A DNA stretch of 64,000 bases from Saccharopolyspora gregorii (lineage in GTDB: Bacteria; Actinomycetota; Actinomycetes; Mycobacteriales; Pseudonocardiaceae), in NCBI RefSeq assembly GCF_024734405.1, contig NZ_CP059556.1, positions 3,038,001 through 3,102,000 of the forward strand. The letters are read 5' to 3'. The notes beneath the pieces are model-generated. The model worked only from the letters and a program-made list of their open reading frames with translations. It did not search any database and was not told where the DNA came from. Positions 1 through 64,000 of the stretch are shown here, piece by piece (positions within the stretch are counted from its first letter, which is position 1; every line of letters starts with the position of its first letter). Position numbers and translations under genes: made by a program.

Positions 1-116
1 CCCGGTGTTTCGTCCCCCGGCTGCGGCGGGCGGAACCGCCGGGATGGATCTTGGGCGCGCCCCGGGACCGGAGCGGAGTTGCGGCCGTGCGCGCAGCCGG
101 ACCGCGAGGAGGGCCG

Positions 117-287
117 ATGACCCGTGCGAGCCGACCCGGCTTCGGGGGGAGGCCGCCCCGTGTGGCGCAGCCCGACCGGCCGTCGCGGGAGCCGTGCGGG
201 GACGAGTGCCCGGCGGGCGGTGATCACGTGCTGATCCCCGAGCAAGGGGGCCGGATGGTGTGCGTCACGTGCGACCAGGTCCGCTGA
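117..287 (+). CDS. Small Cys-rich (zinc-ribbon-like) hypothetical protein, 56 aa
   Basis: The ATG at 117 is preceded by a GAGGAGG ribosome site at about 105-111. The 56-residue product has an Arg/Pro-rich first half. Four cysteines sit as two knuckles, C27-x3-C31 (CGDEC) and C49-x2-C52 (CVTC), with His37 between them, which would suit one bound zinc. I do not recognise the family. It converges on another small Cys-containing gene 23 bp away. The good ribosome site and paired cysteines support a real gene; the short length and biased composition are the reason for caution. Confidence 0.5.
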   Translation: MTRASRPGFGGRPPRVAQPDRPSREPCGDECPAGGDHVLIPEQGGRMVCVTCDQVR

Positions 288-310
288 GCACCGCCCGCAG
301 GCGGCCCGTG

Positions 311-586
311 TCAGGCGCGGCCGGGTGCGGGGAGACCGACGAGGCAGCGCAGGCACGGCATGCCCGCCGGTCCCGGCGAGACCTCGGCGACGTCGGCGGG
401 GATCAGCTCGCCGCACGCGGTCGTCCAGCGCACGACGTCCGCCACCGGCCCGTCGGCTTCGGCCAGGTGGGCCTGTCTGCGGGATTCGGCGACGGCGCCC
501 GGCGCGTAGCGGACGGCCACGACCCGGGTGGTGCGGGCGGGTGTTCGTCGGCCACCGGACGGGGCGTTCTCCGATGCGTCGGGCAA
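311..586 (-). CDS. Small hypothetical protein with C...CxxC, 91 aa
   Basis: A short leftward gene. The second half reads like a folded module: RVVAVRYAPG, then TTACGELIP (C58) and GMPCLRCLVG (C78, C81), with His40 as a possible fourth metal ligand. Small proteins of this look occur in actinomycetes without assigned function, so the annotation is descriptive only. The first 20 residues are low complexity, and a later start is possible (for example at one of the valines around residue 22). About 290 bp without a gene separate it from the LCP gene to the right. Confidence 0.55.
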   Translation of the reverse strand: MPDASENAPSGGRRTPARTTRVVAVRYAPGAVAESRRQAHLAEADGPVADVVRWTTACGELIPADVAEVSPGPAGMPCLRCLVGLPAPGRA

Positions 587-876
587 GCCGGTTCACCTCC
601 GGGGGTGGGACGCGGCCGCCGACGCGGGTGACGCGGGGTAGGCGGCGCCGCTACCCGAGCAGGGTAACGACAGCGGGCGGAGGGCGGAACCTCCGATCCG
701 CGGGCGGGTTCGGCGCAGCGGACGGTGACCGTGCCCGGACGTTCCCGGTGCTGCGCGCGGGTGTTCGGCGGAACGGAGCACGTCCGCCGATGCGGCAGCG
801 GGCCGTCGGCGCACGGCTGAACGGGGCAGCCGCGGCTAGCCTGACCAGCGGTCCGCGCAATCCAGGGGGTGGCTCG

Positions 877-2271
877 TTGGGTCGAGAATCACGCGCGTTC
901 GACGCGCCGCGGCTGCCGCACCGGTCACGGGCTTCGACGGTGGCCCGGGTCGGCGCGGCCCTGCTGTCGGCGGCGGTGCTCGCGGTGACCGGCTACGGCT
1001 GGGCGAACTACGGCGACCTGCGGTGGGCGCTGAGCACCAGCGCCGCCACCGAGGGCGCGACGGCCGACGGGGCCACCGACATCCTGCTGGTGGGTTTGGA
1101 CAGCCGCACCGACGCGCAGGGGCGGCCGCTGCCGGACGACGTGCTGCGCCGGCTGGGGGCGGGGCGGAACCCGGCGAGCCTGACCGACACGCTGATCCTG
1201 GTGCACGTGCCGGAGGACGGGTCGCGGGCCACCGCGTTCTCCATCCCGCGCGACACGTACACGACCATCCCGGGGCACGGCGAGCACAAGATCAATTCGG
1301 CGTACGGGCGGGGGAAGGCGGCGGCCGCGGCGCGCCTGGTCGGGCTCGACCCGGCGGAGCGGGAACGGCGCTCCGCCGACGCGGGCCGATCGCTGGTCAC
1401 CGACTCGGTGCAGCGGCTGACCGGGGTGCAGGTCGACCACTACGCGGAGGTGAACCTGCTGGGCTTCGCGCGGCTCACCGAGGCCGTCGGCGGGGTGCCG
1501 GTGTGCTTGAAGCGGCCGGTGCGCGATTCCTACTCGGGGGCGGAGTTCGCCGCGGGGCACCAGCGGATCGCCGGTGCGAAGGCGCTGGCGTTCGTGCGCC
1601 AGCGCCACGGCCTGCCCCGCGGGGACCTGGACCGGATGGTGCGCCAGCAGGCGTTCCTGGCCGGGCTGGTGCGGACCGCGACCTCCGGCGGGGTGCTCGC
1701 GCAGCCCGCGCGGCTGAGCGAGCTGATCGACTCGGCGCGGCAGTCGATCGTGCTGGACCGGGCGTGGGACGTGCTGACCTTCGCCCAGCGGATGCAGGGG
1801 CTCACCGCGGGGGCCGTCGAGTTCTCCACCATCCCGATCCGGGACGCGAACTTCGACACCCGCGACGGCCAGGCGGTGCGGGTCGATCCGGTCGAGGTCG
1901 GCCGCGCCGTGCAGGGCGCCGCGCACGGCAGGCCGGTGCCGCGCCAGGCCGATCCCACGGGCGCGCGCTCCACCGGGGAGCGCACCGCGGAGACCGGCCG
2001 GTCGACGTCCACCCGCAGCACCCGGGAGGCCGACGAGACCGGCGCGTCCACGAGCTCGCCGCGGACCTCGACGACCCGCACGTCCCGGTCGAGCGAGGAG
2101 ACCACGAGCCCCTCCAGCGCCACCCGCTCGTCGAGCACCCGCTCCACGACCTCGGAGACCACGCGGACCTCGGAGCCGACGACGAGCCGCACGGGCACTT
2201 CGGCGCCCCGCCAGGAGCAGCCCATCGCCCCGGAACCGCTCACCGCCGACGGCATCAACTGCATCAACTGA
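877..2271 (+). CDS. LytR-CpsA-Psr (LCP) family cell-wall ligase with long Ser/Thr tail
   Basis: LCP proteins transfer lipid-linked glycopolymers (such as arabinogalactan or teichoic acids) onto peptidoglycan on the outer face of the membrane. The TTG at 877 is chosen because AGGGGGT lies 6 bp upstream; the frame stays open for 184 codons further up but without a better start. The 464-residue product has one membrane anchor at about 22-44 and an LCP domain at about 66-215 with GLDSR (75-77) and the pyrophosphate-binding SIPRDTY (R125, D126). The last 120 or so residues are almost entirely Ser, Thr, Arg and Glu, probably a disordered wall-spanning tail, ending in a short conserved-looking Cys-containing stub. 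It stands alone and faces acn, separated by two hairpins. Confidence 0.9.
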   Translation: MGRESRAFDAPRLPHRSRASTVARVGAALLSAAVLAVTGYGWANYGDLRWALSTSAATEGATADGATDILLVGLDSRTDAQGRPLPDDVLRRLGAGRNPASLTDTLILVHVPEDGSRATAFSIPRDTYTTIPGHGEHKINSAYGRGKAAAAARLVGLDPAERERRSADAGRSLVTDSVQRLTGVQVDHYAEVNLLGFARLTEAVGGVPVCLKRPVRDSYSGAEFAAGHQRIAGAKALAFVRQRHGLPRGDLDRMVRQQAFLAGLVRTATSGGVLAQPARLSELIDSARQSIVLDRAWDVLTFAQRMQGLTAGAVEFSTIPIRDANFDTRDGQAVRVDPVEVGRAVQGAAHGRPVPRQADPTGARSTGERTAETGRSTSTRSTREADETGASTSSPRTSTTRTSRSSEETTSPSSATRSSSTRSTTSETTRTSEPTTSRTGTSAPRQEQPIAPEPLTADGINCIN

Positions 2272-2285
2272 CCCGGAACGCGCGA

Positions 2286-2318
2286 CGGCCCCGGCACGCT
2301 TGTGACGTGCCGGGGCCG
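2286..2318. terminator. Convergent terminator hairpin, LCP gene / acn
   Basis: A perfect 13-bp stem (arms 2286-2298 and 2306-2318, CGGCCCCGGCACG and its complement) with a 7-nt loop, placed just after the LCP stop. There is no clear U tract, which is common for actinobacterial terminators. Confidence 0.8.
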
Positions 2319-2328
2319 CCGATCAGCT

Positions 2329-2347
2329 ACCTGCCGGATCGGCAGGT
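2329..2347 (-). terminator. Hairpin directly after acn
   Basis: ACCTGCC (2329-2335) and GGCAGGT (2341-2347) form a 7-bp stem around GGATC, starting 2 bp beyond the acn stop codon. It probably acts with the stronger hairpin beside it. Confidence 0.5.
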
Positions 2348-2349
2348 GA

Positions 2350-5160
<2,811 letters not shown>

Positions 5161-5257
5161 GTTCAACTCCATCTCGCGACGGGCGCAAGTCAGTTCAGGG
5201 AACGACCGCGAGTCTCGCGCACGTCGGCCGAGCATGCGCGCAGCCCCGGCGGTCTGA

Positions 5258-5295
5258 TGGTCGTAACAGTACGCTTGTCCTGTAATCCGGCTCAA
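5258..5295 (-). promoter_or_regulatory. Probable sigma-70-type promoter of acn
   Basis: On the minus strand, TTGAGC (5295-5290) is followed after 18 bp by TACTGT (5271-5266), giving a start near 5258 and a leader of about 100 nt. The 367-bp gap 5161-5527 between acn and the divergent glpF holds this promoter. I see no clear promoter for glpF in it. Confidence 0.55.
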
Positions 5296-5527
5296 GGCCG
5301 GGTCCGCCCGAATCGGCCGTCCGATGTTCCGGTTCGTGCACAACCCCGTTTTTTCCGGCGGAATCCCCTCCGGAACGCCGCGGAACGGTGCGGGAGATCA
5401 CGTTTCGCCCCGGGCGCGTCCCGCCCTCCTCGGCGCCGCGCGCCCACCGGGCCGCGGACTTACGCTCGACGCGGCAGACCGCCCGGGCGGAACGGTGCCG
5501 TCCGGCGCTCCAGCGCAGGGGGGAACC

Positions 5528-6397
5528 ATGGCCACACGGGAGCGGTCCCGCAGCGGGCTCGGCGGCGAGCTGGCGGCGGAATTCCTCGGCACCTTCGTGC
5601 TCATCCTGCTGGGCTGCGGCTCGGTGGCCGTCGCGCTCGCCGGGCTCCCCGGTTCCGGCCGCCAGGAGGACGCGTTCGGCGCGGGCAACTGGCTCATCAT
5701 CGCCTTCGGCTGGGGCTTCGCCGTCGTGTTCGGCGTCTACATCGCGGGCGGCGTCAGCGGCGCGCACATCAACCCCGCCGTCACCCTGGCCTTCGCCGTC
5801 CGGCGGAGCTTCCCGTGGCGCAAGGTCGTGCCCTACGTGGCCGCGCAGGTCGTCGGGGCCTTCCTCGCCGCGGGCGTCGTGCACGCCTGCTACCGGTGGG
5901 CCATCGACGCCTACAACGCGAAGGCCGGGGTCACCCGCCCGGAATCGCTGGACACGTTCTCGATCTTCGCGACGTTCCCGGCGAAGTACTTCGGCGACTC
6001 CTGGTTCGGCCCGCTGCTGGACCAGGTCGTGGGCACCGCGATCCTCGTGGCGCTGATCTGCGCGCTCATCGACCTGCGCAACACCGCGCCCGCCTCGAAC
6101 CTCGGCCCCTTCCTGATCGGGATGGTAGTGACCGCCATCGGGCTGAGCTTCGGCACCAACGCGGGTTACGCGATCAACCCGGCGCGCGACTTCGGGCCGC
6201 GGCTGTGGACCTACCTGGCCGGGTGGGACCAGATCGCGCTGCCCGGCAGCTACCAGTACTTCAGCTGGTACTTCTGGATCCCGATCGTCGGGCCGCTGGT
6301 CGGCGGGGTGCTCGGCGCGGTCGTCTACGACCTGTTCATCGGCCGGGTGCTCGCCGCGCGCGACACGGCGCCCGAACCCGGCCGGACCGGCGACTAG
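5528..6397 (+). CDS. glpF: Glycerol facilitator / aquaglyceroporin (MIP family)
   Basis: A membrane channel for glycerol and small polyols. The ATG at 5528 has a G-rich ribosome site 4-9 bp upstream; the open frame extends further but the upstream residues are not GlpF-like. The 289-residue product has six transmembrane helices and both half-helix motifs: GAHINPAVT and GYAINPARDFGPR. The Asp after the second NPAR is the known mark of glycerol-conducting rather than water-only channels. No glycerol kinase or glpD is next to it; a glycerol dehydrogenase gene lies 49 kb away in the window. The next gene starts 113 bp downstream and could be a separate unit. Confidence 0.93.
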   Translation: MATRERSRSGLGGELAAEFLGTFVLILLGCGSVAVALAGLPGSGRQEDAFGAGNWLIIAFGWGFAVVFGVYIAGGVSGAHINPAVTLAFAVRRSFPWRKVVPYVAAQVVGAFLAAGVVHACYRWAIDAYNAKAGVTRPESLDTFSIFATFPAKYFGDSWFGPLLDQVVGTAILVALICALIDLRNTAPASNLGPFLIGMVVTAIGLSFGTNAGYAINPARDFGPRLWTYLAGWDQIALPGSYQYFSWYFWIPIVGPLVGGVLGAVVYDLFIGRVLAARDTAPEPGRTGD

Positions 6398-6510
6398 ACC
6401 GGACGGTCCGCCCTCGATCCGGCTGGTCGACCGGTCGGGCGGAACCGCGGAGGTGCGGTGCTCCGGGTGGTGCCGGGACTCGGAGCGGCGGGCCCGGCGC
6501 CTGTGCTTCG

Positions 6511-7470
6511 ATGACCTGCGTGCGCACCCTGCTCGCCGCTCCCAAGTCCGCCGGCGTGACCGCCGCGGTCCTCTCCGCGTTCTGCTTCGGCGGCTCGGGC
6601 CCGTTCGCGAAACCGCTGATCACCGTCGGTTTCACCCCGCTGCAGGTGGCGTGGATGCGGCTGGCGGGCGGGGCGCTGCTGATGCTGCCGTTCGCGGTGC
6701 GCCACGCCGGAGCGCTGCGGCGGGCGCCGTGGCTGCTGCTGGGCTACGGGCTGTTCGCCATCGCCGGGGTGCAGACCTGCTACTTCGCGGCCATCGCCTC
6801 GATCCCGGTGGCGGTGGCGCTGCTCATCGAGTTCCTGGGGCCGGTGCTGGTCCTCGGCTGGATCCGGTTCGTGCGCCGCGCCCCGGTGACCAGGCAGGCC
6901 GCGATCGGCACCGCGCTCGCGCTGGTCGGGCTGGCGTGCGTCGTGGAGGTCGCCGCCGGGCTGCGCTTCGACCCGGCCGGGCTGCTGCTCGCGCTGGCCG
7001 CGGCCGGGTGCCAGGCCGGGTACTTCCTGCTCTCGGACAGCTCCGCCGAGGTGGATCCGCGGGCACTGGTCTCCTACGGCCTGCTCGTCGGTGCCGCCGT
7101 CGTCACGCTGGTCGCGCGGCCGTGGGAGCTGGACTGGGCGCTGCTGGCGCGGCCGGTGCAGCTGTCCGGCACGCCGTTCCCGGCGCTGCTCGTCGTCGGA
7201 TGGGTCGTGCTGGTGAGCACCGTGCTCGCCTACCTCACCGGCATCCTGGCGGTGCGGCGGCTGTCGCCGCCGGTCGCGGGCGCGGTGGCGTTCCTGGAGC
7301 CGGTGGTGGCCACGGTGCTGGCCTGGCTGCTGCTCGGCGAGCACGTCGGCCCGTGGCAGCTCGCCGGGGGAGCGCTGGTGCTCGCCGGTGCCTTCATCGC
7401 CCAGCGGTCCGCCCCCGCGGTCGAACCCACCGCCCGGCCCGTCGAGGTCCGGGCAACGCCGGAGCGCTGA
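6511..7470 (+). CDS. EamA/RhaT-type drug/metabolite transporter
   Basis: A 319-residue integral membrane protein with ten predicted helices in two EamA repeats (about 15-140 and 160-300). The second ends with the family pattern of a Pro/Glu-rich loop before the last two helices (FLEPVVATVLAWLLLGE). Such proteins export amino acids, purines or drugs; the substrate cannot be read from sequence. ATG 6511 is taken as the start, although GTG 6520 is possible and neither has a good ribosome site. Its stop lies 4 bp from the stop of the small leftward gene that follows. Confidence 0.85.
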   Translation: MTCVRTLLAAPKSAGVTAAVLSAFCFGGSGPFAKPLITVGFTPLQVAWMRLAGGALLMLPFAVRHAGALRRAPWLLLGYGLFAIAGVQTCYFAAIASIPVAVALLIEFLGPVLVLGWIRFVRRAPVTRQAAIGTALALVGLACVVEVAAGLRFDPAGLLLALAAAGCQAGYFLLSDSSAEVDPRALVSYGLLVGAAVVTLVARPWELDWALLARPVQLSGTPFPALLVVGWVVLVSTVLAYLTGILAVRRLSPPVAGAVAFLEPVVATVLAWLLLGEHVGPWQLAGGALVLAGAFIAQRSAPAVEPTARPVEVRATPER

Positions 7471-7474
7471 TCGG

Positions 7475-7588
7475 TCAGGCCGCGCGGGTGCGGGACATGC
7501 GCTGGTAGGCGGTCTTGGCGGCGTGGACGATGAGCCCCTCCAAGAGGGCCACGGCCACGCTGGTCAGCAGGGTCGCCAGGAAGTTCAT
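7475..7588 (-). CDS. Very small membrane-associated peptide, 37 aa
   Basis: The peptide has one hydrophobic/amphipathic helix (FLATLLTSVAVALLEGLIV) and a basic tail ending QRMSRTRAA. It lies 182 bp downstream of the CtpI-like ATPase gene in the same direction. The ribosome site is weak, so the call rests on composition: a single clean helix with a positively charged C-terminal end. Its VALLEG core resembles the VALSLLEW helix of the protein encoded at 12.5-13.2 kb on the other side of the ATPase. Function unknown. Confidence 0.5.
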   Translation of the reverse strand: MNFLATLLTSVAVALLEGLIVHAAKTAYQRMSRTRAA

Positions 7589-7770
7589 GGTGGGCGTGCT
7601 TTCTGCCGTCGGATTCCTGCTCGTACGCCCCGACGGTCCCGGTGCGGGGTGAGGGCCGGGTTGGTTCCGGGTGACGGGCAGGTGAAGCGGCGGGGAAAAT
7701 CCGCCGTTCCACCAGGTGAGGGGATCTCCGGGGCCGCGCGCGACCGGTCGCCCGAGGTGCCGCGTGCCGC

Positions 7771-10700
7771 TCACCCGGGTGTCGTGGCGAGCGGCGCGGA
7801 CCCGGTGGGGATGCCGCGGTCGGCGCCGTTGCGGGCGGCGCGCGGAGGCGGGAGCACCTCGCCGTCCACGACCGGACCGTCCGCACCCTCGGTGATCTCG
7901 TCCGGGGCCGGTTCGGCCGGTTCCTCCTCCGCCGCGGGCAGCGCGCGCGGTTCGGCGGGGGAGGAATCCGCAGGTGGGCGCTGCCACAGCACCACGGCCG
8001 TGGTGGTTCCGATCGCCGAGCCCACCGCGATGCACCACTGGTGTGGTAGTAGCGGACTGCTACCGAAGAAGCGGCTCAACCCCGGCACCTGCACCACCCC
8101 GAACAGCACCACCAGCGACACCGCGCCCGAGGCGAGCACCAGCCGCGTGCGCCCGCGCACGGCGAGGGTCTGGGCGAGCTGCGCGGCCACCAGCGCCACC
8201 AGGCCGGTGGTGCGGGCCTGCGCCGCGGTGGACACCGGGCGGGCCAGCGCCCAGGCGAGTCCGGCCGCGCCCGCCGTGGCCGCTGCGCGCAGGTACACGG
8301 CCTCCGTGAGCGCCTTGCCGAGCGAGGCGTCCGGCCCTTCGGCGAGCAACCGCTCCGGGGTGGCGTGCGGCGGCGGCCGCACCGCGATCGCGATCGCGGG
8401 CAGCACGTCGGTCAGCATGTTCACCACCAGCAGCTGGCGGGCGTTGAGCCCGGCGTCCCCGCCGAAGAACCCGGACCCGACCGCGTAGCCGATCTCGCCG
8501 AGGTTGCCGCCGAGCAGCATCGACAGCGCGTCGTGCACCGAGGCCCACATCCCGCGGCCCTCCACGATGCCGTCGGTGATGGTCTCGATCCGGTCGTCGG
8601 CCACCACGAGGTCCGCCGACTCCCGCGCCGCCGGGGTCGCGCGCGAACCCAGCGCGATGCCGACGTGCGCGAGCTTGATCGCGGGCACGTCGTTGGCGCC
8701 GTCGCCGGTCATCGCCACGGTGCGGCCGTCGGCGCGCAGCAACCGCACGATGCGGGCCTTCTGCGCCGGGCTGACCCGGGCGAACACCGAGACGGCGGGG
8801 AGTTCGGCGGCCAGCTCCTCGTCGTCGAGCTCGTCGAGCTCCGCGCCGTGCAGCACCCGCTTGCCGCCGAGCATGCCGAGCTCCGCGGCGATGGCCTCGG
8901 CGGTGCTCGGGTGATCGCCGGTGATCATGATGACGTCGACTCCGGCCCGCCGCAGCCGGCTGACCGCTTCGGCGGCGGTGGGGTGCACCGGGTCGGCCAG
9001 GCCGAGCAGCCCGACGAAGTCCAGCCCGTACACCTCGGCGTCGTCCAGTTCGGACCCGGTGTCGTCCGGCGCGGCCTTCTCGGCGACGGCCAGCAGCCGG
9101 TAGCCGAGCAGCGCGAGCCGCTCGATCTCGCGCTCCACCTCGGCGCGGGCCGGCGCGTCGAACTCGGCGCCCCGCCACCGCGTGCAGCGCTCCAGTACGA
9201 CCTCGGGCGCGCCCTTGACGTGCAGCTCGACCCCGTCGGGGCCGCGGGTGCGGGTGGCGTGGAAGCTGCGGGACGGTTCGAACGGCAGGTCCGCCAGCAC
9301 CTCGCGGTCGTTCGGGTCGATGCCGGCGGCCAGCGCGCCCTCCAGCACGGCCCGGTCGGTGAGGTGCGGCAGCGGCTGGTCGCCCTCGGCCTGCGGGTTC
9401 GCCCGCACCGCGGCCTCGACCACGGCGCGCCCGGCGGCGTCGAGCCGGTCCGGGGTGCTGCTGCGCGTGCCGTCGGAGACCTGCCCGAGGGTGATGCGCC
9501 CCTGGGTGAGGGTGCCGGTCTTGTCGAAGCACAGCGCGTCCACCCGGCCCAGCGCCTCGATGGTGGCCGGGCTGCGCACCAGCACGCCGCGGCGGGCCAG
9601 GCGCCGCGCCGCGGCCAGCTCGGCGAGGGTCGCCACGAACGGCAACCCTTCCGGGACGGCGGCGACCGCGAGGCCGACCGCGCGGCCGACGGTGGCCCGC
9701 AGCGGGGTGCCGCGCAGCAGGTCCACCGCCAGCAGCGCGCCGCCCGCGCCGACGGACAGCGGCAGGATCTGCCGGGTCAGTTCGGCGAGCCGGGCCTCCA
9801 CCCCGCCCGCGGCACCGGTGGGGTGCCCGTCCTCGCCGGTGGTGCGTCCGACCTCGGTGGCGGCGCCGGTGGCGACGACGACGGCGGTCGCGGTGCCGGT
9901 GGCCACGGTGGTGCCCTGGTAGAGCATCCCGGTGCGGTCGCCGAGCGCCGCCGCCGAGGTCGCTTCCGGCGTCTTGACCACCAGGGCCGACTCGCCGGTG
10001 AGGCTGGACTCGTCGACCTCCAGGTACTCGGCCGCCAGCACCCGGCAGTCGGCGGGCACCCCGTCGCCGGAGCGCAGTTCCACCACGTCTCCCGGCACCA
10101 GCTGGTCGGCGGGCACCGTGGAGGTGGCGCCGTCGCGGCGCACGTGCGCGGGCAGCTGCCCGGCGTCGAGCAGCCTGGCGAGCTCGCGGTCGGTGGCGAT
10201 GCGCTGCACCCCGTCGATGAGCGCGCTGATCCCCAGCACCCCGGTGATCAGCACCGCGTCCACCGCGGATCCCAGCCCGGCGGACACGACCGCGCCGGCG
10301 ACCAGCACCGGGGTCATCGGGTTGACCAGCCCTTCCAGCGTGGCGCCGACGACCCCGATCCCGCGGTCGGCGCATTGCGGCTGGGCGCGGCGCCAGCGGC
10401 GCGCGACGGCGGCGCTGAGACCGTCGACCGAGCTGTCCAGCAGTCCCAGCACGGCCCTGCCGGGCAGCGCGTGCCACGGGGTCCGCTGGTGCGGCGCGGG
10501 CGGTGGTCGCTCGCCCGCCTGGAACCCGGCCAGGGTCCCGGTGCCGAGCGCGAAGAGGTTCGCCGCGTGCACCGGCAGCCCGGCGCGCGCCGGCGCGCCC
10601 GCCGACGGTCCGAGCGCGCCGAACAGCACGCCGAGGCACGCCCCGCCCGCGCACAGCGCCGCGGCGTGCTTGCTGGCGGTGCGGGCTTCGGCGACGGCGC

Positions 10701-12309
10701 ACAGCGCGCTGTGCGCCTCGGACCGGTTCGGGGACAGCAGGTCGGCGCCCCACGGCATCGGCTGGTCGTCCTCGGCGATCCCGATGCCGACGTCGGCGGC
10801 GGCCAACGCGGCGTGCGCGCGGGTGGACAGCACCGCCACCACCCGGCCGTCCTGCTGCAGCCGCCGCACGGAGGCGGCGAGCCGGGTGCCGCCGTGCACC
10901 ACGTCGTCGACGGTGATCCGGCGGTCCAGCTTGCTGCCGATCCCGGCGAGCACCGCGGTCCCCGCGGCCCGGGCGGCCTCGGCGAGCGCTTCGGCCAGCG
11001 GGTCGAGCTCGTCGATGACGACCACCACGGCGACGGCCTCGTCGTTCCGGCGCAGCTCCAGCAGCACCGCACCCCGGTCGCGGTGCGCGCGCAGCTCGGC
11101 CTGCACTCGCCCGGGCAGTTGCGCGGCGCGGCCGTCGAGCGGCGCACAGGACCACTTCCCGCGGCTGCGGCGGGCCTTCGGGCGCTGCGGGTCGACGAGC
11201 TCGGCGGCGTGCGCGAACAACCGGGTGGCGTCGGCATCGCTGTCCAGCGGCAGCACCTCGTCCACGACGCGCCTGCCGGTCAGCAGCGCCGGGGCGTCCA
11301 GCACGACGGTGTCCACCCGGTCCAGCTTGCGCAGCGCCTTCGGTTCGAGGACGAGGGTGCCGCGGGCGGACAGCGCGGTGGTCAGCTGCGCGGCGAACCC
11401 CTCGCGGCCGGTCTTCGCCGGTTTCGGGATCGCGGCGAGCATGGTGGCGAGCGCGCGCCGCTGATCGCGGGTGGCGGCGAGCACCGTGCCGTAGCCGCCG
11501 AGGGCGAACGCGCCCGCGAGGTTCGAGACCTGCTCGACCGGACCGTCCGGCAGCTCGACCGGCCGCGGCTCGGTGCTGATCGCGGTGGATTCGTGCGCTC
11601 CCGGCGGGGTGGTCTCCTCCCACCGGCGCCACGCCTGCTGGCGGGCGATGCCCTCGCGGGCGGAGCAGAAGCGGGCGGACAGGTCGCTGAACACCGCCAG
11701 CGGGTTCTGCGAGAGGCCCTGGGTGACGGCCCCGCCCACGGCGAGCGCCGCTTCGGCACCGGTGCTCCCGAGGGTGCGCTCGGCTCCTTCGCGCAGCCAC
11801 GGCACCGCGTCCGCCAGCGACACCGCGGCCGGGATCAGCGGGGACGCGGGCCGGAACGGCAGCAGTCCGGCGACGGCCGAGTAGCCGAGGCCGAGCACGC
11901 TCAGCCCGAACGCGCCGACGTCGCGCATCAGCGCGTCGGGGTTGCCGGGATGCGCGACACCTGCGGGGGAGCTGCCGAGGCCGGCCAGGTCGTGGTCGCG
12001 CTCGACGGCGTCGACGACCTCGGCCAGCACCGCGCACCCGACCTGCTCGGCGTCGTGGTGCACCAGCACCCGGCCGAGCACGGCGTTCACCTCGACCGAC
12101 GCCACGCCGTCCACTTCGGACAGCCGCGCGCGCAGGTCCCGCGCGGCTCCGGCGGACTCGGGCAGGTGCAGGCCGCGCACTTCCAGGTGGGTGCGGCCGT
12201 GCCGGGAGTAGGTGCGGCGGTTCAGCGGCGGGGAACCGGTGTTGCGCACGGCGTCGAGCACCGGCGCGGCGAGGTGGGCGGCTCGGGACAGCAGGGCGCC
12301 GAACGGCAT
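7771..12309 (-). CDS. ctpI: Large CtpI-like cation-transporting P-type ATPase
   Basis: At 1512 residues it is about twice the usual P-type ATPase length and matches the architecture of mycobacterial CtpI. An N-terminal extension of about 650 residues holds a heavy-metal-associated-like fold near 30-90 and a degenerate ATPase-like half, followed by the true catalytic half. Visible motifs: DESSLTGES (actuator), AAVPEGLPF (ion-binding helix), CFDKTGTLTQG with phosphorylated Asp929, MVTGD-type hinge and TGDGANDVPAIK. PEGLP resembles the Ca/Mg-type pumps rather than CPC heavy-metal pumps, but the substrate is unknown. ATG 12309 has GAGAGGGG 5 bp upstream. The likely partner is the membrane protein gene directly upstream. 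Confidence 0.88.
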   Translation of the reverse strand: MPFGALLSRAAHLAAPVLDAVRNTGSPPLNRRTYSRHGRTHLEVRGLHLPESAGAARDLRARLSEVDGVASVEVNAVLGRVLVHHDAEQVGCAVLAEVVDAVERDHDLAGLGSSPAGVAHPGNPDALMRDVGAFGLSVLGLGYSAVAGLLPFRPASPLIPAAVSLADAVPWLREGAERTLGSTGAEAALAVGGAVTQGLSQNPLAVFSDLSARFCSAREGIARQQAWRRWEETTPPGAHESTAISTEPRPVELPDGPVEQVSNLAGAFALGGYGTVLAATRDQRRALATMLAAIPKPAKTGREGFAAQLTTALSARGTLVLEPKALRKLDRVDTVVLDAPALLTGRRVVDEVLPLDSDADATRLFAHAAELVDPQRPKARRSRGKWSCAPLDGRAAQLPGRVQAELRAHRDRGAVLLELRRNDEAVAVVVVIDELDPLAEALAEAARAAGTAVLAGIGSKLDRRITVDDVVHGGTRLAASVRRLQQDGRVVAVLSTRAHAALAAADVGIGIAEDDQPMPWGADLLSPNRSEAHSALCAVAEARTASKHAAALCAGGACLGVLFGALGPSAGAPARAGLPVHAANLFALGTGTLAGFQAGERPPPAPHQRTPWHALPGRAVLGLLDSSVDGLSAAVARRWRRAQPQCADRGIGVVGATLEGLVNPMTPVLVAGAVVSAGLGSAVDAVLITGVLGISALIDGVQRIATDRELARLLDAGQLPAHVRRDGATSTVPADQLVPGDVVELRSGDGVPADCRVLAAEYLEVDESSLTGESALVVKTPEATSAAALGDRTGMLYQGTTVATGTATAVVVATGAATEVGRTTGEDGHPTGAAGGVEARLAELTRQILPLSVGAGGALLAVDLLRGTPLRATVGRAVGLAVAAVPEGLPFVATLAELAAARRLARRGVLVRSPATIEALGRVDALCFDKTGTLTQGRITLGQVSDGTRSSTPDRLDAAGRAVVEAAVRANPQAEGDQPLPHLTDRAVLEGALAAGIDPNDREVLADLPFEPSRSFHATRTRGPDGVELHVKGAPEVVLERCTRWRGAEFDAPARAEVEREIERLALLGYRLLAVAEKAAPDDTGSELDDAEVYGLDFVGLLGLADPVHPTAAEAVSRLRRAGVDVIMITGDHPSTAEAIAAELGMLGGKRVLHGAELDELDDEELAAELPAVSVFARVSPAQKARIVRLLRADGRTVAMTGDGANDVPAIKLAHVGIALGSRATPAARESADLVVADDRIETITDGIVEGRGMWASVHDALSMLLGGNLGEIGYAVGSGFFGGDAGLNARQLLVVNMLTDVLPAIAIAVRPPPHATPERLLAEGPDASLGKALTEAVYLRAAATAGAAGLAWALARPVSTAAQARTTGLVALVAAQLAQTLAVRGRTRLVLASGAVSLVVLFGVVQVPGLSRFFGSSPLLPHQWCIAVGSAIGTTTAVVLWQRPPADSSPAEPRALPAAEEEPAEPAPDEITEGADGPVVDGEVLPPPRAARNGADRGIPTGSAPLATTPG

Positions 12310-12457
12310 GGATCCCCTCTCCAGGCGTGCGTCCCGTCGGCGGACGCGGTGGGCGGGACGCGAGGTTCCGGGTGCGGCGCGCACCGCCTCGGCCCGGGAC
12401 GCGGGCCCGGGGACCGGGGCGGTGCGGTGCGCGGTGCCCGGCACCGCGGTGCGGCTA

Positions 12458-13165
12458 CTACTCGTGCCGCTCGCGGCCGATGACGGCGGTGCCGACGCCG
12501 ATGGCCAGCGCGACCGGCCATTCGAGCAGGCTCAGCGCGACGCCCGCGGCGAGACCGCCGTAGAACAGGGCCTGGCCGGGTTCGGGCAGCTGCGCGCGGA
12601 CCGCTTCGGTCGCGGAGGCGAGTTCGTGCTTGCCCGGCAGGTGCACGTCGGGCTTGTGGAACTGGGCCGTGACGAACGGCAGGTGCACGGTGGCTTCCTG
12701 CGCCTTCGACGAGGTGGCGGCGGTCCGCGAGGTGCCGGTGGAGGTGCCGCTCGTCCCAGTGCTGGTGGTGCCGGTGCTCGTGGTGCCGCGGCTGCCTGCG
12801 GTGCGGCGCCCGGTCGTGGCGGGGCGCGACGTTCCGCTGGTGCTGCGCGTGGTCCCGCTGCTGCGCGAGGTTCCGGTGCTGCGCGTGGTCCCGCTGCTGG
12901 TGCGCGAGCTCCGGGAAGTGCTGGATCCGGTGCGCGAGCCGCGGGCCGTGCCGGAGCCGGAGCCGCTCGACGTGCGCGACGATCCGGTGCTGCTCGACGT
13001 GGTGCTCGTCCCGGACGTGCCGGTGCTCTGCCGGGTGCTGCTGGAGCGGGAACCGCCGGAGCGCGAGCCGGACCCGGAGGAGCCGGATCCGCGCCCCCGG
13101 GCGCTGCCGCCGGACGTGCGCCGACCGGAACCTGATGTCGCTCCGGAACTGGTTGCGCTGGTCAT
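12458..13165 (-). CDS. Ser/Thr/Gly/Arg-rich disordered protein with C-terminal membrane hairpin
   Basis: The ATG at 13165 has GGGGAGG 5 bp upstream. The first 155 or so of 235 residues are a low-complexity tract of Ser, Thr, Gly and Arg (repeats such as STGTSGTST), almost certainly unfolded. A short conserved-looking segment follows (HLPFVTAQFHKPDVHLPG), then a helix with PEPGQALFYGG and one or two hydrophobic spans (VALSLLEWPVALAIGVGTAVIG), ending in charged residues. Proteins with this C-terminal part are found beside P-type ATPase genes in actinomycetes, to my recollection. It lies 148 bp upstream of ctpI in the same direction. It may assist the pump; that is inference. Confidence 0.75.
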   Translation of the reverse strand: MTSATSSGATSGSGRRTSGGSARGRGSGSSGSGSRSGGSRSSSTRQSTGTSGTSTTSSSTGSSRTSSGSGSGTARGSRTGSSTSRSSRTSSGTTRSTGTSRSSGTTRSTSGTSRPATTGRRTAGSRGTTSTGTTSTGTSGTSTGTSRTAATSSKAQEATVHLPFVTAQFHKPDVHLPGKHELASATEAVRAQLPEPGQALFYGGLAAGVALSLLEWPVALAIGVGTAVIGRERHE

Positions 13166-13278
13166 GTGTGCCTCCCCGCTGACGACGCAAGAAATGTCCA
13201 CCGTAAGCGGGGCTGAACGAGCTATGAATCGAACGAACTCCAAGTCCCCACGAAGGAGTCAGGTCGGAGGACCCGGCT

Positions 13279-13983
13279 TCACCGCGGGTGGCCCGGCCCG
13301 GCCCGGACGGGGTCGAACACCTCCCGGCAGGCGGACCGGTAGCGGCGCAGCACCAGGTCCACCACCAGCGGGTGCGCCCCGATCGGGGCCGCCGCCGCGC
13401 GCACCGGCAGCGCCGCGAGCCCGCGGTGGAACCTCCCCGGCGCCAGCAGGTACGGCGCGACGAACCGCTCCGGCCCGGGCTCGGCGCACACCTCCGCGGT
13501 GCGCGGCGCCGCGGTCGTGACGTAGCTCGGCCGCAGCACCTGCCCGCAGCGCGCGCCGAGCAGCCGCGCGGTGGTCCGCACGTCGGCGAGCGCCCGCGGA
13601 TCCGTCGAGCCGGCGGCGGCGAACACCACCGCCGCGCCCGGCCGCCACCCCGCGGCCCGCAACCGCCGCAGCATCACCTCGGCGAGCACCGGGTCCGGCC
13701 CCAGCGGCGCGCTCGTCGTCACGTCCTCGCGTCCCGCGGCGGCCAGTTGCGCGGGCAGGTCGACCCGCACGTGGTACCCGGCGGCGAGGAACGCGGGCAC
13801 CGCCACCACCGGCCCGTCCAGCCCGTCCAGCGCCTCGGCGACGGTCGGTCCGATGACGTCGACGTAGGCGGTGCGCACCGCGATCCCGGCGCGCTCGGCG
13901 ACGGCGGCGGCGATCCGATCCACGACCGGCGGCCCGGCCGGGTCGCGGGTGCCGTGCGCGACCAGCAGCAGCGGGGGAGTCAC
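13279..13983 (-). CDS. Sirohydrochlorin chelatase (CbiX/SirB-like)
   Basis: Inserts Fe2+ into sirohydrochlorin to make siroheme, the prosthetic group of the nitrite reductase encoded upstream. The 234-residue product opens with the class II chelatase signature LLLVAHGTRDP (metal-binding His) and has two tandem CbiX-like halves; the second half's equivalent motif (VVFAAAGSTD) lacks the His. The GTG start at 13983 overlaps the nnaR stop (GTGA), so translation is coupled. It is the last gene of the nitrate operon. The same pair, CbiX protein next to a HemD/winged-helix protein, occurs in Mycobacterium (Rv0259c-Rv0260c). Confidence 0.85.
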   Translation of the reverse strand: MTPPLLLVAHGTRDPAGPPVVDRIAAAVAERAGIAVRTAYVDVIGPTVAEALDGLDGPVVAVPAFLAAGYHVRVDLPAQLAAAGREDVTTSAPLGPDPVLAEVMLRRLRAAGWRPGAAVVFAAAGSTDPRALADVRTTARLLGARCGQVLRPSYVTTAAPRTAEVCAEPGPERFVAPYLLAPGRFHRGLAALPVRAAAAPIGAHPLVVDLVLRRYRSACREVFDPVRAGPGHPR

Positions 13984-15101
13984 GCGCCCTCCAGCGGCAG
14001 CCGGTAGCCGCGCTTGATCACCGTCTGCACCAGTTCCGGGTCGCCGAGCGCGGACCGCAGCCGTGCCACGGCTTGCTCCACGGCGTGCGCGTCGGCGGAC
14101 GGCGACCGCCTCGGCGCCAGGGCGGCGGCGAGCTCCTCGCGGGCGACGACCTCGCCGGGCCGGGCCAGCAGCACCCGCAGCAGCGCCTTGCCGCCCGGCG
14201 AGAGGGGCCGCGGTACCCCGTCGACGGCGGCCGCGTGCCCGCGCAGCTGCAGGGTGCGCCCGGCGACGGGCAGCGACGGGTAGCGCCCGGGCAACCGCTC
14301 GCACAGCTCCCGCACCAGCGCGCCGAGCCGGGCGCGCCGCGGCAGCACCGCGGGCACGTCCACCTCGGCCAGCGGTGCGTGCGTCACCGGGCCGACGCAC
14401 GCCGCCAGCACCGGCCCGCGCAGCGCGGCGAGCAGTTCACGGCGGCACCCCTGCTCGGTGGCGCGAGCCAGCAGTCCGGCCGCGGCGGGCGCGCTGGTGA
14501 ACGTGACGGCGTCGAGCTCGCGGGCGCACACCGCGTCGACCAGCGCCGCCAGCGCGGCGGTGTCGGCGGGCGGGCACCAGCGGTACACCGGGACCTCGAC
14601 GACCTCGGCGCCCGCGGACCGCAGCGCGGCGGTGAACTCCGGCAGTGGTCTGCCGTGCAGCTGCACCGCGACCCGCACCCCGGCCAACGGTGCGGCCAGC
14701 AGGTGCGCCAGCAGGTCCGCGGACGACTCGGACTCGGGCGACCAGGCGTCCGGCAACCCGGCGGCGCGGACCGCGCCGCGCGCCTTCGGCCCGCGCGCCA
14801 GCAGGCGGGCCGAGCCGAGCGCGCTGAGCAGGTCCGCGCCGAACCCCCAGCCCTCGGCGGCCTCCACCCAGCCGCGGAACCCGATCCCCGTCGTGGCCAC
14901 CACCACCGACGGCGGGGCCTCGACGCACCGCTCGGTGGCGGCGCGCAGCCGCGCGTCGTCGGCGACCGGCACGATCCGCAGCGCCGCCCCGGGCAGCACC
15001 CGCGCCCCGCACCGCGCCAGCAGCGCGGTCTGCTCGTCGACGCGGCGCGCGGCGGTGACGCCGACGGTGAACCCGGCCAGCGGCATCGGTGGTTCGCGCA
15101 A
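13980..15101 (-). CDS. nnaR: NnaR-type nitrate-assimilation regulator: HemD domain plus winged helix
   Basis: Residues 1-250 resemble uroporphyrinogen-III synthase (HemD). The last 90 are an OmpR-type winged helix (LSPGGKALLRVLLARPGEVV, then DAHAVEQAVARLRSALGD and the wing TVIKRGYRL). In Streptomyces this fusion, NnaR, co-activates nitrate genes with GlnR; a porphyrin-like ligand has been supposed. Whether the HemD part is still an enzyme cannot be told here. Start: GGGGAGG (15116-15110) lies 8 bp from a TTG at 15101, which I favour; a GTG at 15107 is too close and ATG 15086 too far. It sits between nirD and the chelatase gene. Confidence 0.85.
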   Translation of the reverse strand: MREPPMPLAGFTVGVTAARRVDEQTALLARCGARVLPGAALRIVPVADDARLRAATERCVEAPPSVVVATTGIGFRGWVEAAEGWGFGADLLSALGSARLLARGPKARGAVRAAGLPDAWSPESESSADLLAHLLAAPLAGVRVAVQLHGRPLPEFTAALRSAGAEVVEVPVYRWCPPADTAALAALVDAVCARELDAVTFTSAPAAAGLLARATEQGCRRELLAALRGPVLAACVGPVTHAPLAEVDVPAVLPRRARLGALVRELCERLPGRYPSLPVAGRTLQLRGHAAAVDGVPRPLSPGGKALLRVLLARPGEVVAREELAAALAPRRSPSADAHAVEQAVARLRSALGDPELVQTVIKRGYRLPLEGA

Positions 15102-15198
15102 CGTCACCACCTCCCCGCACCGGTCGCGACGAGCTCGGGAACCGGTGGGCGGGCCGGGGCGGCGGCTCGGCGCCGGAACGGAGACGGGCAGCACGCGT

Positions 15199-15525
15199 TC
15201 ACGGCAGCCCGACCTCCACCACTCCGCCGCGCCGCCGCACCGGGAAGGTCGGCAGCCGGGCGGCCGGATCGTCCAGGCACGCACCGGTGCGCAGCGAGAA
15301 CACCTGCTTGAGCATCGGCGAGGCCACGGTCGGTTCGCCGCCGCGATCGCCGACGATGCCGCGGCTGATCACCCCCGCCCCGCAGAACGGGTCGACGCCG
15401 CCCACCGCGTACAGCTCGTCGTCGGAGGTGCGGAACAGCGCGACCGGCCCGGCGGCGAGCAGCGCGGGCACGCCGCAGGCGGGCGGCAGCGCCTCCCACG
15501 GGCAGATCGGGTACCAGGTCGTCAT
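15199..15525 (-). CDS. nirD: Nitrite reductase small subunit (Rieske-like)
   Basis: A 108-residue partner of NirB with the Rieske-like fold but without its cluster-binding Cys-His pairs, as usual for NirD. Recognisable parts: the N-terminal strand TTWYPICPWEALPP, then ALFRTSDDELYAVGGVDPFCGAGVISRGIVGD, SPMLKQVFSLRTGACLDD and the closing strand. The ATG at 15525 overlaps the nirB stop by 4 nt (ATGA), so the two subunits are translationally coupled. About 100 bp follow before nnaR. Confidence 0.92.
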   Translation of the reverse strand: MTTWYPICPWEALPPACGVPALLAAGPVALFRTSDDELYAVGGVDPFCGAGVISRGIVGDRGGEPTVASPMLKQVFSLRTGACLDDPAARLPTFPVRRRGGVVEVGLP

Positions 15526-18047
15526 GCGGGGACCTCCGCGGAACCGGGCCGGATCGACGGCGCGGGCAGCGGGACCGGGCCGGTGCCCGGCCGGTCCCGA
15601 TCGGGCAGGAAACCGACCGTCGGGTCGGGCGCGTCGGGGGCGTTGACGAAGGACACGAACCGGGCCAGCTTCGCCGGGTCGGCCAGCACCCCGGCCCACT
15701 CGTCGGCGTAGCCCTCGACGTGCTCGGCCATCGCGGCCTCCAGGTCGGCGGCGATGCCCAGCGAGTCCTCGACGACGACCTCTCGCACGTGGTCCAGGCC
15801 GCCGTCGAGGGATTCGATCCACGCGGCGGTGCGCTGCAACCGGTCGGCGGTGCGCACGTAGAACATCAGGAACCGGTCGACGAGCCGGATCAGCTGCTCG
15901 TCGTCGAGGTCGGCGGCGAGCAGCTCCGCGTGCCGCGGGCTGAACCCGCCGTTGCCGCCGACGTGCAGGTTCCAGCCGCGGTCGGTGGCGATGACGCCGA
16001 AGTCCTTCGACCGGGCCTCCGCGCATTCGCGCGCGCAGCCCGACACCCCCGACTTGAGCTTGTGCGGCGCCCGCAGCCCGCGGTAGCGCAGTTCGAGCCG
16101 GACGGCCATCGCCACCGAGTCCTGCACGCCGTAGCGGCACCAGTCGGTGCCCACGCAGGACTTCACGGTGCGCAGCGCCTTGCCGTAGGCGTGCCCCGAT
16201 TCGAACCCGGCGTCCACCAACCGGCGCCAGATCGCGGGGAGCTGCTCGACGCGGGCGCCGAACAGGTCGATCCGCTGCCCGCCGGTGATCTTCGTGTAGA
16301 GCCCGAACTCGCGGGCCACCTCACCGAGCACGATGAGCCCGTCCGCGCTGATCTCCCCGCCCGGCACCCGCGGCACCACCGAATAGGTGCCGTTGCGCTG
16401 CAGGTTGGCCAGGAACCGGTCGTTGGTGTCCTGCAGCCCGGCGTGCTCGGCGTCGAGCACGTGCCCGCGCCCGAGGCTCGCCAGGATCGAGGCCACCACC
16501 GGTTTGCACACGTCGCAGCCGCGACCGCGGCCGTGGGCGCGGACCAGTTCGGAGAACGTGGCGATGCCGGTGGCCCGGACGATCTCGAACAGCTCGGCGC
16601 GGGAGTGGGCGAAGTGCTCGCACAGCGCGCGGGAGGGCGCGACGCCGCAGTCGGCGAGCAGCCTGCCGAGCATCGGCACGCACGACCCGCAGCTCGTCCC
16701 CGCCCGGGTGCACGCCTTGATCCCGGCCACATCGGACAGCCCGGAGCCGCCGATCGCCGCGGTGATGTCCCCTGTGGACACGTTGTTGCAGGAGCACACC
16801 ACCGCGTCGTCCGGCAGCGCCCCCGCGTCCGGCGCGGGGCCGGCGGGCAGCAGCAGCCGCTCCGGCGGGGCGGGCAGCGCGCGGCCCACCAGCGGCCGCA
16901 GCGAGGCGTAGGCGCTCGCGTCGCCGACCAGCACCCCGCCCAGCAGCACCTGCGCGTCGTCGCTGAGCACGAGCTTCGCGTAGGTGCCCGCCGCGTGGTT
17001 GGCGTGCACCACCTCCAGCGCGCCGTCCGCGGTCGCGTGCGCGTCGCCGAAGCTGGCCACGTCCACTCCGAGCAGCTTCAGCTTCGTCGACATGTCGGCA
17101 CCGGTGAACGCGTCGCCGTCGAGCCCCAGCAGCTGGCGCACCACCACTTCGGCCATCGCGTAGCCGGGGGCGACCAGCCCGTAGCAGCGGCCCTCGACGG
17201 CGGCGCACTCGCCGACCGCCCAGACGTGCTCGTCGGAAGTGCGGCAGCGCCCGTCCACCAGCACCCCGCCGCGGTCGGCAAGCGCCAGACCGGACCGCTC
17301 GGCGAGCTCGTCGCGCGGGCGCACCCCCGCGGAGAACACCACCAGCTCGGCCGCGATGCTGTCGCCGTCGCCGAGGGTCACCCCGGCTACGCGCCCGTCC
17401 GGCCCGGCGTCGATCGAGGCGGTCGCCGTCCCGCAGCGCACCGCCAGCCCCAGGTCCTCGACCAGCCGCGCCAGCACCCGCCCGCCGCCGTCGTCGACCT
17501 GCAGCGGCAGCAGCCGGGGCGCCCGCTCCACCACGTGCGGGCGCATCCCCAGCAGCCGCAGCGCGTTCGCCGCTTCCAGCCCGAGCAGCCCGCCACCGAT
17601 GACGACCCCGGGCGCGCCCGCCACCGCCGCGTCCCGGATGCCGTCCAGGTCGTCGAGCGTGCGGTACACGTGGCAGCCGGCCAGGTCGTGCCCGGGCACC
17701 GGCGGCACGAACGGCCGGGACCCGGTGGCCAGCACCAGCGCGTCGTAGCGGAACTCGGCGCCGCCGGTGGTGCGCACGGTCCGCGCCGCGCGGTCGATGC
17801 TCGTGACGGCGTGGTCCAGGTGCAGCCGCACCAGCGGGTCGGCGAAGAATCCCGGCCCGGCCAGGCCGAGGTCCGCGGCGCTGCTGCCGTCCAGGTAGGA
17901 CGACAGGGCCACCCGGTCGTAGGCCGCGCGGGGTTCCTCGGCGAGGACCTCCACCCGCCAGCGGTCCGCGTCGTCGCGGGCGCGCAGCTCCTCGACGAGG
18001 CGGTGGCCGACCATCCCGTGGCCGATCACGACAAGGGTTCGGGTCAT
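15522..18047 (-). CDS. nirB: Assimilatory nitrite reductase [NAD(P)H] large subunit
   Basis: Reduces nitrite to ammonium in the cytosol. The 841-residue product begins with an FAD/NAD(P)-binding pyridine nucleotide oxidoreductase (LVVIGHGMVGHRLVEEL; second dinucleotide site VVIGGGLLGLEAANAL). Two BFD-like [2Fe-2S] motifs follow (CSCNNVSTG...CTRAGTSCGSC, and GCDVCKPV), then a ferredoxin-like domain and the siroheme/[4Fe-4S] domain. The four cluster cysteines are in SCVGTDWC and SGCARECAE (about residues 625-675). The ATG at 18047 has AGGAGGG upstream and overlaps the preceding gene's stop by 4 nt. Siroheme supply is encoded two genes downstream. Confidence 0.96.
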   Translation of the reverse strand: MTRTLVVIGHGMVGHRLVEELRARDDADRWRVEVLAEEPRAAYDRVALSSYLDGSSAADLGLAGPGFFADPLVRLHLDHAVTSIDRAARTVRTTGGAEFRYDALVLATGSRPFVPPVPGHDLAGCHVYRTLDDLDGIRDAAVAGAPGVVIGGGLLGLEAANALRLLGMRPHVVERAPRLLPLQVDDGGGRVLARLVEDLGLAVRCGTATASIDAGPDGRVAGVTLGDGDSIAAELVVFSAGVRPRDELAERSGLALADRGGVLVDGRCRTSDEHVWAVGECAAVEGRCYGLVAPGYAMAEVVVRQLLGLDGDAFTGADMSTKLKLLGVDVASFGDAHATADGALEVVHANHAAGTYAKLVLSDDAQVLLGGVLVGDASAYASLRPLVGRALPAPPERLLLPAGPAPDAGALPDDAVVCSCNNVSTGDITAAIGGSGLSDVAGIKACTRAGTSCGSCVPMLGRLLADCGVAPSRALCEHFAHSRAELFEIVRATGIATFSELVRAHGRGRGCDVCKPVVASILASLGRGHVLDAEHAGLQDTNDRFLANLQRNGTYSVVPRVPGGEISADGLIVLGEVAREFGLYTKITGGQRIDLFGARVEQLPAIWRRLVDAGFESGHAYGKALRTVKSCVGTDWCRYGVQDSVAMAVRLELRYRGLRAPHKLKSGVSGCARECAEARSKDFGVIATDRGWNLHVGGNGGFSPRHAELLAADLDDEQLIRLVDRFLMFYVRTADRLQRTAAWIESLDGGLDHVREVVVEDSLGIAADLEAAMAEHVEGYADEWAGVLADPAKLARFVSFVNAPDAPDPTVGFLPDRDRPGTGPVPLPAPSIRPGSAEVPA

Positions 18048-19456
18048 GCGACGCCCTCCTGTTCGGGTTCGTCGGCTCCGGTCGGTCCGTCGGCGCGCAG
18101 CGCGGCGCACAGGGCGCGCACCTCGTCGGCGCAGCCGCCGCAGCCGGTGGTGGCCCGGGTGGTCCGGGCCAGCGAGCCGAGGTCGCGGGCACCGGCGCGC
18201 CACGCGTCCTCCAGCCGCCGCTTGCTCACGTCGTTGCAGCGGCACAGCACCGCGTCCGCGGGCAGCTCGGCCGGTGCGGCGGCGGGCGCGGCGCCCAGCA
18301 GCAGGCCCAGCCGGTCCACCGGCAGCGGCAGGCCCCGGTCGTGCAGCTGGGCGAGGGTGGCGGCGGCCTGCGGGAACCCGATCAGCACCCCTGCGGCGAG
18401 GCGCTCGGCGCGGACCGCGAGCTTCGCGTACCGGCCGCGCGCCGGGTCCGAGAGCACCACCTGCTCCACCTCGGGGGACGCCAGCAGCGCCACGTCACCC
18501 AGCGAGGCCACGTCGATGCCGCGCGCCTTGAGCCGGGTCGCGGTCGCTCCGGCGCGGTACCGCGCCGCACCGCCGGCGAGCCGCCGCGCCAGCACCTCCG
18601 CCTGCTCCCAGGCCGGTGCGATCAGCCCGGGCACCCGCCCGTCGTGCTCGGCGCAGTCGCCGAGGGCGTGCACGTGCGGGTCCGAGGTCGTCAGGTGGTC
18701 GTCCACCAGCACGCCGCGCCCCACCCGCAGCCCCGCCTCGCGGGCGAGCCCCGCCTCCGGGACCACGCCGGTGCACAGCACCACCACGTCCGCGGCCAGC
18801 ACCTCGCCGTCGTCGAGCACCAGCTCACCCGGCCGGTGCGCGGCGGCGCGGCGGCCGAACCGGGTCCGCACGCCCGCCTCCCGCAGGTGCTCGGCCAGCA
18901 GCGCTCCGCCCGCCGCGTCGAGCTGCCGGTCCATCGGGTGCGGATTCGGGTGCACCAGCACCACGTCCAGGCCGCGGCCGAGCAGTCCGCGCGCGGTCTC
19001 CACGCCGAGCACCCCGCCGCCGAGCACCACCGCGCGCCGCGCCCCGGCCGGAATCCGCGCGCAGTCCGCGAGGGTCCGCAGCGCCGCGACACCGGCCGCG
19101 AGCGTCCCGTCCGCCGCGCGCAGCCCCGGCACCGCGGGCACCGCCGCCCGCGCCCCGGTCGCCAGCACCAGCTCGTCGTACCGGTGCACCACCCCGGCGT
19201 CCGTGCGCACCAGCCGCCGCGCGGGATCGACGGCGGTCGCGGTGACTCCGGTCCGCACCTCGGCGTCGAGCTCCGGCAGCTCCACCGCGTCCGGCGGCAA
19301 CGTCCCGTCCAGCACCGAGGCCAGCAGCACCCGGTTGTAGGCGGGCCGGTCCTCCGCGCCCAGCACCGTGATCGGGCCGTCGTGGCCGTGCCCGCGCAGT
19401 CGCTCCACCAGGCGGTGCGCGGCGGGACCGTTCCCGGCGATCAGCACGTGGTTCAC
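18044..19456 (-). CDS. FAD-dependent oxidoreductase, electron-transfer subunit of assimilatory nitrate reductase (NasB-like)
   Basis: A 470-residue flavoprotein similar to the N-terminal half of NirB: FAD site HVLIAGNGPAAHRLVERL, NAD(P)H site AVVLGGGVLGVETARGL, and a C-terminal BFD-type [2Fe-2S] domain (CRCNDVSKR...TTGCGGCADEV). In assimilatory nitrate reductases such a subunit passes electrons from NADH to the molybdenum subunit, and its place directly after nasA fits. It lacks the siroheme half, so it is not itself a nitrite reductase. GTG 19456 has GGAGG 8 bp upstream and overlaps the nasA stop (GTGA). Confidence 0.85.
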   Translation of the reverse strand: MNHVLIAGNGPAAHRLVERLRGHGHDGPITVLGAEDRPAYNRVLLASVLDGTLPPDAVELPELDAEVRTGVTATAVDPARRLVRTDAGVVHRYDELVLATGARAAVPAVPGLRAADGTLAAGVAALRTLADCARIPAGARRAVVLGGGVLGVETARGLLGRGLDVVLVHPNPHPMDRQLDAAGGALLAEHLREAGVRTRFGRRAAAHRPGELVLDDGEVLAADVVVLCTGVVPEAGLAREAGLRVGRGVLVDDHLTTSDPHVHALGDCAEHDGRVPGLIAPAWEQAEVLARRLAGGAARYRAGATATRLKARGIDVASLGDVALLASPEVEQVVLSDPARGRYAKLAVRAERLAAGVLIGFPQAAATLAQLHDRGLPLPVDRLGLLLGAAPAAAPAELPADAVLCRCNDVSKRRLEDAWRAGARDLGSLARTTRATTGCGGCADEVRALCAALRADGPTGADEPEQEGVA

Positions 19457-21558
19457 GCGAACACCTCCGCCGCATCCCCGGCGGGCGGCGCCGGGTCGGC
19501 GGGCAGCGGATCGAGCCGGGCCGCGGCCACCTTGAACTCCGGCATCCGGCTGCGCGGGTCCAGCGCCGGGTTCGTCAGCAGGTTCGCCCGCCCCGCGCCG
19601 GGGAAGTGGAACGGCAGGAACACGGTGTCCACCCGCATCGAGTCCACCAGCCGCACCCGCGCGGCGGTCCGGCCGCGCGCCGAGCTCACCAGCGCCAGAT
19701 CCCCGTCGGCGAGCCCCGCGCGCCGCGCCGTGTCCGGGTGCACCTCGACGAACGCCTCCGGCGCTGCGGCCGCCAGCTCCGGGATCCGGCGGGTCTGGGC
19801 ACCGGACTGGTAGTGGGCCAGCACCCGGCCGGTGGTGGCGTGCAGCGGGAACTCGGCGGACACCTGCTCCGCCGCCGGGCGGTGCTCCACCGCGGCGAAC
19901 CGGGCGCGGCCGTCGGGGTGGGCGAACCGGTCCAGGAACAGCCGGGGCGTGCCCGGGTGGTCCTCGGCGGGGCACGGCCAGTGCAGCGCCTCCCCGGCGT
20001 CGAGCCGCTCGTAGCTGATCCCCGCGTAGTCGGCTGCGCCGCCCGCCGACGCGCGGCGCAGCTCCTCGAACACCTCGCGCGGCGTGGTGGGGTAGCGGTG
20101 GCCGGGTTCGCCGAGCCGCCGCGCCAGCCCGTGCAGCACCTCCAGGTCGCTGCGCGCGTGCCCCGGCGGCACCCGCACCCGGCGGCGGCGCAGCACCCGG
20201 CCTTCCAGGTTCGTCACGGTGCCGTCCTCCTCGGCCCACTGCGCCACCGGCAGCACCACGTCCGCCGCGCGCGCCGTCTCCGAGGGCACGAAGTCCGCCA
20301 CCACCAGCAGGTCCAGCGCCGCCAGCCGCTCGGCGACGTGCCCGGCGCGCGGCGCGGAGACCACCGGGTTCGACCCGAACACCAGCAGCCCGCGCACCCC
20401 GCCCGGCGCGCCCGCCGCATCCAGCAGCTCGTAGGCGCTGATCCCCGGCCCGGGCAGCGATTCCGGCGGCACGCCCCACACCCCGGCGACGTGCTCGCGC
20501 GCCGCGGGGTCGGTGATCGAGCGGTAGCCGGGCAGCTGGTCGGCCTTCTGCCCGTGCTCCCGGCCGCCCTGCCCGTTGCCCTGCCCGGTGAGGCACCCGT
20601 ACCCGCTGCCCTCGCGGCCGGGCAGTCCGAGCGCGAGAGCGAGGTCGATGAACCCGGCGACGGTGTCGGTGCCCTTCGCGTGCTGCTCGGCGCCGCGCCC
20701 GGTCAGCACGTAGGCCCGGTCGGCGCGCGCGAGCATCCGCACCGCCGCCCGCTGAGCGCGCACCGGTACGCCGGTGATCCGCTCCACCCGCTCCGGCCAC
20801 CAGCTCATCGCGCGCTGCCGGGCCGCGTCGAAACCGGTGGTGCGGTCCCGGACGTAGTCGCCGTCCACCCAGCCGTCGACGACCGCGATGTGCAGCATCC
20901 CCAGCACCAGCGCCAGATCGGTGCCCGGCGCGGGCTGCAGGTGCAGGGCGGCGCGCTGCGCGGTGGCGCTGCGCCGCGGGTCGATGACGACCAGCTCCGG
21001 CGCGGTGAGGTGCCGCAGCAGCGGCGGCATCGTCTCGGCCGGGTTCGCCCCGGCCAGCAGCACCACGTCCGCCCGGCCGAGGTCGGTCACCGGGAACGGC
21101 AGCCCCCGGTCCGAGCCGAACGCGGCGGTCCCGGCCGCGGCCGCCGAGGACATGCAGAACCGGCCGTTGTAGTCGATGCGGCTGGTGCCCAGCGCGAGCC
21201 GCGCGAACTTCCCCAGCAGGTACGACTTCTCGTTCGTCAGCCCGCCGCCGCCGAACACGCCGACCGCGTCCGAGCCGTGCTCGGCCTGGAGCTCCCGCAC
21301 CCGGTCGGCGACGGTGCGCAGCGCGGTGTCCCAGTCCACGGCCCGCAGCCGGCCGCCGCGCCGCACCATCGGGTGCAGCAGCCGGTCGGGGACGTCGAGC
21401 AGCGCGGGCGCGGTCCAGCCCTTCTGGCACAGCCCGCCCCGGTTCACCGGGAAGTCCGTCGGTTCGACCACGACGCCGGTGCGCTCCCGGGTCAACCGGG
21501 TGCCGCACTGCAACGCGCAGTAGGGGCAGTGGGTGGTCGTGGTGCGGGGTTCAGGCAC
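19453..21558 (-). CDS. nasA: Assimilatory nitrate reductase, molybdopterin catalytic subunit
   Basis: Reduces nitrate to nitrite using bis-MGD molybdenum. The N-terminal [4Fe-4S] cysteines are C11, C14, C18 and C44 (HCPYCALQC...LCQKG). Cys135 in NGRFCMSSAA is the probable Mo ligand of the NapA/NasA branch. GRGAEQHAKGTD, FGSNPVVSAP and the C-terminal dinucleotide-binding domain (THATTGRVLAHYQSGAQTRR region) follow. At 701 residues it is the short form without a fused BFD domain, which is instead in the next gene. There is no Tat signal, consistent with a cytosolic enzyme. GTG 21558 lies inside the end of narK (8-nt overlap). Confidence 0.94.
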   Translation of the reverse strand: MPEPRTTTTHCPYCALQCGTRLTRERTGVVVEPTDFPVNRGGLCQKGWTAPALLDVPDRLLHPMVRRGGRLRAVDWDTALRTVADRVRELQAEHGSDAVGVFGGGGLTNEKSYLLGKFARLALGTSRIDYNGRFCMSSAAAAGTAAFGSDRGLPFPVTDLGRADVVLLAGANPAETMPPLLRHLTAPELVVIDPRRSATAQRAALHLQPAPGTDLALVLGMLHIAVVDGWVDGDYVRDRTTGFDAARQRAMSWWPERVERITGVPVRAQRAAVRMLARADRAYVLTGRGAEQHAKGTDTVAGFIDLALALGLPGREGSGYGCLTGQGNGQGGREHGQKADQLPGYRSITDPAAREHVAGVWGVPPESLPGPGISAYELLDAAGAPGGVRGLLVFGSNPVVSAPRAGHVAERLAALDLLVVADFVPSETARAADVVLPVAQWAEEDGTVTNLEGRVLRRRRVRVPPGHARSDLEVLHGLARRLGEPGHRYPTTPREVFEELRRASAGGAADYAGISYERLDAGEALHWPCPAEDHPGTPRLFLDRFAHPDGRARFAAVEHRPAAEQVSAEFPLHATTGRVLAHYQSGAQTRRIPELAAAAPEAFVEVHPDTARRAGLADGDLALVSSARGRTAARVRLVDSMRVDTVFLPFHFPGAGRANLLTNPALDPRSRMPEFKVAAARLDPLPADPAPPAGDAAEVFA

Positions 21559-22927
21559 GGCCGGGACCTCCCGCGATCGCGGGCCGCGCCGCAGCGTGCC
21601 GCGGACGCAGGTACACCGCCCAGGTCACCAGCACGCACACCAGGTAGCAGCCGAGGAACGTGGCCAGCGCGGCGTCCCCGCTGGCGGCCGCCCCGCCGAA
21701 CGAGGCGCGGAACGCCAGGTTGATGAACACCCCGCCGAGCGCCCCGACCGCGCCGGCCGCGCCCATCAGCGCCCCGGAGGACCTGCGGGCCCGCGCGAAC
21801 GCGTCCGCGGGTACCCCGCCCCCGGCGATCTCCCGGCGCGCCCGGTCGGCGAACACCGCCGGGATCATCTTGTACACCGAGCCGTTGCCGACCCCGCTGA
21901 GCACGAACAGCACCACGAACGACCCCAGGTACAGCGGGAACGAGTCCAGCCCGGAGGCCACCAGCAGCACCCCGGTCCCCGCGGCCATCGCCAGGAAGTT
22001 CCAGCACGTCACCCGCGCCCCGCCGCACCGGTCGGCCAGCAGCCCGCCGACCGGCCGCGCCAGCGAACCCAGCAGCGGCCCCAGGAACGTCCAGGTCGCG
22101 GCCTGCAGCGGGGTGAAGCCGAACTCGCTCTGCAGCACGAGCCCGAACGCGAACCCGTAGCCGATGAACGACCCGAACGTCCCGACGTAGAGCAGCGAGA
22201 GCCACCAGGCGTGCGAGCTGCGCAGCACCTCCCGCTGCGCGCCCGGTGCGGTGACGACCGCGTCGACGTCGTCCATCCGCAGCGCCGCCAGCAGCGCGGC
22301 CAGCACGATCAGCGGCAGGTAGATCCCGGCGACCAGCGCCGGGCTCGTCCCGCCCGCGGTGGCCACCACGAGCAACCCCACCACCTGCACGACGGCGACG
22401 CCGATGTTCCCGCCACCGGCGTTCAACCCGAGCGCCCAACCCTGCTCCCGCTGCGGGAAGAAGCTCGTGATGTTGGTCATCGAGGAGGCGAAGTTGCCGC
22501 CGCCGAGCCCGGTCAGCGCACCCAGCACCAGGAACACGCCCAGCGGCGTCCCCGGCTGCTGCACGAAGTAGCAGATCAGCCCGGTCGGCACCAGCAGCAC
22601 CGAGGTGGCGAACACCGTCCACCTCCGCCCGCCGAAGCGGGTCACCGCGTAGCTGTAGGGCAGCCGCAGCAGCGCCCCCACCAGCGTCGGCACCGTGGTC
22701 AGCAGGAACTTCTCGGCGGCGTCGAAGTCCAGGCCGATCTCCGGGGACATGAACAGCACCAGGACCGACCAGATGCTCCACACCGAGAACCCGACGTGCT
22801 CGGACAGGATCGACAGCCGCAGGTTGCGGTGCGCGACCCGCCGGCCGGTGCGCTGCCAGAACGCCTCGTCCTCCGGGTCCCAGCCGTCGATCCGGCGACC
22901 GGGCCTGCTGTGCGGGGTGGTGGTCAC
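21551..22927 (-). CDS. narK: Nitrate/nitrite transporter, NarK family (MFS)
   Basis: A 458-residue, twelve-helix transporter for nitrate uptake. It carries the nitrate signature motifs (GLGGGNFASSMTNITSFFP and the later GVGNGSVYKMIPAVF). A hydrophilic N-terminal stretch (about 40 residues) precedes the first helix. GTG 22927 has AGGAGG 4 bp upstream. It is the first gene of the operon narK-nasA-FAD subunit-nirB-nirD-nnaR-chelatase, with all junctions up to nirD overlapping. Expression is probably under GlnR/NnaR control (see the half-sites upstream). Confidence 0.94.
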   Translation of the reverse strand: MTTTPHSRPGRRIDGWDPEDEAFWQRTGRRVAHRNLRLSILSEHVGFSVWSIWSVLVLFMSPEIGLDFDAAEKFLLTTVPTLVGALLRLPYSYAVTRFGGRRWTVFATSVLLVPTGLICYFVQQPGTPLGVFLVLGALTGLGGGNFASSMTNITSFFPQREQGWALGLNAGGGNIGVAVVQVVGLLVVATAGGTSPALVAGIYLPLIVLAALLAALRMDDVDAVVTAPGAQREVLRSSHAWWLSLLYVGTFGSFIGYGFAFGLVLQSEFGFTPLQAATWTFLGPLLGSLARPVGGLLADRCGGARVTCWNFLAMAAGTGVLLVASGLDSFPLYLGSFVVLFVLSGVGNGSVYKMIPAVFADRARREIAGGGVPADAFARARRSSGALMGAAGAVGALGGVFINLAFRASFGGAAASGDAALATFLGCYLVCVLVTWAVYLRPRHAAARPAIAGGPGRA

Positions 22928-22954
22928 CGCGCCTCCTCTCGTCGGGCAGGGCCG

Positions 22955-22998
22955 ACGCTAGGAACCGGGTGTTTCCGCCGATCGACGCCGCGCGTTAC
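22955..22998 (-). promoter_or_regulatory. narK promoter region with GlnR-like half-sites
   Basis: On the minus strand GTAAC (22998-22994) and GAAAC (22975-22971) match the two half-site forms of actinobacterial GlnR boxes, with a 23-nt step instead of the ideal 22. TAGCGT (22960-22955) could be the -10 box, placing the start near 22948 and the half-sites at about -25 and -48. The 170-bp gap 22928-23097 also carries the start region of the divergent sirtuin gene. Confidence 0.35.
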
Positions 22999-23097
22999 CG
23001 CGAGGCAAAGCCGCCATCACACCCGCGCGGCCGCCGGGCGTGAACTGCGCCGACGCCCGGATTCGGGGTGGCTGCGGCCACGTGGCACCGTGGTGGG

Positions 23098-23928
23098 GTG
23101 ACAGCACGCGGCAGCGATCCCGGCACCGAGCACGCCCGCGCCCGGGAGTTGTTCGGCTCGGCCCGGCGCATCACGGCGCTGACCGGGGCGGGGGTGTCCA
23201 CCGCCTCGGGCATCCCGGACTTCCGCGGCCCGAACGGGGTGTGGACGCGGGATCCGCGGGCCCAGCGGCTCACCGACCTCGACTCGTACGTGGCCGACCC
23301 GGAGGTGCGCAGGCTCGCCTGGCGCGGCCGAGCCGAGCACCCGGCGTGGGAGGCGGTGCCGAACCCGGCGCACCGCGCGTTCGCCGACCTGGCCGCGCAG
23401 GGCCGGCTGACCTCGCTGCTCACCCAGAACATCGACGGACTGCACCAGCGGGCGGGGCTCCCGGCCGGGCTGGTGCTGGAGCTGCACGGTTCGGTGTTCG
23501 GCGTGGTCTGCCTGGACTGCGGGGCGACCGGGTCGATGCGGGCGGCGCTGGAGCGCGTCGCCGACGGCGAGGAGGACCCGCCGTGCCGTTCCTGCGGCGG
23601 GATCCTGAAGTCCACCACCATCTCGTTCGGCCAGAACCTCGACCCGGACGTGATCCGCGCCGCGCAGCGGGCCGCCCTGGACTGCGATCTGTTCGTCGCG
23701 GCCGGGACGTCGCTGACGGTGCACCCGGCGGCGGGGCTGGCGGAGCTCGCGGTGCGCGCCGGTGCGCGGCTGGTGATCTGCAACGCGGAGCCGACGCCGT
23801 ACGACGAGCTCGCCGCCGCGGTGCTGCGCGAGCCGCTGGCCGAGGTGCTGCCGGAGCTGGCCGCGGTGCCGCTCGCCGAGTCCGGTGAGCCGCTGCGCAC
23901 CTGGGGCGACCCGAGCACCTGGGGCTGA
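23098..23928 (+). CDS. NAD-dependent protein deacylase, Sir2 family
   Basis: Removes acyl groups from lysines with consumption of NAD+. The 276-residue product has every core motif: TGAGVSTASGIPDFRG (29-44), TQNIDGLHQRAG (109-120), catalytic His130 in ELHGS, a zinc ribbon C138-x2-C141...C163-x2-C166, and NAD-site AAGTSLTVHP. GTG 23098 is taken as the start; an ATG ten codons earlier adds residues unlike the family. It is divergent from narK, so it may share control, but nothing else links it to nitrate use. A strong terminator follows directly. Confidence 0.93.
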   Translation: MTARGSDPGTEHARARELFGSARRITALTGAGVSTASGIPDFRGPNGVWTRDPRAQRLTDLDSYVADPEVRRLAWRGRAEHPAWEAVPNPAHRAFADLAAQGRLTSLLTQNIDGLHQRAGLPAGLVLELHGSVFGVVCLDCGATGSMRAALERVADGEEDPPCRSCGGILKSTTISFGQNLDPDVIRAAQRAALDCDLFVAAGTSLTVHPAAGLAELAVRAGARLVICNAEPTPYDELAAAVLREPLAEVLPELAAVPLAESGEPLRTWGDPSTWG

Positions 23929-23951
23929 ACCGGCCCTCGCACCCCGCAAGC

Positions 23952-23979
23952 ACCCGAGATCGTCTCGACGATCTCGGGT
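23952..23979 (+). terminator. Terminator after the sirtuin gene
   Basis: A perfect 12-bp stem (ACCCGAGATCGT 23952-23963 and its complement 23968-23979) with loop CTCG, 24 bp after the stop. Near-identical CTCGCCTG direct repeats follow at about 23992-24010. Confidence 0.85.
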
Positions 23980-24195
23980 CGATTCCGTGCTCGCCTGCTC
24001 GCCTGCTCGGCTTGAGCGGTTCAGCGCGCCCGAAAAGTCCTGTTCATGCCCTGAAGTACGGCTTGTGGCGCAAGTGGTTCGTGCGACGAATTGCGAGCAG
24101 TGGGGTCACGATGCACAGTTGTGCTCGTCCTGTGCGCTGAATGGCGCAACACTGCAAGTCCGAACGGCCTAGTTCGGTGCCTGGAGGTGGCGGTC

Positions 24196-25512
24196 GTGCG
24201 GCGACCTCGACTACTGCCCGGCGGTCTGGTGCTCGCCTCCGCGTTCGCCCTCGCGCTCCCGCTGGCCGCGGCCGGCGCGCCGGAACCCCCGGCGCGACCT
24301 GACGACGGCGAGATCCAAACACAGCGCGACCGGGTCGGCGACCGGGCGGACCGCGTCGGCGAGCTCACCCAACGCCTCTCCGAAGCCGAGACCCGGCTGA
24401 CCGAGCTGAGCGCGCGGGTGGAGCTGGCGATGGAGGACGCCAACAAGGCGCGCGTCGACCTGGACCGCGCCGAACTCGCCCGCTCCCGCGCGGAGCAGAC
24501 CGCGGCCGGTGCCCAGGGCCAGGCCAACGCGGCCGCCGACGAGGTGGAGCGCCAGCGCGCCCGGCTCGACGAGTTCGCGGCGGGCAGCTACCGGCAGGGC
24601 AGCAAGCTCGGCTCGCTCACCGCGTACGTGGGCGCCCGCGGGCCGGACGAGCTGCTGGAGCGCGCCGAACTCCTCGACACCGTCGGGCGCACCCAGCTCG
24701 ACGTGCTCGACGACCTGGAGCGGTCCCGCATCGACCGGGTCAACAAGGACTCCCTCGCGCGCGAAGCCCTAGAGGAAGCGGCCGCGGCCCGCGCCACCGC
24801 CGCCGAGGCGAAGGGACGTGCCGACACCGCGCAGCAGGCCGCGATCGCCGCCCGCGCCTCGCAGGCGAGCACCTCCGCGAGGCTGGAGGCCGAACGCTCC
24901 GGCGTGCAGCAGGAGCTCACCGCCGCCCGCGCCGCCGTGCGCGGGCTGGAATCCCAGCGCGACCGCTACGAGGAGTGGCTCGAGGCGAGCCAGGCGGCGC
25001 AGGCCCAGCAGGCGGCCGAGGCGCAGGCCGCCGCCGGGAACGCGCAGGGCGGCCCCGCGCCGGACTCCGACGACGACACCGAGGTCGCCACCGGTTCGGT
25101 GGAGACCGTCGTGCGGCGGGCGCTCTCCCAGCTCGGCATGCCCTACGCGTGGGGCGGCGGCAACTCCAGCGGCCCGACCCGCGGCATCCGCGACGGGGGA
25201 GTGGCCGACTCGTACGGCGATTACCAGAAGATCGGGTTCGACTGCTCCGGGCTGATGATCTACGCGTTCGCCGGGGCGGGGGTGCAGCTCGACCACTACA
25301 GCGGCTACCAGTACCAGTCCGGCACCCAGGTGCCGCTGTCCTCGATGCAGCGCGGGGACATGCTGTTCTGGCGCAGCGGGGGACGGGTGCATCACGTGGC
25401 GCTGTACTTGGGCGGTGGCCGGATGGTGGAGGCGCCGTACTCGGGTTCGAAGGTGCGGGTCACCTCGGTGCGGTACGCGGGCATCGCGCCCTACGCGGTC
25501 CGCCTCCTCTGA
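24196..25512 (+). CDS. Secreted NlpC/P60 peptidoglycan endopeptidase (RipA-like)
   Basis: Probably cleaves the D-Glu/DAP bond in peptidoglycan stems during cell separation. GTG 24196 has GGAGG 8 bp upstream. The 438-residue product has a signal peptide (1-27), a long Ala/Glu/Arg-rich coiled coil (about 40-295), an acidic linker, and the NlpC/P60 domain (about 315-438) with catalytic Cys350 in FDCSGL, His400 in HHVALY and a polar third residue, Glu412 (MVEAP). The coiled coil matches the autoinhibitory N-terminal part of RipA. It occupies the ripA position in the acn...moxR block. The 267-bp gap upstream holds a terminator and a small hairpin (CCGAAC/GTTCGG) but no riboswitch I recognise. Confidence 0.92.
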   Translation: MRRPRLLPGGLVLASAFALALPLAAAGAPEPPARPDDGEIQTQRDRVGDRADRVGELTQRLSEAETRLTELSARVELAMEDANKARVDLDRAELARSRAEQTAAGAQGQANAAADEVERQRARLDEFAAGSYRQGSKLGSLTAYVGARGPDELLERAELLDTVGRTQLDVLDDLERSRIDRVNKDSLAREALEEAAAARATAAEAKGRADTAQQAAIAARASQASTSARLEAERSGVQQELTAARAAVRGLESQRDRYEEWLEASQAAQAQQAAEAQAAAGNAQGGPAPDSDDDTEVATGSVETVVRRALSQLGMPYAWGGGNSSGPTRGIRDGGVADSYGDYQKIGFDCSGLMIYAFAGAGVQLDHYSGYQYQSGTQVPLSSMQRGDMLFWRSGGRVHHVALYLGGGRMVEAPYSGSKVRVTSVRYAGIAPYAVRLL

Positions 25513-25522
25513 TCGGTTCCGA

Positions 25523-25562
25523 CGGCGGTCGTGCCGGGTTGTCCCCACCGGCACGACCGCCG
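25523..25562 (+). terminator. Terminator after the NlpC/P60 gene
   Basis: A perfect 15-bp stem, CGGCGGTCGTGCCGG (25523-25537) pairing with 25548-25562, around a 10-nt loop. It separates this gene from the MobA-like gene. Confidence 0.85.
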
Positions 25563-25623
25563 CCGTGCGTTCCGGGGTGGGGTGCCCGCGCCGCGGCGGC
25601 GGTGCTGCGGTAGGCATCGGGGC

Positions 25624-26175
25624 GTGGTGGACGAATTCGCAGCGGTGGTCCTCGCGGGCGGGAGCTCCCGCCGGCTCGGGGGAGTGGACAAGCTCGCGTT
25701 GAGCACCGGTGGCCGCACCTTGCTGGCGCACACCGCGCTGGCGGTGCGCGACGCCGACCCGGTGGTGGTGGTCGGGCCGCGGCGGCCGGTGCCGGTGCCG
25801 GTGCGGTGGGCGCGGGAGGATCCGCCCGGGTCGGGTCCGCTCGCCGGGCTGCACGCGGGGCTGGAGGAGGTCCCGTTCGAGCGGGGCCTGGTCGCGGTGC
25901 TGGCCGCCGATCACCCGGGGCTCTCGGCCGGGACCGTGGCGCGGCTGCGCGCGGCGGCGGCGGAGTCCGGCGCGGTGCTGGTGGACGCGGACGGCGCGGT
26001 GCAGTGGCTGCTGGGCGTCTGGCCGGTCGACGTGCTGCGCGCGGCGATGCCGGAGCAGGTTCGGGACCGGCCGGTGCGCGCGTTGTTCGGCGCGCTGCAC
26101 CCGGCGCACGTCCCGGCGGTGGGGGCGGAGGCGGCCGACGTGGACACCCCGCAGGACCTGCACCGCCTGGGCTGA
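25624..26175 (+). CDS. mobA: Molybdenum cofactor guanylyltransferase-like NTP transferase (MobA-like)
   Basis: A 183-residue protein with the nucleotide-binding loop VVLAGGSSRRLGGVDK (8-23), the PPGSGPLAGLHAGL segment and LAADHPGL where MobA proteins have the metal-binding Asp. MobA joins GMP to molybdopterin, a cofactor that the nasA product in this window needs in its bis-MGD form. Divergent members instead act on other cofactors, so the substrate is not certain. GTG 25624 is followed by a second GTG; either may start it. In Mycobacterium this position (after ripA) holds ripB, so the gene is a lineage-specific replacement. Confidence 0.75.
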   Translation: MVDEFAAVVLAGGSSRRLGGVDKLALSTGGRTLLAHTALAVRDADPVVVVGPRRPVPVPVRWAREDPPGSGPLAGLHAGLEEVPFERGLVAVLAADHPGLSAGTVARLRAAAAESGAVLVDADGAVQWLLGVWPVDVLRAAMPEQVRDRPVRALFGALHPAHVPAVGAEAADVDTPQDLHRLG

Positions 26176-26279
26176 GCGGCCCGGGGCCCGCTGGGAGGGC
26201 CCGGGTGGCGCCGCGCTCGAACGATCAGCGGGTGCGTGAGCGCAGGAGTGCGCGTCCGGATGTTCATTGGCTCGGTAAC

Positions 26280-26295
26280 TTCAGTGTTGACTGAA
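26280..26295. promoter_or_regulatory. Inverted repeat in the moxR upstream region
   Basis: TTCAGT (26280-26285) and ACTGAA (26290-26295) flank GTTG in a locally AT-rich patch of the 382-bp gap 26176-26557. TTGACT inside it could be a -35 element, but no good -10 follows. I see nothing else in this gap. Confidence 0.4.
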
Positions 26296-26557
26296 ATCAA
26301 TCCGCCCGCGCGGCCTCGCCCTCCGACGTCCGGCCGAAAACGGCCAGGAGGAGGGAGATCGCTTCACAGGGGCCACACCGCCGGTGCGGTTCACTGCGAA
26401 CCTGGCCGGGTGCCCCCTCGCGCGACCGGGGCGCGCCCGTGCCAAGATCGCTGCGAAGTGCGCTCGGCGCGCGAGCGCCCACGTCCGCCGAGGCCCGGCG
26501 GCCCGGCACCGCGGCGAACGCCCGAAGCGACCAGGGAAGCGAACGAGAGGTGTCGAA

Positions 26558-27646
<1,089 letters not shown>

Positions 27647-27696
27647 CCCGCGGCCGCGCGCCCATGACCCACTCGACGAACGAGGAGCGATCAGCC

Positions 27697-28650
27697 GTGC
27701 CGGTGAGTTCCGCCCAGGCAGGTGCGGACCGCCCGTCCTGGGCCCCGCCGGAGCTGGAAGGGCCCCGGCTGCACGCCGCACTGCGCTCGCTGGAGCTGAC
27801 CGTGCGCGGCCGGCTCGACGGCCTGCTGCAAGGCAACCACCTCGGCCTGGTACCCGGTCCGGGCACCGAGCCGGGGGAGGCGCGGGTCTACCAGCCCGGC
27901 GACGACGTGCGGCGGATGGACTGGGCGGTCACCGCCCGGATGTCCGAACCGCACATCCGGCAGACCGTGGCCGACCGCGAGCTGGAGACCTGGGTGGCGA
28001 TGGACCTGTCGCCGAGCCTCGACTTCGGTTCCGCGGCCTGCGACAAGCGGGAGCTGGCGATCGCGGCGCTGGCCGCGGTGACGCACCTGACCAGCGGCGG
28101 CGGGAACCGGATCGGTGCGGTGGTGGACAACGGCACCGGGCCGGTGCGGCTGCCGGCGCGCGGCGGGCTGGGGCATTCGCGGGGGCTGCTGCGCAAGGTC
28201 GCCGAGACCGCGCGGGCGGACGAGGGGACCCGGGGTGACCTGCCGCGGCTGCTGGAGTCGTTGCGGCGCCCGCCGCGGCGGCGGGGCCTGGCGGTGGTGG
28301 TCTCCGACTTCCTCGGCGAGCTGGACTGGCAGCGCGCGCTGCGCGGGCTCGGCGCCCGGCACTCGCTGCTCGCGGTCGAGGTGCTCGACCCGCGAGACCT
28401 GGAGCTGCCGGACGTCGGCACCGTGGTGCTGTCCGATCCCGAGACGGGGGAGCAGCGGGAAGTGCGCACGACACCGGTGCTGCGCAAGGAGTTCGCTGCC
28501 GCGGCCGCGGCGCACCGCGAGGAGGTCGCGGCGGCGCTGCGGCGAGCTGGCTGCGCGCACCTGGTGCTGCGAACGGATTCGGATTGGATCGCCGACGTGG
28601 TGCGGTTCGTGGTGGCCCGCAAGCGCGGATGGTCCGGAGGAACGGCGTGA
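27697..28650 (+). CDS. DUF58 protein (Rv1480-like), partner of MoxR
   Basis: The family mark is RVYQPGDDVRRMDWAVTARM near residue 66, followed by a VWA-like fold with a degenerate MIDAS (MDLSPSLDFG). There are no membrane spans, unlike longer DUF58 members. GTG 27697 is chosen because GAGGAG lies 9 bp upstream; it gives 317 residues, the length I recall for Rv1480. An ATG at 27664 lacks a ribosome site. The stop overlaps the start of the VWA gene. Confidence 0.9.
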   Translation: MPVSSAQAGADRPSWAPPELEGPRLHAALRSLELTVRGRLDGLLQGNHLGLVPGPGTEPGEARVYQPGDDVRRMDWAVTARMSEPHIRQTVADRELETWVAMDLSPSLDFGSAACDKRELAIAALAAVTHLTSGGGNRIGAVVDNGTGPVRLPARGGLGHSRGLLRKVAETARADEGTRGDLPRLLESLRRPPRRRGLAVVVSDFLGELDWQRALRGLGARHSLLAVEVLDPRDLELPDVGTVVLSDPETGEQREVRTTPVLRKEFAAAAAAHREEVAAALRRAGCAHLVLRTDSDWIADVVRFVVARKRGWSGGTA

Positions 28651-29633
28651 TGTTGAGCTTGTCGGGTTTCACCGCGCCGTGGTGGTTCCTGCTGCTGCTG
28701 GTGGTCGCCGCGCTCGTCGGCGGGTACGTGTGGGCGCAGCAGCGGGCGCGCAAGGAGGCGCTGCGGTTCAGCAACCTGGCGGTGCTGGACCGGGTGGCGC
28801 CGAAGCGGCAGGGCTGGCCCAAGCACGTGCCCGCCGCGCTGCTGGCCGTCGCGATGATCCTGCTGACCGTGGCGCTGTCCGGGCCGACCGCGGAGCAGCG
28901 CATCCCGCGGAACCGGGCGACGGTGATGCTCACCGTGGACGTGTCGCTGTCGATGATGGCCAAGGACGTCGAGCCGAGCCGCCTGGAGGCGGCGAAGATC
29001 GCGGCGAAGGAGTTCGCCGACAAGCTCACCCCCGGCATCAACCTCGGACTGGTGTCGTTCGCGGGCACCGCCACCGTGATGGTGATGCCCACGACGGACC
29101 GCACGGCGGTGAAGCAGGCCATCGACAACCTCTCGCTGTCGGAGGCCACCGCGACCGGTGACGGCATCAACGCGTCGATGTCGGCGATCGACTCCTTCGG
29201 CAAGATGGTCGGCGGCCCCGGTGGCGCGCCGCCCGCCCGGATCGTGCTGATGGCCGACGGCGGGCAGACCATCCCGCGCGACATGAACGCTCCGCGCGGT
29301 GCCTACACGAAGGCGGGGGAGGCGAAGAAGGCCGGCATCCCGATCACCACGATCTCGTTCGGCACCGATTACGGCACGATCGACATCGAAGGCCAGTCGC
29401 AGCCGGTGGAAGTCGACGACGAGGCCATGGAGGAGATCGCGGACCTCTCCGGCGGCGAGTTCCACAAGGCCGCCAGCGCCGAACAGCTGCGCCGCGTCTA
29501 CGACACGTTGGGCGAGCAGATCGGCTACGAGATCAAGCACACAGACGCCAGCAAGCCGTGGTCGGTGCTGGGTACGCTCACCGCGATCGTCGCGGCGGTG
29601 CTCTCGTTGCTGCTGGGGCGACGTCTGCCCTGA
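28650..29633 (+). CDS. Membrane-anchored VWA-domain protein (Rv1481-like)
   Basis: A 327-residue membrane protein: two N-terminal helices (about 8-28 and 60-77), then a von Willebrand factor A domain with an intact MIDAS, VDVSLSMMA (Asp97, Ser99, Ser101), the Thr in SEATATGDG and the Asp in LMADGG, then a C-terminal helix. It should bind a divalent metal and a protein partner outside the membrane. ATG 28650 overlaps the upstream stop (TGATG); GTG 28647, with GGAGG 6 bp upstream, is an equally likely start. Third gene of the moxR operon. Confidence 0.92.
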   Translation: MLSLSGFTAPWWFLLLLVVAALVGGYVWAQQRARKEALRFSNLAVLDRVAPKRQGWPKHVPAALLAVAMILLTVALSGPTAEQRIPRNRATVMLTVDVSLSMMAKDVEPSRLEAAKIAAKEFADKLTPGINLGLVSFAGTATVMVMPTTDRTAVKQAIDNLSLSEATATGDGINASMSAIDSFGKMVGGPGGAPPARIVLMADGGQTIPRDMNAPRGAYTKAGEAKKAGIPITTISFGTDYGTIDIEGQSQPVEVDDEAMEEIADLSGGEFHKAASAEQLRRVYDTLGEQIGYEIKHTDASKPWSVLGTLTAIVAAVLSLLLGRRLP

Positions 29634-29657
29634 CGCCGCAGAGCACGGGAGCCCGAG

Positions 29658-30248
29658 GTGAGCAGTGCCGCCGGTGCGGTGGAATTCCTCCGCGAGTTCG
29701 TGAAGTCCCCGGCGACGACGGCCGCGGTGGGCCCCAGCTCCCGCCACTTGGCGCGGGACATGGTGGCGCCGATCCCGGCCACCGGTGATCCGGTGGTGGT
29801 GGAGCTCGGACCCGGGACGGGCGCGTTCACCGAGGCGATCCAGCAGCGGCTCGGCGGCCGGGGCACGCACCTGGCGGTGGAGCTCAACCAGCGGTGGGCG
29901 GAGTCGTTGAGCGCCCGGTTCCCCGAGGTGGACGTGGAGTGCGCCGACGCCCGCGCGTTGCCGCGGCTGCTGGCGGAGCGGGGCGTGCGGGCCGACGTGG
30001 TGGTCAGCGGGCTGCCGTGGGCGGCGCACGCGCCGCAGGGCGGGGTGCCGCTGATCCGGCTGATCGCGGACTCGTTGACCGAGCAGGGGGCGTTCACGCA
30101 GTTCGCGTACACGTGGACGCGGTGGGCGGCTCCGGCGCGGCGGCAGCACGCCGACCTGCGCGCGACCTTCGAGGAGACGGTGCTGAGCCGCACGGTGTGG
30201 CGGAACGTGCCGCCCGCGCTGGTGTACCTGGCGCGGCGTCCTCGCTGA
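29658..30248 (+). CDS. Class I SAM-dependent methyltransferase (phospholipid/rRNA-dimethylase-like)
   Basis: A 196-residue protein with the SAM-binding motif VVELGPGTGAFTEAI and a later VVSGLPWAA that takes the place of the NPPY-like motif IV. Overall it resembles phospholipid N-methyltransferases and the KsgA fold, starting with SPATTAAVGPSSRHLARDM as in that group. GTG 29658 has GGGAG 6 bp upstream and lies 24 bp after the VWA gene, so it is probably the last gene of the moxR operon. It has no counterpart at this place in Mycobacterium as far as I recall. Confidence 0.8.
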   Translation: MSSAAGAVEFLREFVKSPATTAAVGPSSRHLARDMVAPIPATGDPVVVELGPGTGAFTEAIQQRLGGRGTHLAVELNQRWAESLSARFPEVDVECADARALPRLLAERGVRADVVVSGLPWAAHAPQGGVPLIRLIADSLTEQGAFTQFAYTWTRWAAPARRQHADLRATFEETVLSRTVWRNVPPALVYLARRPR

Positions 30249-30287
30249 TCTTCGAGTCGGACGCCGGCCGCGCGAGCGGGCAGGCGG

Positions 30288-31310
30288 TCAGTCCCGCGGC
30301 CTGCGCAGCAGGACGAGCCTGCCGAGCGGGCTGGCGACGATCTGCGGTTCGTCGAACCCGGCCGCGGTGCCCTCGGTGGCGAGGTCTTCGGCCGACACGC
30401 CGAACGCGACCCGCTGGCGGCGGTGGAACAAGCGGTCCAGCGCACCGCGGGTGCCGGGGTCGTCCTGGGCGGGGAACAGTTCCTGGACCAGCAGCAGGCC
30501 ACCGGGGCGCAGGGCGCGGCGGATGGCGGCGAGGGTGCCGGCGCGGGCTTCGGCAGGGAAGAACGCCTGGGCCCAGTAGCAGACCTCGAAGGCGTCCGCG
30601 TCCGGCAGCTCCCGGGCGTCGGTGACGCGCACGTCGAGCCGGTCGGCGACCCCGGCGTCCGCGGCGCGGGCGGTGAGCTCGGCGGCGACGGCGGGGACGA
30701 CCTCGACGCCGACGGCGCGCAGCCCGTCGTGCAGGGCGAGCGTGGTCAGCAGCGCGCCGCCGACGCCGCTGCCGACGTCGAGCAGCGGGCCGCCCCGCGC
30801 CAGCCGGTCCTGGTAGTCGGGCAGGGCCTGGTAGAGCACCTGGTACAGCTGCCGTGCGCCGTCCTCGGGCCGCACGCCCCAGCCGCGGGCGAGCCGCAGC
30901 GCCTGCTCGCCGTCGAGGTCGTGCTGCCGCTCGGCGGGCAGGACGGCTCCTGCGACGCGGTCGCGGGCCAGGTCCGCGGCGTCGAGCACGGTCGGCACGT
31001 CGACGCCGGAGGCTCCCGCGAGCAGGGCGTCGAAGGCGGGGGTGAGCCGGAACGCGTCGTCCTGGTGCTGCACGACGCCCGCCGAGGTGAGGGCGGCCAG
31101 CACGTCCTCGGTCTGTTCGGCCGGGGTGCCCGTGGCCTCCGCCAGCCGGGCGGCGGTGGTCCCGTCCCGCAGCCGGTCGAGCCAGCCCGCGCGGTGCGCG
31201 GCGCGGAACAGTTCGAAGAGCTCCAGGCCTTCCGCCCAGCCCTGCACGGTGGCGCGCGCCGCGAGGGCGGACTGGAGTCCGTCGAGGCCGGACGCTCCGC
31301 TGTCGTGCAC
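30288..31310 (-). CDS. SAM-dependent methyltransferase with N-terminal winged helix
   Basis: A 340-residue protein. Residues 1-110 form a helical/winged-helix dimerisation part (TTAARLAEATGTPAEQTEDVLAAL). The C-terminal half is a methyltransferase with motif I LLDVGSGVGGALLTTLA and a post-I acidic segment VGVEVVP. This is the layout of small-molecule O- and C-methyltransferases. The substrate is unknown and no biosynthetic genes lie beside it. GTG 31310 has GAGGAG 6 bp upstream. Single-gene unit converging on the previous methyltransferase. Confidence 0.8.
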   Translation of the reverse strand: MHDSGASGLDGLQSALAARATVQGWAEGLELFELFRAAHRAGWLDRLRDGTTAARLAEATGTPAEQTEDVLAALTSAGVVQHQDDAFRLTPAFDALLAGASGVDVPTVLDAADLARDRVAGAVLPAERQHDLDGEQALRLARGWGVRPEDGARQLYQVLYQALPDYQDRLARGGPLLDVGSGVGGALLTTLALHDGLRAVGVEVVPAVAAELTARAADAGVADRLDVRVTDARELPDADAFEVCYWAQAFFPAEARAGTLAAIRRALRPGGLLLVQELFPAQDDPGTRGALDRLFHRRQRVAFGVSAEDLATEGTAAGFDEPQIVASPLGRLVLLRRPRD

Positions 31311-31523
31311 TGCCGCTCCTCGGGTCCGTTGGGCCGTTCCATGATCGACAGTACTCCGCCGGGGTGCGGTGGTGCGGTTGCGGGCGGTGCGGTCCGGTTC
31401 GCGGTGAATGCGACTCCTGTCCGGTGTTCGTGCTGGTCAAGGCGGTGTGGCTGATCGATCCGGTGGGGCTGGTCATGGTCGGTGGGCGTGTCCGCCGAGC
31501 CGTGCCCGGGTTACGTTCGTCCG

Positions 31524-32246
31524 ATGGCGGATGAGGTGGTCTCGGGATTGGGTGAGATCCCGCTGCTCGTGGAGCTGGGGAGCGCGCTGCTGCTGTCCAG
31601 CCTGGTAGGGCTGGAACGCGAGGTGCGGGCCAAGAGCGCGGGTCTGCGCACGCACACCCTGGTCGGGGTGGGTGCGGCGCTGTTCATGCTGGTGTCGAAG
31701 TACGGCTTCGGGGACATGCTGGAGTTCGACCGGGTGTCGCTGGACCCGTCGCGGGTGGCCGCGCAGGTCGTGTCGGGCATCGGGTTCATCGGCGGCGGAT
31801 TGATCTTCGTGCGGCGGGACGTGGTGCGGGGGCTGACCACGGCGGCGACGGTGTGGCTGGTCGCGGCGATCGGGATGGCCTGCGGTGGTGGCCTGGTGCT
31901 GCTGGCGTCGGCGACGACGCTGGTGCACTTCCTGGTGGCGGTGGGGTATCCGCGGCTGCTGCAGCTGCTGCGCGGGGTGCTCCGGGAGCCGCAGATCGTG
32001 CGGGTGGGCTACCTGGACGGGCACGGGGTGCTGCGCGAGGTGCTGACGCTGTGCACGAGCCGCGGGTTGAAGGTGCTGGACCTGCAGGTGGAGCGCGAGG
32101 ACACCGACGACGAGGACCAGCGCACCGCCGTGGTCGCGGTCCGGCTGCAGGGCAAGCAGCCGGTGGCGGGACTCGTCGAGGAGATCAACGGCTTCCCCGG
32201 AGTGCTGCACGCCGCGGTCGGCGACTCCGCGGAGGCGGGGATTTGA
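31524..32246 (+). CDS. MgtC/SapB family membrane protein
   Basis: A 240-residue protein with four to five N-terminal helices carrying the MgtC core: LLSSLVGLEREVRAKSAGLRTHTLVGVGAAL and VSGIGFIGGGLIF. A soluble ACT-like C-terminal domain follows (about 150-240). MgtC proteins support growth in low Mg2+ and modulate the F-type ATPase in pathogens; a soil actinomycete may use it for Mg2+ or acid stress. ATG 31524 lacks a clear ribosome site. Single gene between a divergent methyltransferase and a convergent oxidase. Confidence 0.88.
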   Translation: MADEVVSGLGEIPLLVELGSALLLSSLVGLEREVRAKSAGLRTHTLVGVGAALFMLVSKYGFGDMLEFDRVSLDPSRVAAQVVSGIGFIGGGLIFVRRDVVRGLTTAATVWLVAAIGMACGGGLVLLASATTLVHFLVAVGYPRLLQLLRGVLREPQIVRVGYLDGHGVLREVLTLCTSRGLKVLDLQVEREDTDDEDQRTAVVAVRLQGKQPVAGLVEEINGFPGVLHAAVGDSAEAGI

Positions 32247-32286
32247 TCGTCCTGCTGCTGGGAGATGGGTCGGGTGCGGAACCTCG

Positions 32287-32348
32287 GCGGTTCCCTCGCT
32301 GCGGGCAGTCCGTACACGGCGACATCGCTGTCCTCGCGAGGGAACCGC
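32287..32348. terminator. Long-armed inverted repeat between convergent genes
   Basis: GCGGTTCCCTCGC (32287-32299) is perfectly complementary to 32336-32348, with 36 nt between that can fold further (GCGACATCGC). It lies between the MgtC and oxidase genes, which converge, so it could terminate both. The 13-bp arms with a large structured loop are unlike the compact terminators elsewhere in the window. Confidence 0.55.
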
Positions 32349-32453
32349 GGAGAACCCGTGGGTGGTCCGGTTGATCGGGTGGTCGCTGGCTCAGCGGCTG
32401 CGCCGCTGACAGGAAACGGCCGAAGATCCGCCGGGCAGGTTCGAAGGCGGGCC

Positions 32454-35339
32454 TCACCCGTCGAGGGCTCGGCGGACCAGGGTGGCCAGGTGGACCGGTT
32501 CGACGTCGGTGGCCTGGCGGATCTGCAACCGGCAGCTGAAGCCGTCGGCGACGACCGAGGTGCCGGGTTCGGCGGCGCGCACCGCGGGCAGCAGGGCCTG
32601 CTCGGCGCAGTCCATCGACACCTCGTAGTGGCCGCGTTCGAAGCCGAAGTTCCCGGCGAGGCCGCAGCAGCCGGCGTCGAGGACCTCGGCGTCGGTCCCG
32701 GTGGCGGCGAGCGCGGCCCGGTCGGCGTCGAAGCCGAGCTCGGCGTACTGGTGGCAGTGCCGCTGCACGAGGGCCTTGCCGCCGCCGGTGCGCTGCCAGC
32801 GCTCGCGGGTGGGTTCGACGTGTTCGGCGAAGGTGCGGGTGGCGGCGGCGAGCGCCTGCACGTCCGGGTCGTGCGGGGCGAGTTCGAGGGCGTCGCCGCG
32901 CAGGAACGCGGTGCAGCTCGGTTCGAGCCCGATCACCGGTAGCCCGGCGTCGATCCGCGGGCGCAGCAGGCGCGCGGTGCGCTGCACGACGCGGCGGGCG
33001 GTGCCGAGCTGCCCGGTGGAGGCCCAGGTCAGCCCGCAGCACACCGGTTCGCGGGGGAGTTCGACGGTGTGGCCGAGGCGTTCGAGGGCGAGGACGGCGT
33101 CGCGGCCGATGTGCGGGTCGAAGTGGTCGGTGAAGGTGTCCGGGAACAGCAGCGCGGGGGCGCCGCCGGGGGTGCTCGGGTGTTCGCGGTGGGTCCACCA
33201 GGACCGCAGGCTGCGTCCGGCGAGCTGCGGCATCCGCCGTTCGGGCGCGATGCCGCCGAGTCGTTTGACCAGCGGTGCCGCCGGGCCGTCGAGCATCGCG
33301 TTGACCAGGCCGGGCGCGATCCGGCCGAGGGCGAGCCACAGCGGCAGGAAGCCCATCGAGTAGTGGGAGGCGGGCCGCGGCCGGTGCCGGTAGTGGTGGT
33401 GCAGGAACTCGGCCTTGTAGGTCGCCATGTCGACACCGACGGGGCAGTCGGTCTTGCAGCCCTTGCACGAGAGGCACAGGTCGAGCGCCTCGCGGACTTC
33501 GCGGGAGCGCCAGCCGCCGCGGATCAGCGAGCCGTTGAGCATCTCGAACAGCAGGTGGGCACGGCCTCGGGTGGAGTGCTGCTCGTCCTTGGTGGCCCGG
33601 TAGCTGGGGCACATCACCCCACCTGTGGTGTTCAGGCACTTGCCCATGCCGACGCAGCGCCTGCTGGCGGGCGCGAGGTCGCCGCCGTCGGCGTGCAGCG
33701 CCAGCTCGGTGCGGGTGGGGATGTTCGGCGGGGCGACCAGCAGCCGCAGGTCGGCGTCGACGGGCCGGGGCCGCACGATCTGGCCGGGGTTGAGCAGGTC
33801 GTCGGGGTCGAAGGCCGACTTGAACCGCTCGAACGCGCCGATGATCTCCGGCGGGTACATCCGGGACAGCAGCGCCGAGCGGGCCCGCCCGTCGCCGTGC
33901 TCGCCGGAGACCGAACCGCCGTGGGCGACGACGAGGTCGGCGGCGGCCTCCAGGAACTCGCGGTAGCGGGCGGCGCCGGGGCCGTCGAGCAGGTCGAAGT
34001 CGACGCGCACGTGGATGCAGCCGTCGCCGTAGTGCCCGTAGGTGACGCCCTTGCGCCCGAACCGGGCCAGCAGCGCGTCGAACTCGCGCAGGTAGGCGCC
34101 GAGCCGTTCCGGCGGCACGGCGGCGTCCTCCCACCCGGACCAGCGCTCGGAGCCGTCGGCCATCCGGGTGGAGTAGCCGGAGCCCTCCTCGCGGATCTTC
34201 CACAGCGCGCCCATCCGGGCCGGGTCGGTGTGCACGACGGCTTCGGCGCGGGAGCCGATCGCGCGGCGGACGCGTTCGGCGGCGTTCTCGGCGTCGCGCC
34301 GGTCGGTGCCGCCGACCTCGACGAGCAGCCAGCTGCGGCCGCCGGGCAGCAGCCGCAGCGCGGGGGAGGAGGGGTTGCGGACGCGGACCACGTCGACGAG
34401 TTCGGCGCTGAGCCCTTCGATGGCGAGCGCGTCGAGCCCGCGCAGCCGGGTGACCTGGTCGGCGGCGGCGTAGCTGTCCTCGAAGCCGAGCACGATCATG
34501 GCGCGCGCGGCGGGTGTCTCGACGAGTTCGACGGTGGCGCCGAGCAGCACCGCGCAGCCGCCTTCGGTGCCGGTCAGCGCGCGGGCCAGGTGGAACCCGT
34601 TCTCCGGCAGCAGCTGTTCGAGGTTGTAGCCGGACACCCGCCGGGTGAGGTCGGGGAACGAGGCGCGCACCTGCTCGGCGGTGTCGTCGCGCAGCGCCCG
34701 CAGCTGCTGGTAGAGCCGTCCGGTGCGGTCCTCGCGGGCGCACAGCGCGTCGAGCTCGGCGGGGGAGGTCTCCCCGACGGTGAGCCGGGTGCCGTCGGAG
34801 AGCAGCACGTCCAGCGAGCGCACGTTGTCGACGGTCTTGCCCCAGGCCACCGAGTGGGTGCCGCAGGAGTTGTTGCCGATCATGCCGCCGAGGGTGCAGC
34901 GGCTGTGCGTGGACGGGTCGGGCCCGAACGCGAGCCCGTGCGGCTTCACTGCGGCCTGCAGGACGTCGAGCACCACGCCCGGTTCCACGGTGGCCAGCCG
35001 CCGCTCGGGGTCGACGTCGAGGATGCGGTTGAAGTGCCGGGAGAAGTCCAGCACCAGCCCGGGTCCGCAGGCGTTGCCCGCGATGCTGGTGCCCGCGCCG
35101 CGGCCGGTGATCGGCACCCGGTGCTCGCGGGCGACGGCGACCGCGGCGGCCACGTCCCCGGCGTGGCGGGGGTGCACGACGCCGAGCGGCACCTGCCGGT
35201 AGTTCGAGGCGTCGGTGGAGTACAGGGCGCGGGTGCCGGGGTCGAACCGGGCGGGTCCGTCGAGCACGCCGCGCAGCGCTGCGGCGAGTTCGGCGGGGTC
35301 GGGCTGGGGCGCGGTGGTGGTCGCGGCGGTGGTGGTCAA
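32454..35339 (-). CDS. FAD-linked oxidase fused to Fe-S/CCG domains (D-lactate/glycolate-dehydrogenase-like)
   Basis: A 961-residue fusion. It contains a PCMH-type FAD-binding domain (about 45-230, with GAGTSIAGNACGPG), an FAD oxidase C-terminal domain (to about 520, with YGHYGDGCIHVR and SGEHGDG), a two-cluster ferredoxin domain (CVGMGKC...C and CLSCKGCKTDC) and two CCG (heterodisulfide-reductase-like) motifs, CCGLTWAS and CCGLAGNFG. Fusions of this kind oxidise D-2-hydroxyacids such as D-lactate and pass electrons to the quinone pool or another acceptor. TTG 35339 has AGGAG 6-7 bp upstream; no ATG or GTG fits. Divergent from fabG, with 262 bp between. Mycobacterium has no such gene here. 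Confidence 0.88.
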   Translation of the reverse strand: MTTTAATTTAPQPDPAELAAALRGVLDGPARFDPGTRALYSTDASNYRQVPLGVVHPRHAGDVAAAVAVAREHRVPITGRGAGTSIAGNACGPGLVLDFSRHFNRILDVDPERRLATVEPGVVLDVLQAAVKPHGLAFGPDPSTHSRCTLGGMIGNNSCGTHSVAWGKTVDNVRSLDVLLSDGTRLTVGETSPAELDALCAREDRTGRLYQQLRALRDDTAEQVRASFPDLTRRVSGYNLEQLLPENGFHLARALTGTEGGCAVLLGATVELVETPAARAMIVLGFEDSYAAADQVTRLRGLDALAIEGLSAELVDVVRVRNPSSPALRLLPGGRSWLLVEVGGTDRRDAENAAERVRRAIGSRAEAVVHTDPARMGALWKIREEGSGYSTRMADGSERWSGWEDAAVPPERLGAYLREFDALLARFGRKGVTYGHYGDGCIHVRVDFDLLDGPGAARYREFLEAAADLVVAHGGSVSGEHGDGRARSALLSRMYPPEIIGAFERFKSAFDPDDLLNPGQIVRPRPVDADLRLLVAPPNIPTRTELALHADGGDLAPASRRCVGMGKCLNTTGGVMCPSYRATKDEQHSTRGRAHLLFEMLNGSLIRGGWRSREVREALDLCLSCKGCKTDCPVGVDMATYKAEFLHHHYRHRPRPASHYSMGFLPLWLALGRIAPGLVNAMLDGPAAPLVKRLGGIAPERRMPQLAGRSLRSWWTHREHPSTPGGAPALLFPDTFTDHFDPHIGRDAVLALERLGHTVELPREPVCCGLTWASTGQLGTARRVVQRTARLLRPRIDAGLPVIGLEPSCTAFLRGDALELAPHDPDVQALAAATRTFAEHVEPTRERWQRTGGGKALVQRHCHQYAELGFDADRAALAATGTDAEVLDAGCCGLAGNFGFERGHYEVSMDCAEQALLPAVRAAEPGTSVVADGFSCRLQIRQATDVEPVHLATLVRRALDG

Positions 35340-35601
35340 GCGAGAACTCCTGTCCTGGCCGTGGGCAGGTGCGGTCGGGGATCGCGGTCCGGGATCGCGG
35401 CTGTACGCACCGTAGGTCTTCGCGGGGCCGGAAGGCGGTGTCCACTGTCGGCGCGCCACCGCTCTGGCGATCGATTTCTGTTCGGAGCGGATGGGAGGCC
35501 GGTACCGGTGAACCGATAATGTCGCGGCTGTTCAGGTGAACGGACTCGCCCGTCGGGGCGCGGGCGTTCACCGCGCAGGGCTTTTCGGGAGGAGATCCAC
35601 A

Positions 35602-36306
35602 GTGGGACGGTCCGTTCTGGTGACCGGAGGCAACCGCGGCATCGGGTTGGCCATCGCCCGCGCGTTCCAGGCGGCGGGCGACGAGGTGGCGGTCACCCAC
35701 CGCGGCTCGGGCGCTCCGGACGGGCTGCGCGGCGTGCAGTGCGACGTCACCGACGCCGAGCAGGTCTCGGCGGCCTTCGACGAGGTGGAGGCCGCGCAGG
35801 GCCGCGTCGAGGTGCTGGTGTCCAACGCCGGGATCACCGACGACGGGCTGCTGCTGCGCATGGGGGAGGAGCAGTTCGGCCGGGTGCTCGACGCGAACCT
35901 CGCCGGTTCGTACCGGGTCGCGAAGCGGGCGGCGAGCAGCATGCTGCGGCTCAAGCGCGGCCGGATGGTGTTCGTGTCCTCCGTGGTGGGTCTTTCCGGC
36001 GGGGCCGGTCAGGCGAACTACGCGGCGAGCAAGGCGGGTCTGGTCGGCCTGGCGCGCTCCATCGCCCGCGAGCTGGGGTCGCGGTCGATCACCGCGAACG
36101 TGGTCGCCCCCGGGTTCGTCACCACCGACATGACCGACGCGCTCTCCGAGGAGCGCAAGAAGGAGATCTTCGCCCAGGTGCCGCTGGCCCGGTTCGCGGA
36201 ACCGGAGGAGGTCGCGAGCACGGTGGCGTGGCTGGCCTCGGACGCGGCCGCCTACGTCACCGGCGCCGTGATCCCGGTCGACGGCGGCCTGGGCATGGGG
36301 CACTGA
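35602..36306 (+). CDS. fabG: 3-oxoacyl-[ACP] reductase of the FAS-II system
   Basis: NADPH-dependent reduction of beta-ketoacyl-ACP. A 234-residue short-chain dehydrogenase with cofactor loop TGGNRGIG (8-15), NAG in VSNAGITDDG, and catalytic Ser127, Tyr140 and Lys144 (YAASK). Most similar to mycobacterial MabA, including the order fabG-inhA-hemH. GTG 35602 has GGGAGGAG 7 bp upstream. A GATAAT box at 35515-35520 could be its -10, giving a leader near 75 nt, but the -35 (TGGGAG at 17 bp) is poor. Confidence 0.94.
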   Translation: MGRSVLVTGGNRGIGLAIARAFQAAGDEVAVTHRGSGAPDGLRGVQCDVTDAEQVSAAFDEVEAAQGRVEVLVSNAGITDDGLLLRMGEEQFGRVLDANLAGSYRVAKRAASSMLRLKRGRMVFVSSVVGLSGGAGQANYAASKAGLVGLARSIARELGSRSITANVVAPGFVTTDMTDALSEERKKEIFAQVPLARFAEPEEVASTVAWLASDAAAYVTGAVIPVDGGLGMGH

Positions 36307-36331
36307 GCGGTACCCGCCCGGTTTTTCACCC

Positions 36332-36351
36332 GGCCCGCCGCGCGGCGGGCC
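36332..36351 (+). other. Palindromic hairpin between fabG and inhA
   Basis: GGCCCGCCG (36332-36340) and CGGCGGGCC (36343-36351) are separated by only CG, inside the 70-nt fabG-inhA gap and 25 nt before inhA. It may act as a weak attenuator or an RNA-processing site that sets the ratio of the two proteins. Confidence 0.45.
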
Positions 36352-36376
36352 CAAGCAAGCACAGCGGAGGAAGTTC

Positions 36377-37144
36377 GTGAGCGGATTGCTCGAAGGCAAG
36401 CGCATCCTGATCACCGGCGTGATCACCGACGCGTCGATCGCGTTCCACGCGGCCAAGATGGCGCAGGAGCAGGGCGCGGAAGTGGTGCTCACCGGGTTCG
36501 GCCGGATGAGCCTGGTGGAGCGCATCGCGGGCCGGTTGCCGAAGCCCGCGCCGGTGCTGGAGCTGGACGTGACCAACGCCGAGCACCGCGACAGCCTGGC
36601 CGACCGGGTGCGCGAGCACGTCGACGGCCTCGACGGCGTGCTTCACTCGATCGGGTTCGCGCCGGCGTCCTGCCTCGGCGGTGACTTCCTGGACGCGCCG
36701 TGGGAGGACGTGTCCACGGCGGTGGAGATCTCGGCGTACTCGCTGAAGTCGCTGACCACCGCGACGCTGCCGCTGCTGTCGGCGGGTTCGTCGATCGTGG
36801 GCATGGACTTCGACGCGCGCGTCGCCTGGCCGGCCTACGACTGGATGGGCGTGGCGAAGGCGGCGCTGGAGTCGACCAGCCGCTACCTGGCCCGCGAGCT
36901 CGGTCCGCGGGGCATCCGGGTGAACCTGGTGTCGGCGGGCCCGGTGCGCACGATGGCCGCGAAGTCCATCCCCGGCTTCTCCGGGCTGGAGGAGACCTGG
37001 GGCGAGCGGGCTCCGCTGGGCTGGGACGTCAACGACCCGACCCCGGTGGCGCAGTCGATCTGCGCGGTGCTGTCGGACTGGCTGCCCAAGACCACCGGCT
37101 CGATGATCATGGTGGACGGCGGGTTCTCCGCGCTCGGCGCGTGA
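36377..37144 (+). CDS. inhA: NADH-dependent enoyl-[ACP] reductase
   Basis: Last reduction step of FAS-II elongation and the target class of isoniazid-NAD adducts and triclosan. The 255-residue product follows InhA closely: LITGVITDASIAFH (NADH site), LHSIGF with Ser91 at the place of InhA Ser94, Tyr154 and Lys161 (YDWMGVAKAALE) and SAGPVRTMAA. GTG 36377 has GGAGG 6 bp upstream. Whether this organism makes mycolic acids is not shown by the window; FAS-II with InhA also exists in non-mycolate Pseudonocardiaceae, as I recall. Confidence 0.96.
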   Translation: MSGLLEGKRILITGVITDASIAFHAAKMAQEQGAEVVLTGFGRMSLVERIAGRLPKPAPVLELDVTNAEHRDSLADRVREHVDGLDGVLHSIGFAPASCLGGDFLDAPWEDVSTAVEISAYSLKSLTTATLPLLSAGSSIVGMDFDARVAWPAYDWMGVAKAALESTSRYLARELGPRGIRVNLVSAGPVRTMAAKSIPGFSGLEETWGERAPLGWDVNDPTPVAQSICAVLSDWLPKTTGSMIMVDGGFSALGA

Positions 37145-37224
37145 GCCCGGTGGGGCGTGCGCGGGCCGCCCGCACGCCCCACCCCCCGTGAGCGGCCCGT
37201 TCGGCGGCGGGCCATCATGGTCGG

Positions 37225-38247
37225 GTGAGTTTCGATGCGCTGCTGTTCTTGTCGTTCGGTGGACCGGAGGGCCCGGAGGACGTCCGGCCGTTCCTGGAGA
37301 ACGTCACCCGGGGCAGAGGCGTGCCGCCGGAGCGGCTGGACGAGGTGGCCGAGCACTACCACCACTTCGACGGGGTCTCGCCGATCAACCGGCTCAACCG
37401 CGAGATCATGGCCGGGTTGCAGGAGCAGCTGCGCGCCGAGGGCCGGGACCTGCCGGTGTACTGGGGCAACCGCAACTGGCACCCGATGGTCGAGGAGACC
37501 GTGGCGCGGATGGCCGAGGACGGCGTGCGCAACGCGCTGGTGTTCGCCACCTCCGCGTGGGGCGGCTACTCGGGTTGCAAGCAGTACCACGAGGACATCG
37601 CCCGGACCCGCGAAGCGGTGGGGGAGCAGGCCCCGGACCTGGTGAAGCTGCGCCAGTTCTTCGACCACCCGCTGTTCGTGGCCGCCAACGCCGACGCGGT
37701 GCGCCGCGCCTACGCCGAGCTCGGTGATCCGCAGGCCCGGCTGGTGTTCACCGCGCACTCGGTGCCGGTGCGCGCCGATTCGATGCCCGGCCCGGACGGC
37801 CGCCCCGAGTGGTACTCCCGGCAGGTCGCCGAGTGCGCCCGGCTCGTCGCCGAGGAGGCCGGGGTGGAGGCCTACGACGTGGTGTGGCAGTCCCGGTCCG
37901 GCCCGCCGCAGGTGCCGTGGCTGGAGCCGGACGTGGTGGACCACGTCGAGGACCTGCACGCCAAGGGCGTCGCCTCGGTGGTGGTGAGCCCGATCGGGTT
38001 CGTCTCCGACCACCTCGAAGTGATCTGGGACCTGGACAACGAGGCCGCGGAGAAGGCCGCAGAGCTCGGCATGGGCTTCGTGCGGGCCGGGACCGCCGGG
38101 GACGATCCGCGGTTCGCGAAGATGATCGTGGAGCTGATCTCCGAGCACGTGGACGAGGTGCGGCCGCGGAAGCTGTCGCTGATGCCCGCCGCCGGCTGCG
38201 GCCGCAACGGCGAGGTGTGCGCGCCGGGCTGCTGCTCGCCGTCCTGA
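37225..38247 (+). CDS. hemH: Coproporphyrin III ferrochelatase (CpfC/HemH), Fe-S type
   Basis: Inserts Fe2+ in the coproporphyrin-dependent haem route of Actinobacteria. The 340-residue protein has the actinobacterial four-Cys set expected for a [2Fe-2S] cluster: Cys118 ([12 protein letters not shown]) and C-terminal Cys325, Cys332, and Cys336 or Cys337. FTAHSVPV contains the metal-handling His. GTG 37225. It is 80 bp after inhA, as in Mycobacterium (inhA-hemZ), and a strong hairpin closes the unit. Confidence 0.95.
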
Positions 38248-38262
38248 CGCTCGTCGCTCGCG

Positions 38263-38294
38263 GGGCCGCGGTGGTCGTGGGACCGCCGCGGCCC
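38263..38294 (+). terminator. Terminator of the fabG-inhA-hemH unit
   Basis: A 14-bp stem, GGGCCGCGGTGGTC (38263-38276) with 38281-38294 (one G-U pair), and a 4-nt loop, 15 bp after the hemH stop. It also sits at the 3' side of the leftward TetR gene. Confidence 0.75.
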
Positions 38295-38308
38295 TCGCGC
38301 GTCCGGGC

Positions 38309-38941
38309 TCAGTCCCGGACGGGGGCGCCGATGGCGAGGAAGATGCGGGTGCAGTGCTCGACCAGGTCGTCGCGGTCGATGCGCAACGCCCCGTCCAGCC
38401 AGGCGGTGAGGGTCTGGGCGAGGCCGCCGACGGCGAACTGGCTGAGCACGTCCAGGTCGGCGCTGTCGCCCAGCCCGTAGAAGTCCTTGGCCTGGCCGCC
38501 GAGCAGTCCGGCGAACAGCAGCGTGGAGCGCTGCCTGCGTTCGGCGAGCACGGCGCCCGCGCGGGTGGAGAACAGCAGTCGCCCGCGCCGCGGGTCGTCG
38601 CCGACGACGCCGATGACGGTGCCGAGCCCGGCCCGCACCTTGGCCGCCGCGTCGTGCGGGGCGGCCGTGACCGCGGCCAGCGCGCCGGTGGCGAGGTCGT
38701 CGATGACCTGGTCGTAGACGGCGGCGGTGAGCTCCTCGCGGTCGGCGAAGCTCTCGTAGAAGTAGCGGGCGGCGAGCCCGGCCCGCTTGCACACGCCGCG
38801 CACCGAGAGGGTGGCGTCGGCGTCGGGTGCGCCGAGCAGGTCCAGGCCCGCTTCGAGGAACCGGACGCGCCGCTCGGCCTTGCGGTGGTCGCCGTCGACA
38901 CCGCCGTACACCCGCAGGGAAGACGGCTCCATGCCGCCCAT
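38309..38941 (-). CDS. TetR-family transcriptional regulator
   Basis: About 210 residues: an N-terminal TetR helix-turn-helix (LSVRGVCKRAGLAARYFYESFADREELTAAVYD, with the RYFYESF turn typical of TetR) and a helical ligand-binding part. ATG 38941 or 38932, both with weak ribosome sites. Divergent from the DUF2236 gene, with a palindrome in the 139-bp gap between them; local repression of that gene is the simple reading. Confidence 0.88.
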   Translation of the reverse strand: MGGMEPSSLRVYGGVDGDHRKAERRVRFLEAGLDLLGAPDADATLSVRGVCKRAGLAARYFYESFADREELTAAVYDQVIDDLATGALAAVTAAPHDAAAKVRAGLGTVIGVVGDDPRRGRLLFSTRAGAVLAERRQRSTLLFAGLLGGQAKDFYGLGDSADLDVLSQFAVGGLAQTLTAWLDGALRIDRDDLVEHCTRIFLAIGAPVRD

Positions 38942-38985
38942 CTTGGCATCTCGCGGGACGGGTCCGGGCGGGTCTTGACAGTGGG

Positions 38986-39001
38986 GGAACTGATCGGTTC
39001 C
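38986..39001. promoter_or_regulatory. Probable TetR operator in the DUF2236 promoter
   Basis: GGAAC-TGATCG-GTTCC (38986-39001) is a perfect inverted repeat placed 5 bp after a consensus -35, TTGACA (38975-38980), reading rightwards. A repressor bound here would cover the -35/-10 spacer. The -10 itself is not clear (TTCCAT at 17 bp). Confidence 0.6.
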
Positions 39002-39080
39002 ATATCTGCTAACGGGTGTGAGCAGAGTTCGCCGGGCGGGGCCGCCCGCACTGCCACCCGCTAGCGGAGGAGAGGGACCG

Positions 39081-39905
39081 ATGACAGCTCCCACCGGATC
39101 ACGCGTGCGCGAGGACGAACTGGTCGTCGGCGCCGGCCTGCTCGCCGGCGGCGCCAACGTGATCATGCAGCTGGCCCGGCCGGGCGTCGGCTACGGCGTC
39201 GTCGAGAGCAAGGTCGACAGCGGCAACATCTTCAAGCACCCCGTCAAGCGCACCCGCACCACGCTGACCTACCTCGCGGTCGCCACCATGGGCACCGACG
39301 AGGAACGCGCCCTATTCCGGCGCGCCACCAACCGCTCCCACGCCCAGGTGCGCTCCACCTCGACCAGCCCGGTGTCCTACAACGCCTTCGACAAGAACCT
39401 GCAGCTGTGGGTGGCGGCCTGCCTCTACCGCGGCATCGAGGACGTCCACCGGATCTTCGTCGGGGAGCTCACCGACGCCGAGATCGACGAGCTCTACCGG
39501 CGCTCCGCCACCCTCGGCACCACCCTGCAGGTCACCGACGACATGTGGCCCGCCGACCGCGCCGCCTTCGAGGAGTACTGGAACGACGCGCTCGACCAGG
39601 TCCACGTCGACGACACCGTGCGCGCCTACCTGCACCAGATCGCGGTGCTCGGTTTCATGCCGCGCTACGTCCGCGCGCCGCTGGGCCGGTTCAACCGGTT
39701 CATCACCACCGGCTTCCTGCCGCAGCGGTTCCGCGACGAGATGCGGCTGCCCTGGACCGACCGCGACCAGCGCCGCTTCGACCGGCTCACCCGCGTCATG
39801 GGTGCGGTCATCCGGCGGCTGCCCCCGGTGCTGCGCAAGTTCCCGTTCAACTACTACCTGTGGGACGTGCGGCGCCGGATCGGGGCGGGTGCTCCGCTGG
39901 TGTGA
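39081..39905 (+). CDS. DUF2236 (MpaB / latex-clearing-protein-like) oxygenase-domain protein
   Basis: A 274-residue protein of the DUF2236 family, which includes the haem-dependent rubber oxygenase Lcp and the mycophenolic-acid enzyme MpaB. Typical stretches: SVDSGNIFKHPVKRTRTTL-like opening, ATNRSHAQVR, VSYNAFDKNLQLWVAACLYRG and LHQIAVLGFMPRYVRAPLGR. No signal peptide, so the substrate is probably intracellular; it is unknown. ATG 39081 has GGAGGAGAGGG upstream. One base separates its stop from the convergent gene. Confidence 0.85.
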   Translation: MTAPTGSRVREDELVVGAGLLAGGANVIMQLARPGVGYGVVESKVDSGNIFKHPVKRTRTTLTYLAVATMGTDEERALFRRATNRSHAQVRSTSTSPVSYNAFDKNLQLWVAACLYRGIEDVHRIFVGELTDAEIDELYRRSATLGTTLQVTDDMWPADRAAFEEYWNDALDQVHVDDTVRAYLHQIAVLGFMPRYVRAPLGRFNRFITTGFLPQRFRDEMRLPWTDRDQRRFDRLTRVMGAVIRRLPPVLRKFPFNYYLWDVRRRIGAGAPLV

Positions 39906-39906
39906 G

Positions 39907-40680
39907 TCAGTGCTTGCCGGCGCTGTCGGCCAGCACCCGCACCATCTCCGCGATCGAGGCCCGCCGGGCCGCCCGGACCGAGTCGAACAGCGGCCGCAGG
40001 GCCTCCGTGCGCGCCCGCGTCGCGGACGCCGACAGCGCTCCGCCCGGGGCGTCGTCGGTGGCCACCCACAGGATCGCCTCCACCTCGGAGGCGCGCTGCA
40101 GGATTCGCAGCGGCCGCTGCGGCACGTCCTCCGGCCACGGCGGCTTCGGGCGGTCGGCCACCGTCGAGGCGATCTCGTCGCGCACGCCGGGGCGGTGCTT
40201 GGCGATGTCCAGGTCGATCAGCGTGCTCGCGGCCTCCCGCATCGCCGAGGACATGCCGTGCTCGGCCTCCCCGATCGGCAGGTGCTCGGCGGGCGGCAGC
40301 TCACCGACGGCGAACACCGTCCAGCGCAGGATCCCCTCGGCGACCGGCTCGGGCACCAGGCCCAGCCCGGCCTCCGGCAGCACCGCCGCCTCACCGCGGC
40401 GCAACGCCTGCTTGGAGAACGGGCTCGCCGAACCCAGGCCCCGCACGTCACCGGGTACCGGCAGCGCCAGCTCCCCAGCGGTGGCACCGGCCTTGCGCAG
40501 CGCCGCCAGCAGCAGCGCCGGACCGGCCGGGGTGTCCTGCGGGCCCGGCAGTTCCAACCGGGCGGCGAGTTCGTCGTCGGCGGCGCGCACTTCCTGCGAT
40601 TCGCCCCAGACCTGCAGAGCGTCGAGCACGTCGTCCGCGGCGGTCGCACCGTGCAACCACGCGGACGTCCAGACGACCAT
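39907..40680 (-). CDS. Conserved hypothetical protein (Rv1486c-like)
   Basis: A 257-residue Ala/Leu-rich protein without membrane spans or known catalytic motifs. It opens MVVWTSAWLHGATAADDVLDAL and has the actinobacterial pattern GEAEHGMSSAMREAA. Position (after hemH, opposite strand, before DUF3097/nfeD) and appearance match Rv1486c. Function unknown. ATG 40680 has no clear ribosome site. Confidence 0.75.
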   Translation of the reverse strand: MVVWTSAWLHGATAADDVLDALQVWGESQEVRAADDELAARLELPGPQDTPAGPALLLAALRKAGATAGELALPVPGDVRGLGSASPFSKQALRRGEAAVLPEAGLGLVPEPVAEGILRWTVFAVGELPPAEHLPIGEAEHGMSSAMREAASTLIDLDIAKHRPGVRDEIASTVADRPKPPWPEDVPQRPLRILQRASEVEAILWVATDDAPGGALSASATRARTEALRPLFDSVRAARRASIAEMVRVLADSAGKH

Positions 40681-40819
40681 CGTTGCGCTTGGGCATGGCA
40701 CGTCGAGAGAGAGTACGTATCCCGTCCGCGCGCATCAGCCCGGGGGCCGCGCGGTGTGGGCCTCGTCGCGGGCGGCGTGCCGCGACCACGGCGTCCGCGA
40801 TGGTGCATAGGATCTTCGC

Positions 40820-41626
40820 GTGCGTTCGGTCAACTACGGCAACGACGTCCTGTCCTCCGGTCGCAAGCGCCGCGAGATCCCCGAGGTCCCCGCCGAGCCT
40901 GGGCTCGTGGTCGAGGACCCGGCCAGCGGCTTCTGCGGCGCGGTGGTGCGCGTGGAGAAGGGCAACGCGGTGCTGGAGGACCGGCGCGGCGCCCACCGGC
41001 TGTTCCCGATGCGGCCCGCCGCGTTCCTGCTGGAGGGCCGCCCGGTCACCCTCGTCCCGGTGCCCGCCACCGCCCCAGCCGCGACCCGCACCTCCGCGTC
41101 CGGGTCGGTGCACGTCGACGGGCTGCGGGCCAGGGAGGCTCGGGGCAGCCGCATCTGGGTGGAGGGCCTGCACGACGCCGAGCTGGTCGAACGCGTCTGG
41201 GGCCACGACCTGCGCGTCGAAGGCGTCGTGGTGGAGCCGCTGCACGGCGTGGACGACCTGCCCGGGCTGCTCGGCGAGTTCCGCCCCCGCGCCGGTCACC
41301 GGGTCGGGGTGCTGGTGGACCACCTCGTCGAGGGCAGCAAGGAGTCCCGGCTCGTCGGCGGGATCGACGACCCGCACGTGCTCATCACCGGACACCCCTT
41401 CGTCGACGTGTGGGAGGCGGTCAAACCCGCGTCCCTGGGCATCGCGGCCTGGCCGCGGGTGCCGCGCGGGCAGGACTGGAAGGAAGGCGTCTGCGCCGAG
41501 CTGGGCTGGGGCGAACCGGCCGAGGGCTGGCGCCGCGTGCTCGGCGCGGTCGAGGGCTTCCGCGACCTGGAGGCCCCGCTGATCGGCGCCGTCGAGCGGC
41601 TGATCGACTTCGTCACCGAGCCCTGA
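40820..41626 (+). CDS. DUF3097 protein
   Basis: A 268-residue actinobacterial family. Seen: an N-terminal SH3-like part (GAVVRVEKGNAVLEDRRGAHRLFPM), then a Toprim-like core with IWVEGLHDAELVERVWG, VLVDHLVEGSKESR and HPFVDVWEAVKP. The acidic Glu/Asp positions (VEGLHDAE, LVDHL) resemble those of Toprim metal sites, which hints at nucleic-acid metabolism; no reaction is known. GTG 40820 is taken as the start. It is divergent from the Rv1486c-like gene. Confidence 0.88.
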   Translation: MRSVNYGNDVLSSGRKRREIPEVPAEPGLVVEDPASGFCGAVVRVEKGNAVLEDRRGAHRLFPMRPAAFLLEGRPVTLVPVPATAPAATRTSASGSVHVDGLRAREARGSRIWVEGLHDAELVERVWGHDLRVEGVVVEPLHGVDDLPGLLGEFRPRAGHRVGVLVDHLVEGSKESRLVGGIDDPHVLITGHPFVDVWEAVKPASLGIAAWPRVPRGQDWKEGVCAELGWGEPAEGWRRVLGAVEGFRDLEAPLIGAVERLIDFVTEP

Positions 41627-41763
41627 TCCCGTTCCGGGCCTGCCCGGGCGTCCACGGTGGAACGCCGGCGTTCCACCACCCGAGCGCCGCGCGGCGGGAG
41701 CCGAGCCGGTCAGGTTGGCCGGAACAACCCCACAGAACGCTTGTGCTCTGCCACGATGGGTGC

Positions 41764-42192
41764 ATGGCCCCCGTCGTGTGGTTGATCATCGGTGTGATCC
41801 TGGTGGCGGCCGAGGTGCTGTCCGGGGAGTTCGTCCTCGTGATGCTCGGCCTCGCCGCGCTGGGGACCGCGCTGGTGGTCCTGGCCGGAGCGCCGACGTG
41901 GCTGGCGGCCGTGGTGTTCGCCGCGCTGGCCGGGGGACTGGTGCTGGGGGCGCGTCCGGCGTTGAAGCGCCGCTTCCTCGGTGGCCGAGAGCTGAAGACC
42001 AACGTGGACGCCCTGGTCGGCAAGCACGCCGTCGTGGTCGCCACGGTCGACCACCAGGGCGGCCGGGTCCGCATCGACGGGGACGTGTGGTCGGCCCGCG
42101 CGAGCGCTGAGGCCGACGTCTTCGAAGCCGATTCAACGGTGCTGGTCACGGAGATCTCCGGGGCCACCGCCATCGTCGCGGCACAACCGTGA
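41764..42192 (+). CDS. NfeD-like membrane protein (short, OB-fold)
   Basis: A 142-residue protein with three to four helices (about 4-66) and a C-terminal OB-fold (DALVGKHAVVVATVDHQGGRVRIDGDVWSARA). This is the short NfeD1b type that pairs with SPFH/stomatin proteins and is thought to act in membrane-domain organisation. The band-7 gene begins 13 bp downstream and is surely co-transcribed (Rv1487-Rv1488 in Mycobacterium). Confidence 0.92.
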   Translation: MAPVVWLIIGVILVAAEVLSGEFVLVMLGLAALGTALVVLAGAPTWLAAVVFAALAGGLVLGARPALKRRFLGGRELKTNVDALVGKHAVVVATVDHQGGRVRIDGDVWSARASAEADVFEADSTVLVTEISGATAIVAAQP

Positions 42193-42205
42193 ACTGGAGG
42201 GTGCA

Positions 42206-43417
42206 GTGGAATTGATCGTGCTGGCGGTGGTGGTGCTGCTGGTGATCGTGGTGGTGGCCAAATCCGTCCTCGTGGTGCCGCAGGCGCAGGCCTCGGTGAT
42301 CGAGCGGCTGGGCCGGTTCCGCACCGTCGCCGCGCCCGGGCTGAACTTCCTGATGCCGTTCCTGGACCGGGTGCGGGCGAAGATCGACCTGCGCGAGCAG
42401 GTGGTGTCCTTCCCGCCGCAGCCGGTGATCACCCAGGACAACCTGACGGTGTCGATCGACACCGTGGTGTACTTCCAGGTCACCGACTCGCGTTCGGCGG
42501 TCTACGAGATCTCCAACTACATCGTCGGCGTGGAGCAGCTGACCACGACGACGCTGCGCAACGTGGTCGGCGGCATGAGCCTGGAGGAGACGCTGACCTC
42601 CCGGGACCAGATCAACACGCAGCTGCGCGGCGTGCTGGACCAGGAGACCGGGCGCTGGGGCATCCGTGTGGCGCGGGTCGAGCTCAAGGCGATCGACCCG
42701 CCGCCGTCCATCAAGGACTCGATGGAGAAGCAGATGCGCGCCGACCGGGAGAAGCGCGCGATGATCCTGAACGCGGAGGGCGCGCGCGAGTCCGCCATCA
42801 AGACCGCGGAAGGCCAGAAGCAGTCCCAGATCCTCGCGGCCGAGGGCGCGAAGCAGGCGTCGATCCTGGACGCGGAGGGCGAGCGCCAGTCCAGCATCCT
42901 GCGCGCCCAGGGTGAGCGGGCCAGTCGCTACCTGCAGGCGCAGGGCCAGGCGAAGGCGATCGAGAAGGTCTTCGCCGCGGTGAAGCGGGGCAAGCCCACG
43001 CCGGAGCTGCTGGCCTACCAGTACCTGCAGACCCTGCCGCAGATGGCGCAGGGCGACGCGAACAAGGTGTGGGTGGTGCCCAGCGACTTCAACAAGTCCT
43101 TGGAGGGCTTCGCCCGGATGCTCGGTGCGCCCGGCGAGGACGGCACGTTCCGCTACGAGCCCCCGAAGGAGGAGCCGCCGGCGGGCAGCCCGGAGGACGA
43201 GGAGGAGTCGGTGGCCGCGTGGTTCGACACCTCGTCGAACCCGGAGGTCGCCGAGGCCGTGCGCGCCGCGGAGGAGGTGGCCCGCAAGGAGGTGCCGAGC
43301 GCCGCGGCGGGGATGCCCTCCGGTGGTGCCGCGTTGTCGGGTCCGAAGGCCACGCAGGCGCTGGGGGAGACCGGGGCGCTCGGTGAGCCCCCGGTGGGTG
43401 GTGGTTCCCCGGCCTGA
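42206..43417 (+). CDS. SPFH/band-7 (stomatin/flotillin-like) protein
   Basis: A 403-residue protein: one N-terminal helix (3-25), the SPFH domain (about 25-190, with VVPQAQASVIERLGRF and the conserved ERLGRF strand), then a long helix built from 11-residue repeats (about 185-250) and a C-terminal acidic, Pro/Gly-rich region. Such proteins oligomerise into large membrane rings or rafts with NfeD. GTG 42206 has TGGAGGG upstream. Last gene of the unit; a strong terminator follows. Confidence 0.94.
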   Translation: MELIVLAVVVLLVIVVVAKSVLVVPQAQASVIERLGRFRTVAAPGLNFLMPFLDRVRAKIDLREQVVSFPPQPVITQDNLTVSIDTVVYFQVTDSRSAVYEISNYIVGVEQLTTTTLRNVVGGMSLEETLTSRDQINTQLRGVLDQETGRWGIRVARVELKAIDPPPSIKDSMEKQMRADREKRAMILNAEGARESAIKTAEGQKQSQILAAEGAKQASILDAEGERQSSILRAQGERASRYLQAQGQAKAIEKVFAAVKRGKPTPELLAYQYLQTLPQMAQGDANKVWVVPSDFNKSLEGFARMLGAPGEDGTFRYEPPKEEPPAGSPEDEEESVAAWFDTSSNPEVAEAVRAAEEVARKEVPSAAAGMPSGGAALSGPKATQALGETGALGEPPVGGGSPA

Positions 43418-43455
43418 TCGGATTCTGGCCCGGGCAGAGGCCCGGGAGCGAGAAG

Positions 43456-43483
43456 AAGTGGGCGGCGTGCGCGCCGCCCACTT
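43456..43483. terminator. Strong terminator after the band-7 gene
   Basis: A perfect 12-bp stem, AAGTGGGCGGCG (43456-43467) with 43472-43483, loop TGCG, then TT. The flanking AAG/CTTTT makes it usable in both directions. The stretch after it (43490-43570) is unusually AT-rich for this genome and has a second small palindrome, TGATCT-AA-AGATCA (43537-43550). Confidence 0.85.
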
Positions 43484-43587
43484 TTGCACCGCAACCACTT
43501 TATTAGCTCGATGGTTTCAGCGGCGGCCGAAATCAATGATCTAAAGATCAAGAACAAGAACGTGCAAAGACGCTCGGGGGCCGGCGC

Positions 43588-44313
43588 TCAGGCTGGGGGT
43601 TCGAGCATCGGGCCGCCCGCGACTCCGAGCGCTCGCAGCACGCCGAGCAGGTGGTCGCGCAGGACCGCCTTGGCGGTGTCCGCGGCGCCGTCGCGCACGG
43701 CGGTCGCCACCTCGGCGTGCTGCCGGGTGATGTCCGGGCGGCGGTCCTGGGTCCGGGCTCCGGCGGTGATCCGCAGTTGCCGGTCGCGCAGCGCGTTGTA
43801 GAGGTCGTCGATGATGGGGTTGGCCGCGGCGGCGACCAGCCGGGCGTGGAAGTCGCGGTCGGCCTCGTGCATCTCCGCCGTACTCAGGCCGCTGCCGTCG
43901 CACGCCGCGTGGGCGCTGAGCTCCTCGCCGACCCGGCGCATCGTCGCGGGGCCGTCTGCCGCGATCTTGTCGATGGCGAAGCTCTCCAGCGCCAGCCGGG
44001 CTTCGAGGACGGCGCGGGCCTCGGTGGGGGTGACCGGGACGACCAAGGCTCCCCGCTTCGGGTAGAGCCGCAGGAAGCCTTCGGTCTGCAGCCGCAGGAA
44101 AGCCTCGCGCACCGGGGTGCGGGACATGTTCATGGCGGTGGCCACTTCGCCTTCGGACAGCAGGTGCCCGTCGGGGTAGGTGCCGTCGAGCAGCCCGGTC
44201 TTGACGTGCCGGTAGGCCCGGTCCGCGGCCGGAGGTTCCGCGCTCGCCGGGCCGGTGCCGCCAGGGGCGGCGGTGGGCGGCGGCACGTCGTGGTTCGGTG
44301 TTGCGCTCGACAC
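43588..44313 (-). CDS. GntR-family regulator, FCD (FadR/VanR) type
   Basis: A 241-residue protein: a disordered Pro/Ala start, a GntR winged helix (about 32-95, LLSEGEVATAMNMSRTPVREAFLRLQTEGFLRL) and an FCD ligand domain with metal-binding residues in EADRDFHARLV, RQHAEVATAV and LRDHLLGVL. FCD regulators usually sense carboxylic acids. GTG 44313. It is divergent from an MFS transporter, with a palindrome in the short gap, so it probably controls that transporter and the aldehyde-dehydrogenase-like gene after it. Confidence 0.9.
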   Translation of the reverse strand: MSSATPNHDVPPPTAAPGGTGPASAEPPAADRAYRHVKTGLLDGTYPDGHLLSEGEVATAMNMSRTPVREAFLRLQTEGFLRLYPKRGALVVPVTPTEARAVLEARLALESFAIDKIAADGPATMRRVGEELSAHAACDGSGLSTAEMHEADRDFHARLVAAAANPIIDDLYNALRDRQLRITAGARTQDRRPDITRQHAEVATAVRDGAADTAKAVLRDHLLGVLRALGVAGGPMLEPPA

Positions 44314-44337
44314 GCGCCCATAGTACTGATCCGCGCC

Positions 44338-44358
44338 TTGTATCTATGGTGGATACAA
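44338..44358. promoter_or_regulatory. Probable operator of the FCD regulator
   Basis: TTGTATC (44338-44344) and GATACAA (44352-44358), a perfect 7-bp inverted repeat around TATGGTG in the 67-bp gap between the divergent gntR and MFS genes. TTGTAT-type half-sites are known for FadR/VanR-subfamily regulators. Confidence 0.65.
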
Positions 44359-44380
44359 GTCGAGAGAGGTGGGTGTTCCG

Positions 44381-45655
44381 GTGTCGGTCGGTGTTGCCGG
44401 GGAACAGCAGGTGGCGCGATCGAGCGTCGTCCAGCGCGGGGCCTGGCTGGTGTGGGGCGTGGGTGCGGCGTGCTACTTCGTGGCGTTGTTCCACCGGGCG
44501 AGCTTGGGGGTCGCGGCGCCGGACGCGCTGGTGCGCTTCTCCGCGGGCCCGGGGGTGCTGGCGCTGTTCTCGGCGCTGCAGCTGGGCGTGTACCTGGTGC
44601 TGCAGGTGCCGTCGGGTCTGCTGGCGGACCGGTTGGGGCCGCGGCGGGTCATCACCGGCGGGGTGCTGGCGCTGGCGATCGGTTCCGCGGTGTTCGCGGT
44701 GAGCGGCTCGGTGCTGGGTGGGGTCACCGGCCGGGTGTTCATCGGCATCGGTGACGCGTTCATGTTCACCAACGTGCTGCGGTTGGCGGCGCAGTGGTTC
44801 CCGGCCGACCGCTACGGCCGGGTGGCGGCGCTGACCGGTCTGGTCGGTGGGCTCGGGCAGGTGCTCTCGACGGTGCCGTTGACCTCGGCACTGCACGGTC
44901 TGGGCTGGGTGCCGACGTTCTTGGGGGCGGCGGGTCTGACCGCGGTGTTGGCGGTGGTGGCAGGTGCGGTGATCCGGGATCGGCCGGCCGGGCTGGGCCC
45001 CGAGGTCCCGTCGGAGGTCGGGGAGCGGATCTCCCGCACGTTGCGCGTGGTGGTGGCGCAGCGCGGCACGAAGCAGTCGTTCTGGGTGCACTTCGTGCTC
45101 CTCTCCCAGTTCTTGGCGATCACGACGTTGTGGGGTGCGCCGTGGTTGACCGGTGCGCAGGGCGTGGTGTCGTCGGCGGCCGGTGGTCTGCTGCTGGTGG
45201 CGGCGATCGGGTTCATCGCGGGCTCGTTGGTGGCGAGCCAGTGGATCGCGGGGCGCCCGCGGCGGCGGGAGCGCTACACGCTGGGGATGTCGGTGCTGGT
45301 CGTGCTGACCTGGCTGCTGGTGGTGGTGTGGCCGACGGCCATGTCGGTGCCGCTGCTGGTGGTGGTGCTGGCGGTGCTGGGCTTCGGTGGTGGCGCGGCG
45401 ATGCTGGCGTTCGACGGTGCGCGGGAGGCGAACGCGGTGCACCGCTCGGGTGCGGCGTCGGGCGTGGTGAACATGGGCGGTTTCCTGGCGGGGGTGCTGA
45501 TCCAGGTGCTGGTCGGGTTGGTGCTGGAGGTGGTGTCGGTGCTGCCTGCGCTGGAGGCGTACCGGTGGGCGTTCGTGCCGGTGGTGGTGCTGCTGGCGGT
45601 GGGTACCGCGGGGCAGTGGGTCTGCCGGACGCGTCCGGTGGAGGTGCGGTCGTGA
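44381..45655 (+). CDS. MFS transporter
   Basis: A 424-residue, twelve-helix major facilitator with the loop 2-3 motif GLLADRLGPRRVI. It begins with RGAWLVWGVGAACYFVALFHRASLGVAAPDAL, like the organic-anion/sugar-acid transporters of the MFS. GTG 44381 is preferred because a purine-rich ribosome site lies 7 bp upstream; GTG 44369 is also possible. It shares an apparent operon with the aldehyde-dehydrogenase-like gene (78-bp gap) and is the only solute importer candidate near the catabolic genes that follow. Confidence 0.88.
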   Translation: MSVGVAGEQQVARSSVVQRGAWLVWGVGAACYFVALFHRASLGVAAPDALVRFSAGPGVLALFSALQLGVYLVLQVPSGLLADRLGPRRVITGGVLALAIGSAVFAVSGSVLGGVTGRVFIGIGDAFMFTNVLRLAAQWFPADRYGRVAALTGLVGGLGQVLSTVPLTSALHGLGWVPTFLGAAGLTAVLAVVAGAVIRDRPAGLGPEVPSEVGERISRTLRVVVAQRGTKQSFWVHFVLLSQFLAITTLWGAPWLTGAQGVVSSAAGGLLLVAAIGFIAGSLVASQWIAGRPRRRERYTLGMSVLVVLTWLLVVVWPTAMSVPLLVVVLAVLGFGGGAAMLAFDGAREANAVHRSGAASGVVNMGGFLAGVLIQVLVGLVLEVVSVLPALEAYRWAFVPVVVLLAVGTAGQWVCRTRPVEVRS

Positions 45656-45733
45656 GGGCGCGGCGCGGCTGAGCGCGGTGCCGGTGCGCGGTTAGGGTCG
45701 CGTGATCGGTGCCGTCGGTCGGAGGAGGTCCGG

Positions 45734-47167
45734 GTGTCCACTGCGCTGGAGCTGCGGAACGTCGTGGGCGGGGTGCGGTCGGGAACGGTGGCGGGGGAGT
45801 CGTTGCCGTTGGTGGATCCGGCTTCGGGGGAGGAGTACGGGTCGGCTCCGCTGACGCGGTGGACCGATGTGGACGAGGTGATGGGGGTGGCGGCCGCGGC
45901 GTTCGAGGAGTGGTCGGTGACGACTCCGGGGGAGCGGCAGCGGGTGTTGTTGCGGTGGGCGGAGGAGGTGGAGCGGTCCGCGGAGCGGTTCGTGCTGGCG
46001 GAGTGCCGGAACACGGGCAAGCCGTGGGAGGTGGTGCGGTCGGGGGAGTTGCCGCGGGCGGTGGATCTGCTGCGGTTCTACGCGGGTGCGGCGCGGTTGC
46101 AGGAGGCGGGTGCGGCGGGGGAGTACGTGCCGGGGTGCACGTCGTTCGCGCGGCGGGAGCCGATCGGGGTGTGCGCGCAGGTGGCGTCGTGGACGCATCC
46201 GTTGCTGTTGGCGGTGGCGCGGGTGGCGCCGGCGTTGGCGGCGGGGAATGCGGTGGTGTTCAAGCCTGCGGAGACGACGCCGGTGAGCGCGGTGTTGTTG
46301 GCGGAGTCGGCGGTGGGGGTGTTGCCGTCGGGGTTGTTCAACGTGATCTGCGGTGATCGGGACAGTGGTCGGGCGATGGTGGCGCACGAGGTGCCGGGGA
46401 TGTTCTCGATCACGGGGACGGTGCGGTCGGGGATGGAGGTGGCGGGTGCTGCGGCGGCGGATTTGAAGCGGGCGCACTTGCAGTTGGGTGGGAAGGCGCC
46501 TGCGGTGGTGTTCGGGGATGCGGAGGTGGGTGCGGCGGCGCGGGGTATCGCGGCGGCGGCGTTCGGGGATGCGGGGCAGAGCTGCACGGCGGCGAGCCGG
46601 GTGCTGGTGGCGGAGGGCGTGTACGAGGAGTTGGTGGCGGAGTTGGCGGCGCAGGCGGAGGTGTGGCGGCCGGGGCCGCCGCAGGATCCGGATGCGGCGT
46701 TCGGTCCGTTGAACAGCGCTGGGCAGCGGGAGTTGGTGGCGGGGTACGTGGAGCGGTTGCCCGCGCATGCGCGGGTGGTGGCGGGTGGTCGTCGTCGTGG
46801 TGGGCGGGGGTTCTTCTACGAGGCGACGGTGGTGGCGGACGTGGAGCAGTCGGACGAGTTGGTGCAGCACGAGGTGTTGGGTCCGGTGGTGGTGGTGCAG
46901 CGGTTCTCCTCGGAGGAGGAGGCGGTGGAGTTGGCGAACGGGGTGCGCTACGGGTTGGTGGCGAGTGTGTGGACGCGTGATCATGCGCGGGCGATGCGGA
47001 TGTCGCGGGCGTTGCAGGCCGGGACGGTGTGGGTGAACGTGCATCGGCCGTTGGTGGCGGAGATGCCGCACAGCGGGTTCAAGCATTCGGCGTCGGCGCG
47101 GGATTTCGGCCGGTTCGGGTTGGAGGAGTACAGCCGGGTGAAGCACGTGATGTCCGGTCTGGGGTGA
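45734..47167 (+). CDS. Aldehyde-dehydrogenase-like protein lacking two catalytic residues
   Basis: A 477-residue member of the ALDH superfamily, nearest in look to aminobutyraldehyde/betaine aldehyde dehydrogenases. The nucleophile Cys284 (GQSCTA) and the EVLGPVV motif are present. The general-base Glu is Gln250 (HLQLGGKAP instead of LELGGK), and the oxyanion-hole Asn is Thr154 (SWTHPLL instead of PWNFPLL). Activity may be lost or changed, for example to an esterase or a binding role. The gene uses TTG for leucine and GGT far more than its neighbours. GTG 45734 has GGAGGAGG upstream. Confidence 0.85.
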   Translation: MSTALELRNVVGGVRSGTVAGESLPLVDPASGEEYGSAPLTRWTDVDEVMGVAAAAFEEWSVTTPGERQRVLLRWAEEVERSAERFVLAECRNTGKPWEVVRSGELPRAVDLLRFYAGAARLQEAGAAGEYVPGCTSFARREPIGVCAQVASWTHPLLLAVARVAPALAAGNAVVFKPAETTPVSAVLLAESAVGVLPSGLFNVICGDRDSGRAMVAHEVPGMFSITGTVRSGMEVAGAAAADLKRAHLQLGGKAPAVVFGDAEVGAAARGIAAAAFGDAGQSCTAASRVLVAEGVYEELVAELAAQAEVWRPGPPQDPDAAFGPLNSAGQRELVAGYVERLPAHARVVAGGRRRGGRGFFYEATVVADVEQSDELVQHEVLGPVVVVQRFSSEEEAVELANGVRYGLVASVWTRDHARAMRMSRALQAGTVWVNVHRPLVAEMPHSGFKHSASARDFGRFGLEEYSRVKHVMSGLG

Positions 47168-47238
47168 GCGGGTGGTGGTCATGACTCCATGGTGCGGAGT
47201 CGAACAGGCGTTCGCCAGTGCTCGATGGGGTGATCGTG

Positions 47239-48162
47239 TCAGCGGGTGGCGGTGCCGTTGTCGGTGGCGTCGCGGAGGGCGACGGAGAGCAGGGCCGCGG
47301 CGGGTCCGGTGAGGCGGTGCCCGGCGCGCCAGACGGCGTGCAGGGGGCGGTGGAGGTCGAGTCCGGTGACGGGGACTTCGACGACGTGGCCCGCGGCGAG
47401 GTCGGTGGCCACGGCGAGGGTGCTGAGCACGGCGGGTCCGGCGCCTGCGACGACGCTGTTGCGCACCGAGGTGGTGGAGTGCAGTTCGAGCAGGGGTTCG
47501 GTGGGGGTGGCGCCTGCGGTGGCGAGCGCGTGTTCGAGGGTTTCGCGGGTGCCGGAGCCGTGTTCGCGGACGATGAGCGGGGTGGCGGCGAGTTCGGTGG
47601 GGTCGAGGGGTTCGCGGCGCCGGGCCCAGCGGTGGTCGGGTGGGACGACGACGGTGAGGCGGTCGCGGGCGAGGTAGCGCACGGAGACGCCGTCGGGGAC
47701 CTCGGGTGATTCGAGGAAGCCGAGGTCGGCGCGGTCGTGGCGGACGGCGTCGGTGACGGCGGTGGAGTTGGCGACGTCGAGTTCGAGGCGGAGTCCGGTG
47801 AAGGCGGTGCGCAGCGAGGTGAGCCAGCGCGGGGCGAGGTAGTCGGCGATGGTCATGCTGGCGGCGACGCGGAGGCGTTGTTCGTGGCGGGCGCGCAGGG
47901 CGTGCACGCCGGTGTGCAGGGCGTCGAGGTCGGTGAGCACGTCGCGTGCCCAGTCGAGGACGGTGCCGCCGGCGGGGGTGAGGTCGGCGCCGCGACGGGT
48001 GCGTTCGACGAGGTGGAGGCCGAGGCGGCGTTCGAGGCTGTTGAGGCGTTTGCTGGCGGAGGGTTGGCTGATCCGCAGTTGGGCGGCTGCGGCGCCGATG
48101 CTGCCGAGTTCGGCGATGAGCACGAGGAGTCGCAGGGATAGCGGGTCCGGATCTTCTGCCAT
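47239..48162 (-). CDS. LysR-family transcriptional regulator
   Basis: A 307-residue regulator: helix-turn-helix at about 8-66 (LRLLVLIAELGSIGAAAAQLRISQPSASKRL) and a two-lobed ligand domain (90-300). It is divergent from a yeiH-type gene, the same arrangement as the CysL/YeiE-YeiH pairs, so that gene is its likely target. The 114-bp gap between the two starts contains AT-rich patches but no single box I can defend. It converges on the ALDH-like gene, with a weak hairpin (GACTCC/GGAGTC, 47183-47201) between. Confidence 0.9.
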   Translation of the reverse strand: MAEDPDPLSLRLLVLIAELGSIGAAAAQLRISQPSASKRLNSLERRLGLHLVERTRRGADLTPAGGTVLDWARDVLTDLDALHTGVHALRARHEQRLRVAASMTIADYLAPRWLTSLRTAFTGLRLELDVANSTAVTDAVRHDRADLGFLESPEVPDGVSVRYLARDRLTVVVPPDHRWARRREPLDPTELAATPLIVREHGSGTRETLEHALATAGATPTEPLLELHSTTSVRNSVVAGAGPAVLSTLAVATDLAAGHVVEVPVTGLDLHRPLHAVWRAGHRLTGPAAALLSVALRDATDNGTATR

Positions 48163-48276
48163 GCAGCAACTGTAGCTCGCAGGGGTTCTCTGGCCCTGTG
48201 GTGATGCATTCCGGTTATGGGTTCCTGTGCGGTTGACGGCTACCGGGCGCGCGGGTGGCGGGTGAGGCTCGGGGGC

Positions 48277-49263
48277 ATGCGGACGTCGGTGGAGTTGCGT
48301 GCGGTGTGGTCGGAGCGTCGATCGGGTGTGCTGGTGGCCGCGGTGGGGGTGCTGGTCGCGCAGCTGTTGTCGGCGTGGGTGCCGGGGGTGGGCGTGGTGA
48401 CCGCTGCGGTGGTGTTGGGGGTGCTGGTGGGGAACCTGCCGGGTGGCACGGGTGCGGCGGGTCCGGGCTTGGCGTGGGTGGCGCGGGCGCCGTTGCGGGC
48501 GGGGGTGGTGCTGCTGGGGTTGCAGCTGGCGGTGGGCCAGGTGCTGGGGTTGGGGGCGGCGACGTTGGGCGTGGTGGTGGCGGTGGTCGTGGTGGGGGTG
48601 CTGGGCACGGTGCTGATCGGTCGTGCGCTCGGGTTGCCGCCGGGGTTGTCGGTGCTGGTGGCGGTGGGGTCGTCGATCTGCGGTGCGTCGGCGATCGCGG
48701 CGGTGGAGGGCGTGGTGGAGCGCGAGGACGAGGACGTGGCGGCGGGGGTGGCGATGGTGACGGTGTTCGGCACGCTGCTGGTGGTGCTGGTGCCGTTGGT
48801 CGGTTCGGCGTGGGGGTGGGGTGCTGAGGACGTGGGGCGGGTCGCGGGTGGCGGCGTGCACGAGGTCGCGCAGGTGGTCGCGGCGGCTTCTCCTGCCGGT
48901 GCGGCGGCGGTGTCGGTGGCGGTGGTGGTGAAGTTGAGCCGGGTGGCGTTGCTGGCTCCGGTGGTGGCGGTGATCGGGTTGGTGCGGCGGCGCGGCGGGG
49001 GTGGGGTGCCGCTGCTGCCGTTGTTCGTGGTGGGTTTCCTGGTGGCGATGGGGGTGCGGGCCACGGGTTGGGTGCCCGCGCCGGTGTTGGGGGTGGCGGC
49101 GCAGGTGTCGTCGGTGCTGTTGGCGGCGGCGCTGTTCGCGTTGGGCACGGCGGTGCGGGTGAGCGGGTTGCGGCGTGCGGGGCCGCGGGCGCTGCTGCTG
49201 GGGGCGTGTTCGACGGTGCTGGTGGTGGGCACGGCCGCGACGGGGATGCTGTTGGTGGCGTGA
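48277..49263 (+). CDS. YeiH/YedE-like putative sulfate exporter family protein (UPF0324)
   Basis: A 328-residue membrane protein with about ten helices and the family motifs GVLVGNLPGG, AVGSSICGASAIAA and GGGVHEVAQVVAA. Members are annotated as putative sulfate exporters, and a link to taurine/sulfonate use is known for some; neither is shown here. ATG 48277 is chosen for the family N-terminus; GTG 48262 is possible. The gene is rich in TTG and GTG codons like its two left-hand neighbours. A strong bidirectional terminator follows. Confidence 0.88.
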   Translation: MRTSVELRAVWSERRSGVLVAAVGVLVAQLLSAWVPGVGVVTAAVVLGVLVGNLPGGTGAAGPGLAWVARAPLRAGVVLLGLQLAVGQVLGLGAATLGVVVAVVVVGVLGTVLIGRALGLPPGLSVLVAVGSSICGASAIAAVEGVVEREDEDVAAGVAMVTVFGTLLVVLVPLVGSAWGWGAEDVGRVAGGGVHEVAQVVAAASPAGAAAVSVAVVVKLSRVALLAPVVAVIGLVRRRGGGGVPLLPLFVVGFLVAMGVRATGWVPAPVLGVAAQVSSVLLAAALFALGTAVRVSGLRRAGPRALLLGACSTVLVVGTAATGMLLVA

Positions 49264-49269
49264 TGCGCG

Positions 49270-49310
49270 CGAACGCGGCCCGGCCGGGACGTCCGGTCGG
49301 GCCGCGTTCG
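49270..49310. terminator. Convergent terminator, yeiH-like / amidase
   Basis: CGAACGCGGCCCG (49270-49282) pairs perfectly with 49298-49310, and the stem continues inward with G-U pairs. It lies directly after the yeiH stop and before the amidase stop. Confidence 0.85.
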
Positions 49311-49374
49311 TCGTCCTGCGGGTGGCGCGTCGGCTGGGCGTGGCCACCTGTTCGTCCTGGCGGGTGAGGGGCCG

Positions 49375-50799
49375 CTATCGGCGGGGGCGCTGCCAGGGGT
49401 GGGCTCGTTCGTAGGCGCGGCAGGCGCGCAGGACGCGGGCGTCGGAGTGGCGGGGTCCGACGATCTGCAGGCCGATGGGCAGGCCGTCGCCGGTGAACCC
49501 GCAGGGGATGCTGGCGGCGGGCTGCTGGGTCATGTTGAACGGGTAGGTGAACGGGGTCCACCCGGTCCAGCGTCGGCTGGTGGCCTCGGCGGGTGCTTCG
49601 AGGCCGGCGTCGAACGGGGCGATGCCGACGGTGGGGGTCAGCAGCAGGTCGTAGGTCTCGTGGAAGGCGCCCATGCGCTGGCCGAGGAGCATGCGGGTGT
49701 TGGTGGCTTCGAGGTAGTCCTGGGCGTCGTAGGTGAGGCCTTGTTCGACGATCTCGGCGAGCCCGGGGTCGAGCAGGGCGCGTTGGGCGTCGGTGAGGTG
49801 CTCGACGGATTTGGCGGCGCCGGAGAACCACAGCACGTGGAAGTCCTCGACGGGGTCGCTGAAGCCGGGGTCGGCGTGCTCGACGGTGGCGCCGAGTTCG
49901 GCGAAGGTGCGGGCGGCGCGGGTGACGGCGTCGGCGATCTCGGGGTCGACGGTGGCGAAGCCGAGGTCGGTGCTCAGGGCGATGCGCAGGCCGGCGACGC
50001 CGTCGTCGAGTCCGTCGAGGAAGGACTGCGCGGGTGGTTCGAGCGCGGACCAGTCGCGGCTGTCGGGTCCGCTGAGCACGTCGAGCATGAGCGCGGTCTC
50101 GGTGACGGTGGTGGTCATCGGTCCGGCGTGGGCCATGGTGCCGTAGGGGCTGGCGGGGTAGTGGGGGATGCGCCCGTAGGTGGGTTTGATGGTGCAGATG
50201 CCGCAGAAGGCCGCGGGGATGCGCACGGATCCGCCGCCGTCGGTGCCGATGGCCAGGGGCGCCATGCCGAGTGCGACGGCGGCGCCTGCTCCGCCGCTGG
50301 AGCCGCCGGGGGTGCGCTCGGGGTTCCAGGGGTTGCGGGTGATGCCGTTGAGGGTGTTGTCGGTGACGCCCTTCCAGGCGAGTTCGGGGGTGGTGGTCTT
50401 GCCGACGAACACGGCTCCGTGTTCGCGCAGCCGGGCGACGGCGGGTGCGTCGGCGGTCCAGGGCTGGTGGGGGTCGATGGTGCGGGAGCCGCGGAGGGTG
50501 GGCCAGTCCCGGGTGAGGAAGATGTCCTTGATGGAGGTGGGCACGCCGTCGAGGCGGCCGCGGGGTTCGCCGCGGGACCAGCGGTCTTCGGCGGCGCGGG
50601 CCTGGTCGAGGGCGCGGTCGGCGTCGACGAGGCAGTAGGCGTTGACGGCGGGGTCGGCGTCGGCGATGCGGGCGAGGGTGGCTTCGGTGGCTTCGACGGG
50701 GGAGAGCTCTCGGGTGGCGAAGCGTTCGAGCATGTCGGTGGCGGTGAGGTCCGCCGGGGTGGTGGCGTGGGTGGGTGCCGCGTCTGGGGTCGAGGTCAT
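49375..50799 (-). CDS. Amidase-signature-family amidase
   Basis: Hydrolyses a C-N amide bond. The 474-residue product has the complete Ser-cisSer-Lys triad: Lys91 (TSIKD), Ser167 in TPGGSSGG and Ser191 in GTDGGGSVR. The overall pattern is that of amidases on small or aryl amides rather than GatA: there is no GatCAB partner gene. ATG 50799 overlaps the stop of the 2-hydroxyacid dehydrogenase gene by 4 nt (ATGA), so both are made together from the regulated promoter at about 51.9 kb or its leftward counterpart. Substrate unknown. Confidence 0.92.
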   Translation of the reverse strand: MTSTPDAAPTHATTPADLTATDMLERFATRELSPVEATEATLARIADADPAVNAYCLVDADRALDQARAAEDRWSRGEPRGRLDGVPTSIKDIFLTRDWPTLRGSRTIDPHQPWTADAPAVARLREHGAVFVGKTTTPELAWKGVTDNTLNGITRNPWNPERTPGGSSGGAGAAVALGMAPLAIGTDGGGSVRIPAAFCGICTIKPTYGRIPHYPASPYGTMAHAGPMTTTVTETALMLDVLSGPDSRDWSALEPPAQSFLDGLDDGVAGLRIALSTDLGFATVDPEIADAVTRAARTFAELGATVEHADPGFSDPVEDFHVLWFSGAAKSVEHLTDAQRALLDPGLAEIVEQGLTYDAQDYLEATNTRMLLGQRMGAFHETYDLLLTPTVGIAPFDAGLEAPAEATSRRWTGWTPFTYPFNMTQQPAASIPCGFTGDGLPIGLQIVGPRHSDARVLRACRAYERAHPWQRPRR

Positions 50800-51779
50800 C
50801 GGTTCCGCTCCGTTCCGCTGACGTAGCCGCGCTGCTTGTCCACTACGTTGCGCAGTTCGCCGCCGTGGGCGTAGCTGCGCAGGTTGTCCAGGAAGAGTTC
50901 CACCAGTTCGGTGGTCCAGCCGATGGTGTCGCCGGACATGTGCGGGGAGATCAGGACGTTGGGCATCTCCCACAGGGGTGAGGTGCTGGGGAGGGGTTCG
51001 GTGTCGAAGACGTCGAGGGCGGCGCCGGCGATGGTGCCGGCTTCGAGGGCTTCGACGAGGTCGGGTTGGACGACGAGTTCGCCGCGTCCGACGTTGATCA
51101 GGCGTGCGGTGGGCCGGAACCGGGTGAGGGCGTCGGCGTCGATGAGCCCGTGGGTCTGCTCGGTCAGGGGTGCGGCGAGCACGACGTAGTCGTAGTCGCC
51201 GAGGACGTCGTGGAGCCGGTCGGAGGCGTGCACGGTGCCGAAGTCGGGGTCGCCGGTGCGGGCGACGCGTCCGGCGCCGTGCACGTGGAGTCCGGCGGCG
51301 GTGAGCCTGCCTGCGATGGCGCGTCCGATGGGGCCGGTGCCGACGACGAGGGCGGCCTTGCCCGTGATGCGTTCGGTTTCGCGGTGGCGCCATTCGCGGC
51401 GGTCTTGCAGGCGCACGCTGGTGTGCAGGTCCTTGGCGAAGGCGAGGACGGTGGCCAGGACGTATTCGGCCATGGGTGCGTCGAAGATGCCGCGGGAGTT
51501 GGTGAGGGCGACTTGGGAGTCGAGCAGGTCGGGGAACAGCAGCCGGTCGACGCCGGCGCTGGCGGCGTGGACCCAGCGCAGCGCGTCGGCGTGCGCCCAG
51601 GTGTCGGCGACGGCGTCGGAGCGGAAGTCCCACACGAACAGCACGTCGGCGCCGGGCAGTGCGGTGGCGAGCTCGTCCTCGGTGGTGGGGCGGAGTTCGG
51701 CGGCCGCGGCGATGCGGTCCATGGCCGGTGGCGGGTTGCCACCGTGGAGGACGACGACGGTGGGGGTGTGGTGGGTCAT
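50796..51779 (-). CDS. D-isomer-specific 2-hydroxyacid dehydrogenase
   Basis: An NAD(P)-dependent oxidoreductase of 327 residues: Rossmann motif VVGTGPIGRAIA (about 143-154), then the catalytic Arg (NVGRGELV), Glu (DVFDTEPLP) and His (ISPHMSGDT). It reads like the hydroxypyruvate/glyoxylate reductase branch. First gene of a two-gene leftward unit with the amidase. It is divergent from the DUF3830 operon; the 309-bp gap 51780-52088 holds one copy of the cluster operator. Confidence 0.92.
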   Translation of the reverse strand: MTHHTPTVVVLHGGNPPPAMDRIAAAAELRPTTEDELATALPGADVLFVWDFRSDAVADTWAHADALRWVHAASAGVDRLLFPDLLDSQVALTNSRGIFDAPMAEYVLATVLAFAKDLHTSVRLQDRREWRHRETERITGKAALVVGTGPIGRAIAGRLTAAGLHVHGAGRVARTGDPDFGTVHASDRLHDVLGDYDYVVLAAPLTEQTHGLIDADALTRFRPTARLINVGRGELVVQPDLVEALEAGTIAGAALDVFDTEPLPSTSPLWEMPNVLISPHMSGDTIGWTTELVELFLDNLRSYAHGGELRNVVDKQRGYVSGTERNR

Positions 51780-51888
51780 GACCTGCCTTCGCGGTCGTCG
51801 GGGTGGGGGTGCGCGTCGTCGCGGCGTTCCGGGCGATCGCGCCTGCCTGGCTGCCGATCATGGCCTGGAGTCGATCGTCGTCCGGGGA

Positions 51889-51928
51889 TTGACACGCTAG
51901 GAAGCGCTCGTAGGATTGTCAACAATCC
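51889..51928 (+). promoter_or_regulatory. Promoter and operator of the DUF3830-racemase operon (site 1)
   Basis: TTGACA (51889-51894), 16 bp, TAGGAT (51911-51916): a near-consensus promoter reading rightwards. GGATTGT-CA-ACAATCC (51913-51928), a perfect palindrome, overlaps the -10 box and the start point, a classical place for a repressor. The leader to ATG 52089 is about 165 nt. The same palindrome recurs at 53.4 and 58.8 kb. Confidence 0.75.
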
Positions 51929-52088
51929 GCAGGTACCTCGCTGCGGGGCCGCCACCGGTCGGTGCGCGCGGCCCGCGGGGGAGGTCTTCGGCCCTGGGCA
52001 GGGCACGGCGTGACCGGTGGTGGTCGCGAGCCGAGACCGCGGAGACCGATTCCCATCTGCACGTCCCCCTCATGGAACGGAATTCACC

Positions 52089-52583
52089 ATGCCCAGGTAC
52101 CTGTCGATCACGTTGGAGAAGCGCGGTGTCTCGTGCGTGGCGGAGTTGCTGGACGCCGACGCGCCCCGAACCTGCGAGGCCGTGTGGCAGGCGTTGCCGC
52201 AGGCGGGCCCGGTGCACCACGCGAAGTACGCGCGCAACGAGATCTACACGATGGTCGAGCGCTTCGCCGCGCGGGAACCGGGTCAGGAGAACCCGACGGT
52301 GACGCCGATCCCCGGTGACCTCGTGTACTTCTCCTTCGACAGCGGGATGCTCGACCGCGGGTTCAAGGAGGAGAAGGACCTGCAGGAGCTGCCGGGGGTG
52401 ATCGACCTGGCGATCTTCTACGGGCGCAACAACCTGCTGCTCAACGGGGACGTGGGCTGGGTGCCGGGCAACGTCTACGGCTCCATCGTGGAGGGCTTGG
52501 CGGAGTTCGCGGCGGCCTGCAACGACGTGTGGCGCGCGGGCAGCGTCGGGGAGCGGTTGCGCTACGAACGCCGCTCGGGCTGA
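52089..52583 (+). CDS. DUF3830 family protein
   Basis: A 164-residue protein starting MPRYLSITLEKRGVSCVAELL, followed by DAPRTCEAVWQALP and HAKYARNEIY. This is the DUF3830 pattern, a family with a cyclophilin-like barrel as I recall, found in catabolic clusters with Asp/Glu racemases but without a known reaction. First gene of a rightward unit with the racemase 14 bp downstream. ATG 52089 has only a weak purine stretch upstream. Confidence 0.85.
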   Translation: MPRYLSITLEKRGVSCVAELLDADAPRTCEAVWQALPQAGPVHHAKYARNEIYTMVERFAAREPGQENPTVTPIPGDLVYFSFDSGMLDRGFKEEKDLQELPGVIDLAIFYGRNNLLLNGDVGWVPGNVYGSIVEGLAEFAAACNDVWRAGSVGERLRYERRSG

Positions 52584-52597
52584 CGGGGGCCGGACCG

Positions 52598-53359
52598 ATG
52601 CCACCGGAGGACCTGCTGGGCGGGCTGCCAGGTCCGGTGCCGCAGCGCGGGGTGGGCGTGGTCGCCCCGTTCGACCTGGCGATGGATCGCGAGTTGTGGC
52701 GGTGGACGCCGCCGGAGGTGTCGCTGTACCTGACGCGGACCGCGTTCGTGCCGGTGCCGATGACGGTGGAGATGGCGTCGTTGATCTCCGACGAGGCGGC
52801 GGTGCACGCCGCGACGCGCGACCTGCTGACCCCGGAGCCGGAGGTGGTGGCCTACGCGTGCGCGTCGGGCAGTTTCGTCGACGGTGCGGCCGGGGAGCGG
52901 AACCTGACCTCGGTGATGCGGGAGGCGGGTGCGCCCGCGGCGGTGACGACCTCGGGTGCGCTGGTGCAGGCGCTGGAGGTGCTCGGGGCGCGGCGGGTGG
53001 CGATCGCGACGCCGTACGTGGCGAACGTGACCGAGCGGCTGGTGGGGTTCCTCGGCGAGCACGGTGTCGAGGTGGTCACCAGCGTGGGGCTGGGCCTGCT
53101 GGGCCGGATCTGGCAGGTCGGGTACCGGCAGGTGGTGGACATCGTGCGCTCGGCGGACCGCCCGGACGCGGAGGCGATGTTCATCAGCTGCACGAACCTG
53201 CCGACCTACGACATCATCGGGCCGCTGGAGCAGGAGCTGGGCAAACCGGTGCTCACGGCGAACCAGGTGACGATGTGGGCGGCGCTGCGGTCGATGGGGT
53301 TGCCCGCGGTGGCCCCGCAGCAGCGGCTGGTGCGGGCCTGCGCCGCGCCGGCCGCCTGA
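52598..53359 (+). CDS. Asp/Glu-racemase-fold enzyme, two-cysteine type (maleate-isomerase-like)
   Basis: A 253-residue protein with both catalytic cysteines of the superfamily: Cys88 (YACASGSFVDG) and Cys198 (FISCTNLPTYD). The ACASGSF and SCTN context is that of maleate cis-trans isomerases and arylmalonate decarboxylase relatives. It could isomerise or decarboxylate a dicarboxylate; amino-acid racemisation is less likely. Co-transcribed with DUF3830. A related gene lies 160 bp downstream under its own operator. Confidence 0.87.
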   Translation: MPPEDLLGGLPGPVPQRGVGVVAPFDLAMDRELWRWTPPEVSLYLTRTAFVPVPMTVEMASLISDEAAVHAATRDLLTPEPEVVAYACASGSFVDGAAGERNLTSVMREAGAPAAVTTSGALVQALEVLGARRVAIATPYVANVTERLVGFLGEHGVEVVTSVGLGLLGRIWQVGYRQVVDIVRSADRPDAEAMFISCTNLPTYDIIGPLEQELGKPVLTANQVTMWAALRSMGLPAVAPQQRLVRACAAPAA

Positions 53360-53432
53360 TCGGCGCCGCTGCGGCGTGTCGATCGAATTACGAAAGCGTT
53401 TCTGCCATGTCGGGCGGCCCCGAACCGTGCGG

Positions 53433-53448
53433 TAACATTGTCGACAAT
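53433..53448 (+). promoter_or_regulatory. Promoter -10 and operator of the second racemase-gntR unit (site 2)
   Basis: TAACAT (53433-53438), a fair -10 box, runs into ATTGTCGACAAT (53437-53448), a perfect palindrome. The layout TAnnATTGTCnACAAT equals site 1. The -35 is poor, so an activator or a second factor may be needed. It lies 72 bp before the start of the second racemase gene. Confidence 0.7.
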
Positions 53449-53519
53449 TGACCGCCGGTCCGGTGTCGTTCGCCCGTGGTCCCGTCGGGATCGCGGGGCG
53501 ATCAAGGAGGGAGCTGCCG

Positions 53520-54278
53520 GTGTCGATCACCGCGGGAATTCTCTACCCCGGATACAGCGCCGAGGACGACTACCCGGCCCTGCAACGGCTGCTCGGCGAG
53601 GACGTCGCGCTGCCGCTGGTGCACACCGAGATGCGCGAGGACGCCCACCGGGTGGACGCGCTGCTCGACGTCGGTTCCGACGAGGTCCTGGCCGACGGTG
53701 CCCGCGCGCTGCTGGACCACGAGGTCGAAGCGGTGATCTGGGCGTGCACCAGCGGCAGCTTCGTCTTCGGCTGGGACGGGGCCCGCGAGCAGGTGGAGAA
53801 GTTGCAGGCCGTGACCGGGCTGCCGACCTCCAGCACCTCGTTCGCGTTCGTGCACGCCGCCGCGCGCCTCGGGCTGCGGCGGGTGGCGGTCGCCGCGACC
53901 TACCCGGCCGACGTCGCCGACCGGTTCGCGGCGTTCTTGGCGCACGGCGGCATCGAGGTCACCCGGCTCTCCAGCCGCGGCATCGTCACCGCCGCCGAGG
54001 TCGGCACGCTGGGCCGGGAGCAGGTGCTGGAGTTCGCCGCGGCCAACGACGATCCACCCGCGCAGGCGCTGCTGATGCCGGACACGGCGCTGCACACCGC
54101 GCAGTGGCTCGACGAGCTCGAAGGGCGCGTGGGCAAGCCGGTGCTGACCGCCAACCAGGTCAGCGCGTGGGAAGTGCTGCGACTGGCCGGGGACACCCGC
54201 GCCCGCGAAGGGCTCGGGGCGTTGTTCCGGCAGACCGGTCCGGCGGACGGGCCGCTCGGGGGAGCGGGCCCGCACTAG
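53520..54278 (+). CDS. Asp/Glu-racemase-fold enzyme, one-cysteine variant
   Basis: A 252-residue paralogue of the preceding racemase-fold protein. Cys76 (IWACTSGSFVFG) is kept, but where the second catalytic Cys is expected the sequence reads LLMPDTALHT, with Asp188 in its place. A one-Cys enzyme cannot do a two-base racemisation in the usual way; decarboxylase, isomerase or lyase chemistry is possible. GTG 53520 has AGGAGGGAG upstream. The gntR gene follows 16 bp after its stop, so both are autoregulated through site 2. Confidence 0.87.
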   Translation: MSITAGILYPGYSAEDDYPALQRLLGEDVALPLVHTEMREDAHRVDALLDVGSDEVLADGARALLDHEVEAVIWACTSGSFVFGWDGAREQVEKLQAVTGLPTSSTSFAFVHAAARLGLRRVAVAATYPADVADRFAAFLAHGGIEVTRLSSRGIVTAAEVGTLGREQVLEFAAANDDPPAQALLMPDTALHTAQWLDELEGRVGKPVLTANQVSAWEVLRLAGDTRAREGLGALFRQTGPADGPLGGAGPH

Positions 54279-54294
54279 CGGAGGCGATGAGGAG

Positions 54295-55014
54295 ATGGTG
54301 TCGGTGCTCGGAGTCGACGAGCAGAACCAGCACGGCGAGTTAGAGCCGGTGCAGCGCAAGTCCACCGCGGCGATCGTGGCCGACCAGCTGCGGTCGGCGA
54401 TCATGTACGGGTCGTTGCCGCCGGGCAGCCAGATGGGCGAGGCGGAACTGGCGTCCCGGCTCGGGGTCAGCCGCGGCCCGCTGCGGGAGGCGATGCAGCG
54501 GCTGGTGCAGGAAGGGCTGCTGCACAGCGAACCGCACCGCGGGTTGTTCGTGACGACGCTGGACGCCGACGACGTCGCCGACATCTACCTGGCGCGGCTG
54601 GCGGTGGAGCGCGCGGCCTGCGAGCGGATCGTGCGCCACCACCGGGTGGAGGCGGTCGCGGAGCTGACCGCCGCGCAGGCCCGCATCGTCTCGGCCGCGG
54701 GCCTCGGCGACGCGATCGAGCTCTCCGACGCCGACCAGGAGTTCCACGAGACGCTGGTGCGGGTTTCGGGCAGCCCCCGGTTGCAGCGGATGGCGCAGAC
54801 GCTGCTGGTGGAGAAGCGGATGTGCTTGACGGCGTTGCAGGACAAGTACACCGCGGACCCGCAGACCCTCGTCGACGAGCACGCGGGCCTGGTGGATGCG
54901 ATCGAGTCCGGCGACGAGGCGCTGCTGCTGGCGCGGCTGGAGGCGCACATGAACGACGCGCTGGAGCGGCTCAACGCCTTCACCCCGCTGCTGTCGGAGT
55001 CCGACGCGAGCTGA
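54295..55014 (+). CDS. GntR-family regulator, FCD type; probable master regulator of the cluster
   Basis: About 239 residues: a winged helix at about 20-92 (QMGEAELASRLGVSRGPLREAMQRLVQEGLL) and an FCD domain with the metal-binding residues in DQEFHETL, DEHAGLVDA and EAHMNDALERL. FCD regulators bind short palindromes of the TTGTnnACAA kind, which is what the three cluster sites show. ATG 54295 (GGAGG 10 bp upstream) or GTG 54304 (TGAGGAG 9 bp upstream) may be the start. A terminator follows at once. Confidence 0.9.
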   Translation: MVSVLGVDEQNQHGELEPVQRKSTAAIVADQLRSAIMYGSLPPGSQMGEAELASRLGVSRGPLREAMQRLVQEGLLHSEPHRGLFVTTLDADDVADIYLARLAVERAACERIVRHHRVEAVAELTAAQARIVSAAGLGDAIELSDADQEFHETLVRVSGSPRLQRMAQTLLVEKRMCLTALQDKYTADPQTLVDEHAGLVDAIESGDEALLLARLEAHMNDALERLNAFTPLLSESDAS

Positions 55015-55021
55015 CCGGCCA

Positions 55022-55051
55022 GCGCCGGGCCGCGGTGGGGCGGCCCGGCGC
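55022..55051. terminator. Convergent terminator, gntR / gldA
   Basis: GCGCCGGGCCGC (55022-55033) pairs perfectly with 55040-55051 over a 6-nt loop, in the 54-bp gap between two convergent genes. Confidence 0.85.
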
Positions 55052-55068
55052 GGAACACAGTGCAAGGG

Positions 55069-56217
55069 TCAGTGCGCGGGCGCGACCGGTTCGGGCAGGC
55101 CCGCTTCGGCGCGCACGGCGCGGCCGGTGACCTCCACGGCCTTCAGCGCGTCCACGACGGCGTCCGCGGTCACCGGGAACGGCAGGTTGTGGATCGTCTC
55201 GTCCGGGTGGCAGGCCGCTTCGGCGGCGGTGCGCAGCACCGAGTCGTCGGCGTCGCCGAGCCCGGCCTCGGTCAGCGTGGTGGGCAGTCCGACGCGGGTG
55301 GTGAACTCGACGAAGTCGTGGATCTCGCCGCTCGGGCGGCCTTCCAGGATCAGCTGCGCGATCGACCCGATGTTGACCTTCTGGCCGTGGGCGAGGCCGT
55401 GGGTGTGCGGGACGGCGGTGAGCCCGTCGTGGATGGCGTGGGCGGCGGCGAGCCCGCCGGATTCGAAGCCGAGCCCGGACAGCAGCGTGTTGGCCTCCAC
55501 GACCTCCTCCACCGCGGGGGTGACCAGGTGGCGTTCGACGGCGCGCACCGCGGGGATCGCCGATTCGTGCAGGATGTCCCAGGACAGCTGAGCCAGCGCT
55601 GCTCCGGCGCGGGTCGCGGCCCCACCGGCCATGGTGGTGGCGTTGGACTGGCGCACGGCGCGAGCTTCGATCCAGGTGGCCAGCGCGTCGCCGATCCCGG
55701 CGATGAGGAACCGGGCGGGCGCGTCGGCGACCAGCTGGGTGTCGACGAGGACCAGCGCGGGGTTGCGGTGGTAGAAGCGGTAGGACTCGAAGGACCCGTC
55801 GGCGGTGTAGACGACCGACAGCGCCGAGCAGGGCGCGTCGGTGGAGGCGACGGTGGGGACGCTGACCACGGGCAGCCCGGTGTCGTCGCCGGCGGCCTTG
55901 GCGGTGTCGATCGGTGCGCCACCACCGACGCCGACGAGCACGTCGGCGCCCTGGGCGCGGGCGGCCTCGGCGACGCGGCCGCTCTCGGCGGCGGTCGGCA
56001 CTCCGCCGAACCGGTCGAACAGCACCGGCAGCCCGGCGGCGGTGAACGATTCGGTGATCGCGTTCTCGGTCAGGCCGCGCACCACGTCGTCGGCGAGCAC
56101 CAGCGGGCGGGCGCCGAGCTTCGCCACGTAGGAACCCAGCGAGTCCAGGGCGCCGCGGCCCTGCACGTAGCGGCCGGGGGAGATCAGCGTGCGCAGTGCT
56201 GCGGACGTGTCGGTCAT
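55069..56217 (-). CDS. gldA: Glycerol dehydrogenase (iron/zinc alcohol dehydrogenase family)
   Basis: Oxidises glycerol or a similar vicinal diol to the ketone with NAD+. The 382-residue product has the cofactor loop GVGGGAPIDTAKA (96-107), VPTVASTDAPCSALSVVYT (GldA-typical, not the maleylacetate-reductase form) and zinc ligands Asp177 (GIGDALATW), His260 (AAAHAIHDG) and His277 (HGLAHGQK). ATG 56217 has GGAAGGG upstream. It stands alone; no dihydroxyacetone kinase is near, so within this cluster it may act on another 1,2-diol or hydroxy-ketone. No copy of the cluster operator lies in its 219-bp upstream gap. Confidence 0.93.
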   Translation of the reverse strand: MTDTSAALRTLISPGRYVQGRGALDSLGSYVAKLGARPLVLADDVVRGLTENAITESFTAAGLPVLFDRFGGVPTAAESGRVAEAARAQGADVLVGVGGGAPIDTAKAAGDDTGLPVVSVPTVASTDAPCSALSVVYTADGSFESYRFYHRNPALVLVDTQLVADAPARFLIAGIGDALATWIEARAVRQSNATTMAGGAATRAGAALAQLSWDILHESAIPAVRAVERHLVTPAVEEVVEANTLLSGLGFESGGLAAAHAIHDGLTAVPHTHGLAHGQKVNIGSIAQLILEGRPSGEIHDFVEFTTRVGLPTTLTEAGLGDADDSVLRTAAEAACHPDETIHNLPFPVTADAVVDALKAVEVTGRAVRAEAGLPEPVAPAH

Positions 56218-56436
56218 GGATGGTGCCCTTCCTGCGTTCGACCCGGTGGACCGGGGTTCGCCCCGAGGGGATCGTGCGGTGCCCGCACGCGGCAACCCGC
56301 TGCTCCACATGCTGATAACGCGCTACCCGCGACCTGCCGGAGCGGAAACGCCCCGGCGGTTCCGGTGCAGGTCGGAGGTTCGGGCGAGCGTGCCGGGCCG
56401 GTCCCGGGGTGATCGGTGTCGCAGTGCGGGGCGGCT

Positions 56437-57144
56437 TCAGCGCCGCGGCAGGAACGCCAAGGCCCTCCGGGCGTCGGCGGTGCCGAGTTCGGCGAGGCGG
56501 GTGCGCCAGAACGCCCACCGGTCGGGGAAGAAGCCGTGGCCGCGGATCCCGCGGTCCCGCGCCAGCGGCCCGAGCCGGTCGGGTCCGCGATCGTGGTCGG
56601 CGAACGCCCGGCGGGTGCGGGCGAACCCGGCCAGCACCGGTCCGCCGTGCTCGGCCCAGCACAGCACCGCGGCCAGGTCCGCGGGTGGTTCGGGCTGTTC
56701 GAGGTGCTCGCGCAGCGCCCACAGGGCGTGCAGGGAGAAGTCGATGCCCGCGGTGGTCAGGCGGGCGGCGAACGCGGCCAGCGGCACGGCACCGGTGGGG
56801 TCGGCGTCGCAGACCTCGCGCAGCTGTGCGCCGAAGCAGGGCAGGTCGGTGAACACCTCCAGCCCCCACACTCGGTCGGCGCCGGGCAGCGGGCCCAGCT
56901 CGCGCAGCGCCACCAGCAGCGCCACCAGCGCGGGCTGGGTGCCGGGGCGGGTGCGGGCGGTGGTGAGCACCGGCTGCCAGGCGGCCCAGAGGATCTCGGC
57001 GATCGCGTCCTCGCCGAGTCCCGCGGCGCCTGCGCGGCGCACCGGTGCGGCGAAGCGGTCGGCGCAGGCGGTGGGTGGTTCGTCGCCGCGCAGGTGCTCG
57101 GCGAGCAGCGCCCGGTAGTGCTCGGCGGCGGTCTCGTGATCCAC
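56437..57144 (-). CDS. Hypothetical protein, 235 aa
   Basis: An alpha-helical, soluble-looking protein without membrane spans or catalytic motifs I recognise. Distinct stretches are ITAEILWAAWQP-like helix AIAEILWAAWQPVLTTAR, then GLEVFTDLPCFGAQLREVCD and the C-terminal GHGFFPDRWAFWRTRLAELG. Composition and codon use match the neighbours, so it is likely a real gene. GTG 57144. It lies between gldA and gabD in the same direction (219 and 86 bp gaps); whether it belongs to the catabolic cluster is unknown. Confidence 0.75.
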   Translation of the reverse strand: MDHETAAEHYRALLAEHLRGDEPPTACADRFAAPVRRAGAAGLGEDAIAEILWAAWQPVLTTARTRPGTQPALVALLVALRELGPLPGADRVWGLEVFTDLPCFGAQLREVCDADPTGAVPLAAFAARLTTAGIDFSLHALWALREHLEQPEPPADLAAVLCWAEHGGPVLAGFARTRRAFADHDRGPDRLGPLARDRGIRGHGFFPDRWAFWRTRLAELGTADARRALAFLPRR

Positions 57145-57230
57145 CGGGGCGACGCTACCGGGCCCGGCCGTGGCGGTGCCCCCGCGCGCAGCGCACGCGG
57201 GGGCACCGGATCCGGTTGCGGGTCAGCGGA

Positions 57231-58724
57231 TCACAGGCCGCCGATGGCGATGTACTTGGTCTCCAGGAACTCGTCGATGCCGACCTTGCCGCCTTCGCGG
57301 CCCAGCCCGGAGGCCTTGACCCCGCCGAACGGGGCGGCCGGGTTGCTCACCACGCCCTGGTTGAGGCCGATCATGCCGCTCTCCAGGGCTTCGGAGACGC
57401 GCAGCGCCCGGTTGAGGTCGCGGGTGTAGACGTAGGCGACCAGCCCGTACTCGGTGTCGTTGGCCTGGTCGATGGCGCTCTGCTCGTCGGTGAAGGTGCT
57501 GATGGGCGCGACCGGCCCGAAGATCTCCTCGCGGGTCATGCGTGCTTGGGCGGGCACGTTCTTGAGGACGGTCGGCGGGTAGAAGTAGCCCTCGCCGTCG
57601 TGGCGGGAGCCGCCGACGACGACCTCGGCGCCGTGCCCGACGGCGTCGTTGACGAGTTCGTCGACCTTGCCGAGCTGGGTGGCGTCGATCAGCGGGCCCA
57701 CCTGCACGTCGTCGGCGACGCCGCGGCCGAGGCGCAGCGACCCCATGCGTTCGGCGAGGCGCCGGGAGAACTCGTCGGCGACGTCGGCGTGCACGTAGAA
57801 CCGGTTGGCCGCGGTGCAGGCCTCGCCGATGTTGCGCATCTTGGCCTGCATGGCGCCTTCGACGGCGGTGTCGAGGTCGGCGTCGGCGAACACCAGGAAC
57901 GGGGCGTTGCCGCCGAGTTCCATCGACACGTTGAGGACCTGCTCGGCGGACTGCTCGATGAGCTTGCGGCCCACCGAGGTGGAGCCGGTGAAGGAGAGCT
58001 TGCGGGCGCGCCCGTCGCGGATCATCGGTTCCATCACGGCACCGGCGCCGACGGCGGTCACCACGTTGAGCACCCCGTCGGGCAAGCCCGCTTCCTGCAG
58101 GATCTCGGCGAGCGCGAGCATCGACAGCGGCGTCTGGTGCGCGGGTTTGATCACCGAGGTGCAGCCGGCGGCGATGGCCGGGCCGATCTTGCGGGTGCCC
58201 ATGGCCATCGGGAAGTTCCACGGGGTGATCAGCAGGGTGGGGCCGACGGGCTGCTGGGTGACCAGGAAGCGGCCGGTGCCGCTGGGGGCGACGGCGTAGT
58301 CGCCGCCGATGCGCACGGCCTCTTCGGCGAACCAGCGGAAGAACTCCGAGGCGTAGGTGATCTCGCCGCGCGCTTCGGGCAGCGGTTTGCCCATTTCCAG
58401 GGTCATCAGCAGGGCGAGGTCCTCGTGGCGCTGCTGGATGAGCTCGTAGGCGCGGCGCAGGATCTCCCCGCGTTCCCGCGGCGGGTGTTTGGCCCAGGTG
58501 GCCTGGGCTTCGTGCGCGGCGGCGAGGGCGGCGATGCCGTCTTCGGGGCTGGCGTCGGCGACCGAGCACAGCGCTCGCCCGGTGGAGGGGTCTTCGACCT
58601 GGTAGGTGCGGTCGCCGGTGGCCGCGCGCCACTTGCCGCCGATGAGCAGCTGCTTGGGGGCGGCGTCGACGACGGCGGCCTCTCGGGACTCGGTGCCTGC
58701 GGGGGAGCTGCTGGAGGTGCTCAT
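57231..58724 (-). CDS. gabD: Succinate-semialdehyde dehydrogenase (NAD(P)+)
   Basis: Oxidises succinate semialdehyde to succinate, or a related semialdehyde. The 497-residue product is a complete ALDH: Asn170 (TPWNFPM), Glu269 (MELGGNAP), Cys303 (GEACTAANR) and EEIFGPVAP, plus the C-terminal GLGREGGKVGIDEFLETKYI typical of GabD. An N-terminal extension of about 22 residues precedes the fold. ATG 58724 has a weak ribosome site. Divergent from the aminotransferase gene over operator site 3, so the two are switched on together as a GABA-shunt-like pair. Confidence 0.93.
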   Translation of the reverse strand: MSTSSSSPAGTESREAAVVDAAPKQLLIGGKWRAATGDRTYQVEDPSTGRALCSVADASPEDGIAALAAAHEAQATWAKHPPRERGEILRRAYELIQQRHEDLALLMTLEMGKPLPEARGEITYASEFFRWFAEEAVRIGGDYAVAPSGTGRFLVTQQPVGPTLLITPWNFPMAMGTRKIGPAIAAGCTSVIKPAHQTPLSMLALAEILQEAGLPDGVLNVVTAVGAGAVMEPMIRDGRARKLSFTGSTSVGRKLIEQSAEQVLNVSMELGGNAPFLVFADADLDTAVEGAMQAKMRNIGEACTAANRFYVHADVADEFSRRLAERMGSLRLGRGVADDVQVGPLIDATQLGKVDELVNDAVGHGAEVVVGGSRHDGEGYFYPPTVLKNVPAQARMTREEIFGPVAPISTFTDEQSAIDQANDTEYGLVAYVYTRDLNRALRVSEALESGMIGLNQGVVSNPAAPFGGVKASGLGREGGKVGIDEFLETKYIAIGGL

Positions 58725-58793
58725 CTCTGTTCTGCGGGCCTTCCGTGTCGGCGGGTGGACATGACGCAGCCGTGATGGTTGCATGTCCCTCGC

Positions 58794-58810
58794 GATTGTC
58801 AACAATCCTA
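58794..58810 (-). promoter_or_regulatory. Promoter -10 and operator between gabD and gabT (site 3)
   Basis: Read on the minus strand: TAGGATTGTTGACAATC (58810-58794), that is a -10 box TAGGAT (58810-58805) merging into the palindrome GATTGT-TG-ACAATC. This is the layout of sites 1 and 2, pointed at gabD. The palindrome is only 22 bp before the ATG of the divergent aminotransferase gene, so bound regulator would affect both. Confidence 0.72.
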
Positions 58811-58828
58811 CATTGCTTGGAGTCGGAC

Positions 58829-60085
58829 ATGGCTGAGCTCTCGTCGGCGTTGAAGCAGGCGACACCAGTGCTGGCCGCCCGCGGGGAGGGCGTCTACCTC
58901 TACGACGAGGACGACCGCCGCTACCTCGACTTCACCGCCGGCATCGGCGTCACCAGCACCGGACACTGCCACCCCCGCGTGGTCGAAGCAGCGCAGCGCC
59001 AGGTGGGCACGCTGATCCACGGCCAGTACACGACGGTCATGCACCGGCCGCTGCTCCAGCTGACCGAACGCCTCGGCGAGGTGCTGCCCGCCGGGCTGGA
59101 CCGGATGTTCTACGTCAACTCCGGCAGCGAAGCGGTGGAGGCCTCGGTGCGGCTGGCCCGCCAGGCCACCGGGCGCCAGACCATCGTCGCCTTCCACGGC
59201 GGGTTCCACGGCCGCACCATGGGCGCCGGGGCCCTGACCACCTCGGGTGTGAAGGTGCGCGCCGGGATCGGGCCGATGATGCCGGGCGTGGCGTTCAGCC
59301 CGTTCCCCGAGACCTACCGGCACGGCTGGTCGGAGACCGAAGCGGTCCGCTTCGCCCTCGCCGAGCTCGACCAGCTGCTGCTGACCGTCACCTCCCCCAA
59401 GGACACCGCCGCGTTCATCGTCGAACCCGTCCTCGGCGAAGGCGGCTACATCCCCACGCCCCCGGAATTCCTCGAAGGACTGCGCGAACGCGCCGACCAC
59501 CACGGCATCCTGCTCATCGCCGACGAGGTGCAGACCGGCGTCGGGCGCACCGGGAAGTTCTGGGGCCACCAGCACTCCACCATCACACCCGACATCCTGA
59601 TCACCGCCAAGGGCATCGCCAGCGGATTCCCCATCTCCGGCATCGCCGCCTCCGCCGAACTGATGGGCAAGGCGTGGCCCGGTTCGCAGGGCGGCACCTA
59701 CGGCGGCAACGCGGTCGCCGCGGCCGCCGCCGTGGCCACCCTGGACGTGGTGCGCGACGAGCACCTCGTGGACAACTCCGCCGAGCAGGGCGCCCGCCTG
59801 CAGGAAGGGCTGCGCAAGGTCGCCGCCGAACACCCCGTCATCGGCGAGGTCCGCGGCCGCGGCCTCATGGTCGGCAACGAGTTCACCACCGCCGACGGCC
59901 GGCCCGACACCACCACCGCGACCCGCGCGCACGCCGCCGCCGCCGAACGGGGCCTGCTGCTGCTGACCTGCGGGCCCGCGGGCAACGTGGTGCGGATGAT
60001 CCCGCCGCTGATCGTCACCGCCGAGCAGGTCGACGACGGCGTCGCCCTCTGGTCGGAGGCGGTGTCGGCGGCCGTCCACGGCTGA
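58829..60085 (+). CDS. gabT: Class III (omega) aminotransferase, GABA transaminase-like
   Basis: PLP-dependent transfer of an omega-amino group, for instance GABA to succinate semialdehyde. The 418-residue product has YVNSGSEAVEASVRLAR (phosphate cup), FHGGFHGRTMGA, EPVLGEGGYIP, Asp232 (LIADEVQTGVGRTG) and the Schiff-base Lys261 (ITAKGIASGFP). The length and GIGV-STGHCHPRVVEA opening fit GabT/acetylornithine-type enzymes; the real amino donor could be another omega-amino acid. ATG 58829 has GGAG 6 bp upstream. Divergent from gabD over site 3. Confidence 0.92.
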   Translation: MAELSSALKQATPVLAARGEGVYLYDEDDRRYLDFTAGIGVTSTGHCHPRVVEAAQRQVGTLIHGQYTTVMHRPLLQLTERLGEVLPAGLDRMFYVNSGSEAVEASVRLARQATGRQTIVAFHGGFHGRTMGAGALTTSGVKVRAGIGPMMPGVAFSPFPETYRHGWSETEAVRFALAELDQLLLTVTSPKDTAAFIVEPVLGEGGYIPTPPEFLEGLRERADHHGILLIADEVQTGVGRTGKFWGHQHSTITPDILITAKGIASGFPISGIAASAELMGKAWPGSQGGTYGGNAVAAAAAVATLDVVRDEHLVDNSAEQGARLQEGLRKVAAEHPVIGEVRGRGLMVGNEFTTADGRPDTTTATRAHAAAAERGLLLLTCGPAGNVVRMIPPLIVTAEQVDDGVALWSEAVSAAVHG

Positions 60086-60098
60086 GCACCGTCGAGGG

Positions 60099-60132
60099 GC
60101 GGGGTGCGGTGCCTGCGGGCGCCGCACCCCGC
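60099..60132 (+). terminator. Terminator after the aminotransferase gene
   Basis: GCGGGGTGCGGTGCC (60099-60113) pairs with 60118-60132 (15 bp, one G-U) over loop TGCG, 13 bp after the stop. The rest of the 231-bp gap to the LCP gene shows nothing I recognise. Confidence 0.85.
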
Positions 60133-60316
60133 TGCTGCGTTCGGCCGCCGCCGCTCCCGCCGATGCCGCGCACCCGCTACCCCCAGCGGCTCCGGACGGG
60201 TGGTTTCCATACCGTTGCGGTAGCGGTGTGCCGGTCGCCACGGTGCTTCTGGGATGCTGCACCGCACAGGTCGGCACGGAGCGTGCCGGCGAGTCGACTC
60301 CGCAGGTGTGAAGGTC

Positions 60317-61426
60317 ATGAGTGATTGGTCGGCGAATCCGCCGAGGGGCCGACGGCCGCAGCAGGGCGGCTACGACTACTACGCCCGCAACCGCGGCGGC
60401 GGTGGCGCACCGCCGCAACCACCGCCCACCCGGCGCGCCGGGCCACCGCCCCCGCCGCCGCGTCGGCGCAAGCGGATGGGCTGGGGCAAGCGCATCGGCA
60501 TCGCCGTGCTGGTGCTGCTGCTGGTCGTGGCCGGGTTCGGCATCTACGTCGACAGCGTCCTGCAACGCACCGAAGCCCTCGAGTACGACGGGCGCATCGC
60601 CGACACCCCCGGCACCAACTGGCTGCTGGTGGGCTCCGACAGCCGCGAAGGCCTCGACGAGGCCCAGCGCGAGGAGCTCTCGGCCGGTGACGCCGCCGGG
60701 CGCCGCACCGACTCGATGATGCTGGTGCACATCCCCACCGGCGGCGGGAAGCCCGCGCTGATCAGCCTGCCCCGGGACTCCTACGTCCCGATCCCCGGCC
60801 ACGGCCGCGACCGGCTCAACGCCGCGTTCTCCATCGGTGGCCCGCAGCTGCTGGCCCAGACCGTGGAGACGGTCACCGACGTGCACATCGACCACTACGC
60901 CGAGATCGGGTTCGGCGGGTTCTCCGAGCTGGTCGACGCCGTCGGCGGTGTGGACATGTGCCTGGACGAGCCGATGGACGACGACATGGCCAACGTGCAC
61001 CTGGCGGCGGGCTGCCAGGAGCTCGACGGGCCGCAGGCGCTCGGGTTCGTCCGTGCCCGCTACTCCCTCGACGGCGGCGACCTGGAACGCGCGGAGAACC
61101 AGCGCAAGCTGCTGGGTGCGCTCACCGACAAGGCGATGGGCCCGGCGACGCTGCTCAACCCGTTCCGGCTGGTGCCGCTGGCCAACGCGGCGGGCACCAC
61201 GTTCCTGCTCAACGACTCCGACCACGTCTGGCACCTGTTCTGGCTGGTCAAGGCGCTCGGTGATGTCAGCGGCGGCAACGGGATCACCACCAGCGTCCCG
61301 TTCGGGGACTTCGTGCGCACCGACAGCGGCCAGTCGGTCATCAAGTGGGACAGCGCGAACGCCTCGCGCCTGTTCGGGGCGATCGCCGCGAACGAACCGA
61401 TCCCGGACGACCTCGTCGGACCCTGA
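60317..61426 (+). CDS. LytR-CpsA-Psr (LCP) family cell-wall ligase
   Basis: A 369-residue enzyme for joining glycopolymers to peptidoglycan. It has a cytosolic Arg/Gly/Pro-rich head of about 55 residues (with a run of prolines), a membrane helix (58-76), and an extracellular LCP domain (about 97-250) with VGSDSRE (Asp108, Arg110), SLPRDSYVPIPGHGRDRLNAAF and the ALGFVRARY segment. It lacks the long Ser/Thr tail of the LCP protein at 0.9-2.3 kb. ATG 60317. Convergent with a lysozyme gene, also a wall enzyme. Confidence 0.93.
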   Translation: MSDWSANPPRGRRPQQGGYDYYARNRGGGGAPPQPPPTRRAGPPPPPPRRRKRMGWGKRIGIAVLVLLLVVAGFGIYVDSVLQRTEALEYDGRIADTPGTNWLLVGSDSREGLDEAQREELSAGDAAGRRTDSMMLVHIPTGGGKPALISLPRDSYVPIPGHGRDRLNAAFSIGGPQLLAQTVETVTDVHIDHYAEIGFGGFSELVDAVGGVDMCLDEPMDDDMANVHLAAGCQELDGPQALGFVRARYSLDGGDLERAENQRKLLGALTDKAMGPATLLNPFRLVPLANAAGTTFLLNDSDHVWHLFWLVKALGDVSGGNGITTSVPFGDFVRTDSGQSVIKWDSANASRLFGAIAANEPIPDDLVGP

Positions 61427-61444
61427 TCGCGGCGGGCCCGCACG

Positions 61445-61483
61445 GCGGAGGGGTGGGACCGAACACCGGTCCCACCCCTCCGC
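61445..61483. terminator. Convergent terminator, LCP / lysozyme
   Basis: A perfect 17-bp stem (61445-61461 with 61467-61483, core CGGAGGGGTGGGACCG) over a 5-nt loop, with a second outer pairing GCGGGCCC/GGGCCCGC (61432-61439 and 61494-61501). One of the strongest hairpins in the window. Confidence 0.9.
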
Positions 61484-61501
61484 TGCGTCCCAGGGGCCCG
61501 C

Positions 61502-62365
61502 TCACATCGCGAACCGCTCCAGCTGCCCCGGATCGCCGTTGAAGGTGTTCTGATCGCCCGGGAACACCCCGGTGTTGTTGAACTGCCAGATCGCCTGGTA
61601 GTCCCAGCCCGCGGGCAGCGGTCCCATCTCCGGGGCGAACCGGGCCAGCCACAGCGGGTTGTTCGCCGCGAAGTCCGGGTTCGCCCCCGTGCACTGGTCC
61701 CACCAGCGGGTGGTGGTGTAGATCGTGGGGAACCGCCCGGTGCGGGCCTGGTAGGTGCCGCTGAAGTCGGCGATCCACCCCGACATCTGCTCCGGGGACA
61801 GGCCGTAGCACTCGTCGCCGTACGGGTTCGACTCGATGTCCAGCGCCCCCGGCAAAGTCCGCCCGTCCGGCACCCACCCGCCGCCGTGGTCGACGAAGTA
61901 GTGCGCCTGCTCGGCGCCGGTGGAGCTGTCGGGCAACCCGAAGTGGTAGGCGCCGCGGATCATGCCCGCCGCCCGCGAACCCTCGTACTGCTGCGGATAG
62001 CTGTCGCTGGTGAACCCGATGCCCTCGGTGGCCTTGACGTAGGCGAACCGGGCGCCGTCGGCGAACGCCCGCGGCCAGTCCACCGCACCCTGGTGGCCGC
62101 TGACGTCCATGCCCGCCACCCCGGGGCCCCGCGGCTGCGGCCCGGACCGGTCGGTGTCCTCGGTGGCGGAACGGCCCACGCTGTAACCGGCCCACGCCCC
62201 GTCCGGGTCGGCGCGGTCCAGGCGCGGCGCCGCGTCCGCGCCGTCGGCGCGCGCGGGCAGGGCGGGGGACACGATCGCGGCCAGCAGCGCACCGGTCAAC
62301 GCGGCAGTCAGCCCGTGGCGCAGCCGGCGGCTCCGGGACGGGCGGGGATGTCGGGGAACGGGCAC
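61502..62365 (-). CDS. Secreted GH25 lysozyme (N-acetylmuramidase)
   Basis: Cleaves the MurNAc-GlcNAc bond of peptidoglycan. The 287-residue product has a basic signal peptide with cleavage near ARA-DG (about 40), a short Asp/Arg/Gly-rich linker, and a GH25 domain (about 84-287) with Asp87 in MDVSGHQG, Glu114 in KATEG, and Asp176 and Glu178 in ALDIES. The closing YQAIWQFNNTGVFPGDQN strand is typical for the family. GTG 62365 has AGGAGG 9 bp upstream. There is no extra wall-binding domain. Confidence 0.93.
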   Translation of the reverse strand: MPVPRHPRPSRSRRLRHGLTAALTGALLAAIVSPALPARADGADAAPRLDRADPDGAWAGYSVGRSATEDTDRSGPQPRGPGVAGMDVSGHQGAVDWPRAFADGARFAYVKATEGIGFTSDSYPQQYEGSRAAGMIRGAYHFGLPDSSTGAEQAHYFVDHGGGWVPDGRTLPGALDIESNPYGDECYGLSPEQMSGWIADFSGTYQARTGRFPTIYTTTRWWDQCTGANPDFAANNPLWLARFAPEMGPLPAGWDYQAIWQFNNTGVFPGDQNTFNGDPGQLERFAM

Positions 62366-62557
62366 GGCGGTTCGCCTCCTAGGTGCGGGACGTCCGGTCG
62401 GCGCACGCCCGGCCGCCACCGTCGGTGATCGACCGGGTCGAAGATCGTGCGGGCGGAGGATAACCGCTTGATCGCGAACCCGCCCGATCTCAGTCGCCCG
62501 ACCGTGACCCGAGCGCAGCGGAGTGGATATTCGCCGCCGCGTCGGGTACCTGTCGGG

Positions 62558-64000
62558 CCATGGCAGAACGAACCCACGGCCCCGGCGGCCCCCGGCGCGA
62601 CGGGCGCCGCCGCCACGACCACCGACCCGACCGCGGGCCGCAGCAGCACTCCGGGCCGCGCGACGCCGCCGGGCTGCGCTCGCTGCTGCGCGACCTGCAC
62701 GGCGCCGGCTACGGCCGCTACAAGACGCTGACCGGGGACTGGTCGTTCGACGGGTTCGACCTGGAAGTGCAGCGCGTCCAACCCGACCCCTACGCCCCGG
62801 CCAGCCGCTGCGAGGTGCGGGTGCACCCCGGGACCGCGGGCCTGCCCGAGCAGCTGCGCTCCACCCCGGTGCGAGCGCGGGCCGTCGCGGGATTCCTGGT
62901 GCGCGCCGCCGAGCACCGGTTGCGCGACAGCGGGCTGCGCGTCGACGCCGGCCGCCAGCAGGTCCTCGACCGCAGCTCCTGCCAGCTGCTGCCCGGCGGC
63001 GGGGTGCGGCTGCGGCTGGGCATCGACCTGCCGGGGCGCGGGCGCAGCATCGACGGCCGCGCCGCCGAACGCGCCCTGTGCGACCGGGTGCCGGACGTGG
63101 TGGAGGCGGCGCTGCGCTACGCCACCGCCGAGCAGGACCGGCTGCGGGAGTTCGTGGAATCGGTGGAGGACACCGACGCGCTGCGCGAGGAGCTCGCCGC
63201 CCGCGACCTGGTGGCGTTCGTCGCCGACGGCGCGGTGCTGCCGCGGCGCAGCGGTGTCGACGAACGCCCCCTGCCCGGTGCGGTGCCGTTCCGCTCACCG
63301 GAGTCGATGCGGGTGTCGGTGACCCTGCCCAACCGGGGTGAGGTGTCCGGCATGGGCATCGGGGAGGGCATCACCCTCGTCGTCGGCGGCGGGTTCCACG
63401 GCAAGTCCACGCTGCTGCGCGCCCTGGAGAACGGCGTGTACGACCACGTGCCCGGTGACGGGCGGGAACTGGTCGTCAGCCGCGAGGACACGGTGAAGGT
63501 CCGCGCCGAGGACGGGCGCCGGGTGCACCGGGTGGACGTGAGCCCGTTCGTGAGCCACCTGCCGACCGGTGCCGACACCGCGGACTTCTCCACCGACAAC
63601 GCCTCCGGTTCGACCTCGCAGGCCGCGGCGATCGTGGAGTCGGTGGAGGCCGGGGCGGGGGTGCTGCTGGTGGACGAGGACACCGCGGCCACGAACCTAA
63701 TGATCCGGGACGCGCGGATGCAGGCGCTGGTGGCCAAGGAGTCCGAGCCGCTGACGCCGTTCCTGGACCTGATCCGGCCGCTGTCGCGGTCCCGCGGGGT
63801 TTCCACGGTGCTGGTGATGGGCGGGTCGGGCGACTACATGGACGTCGCCGACCGGGTGCTGATGATGGACTCCTACCAGGCGCGGGAGGTCACCGACCGG
63901 GCCAGGGCGCTGGCGGCGACCCCCACCGGGCGCAGCCGGGAGGCCGAGGAGTTCCCGCCGGTGCGCGCCCGCATCCCCGCCCCGTCCTCGATCGAGGGGC
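62558..64000 (+). CDS. ABC-class P-loop ATPase (PF09818-like), cut by window end
   Basis: The frame runs open for 481 codons to the last base, so the gene continues outside. A disordered Arg/His/Gly head (about 35 residues) is followed by a ferredoxin-like N-terminal part (RYKTLTGDWSFDGFDLEVQRVQPDPYA) and then an ATPase with Walker A VVGGGFHGKSTLL, an ADFSTDNASGSTSQ signature-like helix, Walker B GVLLVDEDTAATN, and VLVMGGSGDYMDVAD. The family is widespread but its role is unknown. ATG 62558; the ribosome site is unclear. The 192-bp gap to the divergent lysozyme gene shows nothing else. Confidence 0.85.

Follow-up and report, generated by a model that had tools for sequence, protein, structure and literature searches.

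Gene content of the cluster

The host, Saccharopolyspora gregorii, is a soil bacterium, and the stretch of its DNA analysed here (64,000 nucleotides; the window) contains a cluster of enzyme genes with a GntR/FCD regulator gene among them (Table 1). On the left, the amidase gene overlaps the end of hadh by four bases and the two are therefore probably carried on one transcript. RacA and RacB share a fold and differ in their cysteines. Cys88 and Cys198 of RacA are present in 46/46 orthologues of at least 50% identity; RacB has Cys76 in 53/53 orthologues above the same limit and PDT where a second cysteine would stand (rows below 50% identity were excluded from both counts). The best solved chains for the gabD and gabT products are succinate-semialdehyde dehydrogenase (3jz4) and 4-aminobutyrate aminotransferase (1sf2), respectively, but the GABA/succinate-semialdehyde reading is unproven since both proteins score below the specific cut-offs. 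The pathway would break down a carboxylic compound that bears an amide or amino group.

Two further genes were considered as regulon members and rejected: an iron-alcohol dehydrogenase gene (55069-56220), found in 6/61 related loci with no site upstream, and the gene at 56437-57144, found in only 3/60.

Table 1 Genes and predicted regulatory features of the cluster (window coordinates).
Feature	Position	Strand	Evidence or remark
Amidase	49375..50799	-	NCBIfam PRK06169 771.5 bits, above cutoff 506
hadh, D-2-hydroxyacid dehydrogenase family	50796..51779	-	Pfam 2-Hacid_dh_C 166.7 bits
Rightward (DUF3830-racA) -35 box TTGACA	51889..51894	+	16 bp from -10 in 54/55 site-1 loci
Leftward (hadh-amidase) predicted -10 box TAGCGT	51894..51899	-	Overlaps rightward -35 by one base
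Rightward -10 box TAGGAT	51911..51916	+	Runs into operator 1
Operator 1 (predicted), ATTGTCAACAAT	51915..51926	.	12/12 columns identical in 27 one-per-genus loci
Predicted leftward -35 TTGACA	51922-51917	-	Within operator 1
DUF3830 protein	52089..52583	+	Pfam DUF3830 204.8 bits; solved relative 3kop, an uncharacterised protein
racA, AMDase/racemase fold, two conserved Cys	52598..53359	+	Pfam Amdase 104.3 bits
racB-gntR promoter -10-like box TAACAT	53433..53438	+	TA here in 39/40 site-2 copies
Operator 2 (predicted), ATTGTCGACAAT	53437..53448	.	Exact palindrome upstream of racB in 44/54 loci
racB, AMDase/racemase fold, one conserved Cys	53520..54278	+	Pfam Amdase 97.5 bits
gntR, GntR/FCD regulator, proposed repressor of all sites	54295..55014	+	Pfam GntR 64.7 bits (cutoff 27), FCD 75.2 bits (cutoff 24.3)
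gabD-like aldehyde dehydrogenase	57231..58724	-	SSADH model 580.7 bits, below cutoff 646.35
Operator 3 (predicted), ATTGTCAACAAT on +	58795..58806	.	Between gabD and gabT; 45/50 loci with gabD
gabD promoter -10 box TAGGAT	58805..58810	-	Runs into operator 3; TA towards gabD in 25/45 copies
gabT-like class III aminotransferase	58829..60085	+	Pfam Aminotran_3 415.3 bits

A rare palindrome in the gaps of the cluster

The first-pass annotation placed copies of one palindrome at 51911, 53433 and 58810, and all three are there. Scanning the window with TANNATTGTCNACAAT at up to two mismatches returns five rows that represent these three physical places (51911, 53433 and 58791-58810), the latter two being read on both strands, so that the window holds no further copy, as had been claimed. 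In 100 dinucleotide shuffles of the window the same pattern occurs 0.03 times on average and at most once. Across the 6.34 Mb genome, ATTGTCNACAAT is found at four places, three of them in the window and the fourth a perfect copy at G000:C1:2982263; one mismatch adds two places, and the reversed control pattern gives none. The shorter ATTGTYRACAAT has three copies in the window and occupies six places genome-wide, namely the window sites, one site 108 kb away and two in gallate-type clusters, and the motif is thus not widespread. Given this rarity and the near-zero controls, the window copies are not a product of chance.

Architecture of the sites

Site 1, where conservation extends over some 40 bp, looks like two interlocked divergent promoters, an arrangement new here, in which the palindrome supplies the rightward -10 and the leftward -35. 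The rightward -10 reads TATGAT in 30, TAGGAT in 24 and TAGCAT in one of 55 loci. The predicted leftward -10 (TAGCGT 41, TACCGT 13, TACGGT 1; n=55) stands 17 bp from the minus-strand TTGACA that the centre of the palindrome makes. Thus TTGACA-16-TAKGAT in one direction and TTGACA-17-TANNNT in the other share 38 bp, with predicted transcription starts about 36 bp apart. The centre of operator 1 is CA in 55/55 loci; CG or TG is allowed at the other sites. We lean slightly towards reading site 1 as a knot, an operator built from the promoter boxes of both directions, in which CA is held for the sake of the leftward -35 that it forms. The repressor, the rightward polymerase and the leftward polymerase would then exclude one another from the site. 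If true, two enzyme sets of a pathway not yet described would have their output coupled in this way, and the arrangement would have been kept across 27 genera.

The proposed fusion of the palindromes to -10 boxes is borne out at site 1, where 55/55 copies have TA at -4/-3 of the palindrome (mean TA frequency at other offsets, 0.026), and at site 2 (39/40; mean elsewhere, 0.008). It is weaker at site 3 (25/45). By eye, no conserved -35 of the racB-gntR promoter was found among the rows listed. Site 2 lies upstream of the unit in which gntR itself is transcribed; gntR does not follow it directly, as first described, since racB comes first and gntR begins 16 bp after it. Autorepression would therefore act through the racB-gntR transcript.

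Conservation with the regulator in related genomes

The 61 loci around GntR orthologues (1.18 Mb; 54-100% identity; 28 genera) contain 147 exact copies of ATTGTYRACAAT, all of them in gaps facing cluster genes and none within any matched gene, and 19 permuted half-sites searched as a control in the same loci gave no copy. The gene maps use tblastn matches that span at least half of the query (at least 45% in the racA/racB cysteine and gallate-region analyses). The exact palindrome is found in the upstream gap of hadh in 55/56 loci having that gene, upstream of racB in 44/54 (missing in ten) and upstream of gabD in 45/50 (missing in five), so that the comparison of gaps suggested with the annotation favours conservation. 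Seven loci carry it within 600 bp upstream of gntR itself. Matches to the looser ATTGTNNACAAT with up to one mismatch are few away from gaps. Two lie in locus L095, and in L115 a copy with centre GG is apparently inside hadh.

Among the family genomes sampled, ATTGTYRACAAT is present in 93/93 with the GntR (E<=1e-40) and in 19/57 without it (Fisher p 1e-21, uncorrected for relatedness); the genomes share ancestry, and this p value and the k-of-n figures therefore overstate independence. This runs against the prospect, raised with the annotation, that the motif is not conserved with this GntR. The earlier pattern had given 93/93 and 26/57 (counted from listed zeros). The count was redone with ATTGTYRACAAT because GATTGTCCACAAT (centre CC) has many matches in genomes without the GntR that look like DnaA boxes (TTGTCCACA).

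Outside the family, 17/19 loci around GntR relatives of 41-53% identity have an exact copy, and the remaining two have copies with one mismatch only. These 19 loci hold 33 exact copies, against one for all 19 control half-sites together. Exact copies in one of them (L203) lie about 6 kb from gntR. The palindrome tracks the regulator rather than the enzymes. Actinopolyspora-type loci, in which racA, racB, DUF3830, hadh and the amidase were not found, have it roughly 400 bp upstream of gntR; in four distant loci with at most one cluster gene besides gntR (L187, L197, L201, L202) it lies within about 1 kb of gntR. The exact palindrome is absent from 5/44 named loci; the matches in four of these are all distant (30-44% identity), and the fifth is a 4.5 kb fragment.

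The fourth site of this genome, 108 kb from those in the window, precedes a glutamate-dehydrogenase-like gene. Of the 30 best loci, 21 have this site, and seven of the nine without it are the seven least similar. In three loci of another family (L186, L193, L199) the dehydrogenase gene is inside the cluster and has an exact palindrome. The sites thus point to this distant gene as a regulon member, an assignment new here. Of 19 regions retrieved around copies far from gntR in 13 genomes, the distant dehydrogenase gene accounts for eight, and 11 are unexplained; three more distant copies, with centre TA, lie outside this set.

The regulator

The protein belongs to the FadR/FCD subfamily by both Pfam scores. 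Nine of ten DNA-contact positions checked (E49, S59, R60, G61, P62, R64, E65, R82, G83) are invariant in 80/80 sequences, and the place of FadR Arg35 varies among Ala, Thr, Val, Ile and Ser. By the correlations in the excerpted text of the Suvorova 2015 survey (PMC4494728), a non-Arg residue there together with Pro at the place of FadR Thr47 fits TTGT, not TGGT. The predicted operator, ATTGT-YR-ACAAT, is an A/T-rich palindrome with TKGT/ACMA boxes and 2 nt between GT and AC, where the type allows 2-3. D96, D147 and H151 occur in 80/80 sequences and H196 and H218 in 79/80. They are putative metal ligands of the FCD domain, a role assigned by comparison with HypR and TM0439, for which three histidines are named (PMC6608401).

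Proposed regulation and alternatives

Footprinting strongly supports a regulon of the FCD GntR, and the regulon first annotated as local stands in this respect; it is not purely local, as the fourth site lies 108 kb away. The palindromes are very probably operators through which the GntR would repress amide/amino-carboxylate catabolic units until a metabolite induces them. We infer binding, and repression as opposed to activation. As the palindromes overlap promoter boxes, a GntR dimer bound to one of them would block RNA polymerase. One dimer at site 1 would shut both overlapping promoters, the rightward one of DUF3830-racA and the leftward one of hadh-amidase. Binding at site 2 would shut racB-gntR, binding at site 3 gabD and probably gabT too, and binding at the distant site the glutamate-dehydrogenase-like gene. 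The inducer may be a carboxylate intermediate of the pathway that occupies the putative FCD metal site, releases the GntR and so induces all units together.

The genome encodes 34 FCD matches, and another paralogue, such as a regulator of the gallate clusters or the GntR at 43588-44313, could be the main binder or share the sites with the local GntR. Two gallate-type clusters of this genome carry ATTGTTAACAAT. Of 12 regions from genomes without the local GntR, 5 have a gallate-type regulator (a second FCD family) no more than 3.5 kb from ATTGTYRACAAT and 7 show neither regulator; the motif appears common to both regulators. However, the gallate sites of this genome have centre TA and not CA, CG or TG, and all 61 family loci of the local GntR contain the palindrome. 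The GntR gene at 43588-44313 is found in 11/61 and has no site upstream in any, and control of the sites by its product was rejected. We consider this alternative unlikely.

Less likely still is that the local GntR binds the sites and activates some units. FadR-type proteins can activate or repress depending on position, according to the sections available of PMC6608401, but each of the four sites in this genome overlaps a -10-like or -35-like box, a placement typical of repressors. It is highly improbable that the conserved sequence is a promoter only, kept for polymerase: although it contains -10 and -35 boxes and the conserved stretch of site 1 is long, promoter boxes can do without a complete 12-bp symmetry. 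That symmetry is nevertheless identical in 27/27 genera at site 1, and the palindrome recurs at sites 2 and 3 and the dehydrogenase gene at differing positions relative to boxes and follows gntR presence across genomes.

Repression by the local GntR would yield a predicted regulator-operator pair and a clearly delimited set of genes, one of them distant. Which compound is the inducer becomes a testable question for an actinobacterial pathway that is widely conserved and relies on uncharacterised proteins of the DUF3830 and arylmalonate-decarboxylase-fold types. The operator copies would mark the genes of that pathway and may aid the search for its substrate.

Comparison with known systems

The motif is of the known FadR/FCD type and the kind of regulator is well known; the description of the regulon as unreported holds within the literature searched and does not extend to the motif type. 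The consensus of the FadR-subfamily survey is NyGTM-N0-1-KACNy, and a single site within a divergon usually acts on both operons, as stated in the consulted portion of Suvorova 2015 (PMC4494728), whose main text, as far as available, names no group for this cluster. The part seen of a Mycobacterium smegmatis nitrogen-limitation paper (PMC4617892) names amidase and GntR genes, with no link to this cluster.

RacA and RacB weakly match the EutA model of ectoine (eut/doe) clusters (116.3 and 111.6 bits; cutoff 318). The distant locus L186 has, as in ectoine clusters, a DoeA-like M24 peptidase (220; cutoff 575) and a class III aminotransferase. With EutA and DoeA scores far below the curated cut-offs, membership of the ectoine system was rejected.

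PrpR (PA0797) of the Pseudomonas aeruginosa 2-methylcitrate operon is likewise an FCD GntR repressor. Its predicted operator equals the core of site 2, and in a gel shift it bound the region upstream of its own gene (PMC9765439, in the portion available). It acts on a propionate pathway in another phylum, and the likeness is one of operator and family; the same portion makes no mention of interlocked promoters. Membership of a 2-methylcitrate system was rejected, as prpB, prpC, acnD and prpF are absent among the ten window proteins scanned.

HypR of Streptomyces coelicolor, as described in the excerpts of PMC6608401, is likewise an actinobacterial FCD GntR with a potential histidine metal site, and is an autorepressor controlling several separate catabolic loci, as proposed for the GntR here. 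It differs in its motif, CTNTGC(A/C)ATGTCAC, and in serving a hydroxyproline pathway.

Site 1 would offer a compact case for the study of one operator governing two interlocked promoters. In bidirectional promoters of E. coli, one stretch of DNA likewise directs polymerase both ways with mutually exclusive binding; by the available text of PMC12825309, these share a -10 element and their starts are mostly 18 bp apart. At site 1, in contrast, the operator is predicted to be common to the -10 of one promoter and the -35 of its opposite partner, with the predicted starts at the wider spacing given above.

Palindromes in the cluster and the genome

The first-pass annotation had described three copies of one palindrome in the cluster, and all three are present at those positions. 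By chance, matches of equal looseness averaged 0.03 per shuffle over 100 shuffles of the window. ATTGTCNACAAT occurs at four places genome-wide (one contig, 6.34 Mb), three of them within the cluster, and a reversed control pattern has no match in the whole 6.34 Mb genome. Allowing one mismatch adds two further genomic places, both ATTGTTAACAAT. Because racB and gntR are only 16 bp apart, site 2 would control both.

Palindromes and associated features, in window coordinates unless the S. gregorii genome (G000) or a fetched locus (L) is named
Feature	Position	Strand	Context
Site 1 (operator)	51915..51926		Gap 1, amidase and hadh (minus strand) versus DUF3830 and racA (plus strand)
Site 2	53437..53448		Gap 2, racA versus racB-gntR
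Site 3	58795..58806		Gap 3, gabD (minus) versus gabT (plus)
Fourth site	G000:C1:2982263		Upstream of glutamate-dehydrogenase-like gene
racA	52598..53359	plus
racB	53520..54278
gntR	54295..55014	plus	GntR/FCD regulator, proposed repressor
Second FCD GntR and neighbours	43588-47167		GntR divergent from MFS-type transporter and aldehyde dehydrogenase gene
Upstream gabD ATG	within 58725-58784	minus	In frame
L186 palindromes	L186:1911-1960, L186:4939		Distant relative
L202 GntR/palindrome region	L202:8828-10273		Another family
Gallate/protocatechuate-type clusters	L008 (C1:3577000-3592000), L009 (C1:4898000-4914000)		G000
Distant copies	L167-L174, L176, L178, L179		Exact palindromes in GntR-bearing genomes, no cluster gene nearby

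Conservation across the family

Orthologues of the GntR (E<=1e-40) are found in 93 of 150 sampled family genomes, the window's own included, and in 32 of 46 genera. Loci were fetched from 60 of the other 92 (the 41 best minus one, and 20 hand-picked for genus spread), which with the window gives 61 loci from 28 genera. These contain 147 exact copies of ATTGTYRACAAT: 55 upstream of hadh (the D-2-hydroxyacid dehydrogenase gene; 4 of them facing racB too), 45 between gabD and gabT, 40 upstream of racB alone and 7 upstream of gntR, with none inside any matched gene. Nineteen half-site permutations gave no copies in the same 1.18 Mb. Three copies are present in 38 loci, two in 10 and one in 13. Across the 61 loci no copy lies upstream of the MFS transporter, the 45.7 kb aldehyde dehydrogenase, the second GntR, the 48.2 kb gene, the iron-alcohol dehydrogenase or the LytR-type gene; the second FCD GntR was itself found in 11 loci, in none of them with a palindrome of the ATTGTYRACAAT type upstream.

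Probable assignment to the GntR

Every one of the 93 sampled GntR-bearing genomes carries at least one palindrome copy, versus 19 of the 57 that lack the GntR. A phylum-wide sample of 396 genomes contains 20 with a relative at E<=1e-40, the window's own genome being one; exact copies occur in 17 of the remaining 19 loci and one-mismatch copies only in the other two. Four of the 17 (L187, L197, L201, L202) have quite different neighbours, and the palindrome nonetheless lies beside gntR. It is also found in 39 of 44 loci from named genomes, whose genera include Saccharopolyspora, Halosaccharopolyspora, Actinopolyspora, Pseudonocardia, Nocardia, Mycolicibacter and Georgenia; of the five loci lacking it, four are weak matches (30-44% identity) and the fifth is a fragment of 4.5 kb.

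Recognition-helix residues S59-R60-G61-P62, R64 and E65 are invariant in 80 GntR sequences, as are E49, R82 and G83, while the tenth position checked, A50, is variable and Arg in none. In the correlations of Suvorova 2015 (PMC4494728), a TKGT box with G/C goes with Arg at the A50 place and is avoided when Pro occupies the FadR Thr47 place. The palindrome has T at the relevant place, matching the prediction from these correlations.

In the proposed mechanism, a GntR dimer would occupy the promoter boxes and block polymerase in all units, that of gntR included, until a pathway carboxylate bound the metal site of the FCD domain, where D96, H151, H196 and H218 are putative ligands, and lifted repression. 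Repression has been shown for the related proteins PrpR of P. aeruginosa (PMC9765439) and HypR (PMC6608401).

Predicted promoter layout at site 1

At site 1, TTGACA lies 16 bp ahead of the -10 box in 54 of the 55 loci, and the box reads TAKGAT, likewise in 54 of 55. The palindrome centre is CA in all 55; at sites 2 and 3 it is CG, CA or TG. The CA centre yields a minus-strand TTGACA, followed 17 bp further by TAGCGT (41), TACCGT (13) or TACGGT (1). With one locus per genus, the palindrome is invariant in 27 genera, and information per column is 1.84 bits in the -35 and reverse -10 block, 1.02 in the spacer, and 0.17 and 0.25 in the flanks, a conservation partly aided by the close relatedness of the family. 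From sequence, site 1 is predicted to comprise two interlocked divergent promoters with one common operator. The layout is weaker outside the family: the -10 begins TA in 9 of 9 site-1 loci and the -35 is TTGACA in just 2; the centre is CA in 7, all but one of which (6) also show TANNNT at the reverse -10.

A distant dehydrogenase gene as a probable regulon member

The regulon had been proposed as local. The palindrome at the distant glutamate-dehydrogenase-like gene, and the occurrence of that gene within the cluster in another family, mean that it is not purely local. The palindrome precedes the gene in 21 of the 30 best loci for the protein. Its centre is TG in every one of the 21, which creates a TTGACA; 18 bp past this lies TAGCTT (17), TAACTT (2), TACCTT (1) or TAATTT (1). 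In L186, L193 and L199, distant loci of the other family, a 50-54% homologue sits within the cluster behind an exact palindrome; in L195 the homologue's palindrome has one mismatch.

Altogether 22 distant copies were found in 13 GntR-bearing genomes, of which 19 were fetched and three with centre TA left out. Eight of the fetched copies stand upstream of the dehydrogenase gene and 11 have no cluster gene nearby. Seven of these 11 are in Actinopolyspora-type genomes, four reading TATTATTGTCGACAAT, again a -10-like box. The 11 may be further regulon targets.

Copies beside a second FCD family

From genomes without the GntR, 12 palindrome regions were fetched, representing 10 of the 19 such genomes with copies. 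A gallate-type FCD regulator lies at most 3.5 kb from the palindrome in five; neither this regulator nor the GntR was found in the other seven. The S. gregorii genome has two similar gallate/protocatechuate-type clusters (L008, L009). Both have an FCD GntR nearby, and in both ATTGTTAACAAT (GATTGTTAACAATC palindrome) precedes a gene resembling 4-oxalomesaconate tautomerase, which passes the model cut-off in L009 and is named by likeness in L008. The half-site seems common to two FCD families, so cross-talk is possible. In other genomes the gallate-type regulator adjoins ATTGTYRACAAT.

Enzymes of the cluster

The earlier label 'racemase' should be used with caution: two cysteines are conserved in RacA, in 46 of 46 orthologues (at least 50% identity), and in RacB the first alone, in 53 of 53 (same threshold), PDT replacing the second. 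Both resemble arylmalonate decarboxylase and EutA, yet score under curated NCBIfam cut-offs. The enzyme set suggests removal of an amide group, isomerisation or decarboxylation by RacA/RacB, transamination and semialdehyde oxidation; it also suggests that the glutamate-dehydrogenase-like enzyme recycles amino groups in this pathway.

The L186 palindromes also precede genes for a ProP-type transporter, a class III aminotransferase and a DoeA-like M24 peptidase (under the DoeA cut-off), hinting at the pathway chemistry. By eye, the same GntR type and palindromes in L202 flank a DJ-1/PfpI-like gene, with transporter genes nearby in place of the racA/racB set. The upstream gabD ATG would give MQPSRLRHVHPPTRKARRTE; by eye, the surrounding DNA (plus-strand GATGGTTGCATG) recurs in several genera, which points to a true start or a short leader.

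Relation to known systems

In the open-licence literature we found no paper on DUF3830, alone or with GntR and FCD, or on arylmalonate decarboxylase with GntR, and no title or abstract opening in the wider set of such papers describes this regulon. Searching that literature for the palindrome strings with GntR gave one relevant match, as judged by listing, the PrpR paper. The operator predicted for PrpR (PMC9765439) is the same 12-mer, and the regulon is a further case of a known kind of regulator. Known bidirectional promoters of E. coli (PMC12825309) share a -10 element, unlike the arrangement predicted at site 1.
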